Both the position numbers and the translations under genes were made by a program. Source: Prochlorococcaceae cyanobacterium jk18x1bzbins.87 (lineage in GTDB: Bacteria; Cyanobacteriota; Cyanobacteriia; PCC-6307; Cyanobiaceae). From it: a DNA stretch of 40,349 bases. Location of the stretch: NCBI GenBank assembly GCA_022826535.1, contig JAJDUS010000060.1:1-40349 (forward strand). Direction: 5' to 3'. The notes under the pieces are model-generated. The model was not told where the DNA came from, searched no databases, and was given only the letters and a program-made list of their open reading frames with translations. Below, one piece after another: positions 1 through 40,349 of the stretch; the first letter of the stretch is position 1; each line of letters starts with the position of its first letter.

Positions 1-136
1 GCATCTCGCCGAGGGAGAGCTTGCCAGCTCGTCGGCGCTGGCGATCAGAGGGGATCAAGTGGTGACGCTCCCAGTCCTCAACCAGCCTGGCACAATCATC
101 GAGACAGCAGAACAAGGCAATGGTAGAATCCGTCAT
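1..136 (-). mobile_element. IS982-family transposase, N-terminal part (cut by window edge)
   Basis: The minus strand reads from ATG at 136 to the window edge with no stop (45 codons). The translation begins [18 protein letters not shown] and contains a basic stretch followed by KLSLGEM. This matches the start of IS982-family DDE transposases, which open with a short acidic, hydrophobic segment and then an 'LSLSEI'-like motif. The C-terminal half of a transposase of the same family lies decayed at about 30.1-30.7 kb. Whether this copy is intact cannot be told because it leaves the window. No terminal inverted repeat could be identified upstream of the start. Confidence 0.72.
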
Positions 137-660
137 GAGGGGGCCTTGCGTTTGTGTGGTACAGATGGATACTGAATCAGGTCATGCCTGATTTGGGAAC
201 CTCACCCTCACCCCCACCCAAGAGCTGGACAGCCTGAAAGCAGGTCGCAACAGGGTCGCCTCTCCCCCCCCTTCCCTCTTCCCATCAGGCTTCCCACAGC
301 ACTCAACCAAGGCAAGAGGATCTTCCCTGCAATCCCCTTATACAGAACTCGGGTTATTTATCTGGAAGCACAAGAACAAAAGTTTTGGGAGCTTATGACA
401 ACTTCCTCCATGGTCAGGGAATCAACTGAATGGTGTCCCCTTATAAGGACTTTCTCATGGTGAGGCAGCATCCGACAGGGGGAACTGCCTGCTTCCCCAT
501 GGCACCCTCTATGTCCCCACATCTTCTGCTGCTAGTGTGACTAAAGTTTATAATCCCCTCACTTTTGGAAATCGGCTACTCGACTATGCCTTGCTCACGC
601 CAGGGATATCCCGGACAACCCCTGCTGCTCCCGTCACCGAGCAGGATGGAGGCATGACCA
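137..660. other. Gene-free stretch with transposon-like debris
   Basis: No convincing reading frame is present. Positions 451-482 resemble 10402-10433 (about 26 of 32 bases equal). The second stretch lies inside a MITE, so this region probably carries a trace of a related element. No promoter for the downstream cassette could be assigned with confidence. Confidence 0.5.
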
Positions 661-1056
661 ATGGCTAGATTGACAGAGCACTTCCGTGACGCCATGGACA
701 GGCATTGGCAGGACGCTGAGCTTCTCCACAGAAAGGAGCGGCTCGCCAATGCGGATCATCTCTATGGTTTATCGGCTGAATGTGGGCTCAAGGCGCTTTT
801 GGAGCAAGACGGGAACCGGATAGAGGGTCGCACACGCTGTCATATTGATAAACTCTGGGGAGAGTGTGGAAGCCTTGCGGGCGGCAGAGCTGAGTCAACC
901 TCGGATTTTAACCCTGAGAACAACCCTTTTCACGACTGGCGTATTGATGATCGCTATGCTCATCGCAGTAAAATCAGGAGTGGGCAATTGCAGCGGCACC
1001 GCCTAGGAGCTGAACAGGTCAGGACCATGATTGAACGTCGTAATGGGATGCCATGA
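661..1056 (+). CDS. Small helical HEPN-like protein, first gene of a three-gene ATPase cassette
   Basis: The gene encodes 131 residues, predicted soluble and largely helical. Residues around 35-47 (LYGLSAECGLKALL) resemble the first helices of HEPN-type proteins, which often carry 'AAECALKALL'. Residues around 92-100 (W-RIDDRYAHR) resemble the W-x-x-x-x-RY segment common in such proteins. A clean RxxxxH nuclease motif is not obvious, so this may be a non-catalytic partner. Its stop codon overlaps the ATG of the next gene (ATGA at 1053-1056), which implies translational coupling and joint function with the two ATPases downstream. HEPN membership is inferred from these short motifs only. Confidence 0.6.
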   Translation: MARLTEHFRDAMDRHWQDAELLHRKERLANADHLYGLSAECGLKALLEQDGNRIEGRTRCHIDKLWGECGSLAGGRAESTSDFNPENNPFHDWRIDDRYAHRSKIRSGQLQRHRLGAEQVRTMIERRNGMP

Positions 1057-2411
1057 TCACCTTTGATAAAATCCTGCCCAACTTGGCAAAGCTTCTCCGG
1101 GATCAATGGTCTGACGTGAAGCCCCATTTGCCGCTCTTCATTAATTGCGATCTCAACGGCCGCGCACGAATCATCTTGGACGCCAGGCATGAACCTGACG
1201 AGGGTGATGATTTTCCCGACACCCTTCAACGGCTGGCAGCATCGATCCACAAGCACCTGATTCCCCACACCACGACTCCTGAGCGGGTCTGGCTCTTCGG
1301 GAATGACCTCGATGTTGTCAGAAAGCTGCCACAGACATTCCCCCTGCAGGATTCAGCAGGAAATGTCATCGATGATGTTTTTGTGGTTGACCGCCTGGCC
1401 AGCGAAGCCACCTGGTCCAGCATCAGGCCACAATCAAGCCGTGACGCCATCCCCCGGGTTGTCTTCTACGCCATGAAGGGGGGTGTTGGGCGCTCCACCG
1501 CTGTGGCGGCCTGTGCCTTTGCCCTGGCCAGGGCAGGCCATCGGGTGTTGGTGCTGGATCTGGATCTGGAGTCCCCTGGCCTTTCCGCCTCCTTGTTGCC
1601 GCCAGACCGCCAGCCGACCTTTGGCATCACCGATTGGCTGGTGGAAGATCTGGTCAACAACGGCGATGCCGTCAGCGGCGCCCTCTCTGCCCCCAGCCCC
1701 CTCGCCAGCGCCAGCGGTGGCGAGATCCTGGTGGTTCCTGCCCACGGGAGGGAGCCTGGGGAGTACCTGAGCAAGCTGGGCCGCATCTGGATGCCAAAGT
1801 TTGTTGATGGTGGTCGGCGGCAGGTCTGGTCAGAACGGCTGGAGCGTCTGATTCGGGAACTGGAGGAGGAGCACCAGCCCCACATGGTCCTCATGGACTC
1901 CCGCGCCGGCATCGACGAGGTGGCCTCCGCCTGTATCACCGATCTGGGCGCCAGCCACATCTACCTCTTTGCCCTGGATAGCCAGCAGACCTGGTCGGGC
2001 TATCGTATGCTCTTCCGCCACTGGCAGCAACACGGCGGCGCCCAGTTGATCCGGGATCGCCTCCAAATCGTAGGCGCCATGGTCCCCACGTGGCGCGACG
2101 GAGCACATAAGGAGGCCATGAACACCTTGTGCGAGCACGCTTACAATCTTTTTCTGGAGACCCTCTATGATGAAGCGCCGCCACCGGGCGAGGCGCCTGA
2201 CGACGCTGTCGACGACAGCTTCAATCGCTTCAGCTTTGACCTGAAGGATCAGGAGGCCCCCCACAACCCCTGTTCCATCCCCTGGGCGCAAGACTTTGCG
2301 GCCATTCAGTCGCTTTACAACCGGCTTGATGACATGGACTCCCGCCTGGTGGATCGGGTCTACGGTGCGTTGATCGATGACCTGAATTGTTTGTTGAGGC
2401 CAGCACCATGA
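1053..2411 (+). CDS. ParA/MinD-like 'KGGVGR' P-loop ATPase
   Basis: The gene encodes 452 residues. Residues 141-149 read MKGGVGRST, a deviant Walker A in which the usual KGGVGKT lysine is replaced by arginine. LDLDLESPG at about 168-176 is the following strand of the deviant-Walker fold (Walker A'), and LMDSRAGID at about 280-288 fits Walker B. The first 130 residues form a separate N-terminal domain with no recognised motif. KGGVGR-variant ParA-like ATPases are a known bacterial family often found in accessory regions. The gene is joined by ATGA overlaps to the HEPN-like gene upstream and to the next ATPase (2408-2411), so all three are probably made together. ParA-like fold is confident; the role in defence is inferred from context. 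Confidence 0.85.
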   Translation: MITFDKILPNLAKLLRDQWSDVKPHLPLFINCDLNGRARIILDARHEPDEGDDFPDTLQRLAASIHKHLIPHTTTPERVWLFGNDLDVVRKLPQTFPLQDSAGNVIDDVFVVDRLASEATWSSIRPQSSRDAIPRVVFYAMKGGVGRSTAVAACAFALARAGHRVLVLDLDLESPGLSASLLPPDRQPTFGITDWLVEDLVNNGDAVSGALSAPSPLASASGGEILVVPAHGREPGEYLSKLGRIWMPKFVDGGRRQVWSERLERLIRELEEEHQPHMVLMDSRAGIDEVASACITDLGASHIYLFALDSQQTWSGYRMLFRHWQQHGGAQLIRDRLQIVGAMVPTWRDGAHKEAMNTLCEHAYNLFLETLYDEAPPPGEAPDDAVDDSFNRFSFDLKDQEAPHNPCSIPWAQDFAAIQSLYNRLDDMDSRLVDRVYGALIDDLNCLLRPAP

Positions 2412-3955
2412 CCTCTTCAGCCGTGCCCCTTACCGAGTTCCGCCGGGATCTGATGGACGCACTGCCGGCTGATGTGGCCCAGGAGAATGAGGAGACCTCA
2501 GCCGCTCAACTCTATGTCCCCTGGAGCCACGGCAAGGCTCTGCGGCTGGAAAGTTCGCTGGTGATCGGTGCCCGCGGCGTGGGCAAATCGGTCTGGAGTC
2601 AGGCCCTGCAGGATCCGGAGCGATACAAGGTCCTGCCCCGCAATTTGTTCCCCTATCCGCTCCAGGTGAGCCCTGGCTTTGGCACCGCCCCCAAGCGGGC
2701 CCATTACCCGCCCCCGGAAACGTTTGAAGCCCTGCTGAGCCAGCACAACCACCCGGCCTACGCCATCTGGCAAGCGGTGCTTTGCCGCGCCCTTGCCGCA
2801 GCCATGCCGCAGGACAGCCATCAAAACATCCCCATTGCCAGGTGGCAGGACACGGTGGCTTGGGTGGTGGCGGGTCAGGGGGAGTCTGTAGCAGCGTTGA
2901 TTGAGCAGGCTGACAAGTGGTTTCAGGAGTGCAACAGGGGGTTTCTGCTGGTGTTTGATGCCCTGGATCGGGTCAGCAGCACCGGCCGCTGGCAGATTGT
3001 GGATCAAGCCATCCGGGATCTGCTGCGTGTGGTGCTGCAACTCAAGGCCAGCCGCCGGCTGCACGCCAAGGTGTTCCTGCGCACTGATCAATACGAACGG
3101 GGCAATTTTGCCCACATACCGGATATATCCAAGCTGCAGGCCACCCGCGTGGAACTCATCTGGTCCAGGATTGACCTGCACGGCCTGCTCTGGCAGAGGC
3201 TCACAAACGCCCCCTCCAGCACGTCCACAAGGGACAGGTTCAGAGCCTGGTGCCAAGATGAGCTTGCTGGTCAGCGCTCCTTGTTTCAAGCTGATCTGTT
3301 CAGGGATCCCTTGCCAACATCAACGGCCAGTCAAGGTGAGCGTTGGCTGTTGCCCAGAGTGCTACAGCAGGATGATCAACGCCAAAGAGCCCTCTTTGAA
3401 AAGCTGGCAGGCCCCTGGATGGGTAAGGACCGCCGCCGCGGTGTGCCCTACCTCTGGATTGTGAATCACCTTGCCGATAGCCAGGGGCAGACCAGCCCAC
3501 GATCCTTCCTGGCGGCCATTCGCCAGGCAGCGGAGGATTCCCTGCACCGCCATGGAGACCACCCGCTGGCACTCCACCATGAAAGCCTCAAGCGGGGTGT
3601 CCAGGCTGCCTCCGGGATTCGCATTAACGAGCTTGCCGAGGACCATCCCTGGATCAAGGCGTTGATGGGCCCCCTGCAAGGGCTCTCCGTTCCCTGCACC
3701 TCGGATCAGATTGAAAGCCGTTGGCAGGCGCAGTTTGGCGAGATCCCTGGCCAGGTGCCTGATCTACCAGGGCGGCTACCGGAGCGGCTCAGCAAACAGG
3801 GGATCACGGGAGTGATGGACTATCTGGAGCAGTTGGGGTTGATCACCTTGATGCGGGATGGGCGCATCAATATGCCCGATCTCTACCGTGTGGGCTTCCG
3901 TCTTGGTCGCAGGGGCGGCATCAAACCAGCCTTACGGAGTTCCCAAGCCACCTGA
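2408..3955 (+). CDS. GARGVGKS P-loop ATPase, third gene of the cassette
   Basis: I place the start at ATG 2408, which overlaps the preceding stop (ATGA), although the frame stays open seven codons further upstream. The product is 515 residues. Walker A is GARGVGKS at residues 54-61 and Walker B is FLLVFDALDR at 179-188. This looks like a STAND/KAP-type ATPase rather than an ABC or ParA protein. The C-terminal 150 residues contain a possible winged-helix-like segment (RLSKQGITGVMDYLEQLGLI). No nuclease or membrane segment was seen. Together with the two coupled genes upstream it forms a self-contained three-gene module; the ATPase call is firm and the function unknown. Confidence 0.82.
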   Translation: MTSSAVPLTEFRRDLMDALPADVAQENEETSAAQLYVPWSHGKALRLESSLVIGARGVGKSVWSQALQDPERYKVLPRNLFPYPLQVSPGFGTAPKRAHYPPPETFEALLSQHNHPAYAIWQAVLCRALAAAMPQDSHQNIPIARWQDTVAWVVAGQGESVAALIEQADKWFQECNRGFLLVFDALDRVSSTGRWQIVDQAIRDLLRVVLQLKASRRLHAKVFLRTDQYERGNFAHIPDISKLQATRVELIWSRIDLHGLLWQRLTNAPSSTSTRDRFRAWCQDELAGQRSLFQADLFRDPLPTSTASQGERWLLPRVLQQDDQRQRALFEKLAGPWMGKDRRRGVPYLWIVNHLADSQGQTSPRSFLAAIRQAAEDSLHRHGDHPLALHHESLKRGVQAASGIRINELAEDHPWIKALMGPLQGLSVPCTSDQIESRWQAQFGEIPGQVPDLPGRLPERLSKQGITGVMDYLEQLGLITLMRDGRINMPDLYRVGFRLGRRGGIKPALRSSQAT

Positions 3956-4022
3956 TGGCTCCACCGTAAACCCTACGTCCCGATTTGCTGTAATCTTTCC
4001 CCATCAATACAGCAGCAACCCC

Positions 4023-4841
4023 ATGGGCAAAGTGATCCTGATCACTGGAGCGTCTTCCGGCATGGGCCGGGAGGCCGCCATCCTCCTGGCCCGGAAGGGT
4101 CATACTGTCTACGCCGGCGCCCGCCGGATGGACCGCATGCAGGACTTGGCAAAATACGGTATTGCCCCCGTCGAGATGGACGTCACAAAACATCAGGACA
4201 ACCGGCAGGCGGTGGGCCGGATCATTGAGGGGGAGGGACGCATTGATGTGCTGATCAACAACGCGGGCTTTGGCCTCTATGGGCCGGTGGAAGACATCCC
4301 GCTGGATGACGCGAGATACCAGTTCGAGGTGAACCTTTTCGGGCTGGCCCACCTCACCCAACTTGTTTTGCCCCACATGCGCCAGCAGGGATCCGGAAGG
4401 ATCGTCAATATCTCCTCCATGGGAGGGAAGATTTTTACCCCCTTCGGGGCCTGGTATCATGCCACCAAGCATGCGCTTGAGGGCTGGTCAGACTGTCTCC
4501 GCATCGAGACTGCGCCCCACAATATCCAGGTTGTTCTCATCGAGCCCGGCATCATCAAGACGGAATTTGGTCAAGTTCTGGGAGCTGGCCTGGGCAAGTA
4601 CGACGGAGAGACGGCCTATAAGGCTCAACTGGAGGCGTTTATCAAAGCCATGTCGGCTCCGGGCGCCCGGAATGGCGGCACCGCAGCGAAAGTGCTTGCT
4701 GAGGTGTTTGTCGAGGCCGCCACCACCCCCAAGCCCCGCCGCCGCTATGTCAAGGGGGCCATGGCGGGCCCATTGCTCTTGATTCGCAAGTGGTTTGGCG
4801 ATGGAGTCTACGAGTTTGTACTTCGCCGAGCCTTCGGATGA
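4023..4841 (+). CDS. Short-chain dehydrogenase/reductase (SDR)
   Basis: The product is 272 residues, typical for classical SDRs. The frame is open from 3858, but the conserved N-terminus begins at ATG 4023 (MGKVILITGASSGMG). The nucleotide-binding motif TGASSGMG, the NNAG motif, the catalytic serine in NISSMGG and the YHATK pair (Y-x-x-x-K) are all present. It should therefore be an NAD(P)H-dependent oxidoreductase on an unknown small substrate. It starts 67 bases after the ATPase gene on the same strand and could be co-transcribed, but SDRs are not a known part of such cassettes, so I take it as an independent gene. It looks intact. Confidence 0.9.
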   Translation: MGKVILITGASSGMGREAAILLARKGHTVYAGARRMDRMQDLAKYGIAPVEMDVTKHQDNRQAVGRIIEGEGRIDVLINNAGFGLYGPVEDIPLDDARYQFEVNLFGLAHLTQLVLPHMRQQGSGRIVNISSMGGKIFTPFGAWYHATKHALEGWSDCLRIETAPHNIQVVLIEPGIIKTEFGQVLGAGLGKYDGETAYKAQLEAFIKAMSAPGARNGGTAAKVLAEVFVEAATTPKPRRRYVKGAMAGPLLLIRKWFGDGVYEFVLRRAFG

Positions 4842-5386
4842 GGGCCCCGGATGGTTTCTGTTCTCACGAGGACCCTGCACCGGCAAACACCCAGCATCCG
4901 GACACCAGAGCCAAACGAAGAGCAGACCCAGTCACCCCAAACCTGATTTCAAGCCTCCCGCAAGATCGATCCTGCTTTCTGGCCACTACCCTGGCTTGTG
5001 TTCCAGTCACCCGTGAGCAGGTCATCCGCGGATGGAACAGGACAGGCGGCAGCGCTGGAACCCTGTGGCTTTGGAGAAAGTTTTACGCGGCCGAAGAGGA
5101 TCTTGCAGGAGGTGTTCCAGCTTGAGGGACACACCGGGAAACCCCTTTCCGGCTCAGTCCTGACTTTTGAAAAGCCTTGCTGTAAGAGAGGGGTGAGAGT
5201 CTTCTGTGAAAGCGCTTCGAAGTTTTCCAGGCTTTCCTGAGCGTGGCGACCTGGATTTTGGTTCTTAGCATGGCCCTGAAGGCGGGGAAGATTGAAGCAT
5301 TTCCAGAGCAGCAACTGCTTCCTCAGGTGAGACGTGTTTGACAAGGGGTCTCCCATGGGGAAAGAGTTGAACTGGAGAAGCAGCCA

Positions 5387-5668
5387 GGGCCTGTGGACAA
5401 AAGGATTGACCTTGAGGCAAGAAGGGCTGCCACCAGGTTCCAGTTCGCAGCATCACCGCTGTCGATTTTGTCATAACGGATGGCACTGCCCCGGTACTCC
5501 TTGATGCTGGCAAAGAAATTCTCCATCAGGTGGCGCCCCTTGTAGGCTTCCTTAAGTTGCCAGAGCTGATCACTGATGACAAAGCGGTGATGGGGTCATG
5601 CTAAACCGCCTTGCTCAAGGCCCAACCACAACGCCACGCCCATGGCAACCCCTTTTGCCCACAGATCC
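5387..5668 (-). mobile_element. Internally deleted IS5-family element (about 282 bp)
   Basis: The low end begins GGGCCTGTGGACAAAAGG (5387-5404). The high end carries the reverse complement of a close variant (CCTTTTGCCCACAG, 5651-5664), giving inverted termini. Just inside the high end the leader sequence matches the one at 37640-37690, which precedes an IS5-type transposase start. The element keeps the first 14 and the last 40 or so codons of the transposase and lacks the middle, so it could only move if helped in trans. No target duplication was evident. Confidence 0.72.
5391..5599 (-). pseudogene. IS5-family transposase remnant, N-terminus joined to C-terminus
   Basis: Reading down from ATG 5599 and skipping one extra C, the start is MTHHRFVISDQLWQ, nearly the same as the start at 37689. 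It is followed directly by LKEAYKGRHLMENFF and then IKEYRGSAIRYDK. The second part is the C-terminal DDE-fold signature of IS5-family transposases (ENFF-x-x-(I/L)KEYR-x-(I/S)A-(I/T)RYDK). The whole catalytic core is missing, and the single-base insertion near the start breaks the frame. It is a dead gene. Confidence 0.75.
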
Positions 5669-6796
5669 TGGTAGTGATGACCAAGGAATCCAGTGTCCTC
5701 CTGGACAACCGTGACCTTTACAGGAGGAGTCAAAAGTCATTCCACTGGGGTTTCCGGCGTGGTTTGGTGCCTCAGGCCCACTTGGCGCTGTTAAGCCACC
5801 CCTGCGCCCCCGTCGTCCTAAACCGTCCCTACAAAGGATGACGTGGTCCAGTCAACCCTTCCCCACTCCTGGTGTCCTATCGCCAGATGTTGTCTGCAGG
5901 AAGTGTTCCTGAATTTGTCGAAACAGCCAGGCCGGTGGTTCCCAGCCAGAAGTTCAGTGACGATGGTTGAATGGTCGTGGAATCGCCCCCATGACCAACG
6001 ACATGTGCTGTTGGCGTGGCTGGGTTACTTCCATGCAAAGGCCAGACAGGATGTTCTCGTTCCCACGCTGCCGCCTTTGAGCAGTCACGGCTCTCATTGG
6101 TTGCGGGAGAGTGGTCCCATGGGGATGGTGCATTGCCTTGAGTTGAGATCAAACTGATGCCGGAGCAGCCGACCGTGCCCCCAGTAAACGACAGGAGCAA
6201 CGGGGATAGCAACAACCCGTCTCTGCTTATTAAGGGCATGATACGTCAAGCTTCTCCTGATGCTCACAAACCGGCCCCTTTGCAGAAAACAGTCTGTCGG
6301 TAACACAAGCAACCTGACACAGGCGGCCCTGGGAGTTTTGCAATGGGGGGTGGTTCTGGTGTGGGCAAGGGGGCGACCCCCTGTTGGGTCATGGCTTAAC
6401 CACTGGAAAAACAACAGGTCTCAAGGCTGACAACGCCTCCTTCTGGCGTTTCTGACCCAAGGCACTCACATTCCCCAAGGTCAGCACTGGGCTGTTGAAA
6501 ATGCCGCTCCCGCAACCGCAGCACATCAGCCAGCCGCAGCCGCCGGCGACTGCCGATCATCTACCAGGGGATTGGCCCAGGGTCCAGCCGCCGATTGAGA
6601 GATGCACGGGAGGCATGGGGAATCCGGGGCAGCCTGCCGGGTGGCACTTGCCCTGGGGACCCACAAGCTGGGCTCCCCCAAGAAGCGGTGCTCTCTCCAA
6701 CTCCTTCAAGGCTTGCGGCGCCATGGGCTCGGGCATGGGTCCGCTTTGCAAGGTTCTGTGTGCTAGGCTAGGCCCGCGAGTAAAGCACAGCCCACC

Positions 6797-7954
6797 ATGG
6801 ATGCAAATTTGGAAAGGCTAGAGGACGGTGAAGGCACAGGGTTGGTGCAGAAGAGACAAGGGGAAGAGAGCAGCAAAAACGGTGGTCTGGCATGGGAAGA
6901 GGAGAAGGAAGAAATCCCCAGTGGCTTTTCCTATAACATTACAAGTTATGGGGCAGATTACACGGTTGATGGCATCGTCCGTCGTTTCCAGCAAAATGAT
7001 ATTTTTGTTCCTGATTTTCAACGTAGGCCCGTTTGGAAATGGCCCCAGTCATCAAGATTCATTGAGTCTCTTTTGCTGGGTTTACCAGTTCCAGGAATTT
7101 TTCTTTACAAAGAGAAAGATTCAGAGAGAATGCAAATCGTTGATGGACAACAAAGGATTTTATCTCTTGAGAAATTCTATTCTGGTGGGGAGGAATCTAG
7201 AAAGTGTAAACTCAAAGGCGATCATGAACATTTCCGCAATCAAAGCTATAAGGATCTCACACCAGAGTCTCGTCGGAAATTGGATAATTCTATTTTACAT
7301 GCTACCATTTTTGAACAACGCTCACCGGAAAATAATTGTAACAGTATCTATGAAGTTTTTGGGCGTATTAACACTGGAGGAACTTTACTGCACTCTCAAG
7401 AAGTTCGATCCTGCTTGTATTATGGTAAATTAAGTCGCTGGTTGCGAGAGTTCAACTCTCAAAATAAAGAGTGGAGAAGATTCTTGAATAATAGTAGCTC
7501 AGATTCCCATGGTGAAGAACTGATTTTACGTATCATTGCCCTCAAGCAAAATTTAGATGACTATAATTATCCTTTAAAACATTTCCTGAATGCATTCATG
7601 GAATCCAAGCGCAACCCCTCTCAGCAGTGGCTAGATTCCATAGAACAGTGGATTCATTGTATTTCTAAATTTGCTGGAAGAAACATTGATAAAGAGATAT
7701 TCTTTAGAAATCATCGTGTTGTTCCTGTGATCGCAGAAGCAATTTTAATTGGAATTTGGAATCGTATTGAAGAATTAAAAGGAAATGACATCTCAGAATT
7801 TAACTTTTCCAAACCGGAGATCCTACAAGATTCTGCCGCAAGGCTTCTCAAGGATCCTGGGTTTCAAAAGCTAACCAAGAATAAGACAACCAGCCTTGAA
7901 GCGGTCAGAGGGCGCATTGAAAAGGCAACGGCAGCCTTCAAGGAGGTTGTGTAA
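6797..7954 (+). CDS. DUF262 (ParB-like) protein, partner of the HEPN protein downstream
   Basis: The product is 385 residues. Diagnostic DUF262 motifs are FQRRPVWKW at residues 74-82, IVDGQQRILSL at 114-124 and FGRINTGGT at about 190-198. This is the GmrSD-type N-terminal ParB-like fold that can bind and hydrolyse nucleotides. The usual C-terminal DUF1524 HNH nuclease is absent; an RNase-like HEPN gene follows at once instead. The first 40 residues are acidic and lie in normal GC, whereas the rest is clearly AT-rich compared with the surroundings, which suggests recent acquisition. The DUF262 assignment is firm; an anti-phage role is inferred from the family and the partner. Confidence 0.88.
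   Translation: MDANLERLEDGEGTGLVQKRQGEESSKNGGLAWEEEKEEIPSGFSYNITSYGADYTVDGIVRRFQQNDIFVPDFQRRPVWKWPQSSRFIESLLLGLPVPGIFLYKEKDSERMQIVDGQQRILSLEKFYSGGEESRKCKLKGDHEHFRNQSYKDLTPESRRKLDNSILHATIFEQRSPENNCNSIYEVFGRINTGGTLLHSQEVRSCLYYGKLSRWLREFNSQNKEWRRFLNNSSSDSHGEELILRIIALKQNLDDYNYPLKHFLNAFMESKRNPSQQWLDSIEQWIHCISKFAGRNIDKEIFFRNHRVVPVIAEAILIGIWNRIEELKGNDISEFNFSKPEILQDSAARLLKDPGFQKLTKNKTTSLEAVRGRIEKATAAFKEVV
7940..7946 (+). promoter_or_regulatory. Strong ribosome binding site for the HEPN gene
   Basis: AAGGAGG lies eight bases before ATG 7955, inside the end of the DUF262 gene. The DUF262 stop TAA directly abuts that ATG. This arrangement fixes the start and shows coupled expression. Most other genes here have no clear Shine-Dalgarno, so this site stands out. 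Confidence 0.75.
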
Positions 7955-8404
7955 ATGACTTCCATTGCCCAAGAAAAAAGAGAAGAAATCATTGAGATCT
8001 TAAAACGGGAGAAGGAATCAGAAATTCCTGATTATCTGAAGTCAAGTTTAGACCATTATATTTGCGTTTTGATCAGTAGCTATCTTGAAAATTCATTGAG
8101 AAATATTATCTTAGATTATGCTGAAAGAAAATGTTCTAACCAATCTATTTGTAAATTTGTTAACTCATCTTTAGGAAGAATGAGAAATCCAAATTATCAA
8201 AATATAAAAGATCTTTTGGAGAAATTTGACTTGAAGATTAAGTTAGAAAATAGACAAAGAGAAGCAATCGAGAGTGTCTACACCAACAGGAACGGAATTG
8301 TTCATAGTGAGTCCCCAAAAGGCCTATCCTTGTCAATGGTAAAGGAATACTTTGAGACGATCTGTAGGGTTATCGATATCATCAATCAAACTTTTAACGA
8401 CTGA
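7955..8404 (+). CDS. HEPN-domain protein with RNxxxH motif (MAE_28990/MAE_18760-like)
   Basis: The product is 149 residues, all helical in appearance. Residues 112-117 read RNGIVH, the RN-x-x-x-H signature of catalytic HEPN ribonucleases. The region around 28-55 (SSLDHYICVLISSYLENSLRNII) fits the first two helices of the MAE_28990/MAE_18760-type HEPN family, which is known to pair with DUF262 proteins. The start is fixed by AAGGAGG upstream. The gene is AT-rich like its partner, so the two travel together. It likely cuts RNA when released or activated by DUF262; the motif is seen, the activity is inferred. Confidence 0.87.
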   Translation: MTSIAQEKREEIIEILKREKESEIPDYLKSSLDHYICVLISSYLENSLRNIILDYAERKCSNQSICKFVNSSLGRMRNPNYQNIKDLLEKFDLKIKLENRQREAIESVYTNRNGIVHSESPKGLSLSMVKEYFETICRVIDIINQTFND

Positions 8405-8833
8405 GGGGAGTCAGGGAAAGGCAGGGAAACCCTTCTTCCTTCACCTTTTTCCCACCGCCTTTGCACGGCTTGCAGCTCCCATGCCTGTATGGGGAGTGGT
8501 CATGCGCTAAAATCACTTCACTGCCCTCAAGCAAAGATTGAATCGATGGCCAAGGAACCTGCCCTCCCGTCAAACCGTGACCCTCATGGGAAAAGCCTGT
8601 TTCTGTGGGGCTTCCAGCGTGATCTGGCGCCACAAGCCTCCCTCCAAGGCTCGCAACCACCCCTTCGCCCTCATCCTAAACCATCTCAGGGACACAAGGC
8701 GATCAGGCTAGTGGCTCCAGGCCAGAAGGCCAGTAGTCGTGGTTGGTGATTGATGGTGAAAGGAAGCGGATGGGTAGGGACTGGTTGCCCCCATTGGTAG
8801 GGCTGATAGAATCAGGGTAACCATGCTTGCACC
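8405..8833. other. Gene-free spacer with a degenerate repeat block
   Basis: There is no supported gene. Positions about 8555-8730 resemble 10811-10985 and, less well, 5700-5830; the shared core runs through CCTAAACC at about 8672 and 10925. The spacer returns to the GC-rich composition of the region, so the AT-rich island ends at the HEPN stop codon. Confidence 0.5.
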
Positions 8834-10108
8834 ATGCAACTTGACCATGTCCATCTGGAAAACTTTCGAGCAAAGCAGGCTGTCAGTCTGACGCTTGGCT
8901 CCAGGCTAACCCTGCTTATGGGGGAAAATGGCTCCGGGAAAACCACAATCCTCGACGCCATTGCCCTTGCCCTTGGTGCTGTCCTTACTTATTTGCCAGA
9001 TCAGAACGTCAAAGGAATCAAATTGAGGGACAGCGATATCCTTCAACAAGACGGACGAAAGTTTCCCTATACCCTTATTCGAGCCAAATGTACCAGTAAT
9101 GGACCAACATGGGATCTTTTGCGCAAACGTGACTTGACTCAATTGACAAAAAACAAGATTCCACAACAGCGAAAGGGAGTTCGTGAGTTACGTGAATATC
9201 TGAATACGGAAATAATTAAGCCATGGTATAAAGGAGAGAATTTCGACTTACCAGTTATTTCTTATTATGGTGTCAGTCGCGCACTTGTTGATGTGCCAGA
9301 GCGTCGCAGGAACTTTCATCGGGATTCGGGCAGGTTTACAGCATTAGCTGACTCTCTCAATGCCACCAGCCGTTTTCGGTCTGCCTTTATCTGGATCTGT
9401 GAAAAGGAAGATGAAGAGCGCCGTCTTCGCTTGGATGAGAAGAAGGATATTAACGCCAGGCTACCAGAATTGGAGGCTGTACGCCGGTGCATCTACAAGC
9501 TTTTGCCTGGCACCAGCAATCTCCGCACAAAGACCAGGCCACTCCGCTTTTTGATCACACACCATGGTCAGGAGCTTGAGATTGCTCAGCTTAGCGATGG
9601 TTACAAGACAATGCTAGGCCTGGCCATTGACCTCGGCTCACGAATGGCTTCTGCCAACCCTCATTTGCCAGATCCCTTGGCAGCAGAATCAATTGTTTTG
9701 ATTGACGAGGTGGACCTTCACCTTCACCCAACCTGGCAGCAGCGCGTTATCAGTGATCTCCTACGCACATTCTCCAAAACACAATTCGTCCTGACGAGCC
9801 ATAGTCCCATACTGGTTGAAAGCGTCAATAACGTATTAAAGCGTCATGCCATTGATCATCTCCTGGAAAAAGCACCTCCCGAAGCACTTCAACCCGAAAT
9901 CAAGAATCTCTATCCACTTGATCCAAAGTGTACAAGAGTCTATAGCATGACGAAAGATTCCCATGGGGACTTGCTGGATCCAGAGGAGGGCTTGACAGGG
10001 GATACTCTCATTGAATCCTTCAACGAAGTGTCTACTATATTCGAGCATATGGGCGATTTTGAGGACGAGAGAAGACAGTCCTCCTCACCAAAGGAGGATA
10101 CCCCATGA
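8834..10108 (+). CDS. SMC/OLD-like AAA ATPase coupled to a nuclease gene
   Basis: The product is 424 residues. Walker A is GENGSGKTT at residues 30-38, the ABC-type signature is LSDGYK at about 252-257, Walker B is VLIDEVDLHLHP at about 289-300, and an H-loop follows in TSHSPI. It is therefore a small SMC/RecF/OLD-like ATPase without an obvious nuclease domain. The stop overlaps the ATG of the next gene (ATGA at 10105-10108), which ties it to a putative PD-(D/E)XK nuclease. ATPase-nuclease pairs of this build are frequent in phage defence. The gene itself looks intact although its partner is broken. Confidence 0.87.
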   Translation: MQLDHVHLENFRAKQAVSLTLGSRLTLLMGENGSGKTTILDAIALALGAVLTYLPDQNVKGIKLRDSDILQQDGRKFPYTLIRAKCTSNGPTWDLLRKRDLTQLTKNKIPQQRKGVRELREYLNTEIIKPWYKGENFDLPVISYYGVSRALVDVPERRRNFHRDSGRFTALADSLNATSRFRSAFIWICEKEDEERRLRLDEKKDINARLPELEAVRRCIYKLLPGTSNLRTKTRPLRFLITHHGQELEIAQLSDGYKTMLGLAIDLGSRMASANPHLPDPLAAESIVLIDEVDLHLHPTWQQRVISDLLRTFSKTQFVLTSHSPILVESVNNVLKRHAIDHLLEKAPPEALQPEIKNLYPLDPKCTRVYSMTKDSHGDLLDPEEGLTGDTLIESFNEVSTIFEHMGDFEDERRQSSSPKEDTP

Positions 10109-10752
10109 ATCTGCCACCAAACGTCGCCCGCTGCGTCTGTTTAGATCACGACAATCCCCACCGACTCTGCTTTGGCAACAATGGTTTCAAAGAGAAAAGG
10201 CAACAAGTTAAACTCAATGTTCAGAGAAGTGAAACTGTCAAAGCCCTTGTTCTCGATGGCTGTCTACTATCTGATCGGACCAGAAAGAGTTGTGATGGTC
10301 TTTTCCTCTTTTGCAAAAACAACAAAAGGGAGCCACGAAAAATCGCCCCTTCCTCGCCTGGAAAAACCTGCTGACCTGGGCAATCCCTCTCCAGGACTAA
10401 CTTTCTCATGGTGAGACAACGTCCTACAGAAGGGGTTGCCCAATTTTTCGTGGTTCCCAAAACTTACATTCTACTTATTGAACTCAAAGGCACACATGTT
10501 GAAGATGCTTTTGAGCAGTTGGCTTCTGTGAAAAATGAACATCAAGAATATGCAGATCTTTGCAGATATATCAGAGAAAATACGGAAGGTCAGATTATTG
10601 AAAAATGCTTCGTTATTATCAATGGAACAATGGAAAAAACAGTTAAAGTTAAACTAGAAAGAAGCTTGAGAATTAAAGTTGGAATCATCACTCAACAGAA
10701 GACAAAGCGTGATGCTGCCACACCAGATTTACGCAAGTACTTACGAATTTAA
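10105..10752 (+). pseudogene. Putative PD-(D/E)XK nuclease gene split by a MITE
   Basis: The frame starts at ATG 10105 (overlapping the ATPase stop), runs into the MITE at 10328, meets a single in-frame TGA at 10372-10374, and stays open to the stop at 10750-10752. Removing the MITE plus one AAAA target copy (135 bases) restores a continuous 170-residue protein across the junction, reading FCKNNKTYILLIELKG. That segment has CDGL followed about 16 residues later by IELKG, which fits a D...ExK nuclease core. The AT-rich 3' half matches a gene acquired with its ATPase. The insertion keeps frame, so only the one stop inside the MITE inactivates it. The nuclease call is inferred from the motif alone. 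Confidence 0.78.
10328..10458. mobile_element. 131-bp MITE with 20-bp inverted ends and AAAA target duplication
   Basis: The left end GGGAGCCACGAAAAATCG (10328-10345) pairs with the reverse complement of the right end, GGGAACCACGAAAAATTG (10441-10458), with two mismatches. AAAA occurs at both 10324-10327 and 10459-10462 as a direct target duplication. There is no transposase inside. The flanking gene reads through perfectly once the element and one AAAA are removed, so the boundaries are well supported. The helper transposase family is not in this window. Confidence 0.88.
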
Positions 10753-11494
10753 GGAACCCCTGGCCCCCCAGTGATCTGAAACCCAGCCCAGCCGCAGTTC
10801 CTGCCCGCCAGTGGGGCTCACCATAGGTACCATAAGTCACAGTTCCAATCCTCCTCCAATGGCTCAGCGTGGTCGGCCCCTCCAGCCCTCACCCAATGCT
10901 AAAAGGCGGCCCCTTCGTCTCCAGCCTAAACCGGCTGACGGGACTGGAGCGCAGGACAATCAGACTGGTGGTTGCAGGCCAGTGGATCAGGGATGGCCTT
11001 CCTGCACAGGTGTTGATATCCGCTGTTGCCACCTCATCTTGGCGCTCTTCAACCTTAGGCTGTTCCGTCAAGCAGCCGCAGTTGCCACGGGTATGGCCAT
11101 GACAGCGTGACCTGTGATAGAGTTGTTGAGGTAGTGCTTCCAGGAGTTGCCGGATGACCAAGCAACCCACCGTGACATCGGTAGGCTGGGGTGAGCCTGG
11201 GAGTGGCCAAGGCTTCCCAGGCTTTTCGTCAGCAGGCTGGGGGACGACCCCATCAACCTTCAACTGATGCTGTGGAACTTGGCATGGGGAAGGCAACCAT
11301 GGCGGAGATGGCAGAGACGAATGTCCCAAACTGTGCTGACGCTGTGCGTAAGAGGCTTGCCAAGCAGGGGATTTCCCAGGGTGATGTGAACGACGCCGTT
11401 GCTTGGGCTCGTTCGTCCATAAATGCATGAATGGCGCCATTCTGCTTGGTCTTTGATACAAAAAATTTAGTATCAATCCTTAAATAAGAAACTT
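10753..11494. other. Mostly gene-free spacer between convergent modules
   Basis: The stretch lies between the broken nuclease gene (plus) and the E2-E1-JAB-patatin gene (minus). It holds the degenerate repeat block at 10811-10985 and a possible small-protein fragment at 11284-11430. I looked for a short ubiquitin-like gene downstream of the E1 gene and found none. Confidence 0.5.
11284..11430 (+). CDS. Possible small protein or antitoxin-tail fragment (48 aa)
   Basis: The frame from ATG 11284 encodes 48 residues. Its end (KRLAKQGISQGDVNDAVAWARSS) resembles the C-terminal segment 'GI(S/T)-x-x-D(V/I)-x-x-A(V/I)-x-WAR' that I associate with small antitoxin-like proteins. The upstream part lacks a recognisable fold and no toxin lies next to it, so this is probably a remnant. 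Function unknown. Confidence 0.35.
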   Translation: MGKATMAEMAETNVPNCADAVRKRLAKQGISQGDVNDAVAWARSSINA

Positions 11495-14400
11495 TTAATC
11501 AGTGAGCAGATGTTGAGTTACCAGTGATCGAGTAATCATCTCACCACGTCTGGAAAGTAGTTGAATGTTTTCTTCAGACATTGCAAAGAAATTGACTGGA
11601 TAAGCAATCACGTCATCGCGGTCAATCCAGTTAGCAGATTTAAGAGATACATTTTTATCAACTTTATCAATCTGACCAAGATGGACATAGACAAAATCAT
11701 CAATACGTCCAGCTCTTACATAGTCATGTAGGTGTTTCTTTGTTGCATCTTGGACCTTGCGCATAATTGCTGAGACGACTTGGAGCATCCGATTTGGCAA
11801 TCTTATGGGCATGTCATGACCAGTAAACTGTCCTGTACCAGCATCGCTTACAATGATAATATTGGGATCAAAGCTAATCTTACTGATCTTAGGATCCCGT
11901 CCAGGTTCCATAACACTTACACCAAGATTGTCAAATACGCCTCCATCAGTAATAATCACGCGATGTGCTTTTGTTTTGACTTGATCATTTTCTGTCTTCT
12001 TAAAAGTGATTCTCCAGTCGTATGGCGGAAGCAGTGGCGGATAGGCAGCAGAAGCCATAACTGCATCCGCTACCCTCAGATCACTAGCTGGTGCATAGCC
12101 ATAACGCCAAGAGCCAAAGCATTTATTACTCATTCGGAACGCGGTACCAGTTCTGAGCTCGCATGCATTGAAGACAATGGACTTGTTCTGGCGTGTGGGT
12201 GCATCGCAGTTCTGAGTACCTACTAAATCACTAACAGCATCAGCCATAACATGCGTGCGTGAATAGTCGTTTGGTATGTCAACCGCCATAAGATTCAATA
12301 GGAATCGAATGAAGCGACCAGGATGAAGAAGCTTTATTAGTGCAGGCTTGAACAAACCACGACGAAGGAACTTGAGAGCATTTCTATCAATCTCTGCAAA
12401 TGGAGCGTTAGTATAACCAATTAAACCTGTCATTACCGACCCGCCAGACACACCAGAGATGACATCAACATCATTAAGTAACTGGAGATCTTCAAGAGCA
12501 CGCAATGTGCCGAGATGGAAGGCAACAGCGCGGGATCCGCCACCGGATAGGGACAGTCCAGTTCTCTTGCCAAGGCGCGCTACGGGGGGTGGTATCGTCA
12601 CTCCCCCACGAGGAGCTCTGTTGATTCCAGTCTGCTGTGAAGCTGATTCGCGCCTCTCGAACATGTAAGCCCCAATTTGTGGTTGTTGTTTGGCAGCATA
12701 TCCGACAATAATCATCAAATGGAAGCCATCGACATGGGCGCCAGTAAAGATGGAGTCGATGGCTTTATGGTCCATGGCACTGGGCTGAGGAGCACTGGTT
12801 GGATGGGAATGCCAAGTGCCAATGTAGCACACGATCTCATGGGTTTTTTCTTTGTAACTTTTGCACAGATCTTCTGTACCATTAGTTCCACATATGAAGT
12901 GCTCTTCAGAGAATTTACTATCTTGTGGCGGGCCACTAACATTATTTATCCATACGATATCCAGAGTTTCATCAAAGTATCCAAATAGCAGACCACCTGT
13001 TTCATGATTTATAGATCGTTCGCGGGCTCCAGTACGAATCCAGCCGGTCATATCTCGCCAAGCATGTTGTGACATTCGGAAATCCAATCCATCAGCAGTC
13101 CAGCGAATATCTGGACGAAACTTGAAGTGATGTTCGCGGTGCTCAGGTATTTGAGAAAACAGAAAACCACTTGCGTCATTATCTTTCTCAGCAAACGCCT
13201 TAGCAAAAATATTGAGCGCTCGTGCTGAAAGCGCTGCAACATCAGCGTGCGAACCAACAAAGGTTGGATCAGAGCAGCCAGGTTCTGGTTGCCGAAGCCC
13301 CTGCAAGTTATCTGACATCCAGAAAGCCTTGACCCAATCGCTAAGCCAGTCCCGCTTCATTGCTGCCAGTCCAAGACGCCGAAGCACATCAAGGGGGCCA
13401 GCACGGAACCCTGCAGGGATTGTTACGGCAACCGCATGTTGTACGTTGGCGCTAACCATCACAGAGGCGACTGGAATCTGCGATACGCTCTCTTTGAGGA
13501 TAGATTCAAGCTTTGTTCTCACCCTCAGGGAAGCAGTCGCATCAATCACCACATCAATACCAGTGCCCCAATCTGATCTTGTTAGAGTCTCAGAAATAAT
13601 ATTCTCAATTTGTACTCTAACTATTATGTGAGGGTAAATTCGTTGAATTCGACATGCAAGTGCAACAGCTTTCGCATCGTTAATGTCAGACGTTAAGTAG
13701 TTTTGGCGCACCAGCAAACCCGGAGTTACTCTAGCTTTATCATAAAGAGAGAGTTCAGCAACTCCCGCTCGTGCGAGGTGTTCAGCGATAAGCCCTCCAA
13801 TAGCTCCACAGCCCCAAAGGGCTACACGCTTACCGCGAAACCAGTCCATCGCGCTGTCTTTATCACGCTTGATTATGATCTCTGGACGATTTTCGATGAC
13901 ATGACACCAGCGTACACGCGCTTCCTTACGCCATTGCATTAAAGGATTAAACATGGACTGAATAAGTCTCTCGATTTCCTCTGGAGTATCTTGGCCTTGA
14001 TAGTTGCTACTAATTTCGCAAGCAATAGATGCATTACGCAGCATGGTGACATCATGCGCTTCAATTTCCCAAAATGTGAGATGTTGCTGACGTTGCGTGA
14101 AATCTCCAGCAATACCACGTGAGGGTGTGCCAATGCCAATATACAAAGAAGTATTCTTGGCAATGCGCTCGGATACAAGCATGAGGTGTACAAGGAAGCG
14201 GCTGCTTGCAATGCCCTTAGATTCAAGATAGAGAAGTAAAGAATCAACAGTTCTTGGATACTCAAAGGGAAGCTCAAAATCCAGCAGCAATGTTGGTGCA
14301 AATAGTTGATTTTCTTGTAAAGAATATGTAGATTCCCAGGAATTAACCTCAAAAAGGCCAAGCCTAGATTGAGTGAGTATCGCAGCACCAAACCATGGCC

Positions 14401-14899
14401 ATTGGGCACGACTGGGCGTGTCAGCATTTACACAGATTGATACTGGGGCAACTGTGTAGGCAACGGGAGGATGGAGTGGACCTTCTGGATGGTCAAGCTC
14501 GTTGCGTGCGCCACGACGAAGCCAGCTATCAAGCTGCTTGATAAATCCGAACATGCCCTGGGAAGGATTCCATTGGGCGTCTGGGGATAAGTATAGGCAC
14601 AATTGCTGTCCCCATTGCACGTGAGGAAACCCATGAAATCGGCTATGGACAGTACGTGCTATGGGTGGGCTAAAAGGGAAATCTGCTGATATCAACAGTT
14701 TAATACATTCGCTATCATTCAACGGCAGCCCATCTTCAAAACATTCGTAATGAGTGCAATCAATCGAAATATAGATAGTCAGCCAACTTCCAGAGTTCTC
14801 ACCCTCCTCAATCTCAACGATGTAGAGGGGAGAACGATCAGTTTCTGCGATCCTCTGTAGTTGATCGCGTGCAGTTTTCTGGCCATCAGTGAGTGCCAT
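11495..14899 (-). CDS. E2-E1-JAB-patatin fusion: ubiquitin-like ligation enzyme joined to a phospholipase
   Basis: I choose ATG 14899 (TTG 14911 is possible), giving 1134 residues. Domains in order: an E2-like fold at about 1-140 with catalytic-type C101 in QLCLYLSP followed by W-x-P; an unassigned region to about 345; an E1/ThiF Rossmann fold from about 357 with GCGAIGG (363-369), an R-N pair in VRQNY and a candidate catalytic C542 in PGCSDPTF; a JAB/JAMM protease at about 600-750 with E633, H697, H699, S707 and D710 (HETGG and HSHP...S-x-x-D); and a patatin-like phospholipase at about 780-1134 with oxyanion loop SGGGSR (785-790), nucleophile S818 in GVSGG and D985 in TDGG. All key residues are present. 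It overlaps the MBL gene upstream by 14 bases, so the two are co-translated. AT-richer than its neighbours. The domain calls are confident; the pathway is inferred. Confidence 0.9.
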   Translation of the reverse strand: MALTDGQKTARDQLQRIAETDRSPLYIVEIEEGENSGSWLTIYISIDCTHYECFEDGLPLNDSECIKLLISADFPFSPPIARTVHSRFHGFPHVQWGQQLCLYLSPDAQWNPSQGMFGFIKQLDSWLRRGARNELDHPEGPLHPPVAYTVAPVSICVNADTPSRAQWPWFGAAILTQSRLGLFEVNSWESTYSLQENQLFAPTLLLDFELPFEYPRTVDSLLLYLESKGIASSRFLVHLMLVSERIAKNTSLYIGIGTPSRGIAGDFTQRQQHLTFWEIEAHDVTMLRNASIACEISSNYQGQDTPEEIERLIQSMFNPLMQWRKEARVRWCHVIENRPEIIIKRDKDSAMDWFRGKRVALWGCGAIGGLIAEHLARAGVAELSLYDKARVTPGLLVRQNYLTSDINDAKAVALACRIQRIYPHIIVRVQIENIISETLTRSDWGTGIDVVIDATASLRVRTKLESILKESVSQIPVASVMVSANVQHAVAVTIPAGFRAGPLDVLRRLGLAAMKRDWLSDWVKAFWMSDNLQGLRQPEPGCSDPTFVGSHADVAALSARALNIFAKAFAEKDNDASGFLFSQIPEHREHHFKFRPDIRWTADGLDFRMSQHAWRDMTGWIRTGARERSINHETGGLLFGYFDETLDIVWINNVSGPPQDSKFSEEHFICGTNGTEDLCKSYKEKTHEIVCYIGTWHSHPTSAPQPSAMDHKAIDSIFTGAHVDGFHLMIIVGYAAKQQPQIGAYMFERRESASQQTGINRAPRGGVTIPPPVARLGKRTGLSLSGGGSRAVAFHLGTLRALEDLQLLNDVDVISGVSGGSVMTGLIGYTNAPFAEIDRNALKFLRRGLFKPALIKLLHPGRFIRFLLNLMAVDIPNDYSRTHVMADAVSDLVGTQNCDAPTRQNKSIVFNACELRTGTAFRMSNKCFGSWRYGYAPASDLRVADAVMASAAYPPLLPPYDWRITFKKTENDQVKTKAHRVIITDGGVFDNLGVSVMEPGRDPKISKISFDPNIIIVSDAGTGQFTGHDMPIRLPNRMLQVVSAIMRKVQDATKKHLHDYVRAGRIDDFVYVHLGQIDKVDKNVSLKSANWIDRDDVIAYPVNFFAMSEENIQLLSRRGEMITRSLVTQHLLTD

Positions 14900-16040
14900 G
14901 GCCAAATCCAACTGCTGTTGAAGGTGCTACGGCACCACCAGAGGCCTTGAGCGCATCCTGCATTGACTTGCTGGATTTGCCGCTGCTACCGACATAGGAG
15001 AATCCAGTCTTTTTGACCTCAAAGATGACAGGTTTTGGATTCTCCTTGTCAGGATGCTCGTGAGTGCAAATAAATTCGTTAGGGACGATACTTTGGTACC
15101 GCTTCTTCGCCTTAGCATGTGGTGGGTTGTCTCCAGAACTATTGGACTTTGGCACTGGCTCAGAGCTGGAGACAACATATCCAGGATTGAGTGCAGCATC
15201 GCCGATATCACCGACAATATCCTCTTTTAGCGTCTCTTTCTCTTCGTCTTCATTTTTCCAATACATGACGGACTTTGAGCAATGATGGGGTGCTAGAAGA
15301 ACATTCCAGGTCAATGTATCAGCCTTGCTGCGGTTAAAGATCCGTCGGATAATTGGATAGCTGAGATCACCCATGAGTAGCGCATTGCCACTGGCTTTGC
15401 CGTTAAATAGGGAAATCTGGAATGCAAGGCTGCAGTCGTTACGATCACCGAAGCTGTCATCCTTGAACGGCGCATGCACAAATGCCTTAAAGACGTGAGA
15501 GCAGTCAGTGCTGTCAAGAGTTGTGATTGTCTTTCCTGGAGTCGTTAAAAGCTCTTTTGGAAAGTTTTTGAAGGGGTCTTCATTCAGCAGGTCATCATAG
15601 CCGATGATGCGAACCCGATCACCGCTACCGGGATTACCATCTGCTTTGATAGTTAGTTTGACACGTCGAATTGCCTCGTCATAAAATGCTTTTGCGTCAT
15701 CACAGAGGTCATTGTTTTCCTGGAACTCACGGAATATGCGCGGTGACATCCAAAGCTCAGAGATCTTTACACGACCATTCAAGTCCTTGAAGCCTTGACA
15801 GTGGTCCTGATCGGGATGCGTGAGTGCGAATACTGACAGGTATGGCTTTCTGTCAAGTGTTGGCAGGATCTTGATTAGCTCATCAATTACTGGCCAAGCT
15901 GGATCATCCTCATCTTCAGACTTGGCCATGTGATGCAGATCTACCTGTAGGTAGACTTTCTTGTCAACACGGATGGTCGTGCTGTCACCGTTGCCGACTG
16001 GCCAAAAGATGAGTCCTTGTTCAGGGGGTTGAATGGACAT
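14886..16040 (-). CDS. Metallo-beta-lactamase-fold protein, partner of the E2-E1-JAB-patatin gene
   Basis: The product is 384 residues from ATG 16040. The metal-binding motif HPDQDH (H75, D77, D79, H80) is the HxDxDH form of ComEC/MBL-type hydrolases. MGDLS at 223-227 supplies the bridging aspartate and APHHCSKS at about 250-257 a further histidine. No membrane segment is seen, so unlike ComEC it is cytoplasmic. MBL-fold genes are, as I recall, reported next to fused E2-E1-JAB genes in prokaryotic ubiquitin-like systems. The C-terminus ends in ...KASGG followed by a 15-residue tail, which could resemble a pro-ubiquitin tail (speculative). First gene of the operon; its 3' end overlaps the next gene. 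Confidence 0.86.
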   Translation of the reverse strand: MSIQPPEQGLIFWPVGNGDSTTIRVDKKVYLQVDLHHMAKSEDEDDPAWPVIDELIKILPTLDRKPYLSVFALTHPDQDHCQGFKDLNGRVKISELWMSPRIFREFQENNDLCDDAKAFYDEAIRRVKLTIKADGNPGSGDRVRIIGYDDLLNEDPFKNFPKELLTTPGKTITTLDSTDCSHVFKAFVHAPFKDDSFGDRNDCSLAFQISLFNGKASGNALLMGDLSYPIIRRIFNRSKADTLTWNVLLAPHHCSKSVMYWKNEDEEKETLKEDIVGDIGDAALNPGYVVSSSEPVPKSNSSGDNPPHAKAKKRYQSIVPNEFICTHEHPDKENPKPVIFEVKKTGFSYVGSSGKSSKSMQDALKASGGAVAPSTAVGFGHGTH

Positions 16041-16178
16041 GCTGGCAGCTCAATTCCCTCAATCATAACCGTTGCGCAGGAGCAGGACCACCCCAATTAT
16101 CAGCTATTTGGTACGAATGACCGCACATGCACATACGGGTGACCGTACATATACATGCAGAGTCATACGGGCCTGGGG
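16041..16178 (-). promoter_or_regulatory. Presumed promoter/operator of the MBL operon, with repeats
   Basis: This is the only gap between the type IIG gene and the MBL operon start. On the minus strand TATGAT (16062-16067) could be a -10 box, but no well-spaced -35 was found. Farther upstream, two copies of a unit beginning CCGTATG, running through TGCATGT and ending GGTCA lie in tandem at about 16095-16170, the second with extra bases. Such repeats look like a regulator binding site. Low certainty on exact borders. Confidence 0.4.
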
Positions 16179-19100
16179 TTAGGTAGATGGGTGAAAGCGC
16201 CAAGCTGACTGGCATTCCCCCAACACCCCCCCAATCCGCCTCGCTACACCAGCAAAGTGCAACACCTCCTCAGCCAGTAGGGGACGCCCCAACACCCCCT
16301 GCTCCCGATAGGAGAGCCATTTCTTGAGCACCTGGTACCCCCCCAGCTTGTAACGCCAGACGGGAAGCGGCACGTTGCGCCAGAAGGCATGGTCGTTCAG
16401 GTAGATGTCCAAGGTGGTTTGGCCAGTTAGGGGAAGTGTAGCATGGCCCCTTGCCATGGCGCTGCGCTCTTCTGGGGTGAGGGGCCGCTCCACCACCCGC
16501 CCCTGTCCAGGCATGACGGCATCGCCTTTGCCGGTGTGGCCCCATCCTGCCGTGACGGCAAAATCCCCACTGGCCATGTTGTGGCCATCGCGGGTGGCGG
16601 GCACAGCGATGACGGCCATCTCAGGGCGCAGGGGCGCTTTGGTGACGCCAGGGACGGGAGCCTCACAATCCAGCAAGGCCGCCAACTGACGACCACGGGC
16701 AGCGGAACGGGCCAACGCCGCAGCATTTTCAGCCGCGCCCTTGGGCCAACCGGGCAGGGGGATGCGGGGCCAGCCCATGCGCAGAGCGCCAGCATTGGCT
16801 GGCCGGTAAGCGGGATCATGGAGCACGGCAAGCACATGGTGGAATAGATCTTCCACGCTGGCGCCAAGGGCAGCGAGATAATTCTGGGCGGCGATTGAAA
16901 GGTTGGGACGGCAGGCTTGGCCATTGGGGTTGGTGATGTCGTCATCGCGAAGCCACATTGGAATACACGTGGCACTCCGATCCATCAAATCGATGCAGCC
17001 CATGCGTGAGATCACTTGCGGCGGCAACCACCCCCGGCGGGGCTTCTGCTGTGCAACTATCCACAGATTCCCCTTGAACACATGTGGCCAATAGTCAGCC
17101 CGTTTTTCATCCAGTAGTTTGGTCTCTGCTTCCCAGTAGAGGTAGCGGTTATCGAAGGGCCGATAGGCAAAGCGGACAAAACCAGCTTCGTTGAGACCAC
17201 CACGCTTCAGCAGTGTGTCTCGTACTGGGCGGGCATCAAACCGGGCTGTTTTTTGCATGACTTTTGGGTAACGCTGTGCAATCTCTTCATGGCTTAGGGT
17301 TGGGTTAAAGTAATCAGCCACCCGTGCCTGTAGCCGCTCCAGATCCACGTCAACAAGAAAACTGTCACGGCTAGTCTTGACACCTGGAAACGACTTCGGA
17401 AATAACTCAGGCAGCGAAGGCCATTCAAAATAGTCCCGACTAATCTCCGTTTGAATAAAGGGTAGGCCAAGCGGCAAAATCGGTTGGATTTCTTTGTAGG
17501 TGGTATCTGGCGCCGCTTCTGTCGTTTCCAGCAGTTCTTCTCGCTTGGTCTCTGGCTGGCCCCACAGTTGACGCAGTGCAATGGTATCAGTTGGCTTGTG
17601 CTGTTGCTTGCGCACCAGGGTGGCAATGGCTGTGCCCACCTGGATGCCTACGGATTCTCCATCCACTGTGAACACACTGCCATCGGGTTCTCCCTCTGGT
17701 GTTTTTCCACCTTTACGCACATCCCCATTCAGACAGTCAATCCGAACCGCATCAAACACCTCCAAAAACCGTTCCCGCATCCCCGTGAAGGATAAACCAT
17801 CCAACCAGGAATAATTGGAAATGAAGCAGATCACCCCCTGCCCGGTTTTCTCGGCAATGCGCCGTTCCGCCATCCGAAAGAAACGCACGTACAAATCATT
17901 GAGCCCTTGCCCTTCCGGGCGGCGTACCCGGCGGGTTTGGCGGTAGGCGTTGGAGAGGTCCCGCTCCTCCGCCACGGCCATGCCGGCAAAGCCGTTGTAG
18001 GGGGGATTGCCCAGGATCACCAGGATGGGTTGGGCTTGTTTCACTTGCTCGGCCCGGTCCCGCTCCTCCTCCAGTTCGGGGAAGGGTAACGGCTTGTTGG
18101 TGCGGGGTTCCCAGCCGGTGAGGGCGTTGGTGAGGAAGACGCCTGCCCGTTCCTTGCCGGTTTCCCCCAGGGGGGCGTCCAGCTCTTGCAGGGTGAGGCC
18201 CACTTGCAGATGGGCAATCACAAAGGGCGCCGGCATGATCTCGAAGCCAAACACCCGTCCCGTGGCGGCGGCTTTCACCCGCGCCCCTGCCAACGCTCCC
18301 AGGCCTTGGCCCGTCAGGTTGGCGGCGATGCGGCGCAACACCTCCGCCAGATAGGCGCCGGTGCCACAACAGGGGTCCAGCACCACCACGTTCTCGGCTG
18401 CCAGACCGTCCGGGATGTGCAGGTCCTGTTTCAGGGCGTTATCCACCTGGGCCACCATGGACCGCACCACCGCCGTGGGGGTGTACCACACACCCAACTC
18501 TTTCCGCAGGGCCGGATCAAAGGCTTCCAGGAAGGGTTCATAGAAGTAGGGCACCGCCTCGCCGGTGTTGAAGCGGGAGAAGAAGGCGCCCCGGTCCACC
18601 CGGGCCAGGGCCGCGGCGGTCCAGTCCAACACCTCCACCAGGTCCAGGGGTTGGAGCCGACCCGGCTGGGCCAGTTGTTGGAACAGGGCCGCCAACACCG
18701 GCGAGCGCAGATGCCACACCGCCGTGCGCCAGTCGAAACGATCTTCTGCAGTTCCCCCTTGCCGACCCCATAACACCCAGGCGGAAAAGATGCCGTAGAA
18801 GAGGGTTTGCACCAGGGTGGAGCGGAAGAAGCGGACGCCTTTTTCCCCGTCAAAACGCACCCCCAGGGCCTCCTCCAAGGCGGAGCGCACCGCCGCCAAC
18901 TGGGGGGCGTCCCCCGCCGTTTCCACCCGGGCCAGGCCGTCCCGGGCATAGGAGGCCAACAGCCAGGCCAGATCTTTCGGTTCCGCCAGGGCGGCGCGGT
19001 GGCACAGGGCACGGGCCAGATATTCCCCCAGCCCGGCGCCGGCGGTGCGGGCAAAGGCCTGTGGTGTGTCCAGGCCGTGCCAGAGGGCCTCGGCGCTCGC

Positions 19101-19547
19101 CGCCAACTGGAAACTTTCCAGCTTGCCGGGGCGGCCTGCGCTGTCCTCCCCCACCAACACAAAGTGGCGCAGATTGGTGACCAACACCAGCCGGTAACGC
19201 TCCCAATAGCGGCTCACCTGGTCGCTGGTTGCCGTGAGCCATGCATCATCATTGGCCCTTTTCACCTCCACCACCCCCCGCTCCGGGATTTGACCCTCCC
19301 GTGGCGCCCCTCTTTGCAGTTGCCTGGCCCCATAGAGGCCAAAATCAGGATGGCCCGCCCCCTGATTGGCCAGCTCCCCCACACAGAACACCTTGGGCCT
19401 GAGGGTCGCCCCCACCCCATTGAGGAGGGTGGCCAGGGGACCGTAGCTGGAGCGCTCCCCCATGGCGCCACCGGAAGCGTACACCTGCTGGAGCTCGGCG
19501 CAATAGGCGGCCACCGCCGTGGCCAATTTGTCGCTGGTGGCCGTCAT
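16179..19547 (-). CDS. Single-chain type IIG-like restriction-modification enzyme (nuclease-MTase-specificity)
   Basis: I start at ATG 19547 (MTATSDKLATAVAAYC), although the frame is open about 30 codons upstream; the product is 1122 residues. Near the N-terminus PDFGLY (67-72) followed by VVEVK (E94, K96) forms a PD-(D/E)XK nuclease core. A helical linker leads to the N6-adenine methyltransferase with motif I DPCCGTG at 391-397 and motif IV NPPY at 514-517. The C-terminal part contains FAYRPFDNRYLYW, typical of the type ISP C-terminal specificity domain. No helicase domain lies between nuclease and methyltransferase, so it is type IIG-like rather than type ISP. It looks intact and has normal GC. 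It probably cuts and modifies DNA on its own. Confidence 0.85.
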   Translation of the reverse strand: MTATSDKLATAVAAYCAELQQVYASGGAMGERSSYGPLATLLNGVGATLRPKVFCVGELANQGAGHPDFGLYGARQLQRGAPREGQIPERGVVEVKRANDDAWLTATSDQVSRYWERYRLVLVTNLRHFVLVGEDSAGRPGKLESFQLAASAEALWHGLDTPQAFARTAGAGLGEYLARALCHRAALAEPKDLAWLLASYARDGLARVETAGDAPQLAAVRSALEEALGVRFDGEKGVRFFRSTLVQTLFYGIFSAWVLWGRQGGTAEDRFDWRTAVWHLRSPVLAALFQQLAQPGRLQPLDLVEVLDWTAAALARVDRGAFFSRFNTGEAVPYFYEPFLEAFDPALRKELGVWYTPTAVVRSMVAQVDNALKQDLHIPDGLAAENVVVLDPCCGTGAYLAEVLRRIAANLTGQGLGALAGARVKAAATGRVFGFEIMPAPFVIAHLQVGLTLQELDAPLGETGKERAGVFLTNALTGWEPRTNKPLPFPELEEERDRAEQVKQAQPILVILGNPPYNGFAGMAVAEERDLSNAYRQTRRVRRPEGQGLNDLYVRFFRMAERRIAEKTGQGVICFISNYSWLDGLSFTGMRERFLEVFDAVRIDCLNGDVRKGGKTPEGEPDGSVFTVDGESVGIQVGTAIATLVRKQQHKPTDTIALRQLWGQPETKREELLETTEAAPDTTYKEIQPILPLGLPFIQTEISRDYFEWPSLPELFPKSFPGVKTSRDSFLVDVDLERLQARVADYFNPTLSHEEIAQRYPKVMQKTARFDARPVRDTLLKRGGLNEAGFVRFAYRPFDNRYLYWEAETKLLDEKRADYWPHVFKGNLWIVAQQKPRRGWLPPQVISRMGCIDLMDRSATCIPMWLRDDDITNPNGQACRPNLSIAAQNYLAALGASVEDLFHHVLAVLHDPAYRPANAGALRMGWPRIPLPGWPKGAAENAAALARSAARGRQLAALLDCEAPVPGVTKAPLRPEMAVIAVPATRDGHNMASGDFAVTAGWGHTGKGDAVMPGQGRVVERPLTPEERSAMARGHATLPLTGQTTLDIYLNDHAFWRNVPLPVWRYKLGGYQVLKKWLSYREQGVLGRPLLAEEVLHFAGVARRIGGVLGECQSAWRFHPST

Positions 19548-20050
19548 GGGCTGGGGTGGGGGCCAGCTTGAGGCTACCCTGGTTGAGCCAGGGACGCAGA
19601 CCCTGTCTTGAGGATTTACATGGAGCGAAGCTGAGCCCACTCCGGCATACAGCCAGACACGATTCCGGGATGATGGGCAGCAGGGAGTTCTGCCCAGAAC
19701 CTGGTGGCTTGATGATAGTCACTTATGCCAGTTTAATTTCTGGCACAGATAATGTTGATAACCTGGAGTTGATGCCTTGAAGAACATTAGCGTTAAGTTG
19801 CTTTGAGTTCATTGGACCAATTTAGCTTGTGGCACACTCTACACACATTCCATGGGCATAGAGTGTGTGACTTCTATGAACATGCCATGTTCTGCCTATG
19901 CACGTGTTACGTCGCGCCATTTCTGCCACGCCTTTATCGACCCTTGACTACGCTTGCAACTTTTCCTTAGGGGCTGAAAATTTTAATTCTTAAATAAGGT
20001 GAAGATTTACTTCAAACGGTAACTTTACCATCATTATCTTTCTAGTCACC
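19548..20050. other. Intergenic region with a hairpin, no gene seen
   Basis: Between the type IIG start (minus) and the small RHH-like gene (plus) there is no supported coding frame. The right 300 bases are AT-rich and would hold the divergent promoters. It contains the perfect 9-bp inverted repeat listed separately. Confidence 0.5.
19833..19867. promoter_or_regulatory. 9-bp perfect inverted repeat
   Basis: CACACTCTA at 19833-19841 is mirrored by TAGAGTGTG at 19859-19867, with 17 bases between. There is no T-run, so it is more likely an operator or RNA hairpin than a terminator. It lies about 180 bases before the small RHH-like gene, a possible autoregulator. Confidence 0.4.
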
Positions 20051-20281
20051 ATGCCCTTACTTCCAAGCCCCACAAACCAGCAGTATACGCTGGTGATGAA
20101 CCCTGAAATGGATCATGACATAGAGCAGCTTGAGAGACGGTTGGGAAAAGACCGCTCAGAAGTATTTCTTTCTGCTCTACGCCTTTATGCTACAGTAAAA
20201 GAACAGCAACTCCAGTATAGCTCTTGTGTGATTCTCCAAGACCCTAGCGGCAAAAATAAAAAAGTGATTCCTGATGTCTGA
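20051..20281 (+). CDS. Small ribbon-helix-helix-like protein (76 aa)
   Basis: The product is 76 residues with ATG at 20051. Residues 11-20 could form a short beta strand (QYTLVMNPEM) and residues 21-52 two helices containing RSEVFLSALRLYATVKEQQ, the arrangement seen in CopG-type ribbon-helix-helix DNA-binding proteins such as antitoxins. The gene is AT-rich, stands alone, and no toxin follows within 180 bases. No clear Shine-Dalgarno is present. RHH assignment is tentative. Confidence 0.55.
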   Translation: MPLLPSPTNQQYTLVMNPEMDHDIEQLERRLGKDRSEVFLSALRLYATVKEQQLQYSSCVILQDPSGKNKKVIPDV

Positions 20282-20464
20282 ATAATATCTGAATCCGATC
20301 AATCATCATGGAACTTGTCGGTGTTCAAGACCGTCTGCGAAGAAGATCGGAAGTATCGCGACCAATCTCATAACTATCGTAAGGATTGGGCACTCTGCTT
20401 TAGCTGTAATGACCATGGTCGTTGCCATTAGACATCAAGGAGAATTGCGAACTGTAGCGTTAAG

Positions 20465-21028
20465 TTAGTCAAAACCAGGCGCAGGCTCAAAGCCGTCACC
20501 ATGCCCGAAATCAATCACCCATTTGCCCGACGGGATGTCATAGGCAAGATACCGCTTCTTGTCGGTATAGTCTATTTTGATCCGAGACACGACGTTTTCC
20601 TCCCCCTTCAATAGGGCTGCCGCGCAGTGGTAATCTGCCAGACCCGTAAAATCATCCCAGGCAAAATAGTACACGAGGGGATCGATTACCATACCCGTGC
20701 GATGCTTGGTGACCTCAATACGCACTTCGTAGTACTTTTTGACTACTTCATGGAATTTCCTAAATTCAGGGAAAAGCCATAAGCATTCACTTTTGAGGGA
20801 TCTGGCACCAGCTCGCCGGGCAGGGGTCCAATCAGGGGTTCTTTCAGTTGAAACAACCACAAGCAAAAAAACGACAAACGCGGCTAAAGCCACTAGCTGT
20901 GATTGCTTAGGGAACCTCTGAATAAGTCTCCTTAGGGTCTGATGAGCTTTTGGGGAGCCCTGTGGAGGCAGGGGAAGTGAGAGTCTGTTGGTGGATGACT
21001 CCGACTTGTTCAGAGGTGCCTTAGTCAT
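20465..21028 (-). CDS. Membrane-anchored protein with an N-terminal extension made by a MITE
   Basis: Reading from ATG 21028 gives 187 residues: MTK, then about 38 residues encoded by the MITE at 20911-21020, then QSQLVALAAFVVFLLVVVS, a single transmembrane anchor, and an outer or periplasmic-like domain of about 130 residues of unknown family. Excising the element plus one target copy (114 bases) gives an ancestral start MTKQSQLVALAAF, an ordinary N-terminal anchor. The insertion is exactly 38 codons and has no stop, so the gene is still open. The frame also extends upstream to 21070. Function unknown. Confidence 0.65.
   Translation of the reverse strand: MTKAPLNKSESSTNRLSLPLPPQGSPKAHQTLRRLIQRFPKQSQLVALAAFVVFLLVVVSTERTPDWTPARRAGARSLKSECLWLFPEFRKFHEVVKKYYEVRIEVTKHRTGMVIDPLVYYFAWDDFTGLADYHCAAALLKGEENVVSRIKIDYTDKKRYLAYDIPSGKWVIDFGHGDGFEPAPGFD
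20911..21020. mobile_element. 110-bp MITE, copy A, TTAG target duplication
   Basis: The ends are GGAACCTCTGAATAAGTC (20911-20928) and the complement of GGCACCTCTGAACAAGTC (21003-21020). TTAG flanks both sides (20907-20910 and 21021-21024), matching the YTAR target of IS5-group elements. Copy B at 38486-38594 shares the ends and much of the interior. No coding capacity of its own for transposition. Confidence 0.88.
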
Positions 21029-21093
21029 AGGATTAATGCAATGGAACACCCTCATTCTACACTCCCGCAAAACCCCCGTGGATTACTGGCACT

Positions 21094-21115
21094 AAAAAAC
21101 CGCCCCGAAGGGCGG
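21094..21115 (-). terminator. Rho-independent terminator with UUCG loop
   Basis: On the minus strand CCGCCC-TTCG-GGGCGG (21115-21100) is followed directly by six T (21099-21094). It is a textbook intrinsic terminator and lies ten bases after a minus-strand TAG at 21126, so something on that strand is, or was, expressed. Confidence 0.85.
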
Positions 21116-21125
21116 CTAAGTGCTG

Positions 21126-21242
21126 CTACTCTTTCACGGCGTTCTCCACGATCTTGGCCCAGCGCGCAAAGACCCATGGGATGGCCCATCCTGGGTCTGA
21201 AACACCAGAAATGTCCAGAACCAGTATCGGCAAAAATGCCAA
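21126..21242 (-). CDS. Possible tiny protein or gene remnant in front of the terminator (about 38 aa)
   Basis: The reading frame that ends at TAG 21126, ten bases before the terminator, encodes a hydrophobic and amphipathic end reading FLPILVLDISGVSDPG and then WAIPWVFARWAKIVENAVKE. TTG at 21242 or 21233 could serve as start, with AAAGGAG just upstream. The frame stays open far upstream but there it is antisense to another gene. Either this is a real small protein or the 3' end of a gene whose front was replaced. I do not recognise it. Confidence 0.4.
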   Translation of the reverse strand: MAFLPILVLDISGVSDPGWAIPWVFARWAKIVENAVKE

Positions 21243-21290
21243 TATCTCCTTTGTATTGCCGTAGTCTGCCCCCCAGCCAATACCACAGCC

Positions 21291-22562
21291 ATGGCGTTGC
21301 CCAACCTCTGGAGGCCCTACAACCTGCAATCTCCCCCTACTGCCTACTGCCAAGCCACCCTTCACCAGGGCTCCAAGGTGACGCCAACCAGCCTGTTTGT
21401 GGGGCGGGAGCAGGAGCGGCAGCAGTTGTTGTCCACCATCGGCGGCAGCCGCAGCTCCGGACAGGCCGTTGCCGGTCGCCCTGGCCTCGGTAAAACCACA
21501 CTGGTTCAGGCCGTCAAAGCCGATGCCTTGGCGGCGGGCTACTGGGTGGCGGATGAGCTGATCTCCATCACCGCAGAGAGTAGCAGTGAGGTGCTGCTGG
21601 GGCAGTGACTTGCCGGTGCCTACGATGCCGTCCTGGCTTGCAACCCCGACGCTACAGGCCCGGTGGTGGAGGCGGCACAACAGTTGGTGCGCAGTTTCCG
21701 ACTCCAGGGCGGGGGCGCCCATCTGTCGGTGGCAGGTTTTGGCGGTGGCGCCAGCCGCTCGGCAGTGATCTCCAACCCTCCCAGCGCACTGATACTGGAT
21801 GGCCCCCGTCTGCTCCGGGATCTGCTCAATGATGCTTTAACGAAGGGATCCCAAGGGGTGCTCCTCCATCTGAACAACCTCGAAAACCTCACCGAGGCGG
21901 CCACAGAGCGGGCAGCGGATGTGCTGAGGAGCATCCGGGATCAGGCGTTACTGCTGGATGGGCTGCACTTGGTTGTGGTGGGCACCACCGATGCCGTGGG
22001 CACCGTGGTGCAGCGCCATACCCAGATTCGCTCGGTGTTTAGTCACCCTGTTGTGCTGGACCCGTTGCCGTTGCCCGACATGTACAAACTCCTGGATCGC
22101 CGCTATCAGGCCCTCCAACTGGACCCCACCCGGCCATGGCGGGCACCCATCACGGATGCCGTGGTGGAACAGTTATATGGCGTTTTCCGTGGAGACCTGC
22201 GGGGCCTGTTGAAAAGCCTGGAGGATGGAATGCAAGCCTTGCTGGGGCTTGCCGCCATGGGTGATGCGGCCATGCCCATCAGCCTGGATGATCTGCTGCC
22301 AGTGCTCAAGCGGCGAAACCAGTTGGAGTTGCAGAGGCGGTTAGGGGCCACATATTGGGAGCGTGTCCTGTGTTGGGCCGCGACAGATCCAGCCGCAACA
22401 CAAACCCAGGCTGAACTGGCAATGCTTTGGCGCATCCAACAACCGTCAGTCTCCCAAACATTGCAACAACTCACTGTCGCCAGGGCCGTGGAAGCCTTGC
22501 CGCGGTGCGGTCGAGAACCCATCCAATACCTGCTCACAGGGACAACAAGACTGGCAACTTGA
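21291..22562 (+). pseudogene. AAA ATPase gene broken by one TGA
   Basis: One frame runs from ATG 21291 to the stop at 22560 with a single interruption, TGA at 21606-21608. Across it the sequence reads EVLLGQ-stop-LAGAYDAVLACNPDATG, clearly one protein of about 423 codons. Walker A is GRPGLGKTT at residues 63-71. The middle holds VLLHLNNLENL in Walker B position and VVVGTTDA resembling sensor 1. A winged-helix-like end (QTQAELAMLWRIQQPSVSQTLQQL) suggests an ORC/STAND-type AAA ATPase with DNA-binding tail. If the TGA is real the gene is dead unless translation restarts downstream. Confidence 0.82.
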
Positions 22563-22606
22563 TCGGGGGGTGCTTCAGGGTCGGGACACAGGGCGCCAGC
22601 GTTGCA

Positions 22607-24403
22607 TCAAGCTGTGCCACCGGGCTGGGCCGCCTCGGCCACCGCGGCAATGGCATCCAACTTGGTGGTCACTTCCGGGTCAATGTCTTCCGGTGAGGGA
22701 ATAGAGGCCACCAGTTTATACAGGTCTTTCTTGCTCATTTCATTATGCATTCCTAGTCTGTGTGAATAGGCCTTAAAGATAGGCACAAGCACATCGTCAC
22801 TGGCTTTGGTCTTGGCGTCCCAGGGTGAACCCTTACCAAGGGAGCGGAGGGCATTGGTGATTTCCTCAATCGCTTCGTTCATGGCATTGCGTTGTGTCTC
22901 TGCCTGAATGGTAAGCTGTTGAAGTTTTGCTTGGCTCCCGGCTGTAGGACTCACATGGGACTGAAGGATTTCCTGGGTACAGAAATAATTTTCAATTTCA
23001 TTTCTTTGCCACATGAGAACCTGTAAGGTTCCCTGGGGAGACTCTCCGTTGTCATGCTGCAGAAGATGACTGTCCTCTTCAAGGTAGTCAAAGAGAGCCA
23101 AGCCTCTGAGGGAAGGACTGGCTTCCCGGAGACCATAGTAATGGCGCCGCGCTTCCTTCACTGTATTGCCCACATACTTGACAAAAGGCTTGGCAAGAGC
23201 CTCCTGGGCAGCGGTGTGTTCCAGTTTCTCGGCAAAGGCCTTGAGAATGAGGAAATCCGTTGAACCTTCCAGATACAAAATCCAGCCGGTTTGCTCCGCC
23301 TGGTAGTAGTCCTCAAAACCCAGAAATGTCAGCGCTTTGAGAACTTCGCTTTTTTTCCCCTGGGCCAAGGCGTGGGGATGGCCAACACAGGCAATAATCT
23401 GATCCTGCCCTGTGGCCGCTTCATTCAATAACACCTCTGAATGGCTGGCAATCATAATTTGACTATTGCTTTTCTCAGCGAGCTCCTTAATGCATGTGTA
23501 GATCTGCCGCTGGCGAAGAATCTCCAGATGGGCATCCGGCTCATCCAAAAGCACCACTGCCCCAGGATTGGAATACATATAGACCAGGATCAGCAGAGTT
23601 TGTTGTAGACCTCTTCCGCTGGAGGAGAGATCCAGTTCCAAGGCTTTCCCCTTCTTGCGAGAATGCTTCTGCTGGTATTTCATGGTGATCTCACCTCTTT
23701 CCTCCAGATAACGAGGCGCATTGAGCTGCACCCCAAAAAGCGTGTCAATCTGGTGTGTCAATTCAGCCCATTCCTTGGATTGTTTCTGATTCACAATATA
23801 ACAAAGATTCCGCAACACCTCGGCGGTGCGGCCTTCACCGATGCGCACATTGAGGGCACCTGGATCCAGACGGGTCTCAATGGCGGCCAGGCCAGACATG
23901 GGCGGCAAGAAGGCCACCTTCACCCCAGCGGCCTGCTCAGGAACCGGCATCCGCTCCTGGGGGGCATCACTCCGTCGCAGGGGACGGCAGTAAAACGATT
24001 CCGGGTTGGCATAGTCGAATTCCAAACCACACTCCCAGGGGCCTTGGTGATCCACGCCACTGACAATCAACTCAATGCGAATGTTTTTGGTCTCCTGTTT
24101 GTCGTCTTCGCTGCGACTGGTGAAACGGGTTTGCAGATCTCGCCAGAGGAGGTTGGCTTGGGGATGGGGAATGGTGAGCAGGTCTTGACGGTTGATGGTC
24201 ACCCCAGGTCGTTTGCGGGCCTGGCTCTGGCGCTCTGATCGCTTCTCCTGCCAGCGTTGTAGACCAATGGTCCACAGGGCCAGCGCTTGCAGGAGGGTGG
24301 TTTTGCCGGAGTTGTTGGGGCCAATGAGCACCACGGGGTTCCCCAGGTCAATCTCCACATCCTCAAAGCACTTGAAGTTACGAGCTCTCAGCTTGGTGAG
24401 CAT
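22607..24403 (-). CDS. OLD-family ATPase with TOPRIM nuclease domain
   Basis: The product is 598 residues from ATG 24403. Walker A is GPNNSGKTT at residues 28-36, the ABC signature SSSGRG at about 260-264, Walker B VLLDEPDAHL at 284-293 and the H-loop ASHSE at 319-323. The TOPRIM domain starts with LYLEGSTD (E379) and includes LALFDYLEEDS. This is the layout of OLD/GajA-like proteins that combine ATPase and nuclease. No UvrD-like partner adjoins it, so it is a single-gene (class 1-like) OLD. A copy of its first 13 codons recurs at 26532-26570, beyond the type II R-M genes. It looks intact. Confidence 0.88.
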   Translation of the reverse strand: MLTKLRARNFKCFEDVEIDLGNPVVLIGPNNSGKTTLLQALALWTIGLQRWQEKRSERQSQARKRPGVTINRQDLLTIPHPQANLLWRDLQTRFTSRSEDDKQETKNIRIELIVSGVDHQGPWECGLEFDYANPESFYCRPLRRSDAPQERMPVPEQAAGVKVAFLPPMSGLAAIETRLDPGALNVRIGEGRTAEVLRNLCYIVNQKQSKEWAELTHQIDTLFGVQLNAPRYLEERGEITMKYQQKHSRKKGKALELDLSSSGRGLQQTLLILVYMYSNPGAVVLLDEPDAHLEILRQRQIYTCIKELAEKSNSQIMIASHSEVLLNEAATGQDQIIACVGHPHALAQGKKSEVLKALTFLGFEDYYQAEQTGWILYLEGSTDFLILKAFAEKLEHTAAQEALAKPFVKYVGNTVKEARRHYYGLREASPSLRGLALFDYLEEDSHLLQHDNGESPQGTLQVLMWQRNEIENYFCTQEILQSHVSPTAGSQAKLQQLTIQAETQRNAMNEAIEEITNALRSLGKGSPWDAKTKASDDVLVPIFKAYSHRLGMHNEMSKKDLYKLVASIPSPEDIDPEVTTKLDAIAAVAEAAQPGGTA

Positions 24404-24405
24404 GG
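24365..24405. repeat. 41-bp direct repeat, copy 1 (5' end of the OLD gene)
   Basis: This stretch equals 26532-26572 in 39 of 41 positions, same orientation. It covers the start codon and codons 2-13 of the OLD gene. The type II methyltransferase and endonuclease lie between the two copies. Confidence 0.9.
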
Positions 24406-24466
24406 CAACAGGCCTCCCTTTAGCCCGGAGTTTGGCTTACACTAGGGCCGTGGAACGCCTAGAGCC

Positions 24467-24622
24467 ATGGCGTTGCTCCACCAACCCGGCGCCCAGTTCC
24501 GTCACCAGCATCTGCTGCGTCAGCGCCTGGAGGGATTACTGCAGGAGGGCAGGATCACAGATGAGGCAGTGGCGTCCCTTTTGGCGGGGTCGGAGGACAT
24601 CTCAGCAGATATCAGGGCCTGA
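24467..24622 (+). CDS. Possible small protein (51 aa)
   Basis: ATG 24467 to TGA 24620 encodes 51 residues with a predicted helical stretch (LLRQRLEGLLQEGRITDEAVASLLAG). It lies divergently upstream of the OLD gene and ahead of the methyltransferase. Codon use is like that of local genes. No family recognised; it could be a small regulator of the R-M module or chance. Confidence 0.4.
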   Translation: MALLHQPGAQFRHQHLLRQRLEGLLQEGRITDEAVASLLAGSEDISADIRA

Positions 24623-24784
24623 TCAACCTTCCTTTCTAAGGTGTTGGCTGCTGAGGGTAATGCCGGTCTGCTGAGCAATCACCTGCAGAGACTGACTGGG
24701 TGGGTCCTGCTGGAGAGTTGGTCACGGCTGTAATACATAGGTTCTAAAGTGTTTAAGTTGACTTGCCGACACAGAAAAACGACC

Positions 24785-25846
24785 ATGGGCATCGATCCAA
24801 AAACGCCGCAACTCCCTGGGTTTAATTTCCCGCACCGCACCTATGGCCACTCTCTCATGGTGCATGCCGACTGCTTCCATTGGTTGAGGAAGATGCCGGA
24901 AAACTCCATTGACGCCGTCGTCACTGACCCGCCCTACGGCGTCCGGGAATACGAAGCGCGGGAGCTTGAGCAACGGCAGTGCGGCAAGACGGGCATCTGG
25001 CGCATCCCACCCTCCTTTGACGGCAATAAGAGGGCGCCGCTGCCCCGTTTCACAGCACTGGATCACCAGGAGCGCCAGGCAGTACGCCATTTCTTCCGTG
25101 AATGGGCAACCATCCTGCTGCCCAAGCTGAAACCCGGAGCCCATGTTTTCGTTGCCTGCAATGCCTTCATGTCCCAACTGGTGTTCTCCTCCCTGATGGA
25201 CGACGGGCTTGAATTCCGCACCCAGATCATCCGCTTGATCCAGACCCTGCGCGGTGGCGACCGGCCCAAGCTAGGGGAGCAGGAGTTCCCGGACGTGTGC
25301 TCGCTCCCCCGGGGCAGCTATGAGCCTTGGGGTCTTTTCCGCAAGCCCCTTCCCAAGGGAATGCCCCTGCGTGAGTGCTTACGGACCCATGGGACCGGGG
25401 GACTACGGCGCAGGATGGACGGCAAGCCGTTCCTTGACGTGATTCCCAGTGAGAGAACGCCTCGGCGCGAGCGCTCCATTGCCAACCACCCCAGCCTAAA
25501 ACCGCAGTCACTGATGCGTCAACTGGTGTGGTCAGCCTTGCCTTTGGGTGAAGGCATCGTCGTGGATCCCTTCATGGGCTCCGGATCCACCATCGCAGCA
25601 GCAGAGGCAGTGGGCTACCACTCCATTGGCATAGAACGGCACAGGGACTACTACACATTGGCTGGCAAGGCGGTCCCCCAACTCCATGCACTGCCAACCA
25701 ATGGGCCAACAGGTGGGTTGCCCTCCTGCAACGGGCAGGCGCAGCTAGAGTTTGGGGCCAGAACTCCTGTAGAGCCAGTTGCTCACCATCTTGCCGTAGC
25801 CACTGGGGTTGATGGCGGCTGTGATCGTGCGGCGGCTGGCAGTTGA
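24785..25846 (+). CDS. Type II DNA methyltransferase, beta class (N6-A or N4-C)
   Basis: I use ATG 24785 (MGIDPKTPQL), not the GTG at 24749. The product is 353 residues. Motif IV DPPYG comes early (about residues 48-52) and motif I DPFMGSGST late (about 262-270), the beta-class order. The target-recognition region lies between. The protein should end soon after YYTLAGKAVPQL by family length, yet the frame runs on for about 50 residues whose last third is antisense to the end of the endonuclease gene. That tail may be an acquired read-through. Pairs convergently with the endonuclease next to it. Confidence 0.88.
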   Translation: MGIDPKTPQLPGFNFPHRTYGHSLMVHADCFHWLRKMPENSIDAVVTDPPYGVREYEARELEQRQCGKTGIWRIPPSFDGNKRAPLPRFTALDHQERQAVRHFFREWATILLPKLKPGAHVFVACNAFMSQLVFSSLMDDGLEFRTQIIRLIQTLRGGDRPKLGEQEFPDVCSLPRGSYEPWGLFRKPLPKGMPLRECLRTHGTGGLRRRMDGKPFLDVIPSERTPRRERSIANHPSLKPQSLMRQLVWSALPLGEGIVVDPFMGSGSTIAAAEAVGYHSIGIERHRDYYTLAGKAVPQLHALPTNGPTGGLPSCNGQAQLEFGARTPVEPVAHHLAVATGVDGGCDRAAAGS

Positions 25847-26392
25847 ACGACCTGAAAATGTCCAGTCCGTCTTCTCAAGACGAGCACCAAAAACTCCTAA
25901 ATAGTGGAATGGGAAGGGCTGGATTCCTTTCTCCTTATCACCGGGACGGTTCGATGCAAAGTAGAACACCATGAGCCATACACTCTCTGGATTGTGCCCT
26001 TGCCAACCCCGAGGATAGCGTGAGCCCTTGACTTCTATTCCTTCCTGGGTATATTGCACCGTGTCGTTGGGGAAGATTCCCTTCGGCACCAGATCTGGAT
26101 GGCCATTGTGATAGCCATTCTTGACAATTGTCGGGCAGTGCTTTGGAATGGTAGAAACCATGAACTCTCCAATGATTGAGGAGAAGGTTGCAGGCATCAG
26201 CATTGTCTCTAACCGCGGGATTCTGCGATCATGGAGTTGTTGGTTAATAAAACCAATGAAATCAATGAATTCGTTCATCGCCCCGCAGAGATGCTCAATG
26301 GTGAGCCCGTAGGGCATACTCGCTGCTGGATTAAAGCTCTCTATGGCCACGGGCTGGGGATGGCAAGCGCTCTGCTCAAGGGAAGACTTCAT
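25745..26392 (-). CDS. Probable type II restriction endonuclease (PD-(D/E)XK)
   Basis: I use ATG 26392 (GTG 26398 is alternative), preceded by a G-rich Shine-Dalgarno-like run. The product is 215 residues. HPDLVPKG followed by EGIEVKGS forms the PD...ExK catalytic core (roughly residues 110-135), after which GWQGHNPESVWLMVFYF fits a nuclease helix-strand. It lies tail to tail with the methyltransferase, overlapping its last 102 bases, as expected for an R-M pair. Composition is more AT-rich than the methyltransferase. Its recognition site cannot be read from sequence. Confidence 0.78.
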   Translation of the reverse strand: MKSSLEQSACHPQPVAIESFNPAASMPYGLTIEHLCGAMNEFIDFIGFINQQLHDRRIPRLETMLMPATFSSIIGEFMVSTIPKHCPTIVKNGYHNGHPDLVPKGIFPNDTVQYTQEGIEVKGSRYPRGWQGHNPESVWLMVFYFASNRPGDKEKGIQPFPFHYLGVFGARLEKTDWTFSGRSTASRRTITAAINPSGYGKMVSNWLYRSSGPKL

Positions 26393-26531
26393 ACTCACCC
26401 CCCACTCGGCGTATTGAGTCTAGTTTATTGGCAGGGAGAAACATCAGCCAGCGGCGTGACCGTGATCCTCCAGTTTGCGCGAACGGCTGGCCAGTTCTTG
26501 TCCTGCCGCCTCGTCGCATTGCCCCAGCAAT

Positions 26532-26572
26532 AAAGCACTTGAAGTTACGCACTCTCAGCTTGGTGAGCATGG
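26532..26572 (-). repeat. 41-bp direct repeat, copy 2: orphan 5' end of an OLD gene
   Basis: The minus strand encodes MLTKLRVRNFKCF, like the start of the OLD protein (MLTKLRARNFKCF), and then diverges into nonsense. Only two of 41 bases differ from 24365-24405. It lies 15 bases downstream of the trpB stop. Confidence 0.88.
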
Positions 26573-26587
26573 TGATACAGGCCCCAC

Positions 26588-27868
26588 TCACCCCAGCCCC
26601 AGCCCCCGCCCCAGCCCCCGCTTCAACCGCTCCGCCACGCTGTTCACGTCTTTATCTCCCCGGCCAGAGCAGTTGATCACCACTTCGGTTCCCGATGGGA
26701 GGGTGGGGCAGAGGGTTTCCAGCCAGGCCAGGGCATGGGCTGTTTCCAGGGCGGGGATGATGCCCTCCAACTGGCTGAGCCGCTGCAGGGCCGCCAGGGC
26801 ATCCTCATCGGAGACGGCCACGTAGTCGGCCCGGCCAATGTCTTGCAGGTAACTGTGCTCCGGACCTACGCCCGGATAGTCCAGGCCGGCGCTGATGGAA
26901 TGGGCTTCCAACACCTGCCCCTCCCCATCCTGGAGCAGCAGACTCATGGCCCCATGGAGCACGCCCGGACGACCAGCGGTCAAGGTGGCGGCATGGCGGC
27001 CAGTGGCTATGCCCTCACCGGCGGCTTCCACCCCGATGAGCCGCACCCGCTGGTCTTCTACAAAGGGATGGAACAGCCCCATGGCGTTGGACCCTCCCCC
27101 CACACAGGCCATGAGCACATCGGGATGGCGACCAAAGGCTTTCCGGCACTGCTCCTTGGTTTCCTCCCCAATGACCCGGTGAAAATCCCGCACCAACCGG
27201 GGATAGGGATGGGGGCCGGCCACGGAGCCCAGAATGTAATGGCTGGATTCCACAGTGGCGACCCAGTCGCGGATGGCTTCGCTGGTGGCTTCCTTGAGGG
27301 TGGCCGTGCCTGCCGTGACAGGGCGCACCTGGGCCCCCAACAGGCCCATGCGGAACACGTTCAATGCTTGACGGCGCATGTCTTCAGCGCCCATATAAAT
27401 CACGCACTCCAGCCCGAAGCGGGCACAGACCGTGGCGGTGGCCACCCCATGTTGACCGGCGCCAGTCTCCGCCAGGATCCGCGTTTTGCCCATGCGACGC
27501 GCCAGAAGCACTTGACCCAGGGCGTTATTGATCTTATGGGCGCCGGTGTGGTTGAGATCTTCCCGCTTGAGCCAAAGGCGCGGACCACCGTCGGGACGTT
27601 GGTAGTGCTCCGTGAGCCGGGTGGCCTCATAAAGAGGGGTGGGCCGACCCACATAGGTGTGCAGCAGGTGGTTCAGTTCCTCTGTGAAGGCTGGATCCCG
27701 CCAGGCCTGAGCTGCTGCCTGCTCCAACTCCTGCAGGGCAGGAATCAGGGTTTCCGGTACATACTGGCCTCCGAAGCGCCCAAAGCGGCCCTGACGGTTG
27801 GGTCGCTTCGGGGGGGATAGGGCGTCTCCGCTGATGAGGCCAGGCTGGGGGAGGGTCAAGGTGGGCAA
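26588..27868 (-). CDS. trpB: Tryptophan synthase beta chain
   Basis: TrpB joins indole and serine to make tryptophan with PLP, in complex with TrpA. The product is 426 residues including the conserved start [14 protein letters not shown], the PLP-lysine segment [13 protein letters not shown] (K112), the phosphate-binding GGGSNAMG and the late NCSGRGDKD. No ATG precedes the conserved part; TTG 27868 is the most plausible start. The last residues ([10 protein letters not shown]) come from a C/G-rich repeat at 26591-26625. As in many cyanobacteria trpA is not adjacent. Intact housekeeping gene that marks the edge of the defence island. Confidence 0.96.
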
Positions 27869-28252
27869 AGCGATGGGTTCAGTTTAGCTGGCCGTGGACA
27901 GGGCAGCCCTCAAGATGGGGAGAGTGCCATGGGCTGAATACGCATCTCTGATGACTGTCACGTATCTGAACCCTACAGATCCATAGGGGGGCTTTGCTTG
28001 CGGTAGGCATCGTCAATGGGGGCAGAAATAACGATTTCAAGATGTGTCACATTAAAACCGTCAGACTATGCCTGGTTAGTGGAGAATTTCTGGCCATTCC
28101 TAAGGAATCGCTGGAGAACCGTGCGAGCCAGGAGGATAATTCAGTGGAGCTGCTCTCTTTTCTCTCAAGGCGCTTTCTGAGGGGCAAAACAGTCTACTTT
28201 GCCCTTGGGATGTCCCTTCTTGATCTTGATAGCGGTCTCAGAACAGTGGGTT
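27869..28252. other. No supported gene
   Basis: A plus-strand frame of 86 codons (27994-28254) has no recognised motif and ends at the edge of transposase debris; I do not call it. The stretch should contain the trpB promoter on the minus strand near 27870-27950. Confidence 0.4.
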
Positions 28253-29215
28253 GACACACTGCTCCTGTGTTGCCAAGGCTAATAACTTCTTCCTGCCCAG
28301 GAATAAGTTGGTCAGGGTGGCTAATATCGTCACCTTGCTGTGATTTTTGGCCAGGCCCCGTCCCCTGGTTTTCCGTAATCCAAACTGCTGCTTGAGCACA
28401 CCGAAGGGGTGCTCCACCTTGGCCCACTCCATCCACTGTGTACTGTCTCTTCCTCATCTTCAGGTCAGCGGTGGCACTTCCCATGTCTCATGGCGATACG
28501 ACAGTCCACCTCTGGTCCTGCCATCTCCTCTCGCTTCTCAAGGCCTTGGTCGCCTGCATCCCCATAGACCACCTCTCTTCTCCATGCAATAGCCCTGCTG
28601 CCACCACCCCATCACTGACGTGAGCCACCGTGGTGGCCACAGAGTGGATCAAGCCGGAATCCTTATCCACCCCAAGTGTACTTTCATGCCAAAGAACCAC
28701 TGGTTCCCTTTACGGGGTTGGTGCATCTGTAGATCTCGTTCCCTCTTCTCATTCTTTGTGGAGATGGGAGTATGGATAATGGTGGCATCGACTACCGTTC
28801 CCTCCCGCAGCAGCAGGCCTTTCTCTTCCAGGTACTGCCCCACCGTCTTGAAGATCTCCTTGGCCAAGTGATGTTGTTCCACAACATGGCAGAACGCCAA
28901 GATGGTAGTGGCATCCGGGATGTTGTCTTTGGCAAGATCAATCCCTGCGAGGCGGCGGATGGCGCCGTTGTCAATCAGGGCGTCTTCCATGGCTTCGTCC
29001 CTCAGGGACCACCAGTTCTTGTATCAAGTGAAGCCGCACCATGGTCTCCGGCCCATAGGCGGTCTTCCTCTTTGAGGGCCTCCTTGGGGATAGAAAGGCT
29101 CCATCAGCTTCAGCAACGCTGAGAAGGGCAGCGCCGCCCCCATCTTCTGGAGGAACTTCTCCTTCCTGGCTTGCTTCTTCACGCGGCTACACTCCCAGTT
29201 GCTGGAGTCCCACTG
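28253..29215 (-). pseudogene. IS5-group transposase, multiply frameshifted
   Basis: Pieces in different minus-strand frames line up with one IS5-group transposase: KKQARKEKFLQKM and FYPQGGPQRGRPP (about 29095-29190), EDALIDNGAIRRLAGIDL and DATTILAFCHVVEQHHL (28900-28990), GTVVDATIIHTP with RKGNQWFFGMKVH (28690-28800), a zone around 28490-28680, and VEHPFGVLKQQFGLRKTRGRG (28360-28430) near the end. The order is correct and most domains remain, but at least three frameshifts are needed. Related to the transposase beginning at 40280 (both have VKKQ(A/T)R). Dead. Confidence 0.82.
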
Positions 29216-29491
29216 CTGCTCCTTCCCTCCTGTGCTTCCCAAGCCAATTCACTCCTGGTCTAATCCCTCTGGAACACTGGAGGGGTTCTCCGGTCCTCCC
29301 TTGGCAAACCCGGGTTCTGGATCAGGGGCCATCGGGAGAACAGTGATCAACGGGCGGGCCTCCACCATTCCAAGACACTTGTGGAGTCCTGTGCAGAGGG
29401 TCTGGCAATGGCCCTTTCATGGTGAGGGGTGGCGGAGTCCCGCTTTCATGGAAATGACGGGGAGGGGCTTGTATGCCAGGACAGCCAGTGG

Positions 29492-29878
29492 TCAGCCGGC
29501 GAATCGCCAGCGTTCCACGCTGATGGAGCCATCAAAGCCAGGGATGGGGGGATGACATTTGCGCAGGATGAGACGGACCGGGCATGGTCCACACATCTCC
29601 CCCACCTGGTCCAGGATCTGCTCGGAGAAATACTCCACCGTGTGGCACACCATTCGCTCGGCACAGGCTTGGATGGCAGCCACGGCCTGGCCGTAGTCCA
29701 CAGTGAGGGATAGGTCGTCGGACCGGCCCGCAGGGGCCAGATCAAGCCAAATGGTGAGGTCCATGACAAACCACTGCCCCAGGCTGCGTTCCTCCGGTAA
29801 TACCCCCACCCGTGCCCACATCTTCAGGCCCTCCACGTGGATTGCATCCCCAAGGGCGGCAGGCGGGTTGTTGTTCAT
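29492..29878 (-). CDS. folB: Dihydroneopterin aldolase
   Basis: FolB splits 7,8-dihydroneopterin to 6-hydroxymethyl-dihydropterin and glycolaldehyde in folate synthesis. The product is 128 residues, the usual size. The conserved GVLPEER segment near the start holds the substrate-binding glutamate, TVDYGQ and TVEYFSEQILD follow, and LRKCHPPIPG near the end holds the catalytic lysine. ATG 29878 is the natural start. It is flanked by transposase wrecks on both sides yet is itself intact, which suggests selection to keep it. Confidence 0.92.
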   Translation of the reverse strand: MNNNPPAALGDAIHVEGLKMWARVGVLPEERSLGQWFVMDLTIWLDLAPAGRSDDLSLTVDYGQAVAAIQACAERMVCHTVEYFSEQILDQVGEMCGPCPVRLILRKCHPPIPGFDGSISVERWRFAG

Positions 29879-30114
29879 GGGTCTTCAGCTTGCTGTTGAA
29901 CTGCATGGTGTTAGCTATCTATGGGCAGGCTACGCAGCCGTGAAGCACCTTGCAGGTGTGAAGCTGGCGGTGGCTGGGGATTAGCCCCTGGCCTTCAGAA
30001 CCAACGGGCGTGTTGCTGGGCCCAGCTGATCCCGGCTTCGTTCTGGAAAGTGGGGCGGTGTGGAGCGAAAGAAACTCCGGTTCCGGATCAGGTCAGGAGA
30101 GATTGGGGATGGCG

Positions 30115-30690
30115 ACTGTGTCGATGTTGACTTTGGGATGGACCAGGGAGCAAGCCACCAGGCGGGAGAGGACCATGGACGAAGGCATTGGGGGGGAGGG
30201 CGGTGGCGGCTGTGCCCCAGTCCCATCTCTGACTTCAGCGTGGTCAAGAGGGTTTCAATGGTGGATCGTTTTCTCGGCAGCAGCTTGTCCAGCAGGGGGA
30301 GGAGGAGGTTCTTCATGGTGCGGCAATGCCAGTGAGCAGGTGGAGACCCTGCTGCCATAGGCGCTTCGTGGGGGAGTTGGCAATGGATCCCCTATCGCCG
30401 ACTCCCTTGCCCCGCAGAGCAGCGGTCATGGGCTCCAAGGGTGGGTGATCATCCGTATCGTCCCCTGTGATCTTGAGGGCCATGATCTGGTCCTGGTGGT
30501 GGATGAGCAGGTGGAGCTTGCAGCCAAAGAATCAGCCCATGGAGGTGCGGCCCCACTGGGCCAGCCCTTGGAACACCTTGTTCCGCCTGATCCGTGCATT
30601 ACAATGAACTTCCAGCTTGGTGCTATCGGCAAAGTAGATCCCGGTTTTCTGGGCACGGTAGCAATGGAGCAGGAGGTAGAAGGGAGCACC
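30115..30690 (-). pseudogene. IS982-family transposase, C-terminal half, decayed
   Basis: The minus strand reads [21 protein letters not shown] (with changes), then [15 protein letters not shown], an in-frame TGA, then FFGCKLHLLIHH, DDTDDHPPLEP, KGVGDRGSIA and, in another frame, MKNLLLPLLDKLLPRKRSTIE and GHSRHRPP. These are in IS982 order (DST-x-L, KVF-G-A-x-G-x-(S/T)-MGWFFG-KLH, DDR, GDRGY, KN-x-x-x-x-x-x-x-D-x-x-LRKR, HSRHRS). The N-terminal half is gone and IS5 DNA abuts at about 30.68 kb. Dead. Confidence 0.78.
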
Positions 30691-31253
30691 GGGAGGATGG
30701 GTGGTGGCCCAGTTGTTTTGGCTGAGGGAGGAGTAGATTGAGCCCATCCGCCCCTTCTTCCCCAAGGAACGGGGGGGCCTGCTGCCGATGGACCCCACAA
30801 AACCCCCTGCAGGTGCAGCCCCCCGGCTGATTGGTCGCGCCAAGGGGGGGGGCATGACCAGTAAGCGCCATGGGGTCTGGGACAGCAAAGGGCATCCCCG
30901 GCGGCTGCACCTGAGGGAAGGGCAATGCAATGACTTCGCTGGTGCTGATGGGGGGTGCTGAGGGACTTGCCACCCGTGGCCGCGGTCATTAGGAAGCAAG
31001 GGTATGGCAGGGGCAAAATCCGTAAGATGCTGTCCCAGGCGAGGATCTCATCCTGCATCCCACCCCGGCTACCCCAAGAAGCCAGTCCACGACCACAAGA
31101 GGTTGTAGCGAATGGGTCACGCATCGAGACTCTCTTTTCCCGACTGAGAGTACTGGCGGTGAATTATAACCCGCTATGATTGCTGTGCTCACAGCTTTCG
31201 CTCTGCCATCCTCCTGACCGCTATTGCCCTGTTCTGGTGATGAGTCCTGACCC
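30683..31253 (+). mobile_element. IS5-family element, copy 1, 5'-truncated and decayed
   Basis: From about 30683 the sequence tracks copies 2 and 3 (36.0-37.6 kb): the IRP-F-PKERG start of orfA, the GGMTSK segment, the GKIRKMLSQ segment and FSRLRVLA near the end. The right end TGATGAGTCCTGACCC at 31238-31253 equals that of copy 3. The left terminus is missing and the middle is deleted, with frameshifts. Its start overlaps the remains of the IS982 transposase. Confidence 0.75.
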
Positions 31254-31432
31254 TGGGGTGCTGGTAAGCTGGAGTTCTGCGGCAAGATAACTGGACAGAA
31301 TGAAACCAATGGCTGATCATACCTTGGCCAGGCTGACCCGCTTGCATTGTGGTCATTGCGTCATGGTGGCCACTGCTTTCAGAGGCTGGGCCGTAGTCTA
31401 AGGCCCGGTCCACACCAAAATCCACCTGAATT

Positions 31433-32597
31433 GTGAACCGGACGAGATCCATTGCCCTGCTCTGCGCGTTTCTCGCCCTGCTCAATGATCGTGTTGGGGA
31501 CAGCATGGTCTTTCCCTTGCTGGCGCTTCTGGTGGCGCCTGTGGTGGATGCCCGACACGTGGGGCTGATGGTGGGACTCCTGGGGGCAGCTATGCCATGT
31601 TCCAATTTTTGCTCACGCCGGTGATTGGCTCTCCCTGAGTGACCCTTTTGGGAGGTGGCCTGTGCTGATGATCTGCATCACCGGCTCTGCCCTGAGTGTA
31701 GGCTTGTTTGGAGTCGGCGCCGTCTTGGGCGCTTCCATTGCCGATGTGACGGACTGGGGTGCGGCTGCTGGTCTGGCCCTGATGTTCATTGGCCGCATCC
31801 TCCATGGGGTGACCGGTGGAACTGCCGCTGCCGCCCAAGCTATGATTGTTGACGTTACCCCGCCGGCACAGCGCACGCAAGCCTTGGGTCTGGTGGGCGT
31901 TGCCATCGGCCTGGGCTTCGTGATTGGACATGGAGCAGCAAGTTGGCTGATGGAGATCCACCTGTCGCTCCCCATCGCCATTGCCGTTGCCGTTGCCGTT
32001 GCCATTGCCTTGTTGAACCTGCTGTTAACCCTGTTCTTTTCTCGGGAACCCTTGCCATCACAGCACGTCAGCCCTCATTCAGCCTGGATTCCCTCAATCC
32101 CTTCCAGAACATGATTCAAACCTTGAGTCACCCACCCCCGGGTAGGGCCCTTGAGCTTGGGATTTGGCTTGTTTTTTATTGTTCTCTACAGTTGCGTGAC
32201 GATTCTCGTCCCGTTTGTGAGCGTGGAGCTTGGCGGGCAGCCAGGGGATGTGGGTCAGGTCTGTGCCCTGCTGGGGGTGATGGCCATTGTTGTTCAGGGT
32301 GTTCTCCTTGGGCCGTTAGCAGATGGCTGGGGGAACAATGTCTTGCCCCCATGGGGATTGGCCTGGTGGTGCCTTCCGTCAGGGCCATGATTTCCCGGCG
32401 GCTGGATGCTGGCAACCAGGGGCAGTTTGCAGGCCTTGCAAAGCCTGGGAGCATCCGTTGGTCCCATCACTGCAGGGATTCTGTTCACCTATGTGGCGCC
32501 CCTTGCCCCGTTTCTGGTTGCCCTGCTGACCCTTCTGCTGGCGGGCCGGCTCATTATTGGACCCCTGGTGAAGAAAAACCGGCAAGTGGTAGCCTGA
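31433..32597 (+). pseudogene. MFS transporter gene with several frameshifts
   Basis: Fragments in different plus frames make one major-facilitator permease: RSIALLCAFLALLNDRVGDSM (first helix), GLMVGLLGA, then VLMICITGSALSVGLFGVGAV and MFIGRILHGVTGG (motif-rich helices 3-4), TPPAQRTQALGLVGVAIGLGFVIG (helix 5), LGFGLFFIVLYSCVTILVPF with VQGVLLGPLADGWG (second half) and ITAGILFTYVAPLAPFLVALL at the end. At least three shifts of frame separate them. The original was probably a DHA1-type drug/solute exporter of about 390 residues. Its stop lies six bases before that of pilQ, convergently. Confidence 0.8.
31976..32009 (+). repeat. GCC(A/G)TT hexanucleotide repeat
   Basis: About five and a half units of GCCATT/GCCGTT run in frame and encode an alternating Ala-Ile/Ala-Val helix stretch in the MFS pseudogene. 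Such tracts expand by slippage. Confidence 0.7.
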
Positions 32598-32603
32598 ATG
32601 AGT

Positions 32604-34481
32604 TCAAGAAGGCTGGAGCGCCAGCGGCTGGTCGTCCTGAATGATGGAGGGGGTCACCAGGATAATGAGTTCCGTTTTCTCCCGTGTCTGGCTGGACCCG
32701 CGGAACAGCTTCCCCAGCAGGGGGAGGTCACCCAACAGGGGCAGCTTGCTCACCTGCTGCCGGTCCGAGTCTTGAATGACCCCACTGAGAATCAACGTTT
32801 GCCCATCCCGGAGCCGCACACTGCCGGAGGACAGGGCCCGTTCAGTGATATTAAAAATGGGCACGCCATTTTGGATACCGGCGGGGGCGGGGACAGATAC
32901 TTTGGGGCTCACCTTGAGAGAGATAAATCCATTGTCGTCAATTTTGCTCACATCAACCTTCAAGCTTAAGCCTGCCTGCTCCCGTGCCTGGCTGGTCTGG
33001 GTGATCCCCGATGCACTGGTGGTGGTGGTGTTTCCGGTAATCACGCTGGTGGTGGTGTTAATGCTGGCTGATTCCCCCTCCTGAACCAGCAGCGTGGGTT
33101 CCGCCAAAAGATTCACCTCAGAGGAGACAATTGCAGCTTCAAGTTGGGAGTAGAAGGAATACTGTGGATCATGAAGTCCTGACGGATTGGACACACCACT
33201 GGCCGTCTCCTCGGATGATTCCATCCCTAGCAACTCTGCTGATTTGGAAACACCAAGATTGAGCAATGCCTCCCCCGGCTGACTCAGAATGAACGTCTTC
33301 CCGATCCGTGCGGAAAAACTGTGGTCCAGGGCCTCATTCCGGTTGAGATCCAGATTCATCATGCGCACCTTCACCGCAACTTGCCGTTTGCGCCGGTCCA
33401 TCTGCTGCAGATAAGCCTGGGCAAGATCCACCAGGTCGGTTGGCCCCACAATGGTGATGGTGTTGAGCCGCTCATCGGTGGTTCCCCGCAATCCCCGCAG
33501 GGGACCATGCTGCCCTCCAAATTCAGACACCGCTGCGGTGACGGTGGTTCTGGCAACCTGGCTCTGATGACCGACGTCAACGGCGGTGGCAGTGCCCTGG
33601 TCCGGGGCGAGGGATTCGGTGGCGGTGGTGGTGACCGAGTGGGTCACGCTCATGGTGGCGCCCAGGTTGGCCAAAAATCCCGCCGCTCCCGCGGCATCCA
33701 CCTGATTGAGGCGGATCACCCTGGACACCTTCGATCTGAGATTACGGCCCAGCAGACCGGGGCCCACCACCAATGTGCGGCCCTCCAGATAGCCTTCCAG
33801 CCCGGAACTGAGCAACACAAAATGAACCGCCTTCTGCAGGGATTCATCCCGGAAGTCCACGGTGACCCGTGGTTCCATGGGGGATCCCTGGGAACCTCCC
33901 AGGAAGGTGAAGTTATAGCCGGTGCCCTGGAGAAGGCCCATCAGCACGTCCTGGGCCCTGGCATCCCTGGCGGCCATGGTGATGGATTGGCTGCCGGGTA
34001 GGGGGATGAACGCCGGGCCAGGCAAGGGGACAGTGTCCACCGCCATGGCCCCCAGGGGTGGCGGTGCCGCCTGTTGCCCCATGGCGGTGCCTGGAAATTG
34101 CACCATCAGCCGGTCCCCCATGTTGACGAGTCTGGGGACGGGGAGGCTCTGTCCTGGGGCCGCCTCCACGGTCAGTTGACCCACGCCGTCCTGCTGTGGA
34201 TCTGCGGCCAGGCGCACCATGGTCATGGGGGCCTGGTCCACGTGAAGCCGCTGGGTCTTGATGGGGTGTTCCAGACCTGTCAAGCTGATGCGCCAGGCGC
34301 CGCCATCCACCGGCTGGGCCTGGCCCCGTACCTGGGGATTGACCCCCTCGACCACAAGGGTGGCAGCACCCGGGCCGCCCCGCACCTGGAGGGACAGCCC
34401 ACCGCCAGGGCCTGGCTCCTTGGCGACGGCGGCGGCCACGGTACAGACCAAGGCCACAGTGCAGAGGGACCGGATGTTCAC
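32604..34481 (-). CDS. pilQ: Type IV pilus secretin PilQ-like outer-membrane protein
   Basis: The product is 625 residues with GTG 34481 as start and an N-terminal signal peptide (SLCTVALVCTVAAAVA). An AMIN-like beta domain follows, then a secretin N0/STN-like segment (ITMAARDARAQDVLMGLLQGTG), an N1-type domain (RLNTITIVGPTDLVDLAQAYLQQMD) and the secretin barrel with VNLLAEPTLLVQEGESA and the closing RDGQTLILSGVIQD and LPLLGDLPLLGKLF. This makes it the outer-membrane channel for type IV pili, used in twitching or DNA uptake. The small membrane protein just upstream may belong to the same operon. Intact. Confidence 0.9.
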   Translation of the reverse strand: MNIRSLCTVALVCTVAAAVAKEPGPGGGLSLQVRGGPGAATLVVEGVNPQVRGQAQPVDGGAWRISLTGLEHPIKTQRLHVDQAPMTMVRLAADPQQDGVGQLTVEAAPGQSLPVPRLVNMGDRLMVQFPGTAMGQQAAPPPLGAMAVDTVPLPGPAFIPLPGSQSITMAARDARAQDVLMGLLQGTGYNFTFLGGSQGSPMEPRVTVDFRDESLQKAVHFVLLSSGLEGYLEGRTLVVGPGLLGRNLRSKVSRVIRLNQVDAAGAAGFLANLGATMSVTHSVTTTATESLAPDQGTATAVDVGHQSQVARTTVTAAVSEFGGQHGPLRGLRGTTDERLNTITIVGPTDLVDLAQAYLQQMDRRKRQVAVKVRMMNLDLNRNEALDHSFSARIGKTFILSQPGEALLNLGVSKSAELLGMESSEETASGVSNPSGLHDPQYSFYSQLEAAIVSSEVNLLAEPTLLVQEGESASINTTTSVITGNTTTTSASGITQTSQAREQAGLSLKVDVSKIDDNGFISLKVSPKVSVPAPAGIQNGVPIFNITERALSSGSVRLRDGQTLILSGVIQDSDRQQVSKLPLLGDLPLLGKLFRGSSQTREKTELIILVTPSIIQDDQPLALQPS

Positions 34482-34540
34482 GGGGCATCATCATCTGAGG
34501 CAAGGCTATGGCCGGCAATTCCTGGGGCCGGAATTTCTGG

Positions 34541-34771
34541 TCAACCTTCTGTTCTGACCGCGAACCCTGCTCCAAAACCAATATCTGGGGAAGACTCGCC
34601 CCTGTCCAAGGACTTAACAGCAGAGGCACGGGTGTGACCTGGTGTAGGCTGCCGCTCGAAGTACCAGGAGCTGGGGCGTGCGTGATACACCAAAGCAAAG
34701 GTGAGGGTTAAGCATAATCCAAGTGCAAGGAGCACCAAGTGATCAGGAAGGGGTTCAGGGGCGCCGGTCAT
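34541..34771 (-). CDS. Small single-span membrane protein upstream of pilQ (76 aa)
   Basis: ATG 34771 opens 76 residues with one hydrophobic segment (LVLLALGLCLTLTFALVYHA) and a polar tail. It ends 59 bases before pilQ on the same strand. In pilus operons a small PilO/PilP-like lipoprotein or anchor often precedes pilQ; this one is too short for either and may be truncated. Function unknown. Confidence 0.5.
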   Translation of the reverse strand: MTGAPEPLPDHLVLLALGLCLTLTFALVYHARPSSWYFERQPTPGHTRASAVKSLDRGESSPDIGFGAGFAVRTEG

Positions 34772-34789
34772 GAAATTAAGCTGGGGGGA

Positions 34790-35119
34790 CTAAATCTTCC
34801 ATAGCCGTTTACACTGAAGTTTTGACCAGCCATAATCAAGTTCCAGCTTGTCGTCCCGCAGCTCCACGGTCACCCGGGTTCCCGCGTATCGTTCAGCAGC
34901 AGTCACCGTGGGATCCCGAAATAACGTATTGTTGGGCTCAGCAAAATTTTCAATTGACGCTTGATGCTCATTGCGGCGTAATTGGAGCACAATTTGATTA
35001 CTGCAAAGATAATCTTCCCGCTCCCCATAATTTTCCCACCAGGGGGCGGCTTGCAGGGGTTGCCAGGAGAGTCCAGCAAGCAGTGCAACCAGGGCCAGTT
35101 GCAGAGATTTGGGCATCAT
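34790..35119 (-). CDS. Small exported protein of unknown function (109 aa)
   Basis: Starting at ATG 35119 (or 35140) the product has a clear signal peptide (KSLQLALVALLAGLSWQPLQA) and a mature part of about 85 residues with two cysteines (YLCSNQ, LQCKRL) that could form a disulphide. It resembles small periplasmic hypothetical proteins of picocyanobacteria. Same strand as pilQ, 18 bases ahead of the small membrane gene, so possibly one operon. Confidence 0.65.
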   Translation of the reverse strand: MMPKSLQLALVALLAGLSWQPLQAAPWWENYGEREDYLCSNQIVLQLRRNEHQASIENFAEPNNTLFRDPTVTAAERYAGTRVTVELRDDKLELDYGWSKLQCKRLWKI

Positions 35120-35249
35120 GGGGTGATCTTGTGGTTCCACCCTACTGCCGAATCCCCCTCCCTGGCAGTGTCAATCCCATGGCACTGGAGGGGGATGTGT
35201 TGCCGTGGCTTGCCCTGACAGCCGCCAACCGCTAGAACCTGGGCCACAC

Positions 35250-35897
35250 ATGGCGCAGCGGTCACCCATGGATGGTGTTGAATCCCTGGTTTCCCAGGCG
35301 GAGTTGGCCCGGCGTTGGAGGGTCACCCCCAGGACCGTGAACCGCCGCCTGGCGTTCCTGGGGATCAGGGCGCTACGGCAGGGCCGGTGCCGTTGTCTGA
35401 CCCTGGAGCAGGCCGCATTGGCGGAGCGCTTCCATCAACACCTGAGCCAAGGCAAGGGCAGCAGCAGTTTCAATGTCCAGGAGCAGAACTTGCTGGAGCC
35501 ACAGGTGATCCCGGCCCAACAGCCCACCGGGCCCATTCCCGGCCCCGACCCCCAGCAACTGGCCGCCATGGCCGCCACCTTCCTGGCCCGCTGGGCTCCC
35601 TTGCCGCCCCCCGTCGATCCACTGCAACGGTCCCGGGCCCTGGCGGAGGCGGCAGATGCCCGGCTGGTGCTCACCACCAGGGAGTTGACCATGGTGTTGG
35701 GCCATGGCATCGGCGGTTGGCGCAACAGCAGGCATGACTATGGATTCCACTTCACACGCCACAAACAGCAGGGCAAAATTCTGTGGACCGTGGAGCGTTC
35801 CCCCTGGTCCACCTCCCCGGACAGCAAGCCCCCCCCAGCGGAGCCGCACCGGACTTCAGGGCCGTTCCTGGGACGGATGGGGCAATACCGGATTTAA
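35250..35897 (+). CDS. HTH DNA-binding protein of unknown role (215 aa)
   Basis: ATG 35250 is chosen over the open frame from 35205. Residues about 15-45 (VSQAELARRWRVTPRTVNRRLAFLGIR) form a MerR/excisionase-like helix-turn-helix. A linker rich in P and Q follows, then RALAEAADARLVLTTRELTMVLG, perhaps a second HTH-like part, and a basic end. It is transcribed divergently from the exported-protein gene. It may be a regulator; no target can be proposed. Confidence 0.65.
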   Translation: MAQRSPMDGVESLVSQAELARRWRVTPRTVNRRLAFLGIRALRQGRCRCLTLEQAALAERFHQHLSQGKGSSSFNVQEQNLLEPQVIPAQQPTGPIPGPDPQQLAAMAATFLARWAPLPPPVDPLQRSRALAEAADARLVLTTRELTMVLGHGIGGWRNSRHDYGFHFTRHKQQGKILWTVERSPWSTSPDSKPPPAEPHRTSGPFLGRMGQYRI

Positions 35898-36031
35898 CCC
35901 CCGGTTCTGACCCTACCCGAAGAGCCAGCTTCAGGGAAATCGGGTAAACATGGCAGAACAGGGGGACAATGGAATTCTCCCATGAGGGGGCTTCCCCTTG
36001 GGTGGAAGCTTTTCCCCATGCTCTGCGAGCA

Positions 36032-36751
36032 GGGTCAGGACCCATCATGTGAGGGGTGATCCTCTCACCAGAGAGGGGGGCCCCAGGAGAGCAGCAGGAG
36101 GATGGGCGATGGCCCAGTTGTTGGGGCTCAGCGCGGAGCAGGTTGATGGCATCCGCCCCTTGTTCCCTAAGGAACGGGGTGTGGAGCAAGTGAATGGCAG
36201 GAAGGTGTTGAGCGGCATCATCCACGTCATTCAGAAGGGGCTAAACTGGGTGGATGCCCCCAGGTCCTGGATTGCCGCCACTGGTCTCGAAGCCTGCCCC
36301 CCGGCGTGCAGCCTCAACAAGGGGGGGACCGCCTGATCAGCGCGCCAAGGGAGGTGTGACCAGCAAGCTCCCTATGGCCGACAGCAAAGGTGGTTCCCTG
36401 TGGCTCCACCTGCGGAGGGGCAATGCAGTGACTTCACTGGTGCTGATGGGGCGCCAAAAGACCTGCCGCCTGCTGCTGTGGTGATGGGGGATCAAGGGAT
36501 ACAATGGGGACAAAACCCGTAAGATGCTGTCCCAGCAAGGCATCCCGCCTTGCATCACGCCTCGTCGCTGCTGCAAGAAACCAGTCCATGACCACAAGAG
36601 GCTGGATCGCAGACGTCACAAAATCGAGGCTCTCGTTTCCCGATTGCAGGATTGGCGGCGTCTTGCAACCCGCTACGACCGCTGCGCCCACGTCTTCTGT
36701 TCTGCCATCCTCCTGGCTGCCATTGGCCTCTTCTGGTGATAAGTCCGACCC
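36032..36751 (+). mobile_element. IS5-family element, copy 2, internally deleted
   Basis: It starts GGGTCAGGACCCAT (36032) and ends GTCCGACCC (36751). Inside are MAQLLGLSAEQVDGIRPLF (orfA start, uninterrupted here), GGVTSKLPMADSKGG and KIEALVSRLQDWRRLATRYDR. About 140 bases present in copy 3 are missing from the middle, and frameshifts occur. Followed by TA and then copy 3. Confidence 0.82.
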
Positions 36752-36753
36752 TA

Positions 36754-37616
36754 GGGTCAGGACTCATAATATCAGGTAATGACCCTCTCAGCAGAGAGGG
36801 AGCCCCAAGAGAGCACCAGGAGGAGAGGGGTGATGGCCCAGCTTTTGGGGCTCAGCGCGGAGCAGGTTGATGGCATCCGCCCTTTGTTTTTCCCAAGGAA
36901 CGTGGTGTGAAGCGGGTGGAGGACAGGAAGGTGTTGAGCGGCATCATCCACGTCATTCAGAAGGGGCGGCGCTGGGTGGATGCCCCGGCCGCCTATGGCC
37001 CCCACAAAACCCTCTACAACCGTTGCCGCCGCTGGCGAGACAAGGGTGTTTTTGGTCTGATCTTTTCTGAGTTGTCAGCATCCAACTCCGCAGAGCCGCC
37101 CGATGCCGCAGAGCCCAGCGGTCCTGATGATTGACGCCACTGACATCAAAGCCCATCCCATGGCGTGCAGCCTCAACAAGGGGGGGCCTCGCCTGATTGG
37201 TGGCACCAAGGGGGGCATGACCAGCAAGCTCCACGGGGTCTGTGATAGCAAAGGTGGTCCCCTGCGACTCCACCTGAATGAGGGGCAATGCAGTGACTTC
37301 ACCGGTGCCGATGTGGTGCGCAAAGACCTGCCGCCTGTGGCAACGGTGATGGGGGATCAAGGGGATGACAGCAACAAAATCCGTAAGATGCTGTCCCAGC
37401 AGGACATCACGCCTTGCATTCCGTCCCGTCGCTGCTGCAAGAAATCAGTGCATTACAGCAAGATATTTTATCGCAAGTGTCATAAAATCGAGAATCTTTT
37501 TTCCCGACAGAAAGACTGGCGGCGCATTGCAACCCGCTACGACCGCTGCGCCCACGTCTTCCGTTCTGCCATCCCCCTGGCCGCCACCGTCCTGTTCTGG
37601 CGATGAGTCCTGACCC
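36754..37616 (+). mobile_element. IS5-family element, copy 3, full length (863 bp)
   Basis: The ends GGGTCAGGACTCAT (36754) and ATGAGTCCTGACCC (37616) are perfect 14-bp inverted repeats. TA lies directly on both sides (36752-36753, 37617-37618). Size and two-frame organisation fit the IS427-type group of IS5. The transposase has one extra T near its start and is described separately. Confidence 0.88.
36833..37606 (+). pseudogene. IS5-family transposase of copy 3 (orfA/orfB), one-base insertion
   Basis: orfA begins at ATG 36833 (MAQLLGLSAEQVDGIRPLF) but a T-run at 36888-36892 is one base longer than in copy 2, which throws it out of frame. The rest of orfA runs from 36907 to 37134, and orfB (37103-37606) overlaps it in another frame with DATDIKAHPMA, the DQG...IRKML segment, and ENLFSRQKDWRRIATRYDRCAH at the end, the DDE catalytic chain. 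orfA-orfB frameshifting is normal in this group; the T-run insertion is not. If the insertion is a sequencing error the element would be active. Confidence 0.8.
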
Positions 37617-37618
37617 TA

Positions 37619-37755
37619 GGGCCTGTGGACAAAAGGGTTTGCCATTGAGCATGGCGTTGTGGTTGAGTTGTGAGCAAGGCGGTTGGGCATGACCCACCAC
37701 CGCTTTGTCATTAGTGATCAGCTCTGGCAGCGTATTGCCCCACTGCTACCGGGCA
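37619..37755 (+). mobile_element. 5' end of a second IS5-family type (copy of the 5.4-kb element)
   Basis: It starts GGGCCTGTGGACAAAAGG right after TA 37617-37618, and continues with the leader and the transposase start MTHHRFVISDQLWQRIAPLLPG (ATG 37689). It then breaks off into an inverted IS630 fragment at about 37755. Same type as the internally deleted element at 5387-5668. Confidence 0.75.
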
Positions 37756-38466
37756 TGGATGTCCAGATTTTTGGGCCACTGTCCCGTCAATTTGTTGCAG
37801 GAAGGGGAGGAGCTCCTGATGTCGATGGCGGTGCTTGCTACGCCAGTACATTGCCGGTGGCCACAGCCAGGGCAGCGAACAAGGACATTATCATGGGTGA
37901 CCCCTTCCCTATGGGGCAGCATGGGCTGGGTTCGCTCCAGAGCCTGGATTTGCTTCTTCTCATCCACGCAGAGGACGACGGCATGATCCGGTGGTCTCAG
38001 GTAGAAACCCACCCTCTCCTGTACCCTATCTACAAAATAGGGATCGTTGGAGATCTTGAAATGCCGTCGGTGATGGGGTTGCAGATTGAACAACTGGAAC
38101 CACCGATGGACGGTGGACCTGGAGATGCCCGTGTGCTGGGCCATGATAGGGATGCCCATGGATGGCATGGGATGGCCTACTCTGCAATGCCCTATTGAGC
38201 ACCTGGGCAACAGGCTGGTCACCATGGGTGCGGGGGCGGCCATGGCGCTGTTCGTTCTGAAGTCCTTCAATGCCGTGGTCATGGTGGCGACGGCGCCACC
38301 TGCCAATGGTGGCGGGGCTGATGCCCAATCGCTTGGCAATAGCCAGGTGAGACTCTCCCTCAGCGCAGGCCAGAAGGATGTGCCCACGCTGCACCATGCC
38401 GTGCGGCAGCGGGGGGGATTGGAGGGCGACCACCGCCTGACCTGGGCCTACTCCTTGAACCGCCAT
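37755..38466 (-). pseudogene. IS630-family transposase, frameshifted and truncated
   Basis: Minus-strand pieces: LACAEGESHLAIAKRLGISPATIGRWRRR and GIEGLQNEQRHGRPRTH (N-terminal HTH), then in another frame TGISRSTVHRWFQLFNLQPHR-like, SNDPYFVDRVQERVGFYLRPP and VVLCVDEKKQIQALERTQP, the DDE region with its first Asp. Further shifts follow (THDN, FAALAVATGNVLA, HRHQELLPFL) and the gene stops at WPKNLDIH where IS5 DNA begins; the last catalytic part is lost. Dead. Confidence 0.85.
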
Positions 38467-38485
38467 CCCTCTACTCTACTTCTAG

Positions 38486-38594
38486 GGAACCTCTGAACAA
38501 GTCCCTTGAGACCCTGAGAGCTTTTGGGAAGCCCAGCAGAGACAGGGGAGGCAGGAGCCTGATGGCGGACGACTCTGGCTTGTTCAGAGGTTCC
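38486..38594. mobile_element. 109-bp MITE, copy B, CTAG target duplication
   Basis: The ends GGAACCTCTGAACAAGTC and its near-perfect complement close at 38594, and CTAG flanks both sides (38482-38485, 38595-38598). Interior blocks such as GAGCTTTTGGG and GACAGGGGAGGCAGGAG match copy A at 20911-21020. It lies 13 bases beyond the stop of the autotransporter-like gene. Confidence 0.9.
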
Positions 38595-38607
38595 CTAGGA
38601 CGCTACG

Positions 38608-40210
38608 CTAGAAGAAGAAGGAGAATCCAAGTTGAAGGGAATAGTCAGGGGTTGTGGAGGTGTTGTACTGCTGCCGCTCCCCCTCCAGGGAGACTTCCCA
38701 TGGTTCTGTCTCAGGTGGGGCATCAAGCCGGAGAATGGGGAGAAGCTGAAGCCCAGGCTGGTGATTCTCCTCCCCGGAGAGAGGATCTCCATGCCAGAGC
38801 AGGGGAGACGGTGACGTGGTTGTTCTGGACGGGGAAGCCATAGGCAAAGCGTGCCTCAAACTGCTGCTGGTCTCCGCTGGGGAAGATGGTCTCTGTCACC
38901 TCTTCCCAACCGGGACCCAGGAAAACATCAAGATCACCGTCGACTGATGCACCAAGGCCGTGGTCCACCGAGAGGGCTGGGCCACGGTTGGACGATGGGG
39001 TGGAATCCCAGGAGAAGGAGAGGGCCAGACCCTGATCCCGGAAGTCTTCTGCTGCATGGATGAGCAAGGTGCGGCCCTTCAGCGCACCGCTGATGCCATA
39101 TTCTGGAGATGTCCAGAGGACGCCGGCTCTGAATGTCGGCGCCAAAGCCGGTTTCTGCATCACCCCCGTCCTGCCTGATGCCCATCTCCATGGAGGGGGT
39201 GAGGGAAGCGCCATGGGCCAGGGGGAAAGGTCTGGTGGCTTCGACCCACCCGCAGGCTGGAGACCGTGTCATCGCTCAAGCCGAACAGACCAGTCTCTTC
39301 GATGTGCATGTCCAGAAGGAGGGCATCAGCGGTGGCGGAGAGGCTGAGCCCGTCGCTGCCCCCGTTCAGCAGGATGCCGTCCATGCCTCGGCGCCCATGG
39401 TCATGGTGATGGGGTTGGTCTCCCCGTTGCCCTCTTCAGACTCGACGGACACATCACCCCATCCATGGCCAGCGGCGGCCCAATCCCCAACTGCGGTGTC
39501 AGAGCATAGCGGCCATAGGGGAGCAGACCCCACGGGGTGGTCTTGATGGCGCCATCAGTCAAGTCGTCATTGCCGTCATAGAGGCCATTGCCCCAGGAGT
39601 AGGAGAGGGCGGCGCCAGCCCGCCAGCGCAGTTCTGTCCAGTCCGCCCCCAGCAGCAGGCTGGTCACATCCCCCTCGAGGAAGACATCATCCTCGTTGCC
39701 ACAGAAGAAGGAGAGGGCCCCTCGCCCCAGAACGCAAGCTGTGCTCCTGTGCCCTGGCCTGCTGCCGCCAGGCTGAAGGAGGAGTCTTCCACAACTCCTG
39801 GGTGGTAACGATCTCAAAACCCAGCACCTTGGACAACAGGCTTGCATTCTCCAGCAGCGGTGGGGCGCAGGTGAGGTTTTCCCCAGCCATGGTCAATTCC
39901 GCGCCAACAGTGGGTGATGCACGAAAACGTCCCTGAAGTGCATCGATCACATGACGGGCCACGATGCTGCCAAAGCGGTCCAGCCATGAGCGACGCCCTG
40001 CGTTCTGGATGGTGTCTCCCTGGAGAAGCCCGACGCAAAAATCAGGGGGTTCCCCCCTATTCTTCTTGCCAAGGCATAGGTCAACTTGGGAACATCAGCA
40101 CTATCGCTGTCATCCGCCAGGTTGTCATAATGGTACCGGACAAAATCGCTGTCTGGGCGTCTGCCATCCAGATTAGCCAGCGCCGCCTGAATGATCTGCG
40201 GTATAATTAG
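38608..40210 (-). pseudogene. Autotransporter-type outer-membrane barrel gene, frameshifted and IS-interrupted
   Basis: Minus-strand pieces in changing frames follow one barrel protein. From the 5' side: IIQAALANLDGRRPDSDFVRY, GSIVARHVIDALQGRFRASP with AGENLTCAPPLLENASLL, then DVFLEGDVTSLLLGADW, LRWRAGAALSYSWGNGLY, PYGRYALTPQLGI, MDGILLNGGSDGLSLSATAD, LSDDTVSSLRVG, SGALKGRTLLIHAAEDFRDQG, FEARFAYGFPVQNNHVTVSP and EPWEVSLEGERQQ with a final FSFFF (terminal Phe as in barrel proteins). At least five frameshifts. The front of the gene is cut by an IS5-type element inserted at 40211. Confidence 0.75.
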
Positions 40211-40349
40211 GGAAACCCTGGAAAACGTCGCAGTGCCTTGGGGAAGAGGTTAGAATGGTGAGGAATTGAAAGAGAGGCTATGTGGAGCAAGGAGGGTCAG
40301 CTGGATTTTGGCGATTATGAGCGCAGCTTTGTGAAGAAGCAGACCAGGC
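40211..40349 (+). mobile_element. Left end of an IS5-group element with transposase start (cut by window edge)
   Basis: The end GGAAACCCTGGAAAACG starts after TTAG (40207-40210), which suits the YTAR target of this group. ATG 40280 opens MWSKEGQLDFGDYERSFVKK followed by QTR, the N-terminus of an IS5-group transposase, related to the wreck at 28.3-29.2 kb. The frame is clean to the window edge, so this copy may be functional. Confidence 0.75.

Follow-up and report, generated by a model that had tools for sequence, protein, structure and literature searches.

A patatin-clade 6A-MBL operon in a cyanobacterial defence island, and the glycine tail of its MBL-fold protein as a candidate site of conjugation

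The DNA analysed here, a stretch of 40,349 nucleotides that we call the window, carries an operon in which the gene for an MBL-fold protein precedes that for a single polypeptide joining E2, E1, JAB and patatin domains. On its profile matches, the operon is a 6A-MBL system, operon type 6a of Iyer et al. 2006. We propose that it is probably an anti-phage operon of a patatin-bearing 6A-MBL clade, which would work in the manner of type II CBASS, with no cyclic-nucleotide synthase and with the MBL protein as the modifier. Computational analysis establishes the domains and their active sites, the operon, the repeated fusion and splitting of its parts, the exchange of effectors and the conserved glycine tail of the MBL protein. 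It is this tail that is new here; the E2-E1-JAB plus MBL system itself has already been named.

Results

Architecture of the operon

Both genes lie on the reverse strand, the MBL gene upstream, and they overlap by 14 nt when the fusion gene is read from its ATG start. The fusion gene is an open reading frame with no internal stops, encoding 1138 residues from TTG14911 or 1134 from ATG14899. Residues are counted here from TTG14911; an earlier note on this DNA counted from ATG14899, and its numbers are 4 lower. The features are as follows.

11495–14911, reverse strand: E2-E1-JAB-patatin fusion protein, a Cap2-Cap3-like triple module plus phospholipase (ORF, Pfam, NCBIfam, AlphaFold fold match)
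14414–14812, reverse strand: E2 (UBC-like) domain, residues 34–166 (Pfam Prok-E2_A, 5.2e-20)
14597–14599, reverse strand: codon of the E2 catalytic Cys105 (invariant in 25/25 fused homologues)
13466–13840, reverse strand: E1 (ThiF-like) adenylation domain, residues 358–482, with nucleotide loop GCGAIGG (Pfam ThiF, 3.8e-17)
13274–13276, reverse strand: codon of the E1 crossover-loop Cys546, motif PEPGCSxPTFxGS (invariant in 25/25)
12704–13018, reverse strand: JAB/JAMM isopeptidase domain, residues 632–736, with E637, H701xH703, S711 and D714 (Pfam Prok-JAB, 4.9e-9; PADLOC JAB, 4.6e-24)
11915–12556, reverse strand: patatin-like phospholipase domain, residues 786–999, with dyad S822/D989 and oxyanion GGGSR (Pfam Patatin, 2e-19; fold match to the CapV filament 9kej)
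14886–16040, reverse strand: MBL-fold protein, 384 residues, with a ComEC-type metallo-hydrolase core at 1–350 (NCBIfam NF058524; AlphaFold)
14889–14978, reverse strand: disordered C-terminal tail of the MBL protein, residues 355–384, ending -AVGFG-HGTH, the proposed conjugated tail (low pLDDT; conservation)
14901–14912, reverse strand: V-G-F-G codons of the tail (residues 377–380), immediately 5' of ATG14899 (codons mixed in 70 homologues)

That one polypeptide holds all four domains, as the earlier note had it, is confirmed by the intact frame and by the Pfam matches, all of which score above their gathering scores; patatin homology runs past the Pfam domain up to the C-terminus at 11498. 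The residues that had been picked out as catalytic (C101, C542, E633/H697/H699/S707/D710, S818 and D985 in the older numbering) are C105, C546, E637/H701/H703/S711/D714, S822 and D989 in ours. Together with GGGxR at 790–794 they are invariant in an alignment of 25 fused sequences, in which the JAB-patatin linker varies freely.

In an AlphaFold model of the fusion protein (pLDDT 81), Cys546 sits in a disordered loop (535–550). The top PDB match of the model is Enterobacter cloacae Cap2 complexed with its CD-NTase, and the best structural match of the patatin part is CapV. The MBL protein was modelled with an overall pLDDT of 88. Among PDB sequences its profile turned up nothing beyond spurious ankyrin designs and marginal matches to ComEC, so that a fold search was needed; this placed the beta-lactamase-like domain of ComEC (9ic4) closest, followed by the phosphorylcholine esterase Pce. 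The protein has no beta-grasp fold. At PADLOC, it is linked to the LmuA, RTasMBL and PDC-M48B MBLs.

Both proteins pass the NCBIfam cut-offs for 6A-MBL: the fusion protein matches NF058523 ('6A-MBL cap2_3') with 353.3 bits (cut-off 320), and its partner matches NF058524 ('6A-MBL enzyme') with 310.2 bits (cut-off 220). The earlier assignment to the E2-E1-JAB plus MBL operons of prokaryotic ubiquitin-like type stands. NF058523 scores 657–673 bits on the type of L007 and L122 (the Ruegeria/E. coli-plasmid lineage) against 353 on the window, a gap that puts the window in a divergent clade, distinct from the seed lineage of the family.

According to the ORF list and Pfam, the operon holds the MBL and fusion genes only, with no beta-grasp ubiquitin-like protein or third small gene. 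Taken literally, the earlier statement that a separate ubiquitin-like protein is missing is correct; the MBL protein, however, has the look of a modifier, as argued below. SMODS, the CD-NTase domain, had no match at E <= 10 in the genome and none among the window genes scanned; the reported lack of a CD-NTase is upheld, and a hidden one was rejected, as the genome-wide search found none.

Defence-island neighbours

A Type IIG/ISP-like restriction-methyltransferase gene lies directly upstream of the MBL gene (16179–19640, reverse strand). The same neighbour, 87% identical, is found at L040, a locus from a congeneric 'Prochlorococcaceae cyanobacterium', so restriction-modification and 6A-MBL sit together in the genus. 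The forward strand carries, at 1053–3955, the PADLOC candidate defence pair PDC-M28B/PDC-M28C (ParA-like plus NTPase; strong matches); at 6797–8404, a GmrSD-N/NsnA (PD-T4-2-like) protein followed by a HEPN RiboL-PSP protein, likely a defence pair; and at 8834–10752, a PtuA-like ATPase with a partner frame (10105–10752). This partner has one in-frame stop near 10372, is not recognisable as PtuB and may be a pseudogene. An OLD-like AAA ATPase (reverse strand) and an N6/N4 DNA methylase (forward strand) at 22607–25846 belong to the same island. The defence setting claimed in the earlier note is thus supported by Pfam and PADLOC. An anti-phage role of 6A-MBL, which comes from the NCBIfam name and from this island context, is putative.

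Fused and split forms

Scanning GTDB species genomes with the MBL alignment gave 80 loci, to which viral contigs added two and a separate plasmid search seven, 89 in total. Nine were set aside, being cut by a contig end or having a ligase too divergent for the search. The remaining 80 comprise 24 with the four-domain fusion, 50 in which E2-E1-JAB is followed by a separate patatin gene, commonly overlapping the ligase gene by 4 nt, and six with no downstream patatin. Operon order and gene overlap are kept in about 80 loci from many phyla. The fusion occurs in Cyanobacteriota, Pseudomonadota, Binatota, Dadabacteria, Myxococcota, Acidobacteriota, Planctomycetota, Chloroflexota, Actinomycetota and Rhodothermota; at L040 it is 92% identical to that of the window. 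The MBL protein is 86% identical in G901, the sole congeneric genome found with the system, which matches L040. Sampling the phylum of the window gave matches over the cut-off in 1 of 386 genomes, and sampling that of L078, a Rhodobacter, in 7 of 398. The system was also considered as phage-borne, and this was rejected: phage records gave one weak match, to the E1 region only, besides the two viral contigs.

On both trees the fused and the separate state are intermingled; the starred branches call for no fewer than two to three changes, and parsimony counts four to seven. Fused and split patatins are homologous throughout and form a lineage separate from CapV; the CapV of locus L009 joins well away from them, its branch having a length of 10, and the placement of such long branches is unsure. 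The architecture is not unique to the window. The earlier emphasis on an effector covalently part of the ligase holds for this protein; with 24 fused against 50 separate loci, however, fusion is a variant of packaging and not by itself a new mechanism. Repeated fusion and splitting of patatin and ligase supports a direct physical coupling of the two.

The effector slot

Patatin is the usual third component of the 6A-MBL clade to which the window belongs. In L061, L069, L070 and L071, transmembrane proteins stand in its place. In L071 this is PDC-M48A (PADLOC); in the other three it is a protein of about 229 residues that is predicted to cross the membrane three to four times and carries a common HNxEYGFxRNL motif, and a relative lies upstream of the MBL gene in the viral contig L121. 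The family had no Pfam or PADLOC match, and no NCBIfam match for those members scanned. Its genes are:

L061, 11448–12134
L069, 11456–12139
L070, 11482–12168
L121, 7284–7970

This exchange of a phospholipase for membrane proteins is as expected if the slot holds membrane-attacking effectors. Some 6A operons have no obvious effector; patatin is therefore not obligatory.

Other departures from the common layout were seen. A Burkholderia glumae plasmid (L143, 4531–9774) carries a longer 6A-MBL variant, made up of MBL, E2-E1-JAB, a transmembrane protein and a second MBL that has no glycine tail. The patatin gene is broken into two frames on a Rhizobium plasmid (L003, 8234–9422), as is the MBL gene in a Dadabacteria MAG (L052, about 8897).

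The glycine tail of the MBL protein

The tail closes with P-x3-V-G-F-G. Among 60 MBL sequences, the others being 43–86% identical to that of the window, Gly380 is present in 60/60, and Gly378 and Pro373 each in 92%, whereas the linker columns 346–372 have a mean identity of about 40%. The final glycine is followed by 0–6 variable residues. G[FYH]G with 0–6 trailing residues ends 73 of 81 non-redundant MBLs, and the other eight keep YG, FG or RAG; near the end of the proteins encoded at the same loci, the motif was found in 0/75 E2-E1-JAB proteins and 0/45 patatins. Since the PDC-M48B MBLs intended as a control yielded one locus in 299 genomes, three neighbouring MBL genes served as the tail-less control. 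These other MBL-fold proteins, encoded at three of the loci, have acidic C-termini with no glycine motif.

In a divergent lineage of 6A (E. coli, Klebsiella, Acinetobacter, Burkholderia and others) the tails are different, again with a near-terminal glycine: -PRAG, -PRAG-VINQ, -MRAG, -RVG, -GHG, -SHG-SD and -GYG-AEAI. The residues preceding the glycine thus vary by lineage. The CBASS CD-NTase of locus L009 ends in -GRAG.

Discussion

Comparison with known systems

The window operon resembles the 6A-MBL operons in having E2, E1 and a C-terminal JAB in that order in one protein, with an MBL gene adjacent. As described by Iyer et al. 2006, operon 6a usually has two genes, with neither effector nor modifier; the window operon differs from this layout by its fused patatin. 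The name '6A-MBL' was not met in the literature searched.

The closest parallel to our proposal is type II CBASS, in which the C-terminal Gly or Ala of a CD-NTase that has no beta-grasp fold is taken up by Cap2 as a thioester and conjugated (PMC10097602). The two share a Cap2-like E2-E1, a Cap3-like JAB, a patatin effector and a partner enzyme with a flexible glycine tail. They differ in several respects. First, an MBL enzyme stands in for the CD-NTase. Second, Cap3 and the effector are fused to Cap2. Third, the patatin is of a lineage apart from CapV. Fourth, the conjugated Gly or Ala of CBASS is C-terminal, whereas the tail glycine of the MBL protein is usually followed by one to six residues. 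Bil and Bub likewise employ E1, E2 and JAB/DUB enzymes in defence, but they have dedicated beta-grasp ubiquitin-like proteins, of which the window operon encodes none.

A different likeness is with Atg8/LC3, a modifier whose tail, -[F/Y]-G-x(1-5), is trimmed to a single glycine. The MBL protein has the tail form of these modifiers, not their fold, and lipid conjugation is only a possibility here.

Proposed mechanism

From the conserved tail glycine, the CBASS precedent and the structural match to Cap2 with its CD-NTase, we propose the MBL protein as the modifier that this system conjugates, its 'missing ubiquitin'. Thus, the E1 domain would adenylate the C-terminal glycine of the MBL tail (-VGFG), the E2 domain would then carry the thioester, and the MBL protein would play the part of ubiquitin. 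The simplest reading of the JAB domain is that it serves both maturation and removal: it would first trim the 0–6 residues past the tail glycine, and later detach the MBL protein from its targets. Conjugation may position or activate the MBL enzyme, a ComEC-type metallo-hydrolase by its predicted fold. Infection would tip the balance so that membrane damage by the patatin phospholipase either kills the infected cell or arrests it; the slot is filled here by a patatin fused to the ligase, and elsewhere by a separate gene or a transmembrane protein. The further suggestion of the earlier note, that phage reverse the conjugation, found no support.

Alternative readings

The MBL protein might instead be the main killer, a ComEC-like DNase that is inactive or off target until its tail is processed or conjugated, with patatin as a second effector. 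Its best fold match is indeed the nuclease domain of ComEC, PADLOC links it to LmuA, RTasMBL and PDC-M48B, and the JAB of the partner protein is a protease-fold domain. There is also a precedent in the MBL pro-nucleases of Hachiman, AVAST, Lamassu and DRT (HamM, Avs1a), in which a ComEC-like MBL lies upstream of a protease-domain partner; in the Hachiman and AVAST cases they are pro-DNases that proteolysis activates, in the part of PMC12799240 that we draw on. That same part, however, places the Hachiman/AVAST cleavage in active-site loops, assigns it to a trypsin-like domain and describes no glycine tail, whereas the partner here is a JAB with E1-E2. What is conserved in the window MBL is a glycine at the extreme C-terminus, accompanied by a complete E1-E2 pair for which a simple pro-nuclease would have no need, and nearly all loci of the clade have a patatin or transmembrane protein. 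We therefore hold this reading to be rather unlikely as a whole, although conjugation could plausibly activate or position a DNase.

Quite improbable, in our judgement, is a ubiquitin-like modifier encoded elsewhere in the genome, with the MBL tail only a docking peptide for E1-E2-JAB. Most E1s act on beta-grasp proteins, and the operon encodes none. An invariant glycine with a short variable extension is, however, the signature of a processed modifier and not of a docking motif; moreover, the operon is a unit across many phyla, so that such a partner would be needed everywhere.

More speculative, and given little credence by us, is a fully Atg8-like version, in which, once JAB had trimmed the -[F/Y]G-x tail of the MBL protein, E1-E2 would join its glycine to an amino group of a membrane lipid (or to a membrane protein), with the fused patatin acting at the same surface. 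Ligation, its reversal and lipid cleavage would then form one membrane-attack switch.

A DNA-level reason for keeping the tail is suggested by the position of the VGFG codons just 5' of the start of the fusion gene, where they overlap its start region, but it is very hard to reconcile with codon usage. The first tail glycine is encoded by GGA 23, GGC 17, GGG 16 and GGT 14 times in 70 homologues, all four codons occur at both glycines, Phe is TTC or TTT, and the spacing from glycine to start differs among loci. Such mixing points to selection on the protein and rules out an overlapping ribosome-binding site as the cause. Finally, the fusion could have been an assembly artefact, since the window is one contig of a 2.49-Mb, 145-contig draft, but the junction, for which residues 750–780 had been singled out as suspect, is in frame in 24 other contigs, including the independent congeneric genome of L040, and we give this practically no weight.

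Implications

We thus favour the MBL protein as the modifier of a patatin-clade 6A-MBL system. Since 2006, operon 6a has stood as an E1, E2 and JAB set with no identified modifier, and the glycine tail of the MBL protein is a candidate to fill this gap. If this is true, type II CBASS would be one case of a broader theme, in which E1-E2 modules attach an immune enzyme of whatever kind through the tail of that enzyme itself, in company with exchangeable killers such as patatin or transmembrane proteins.
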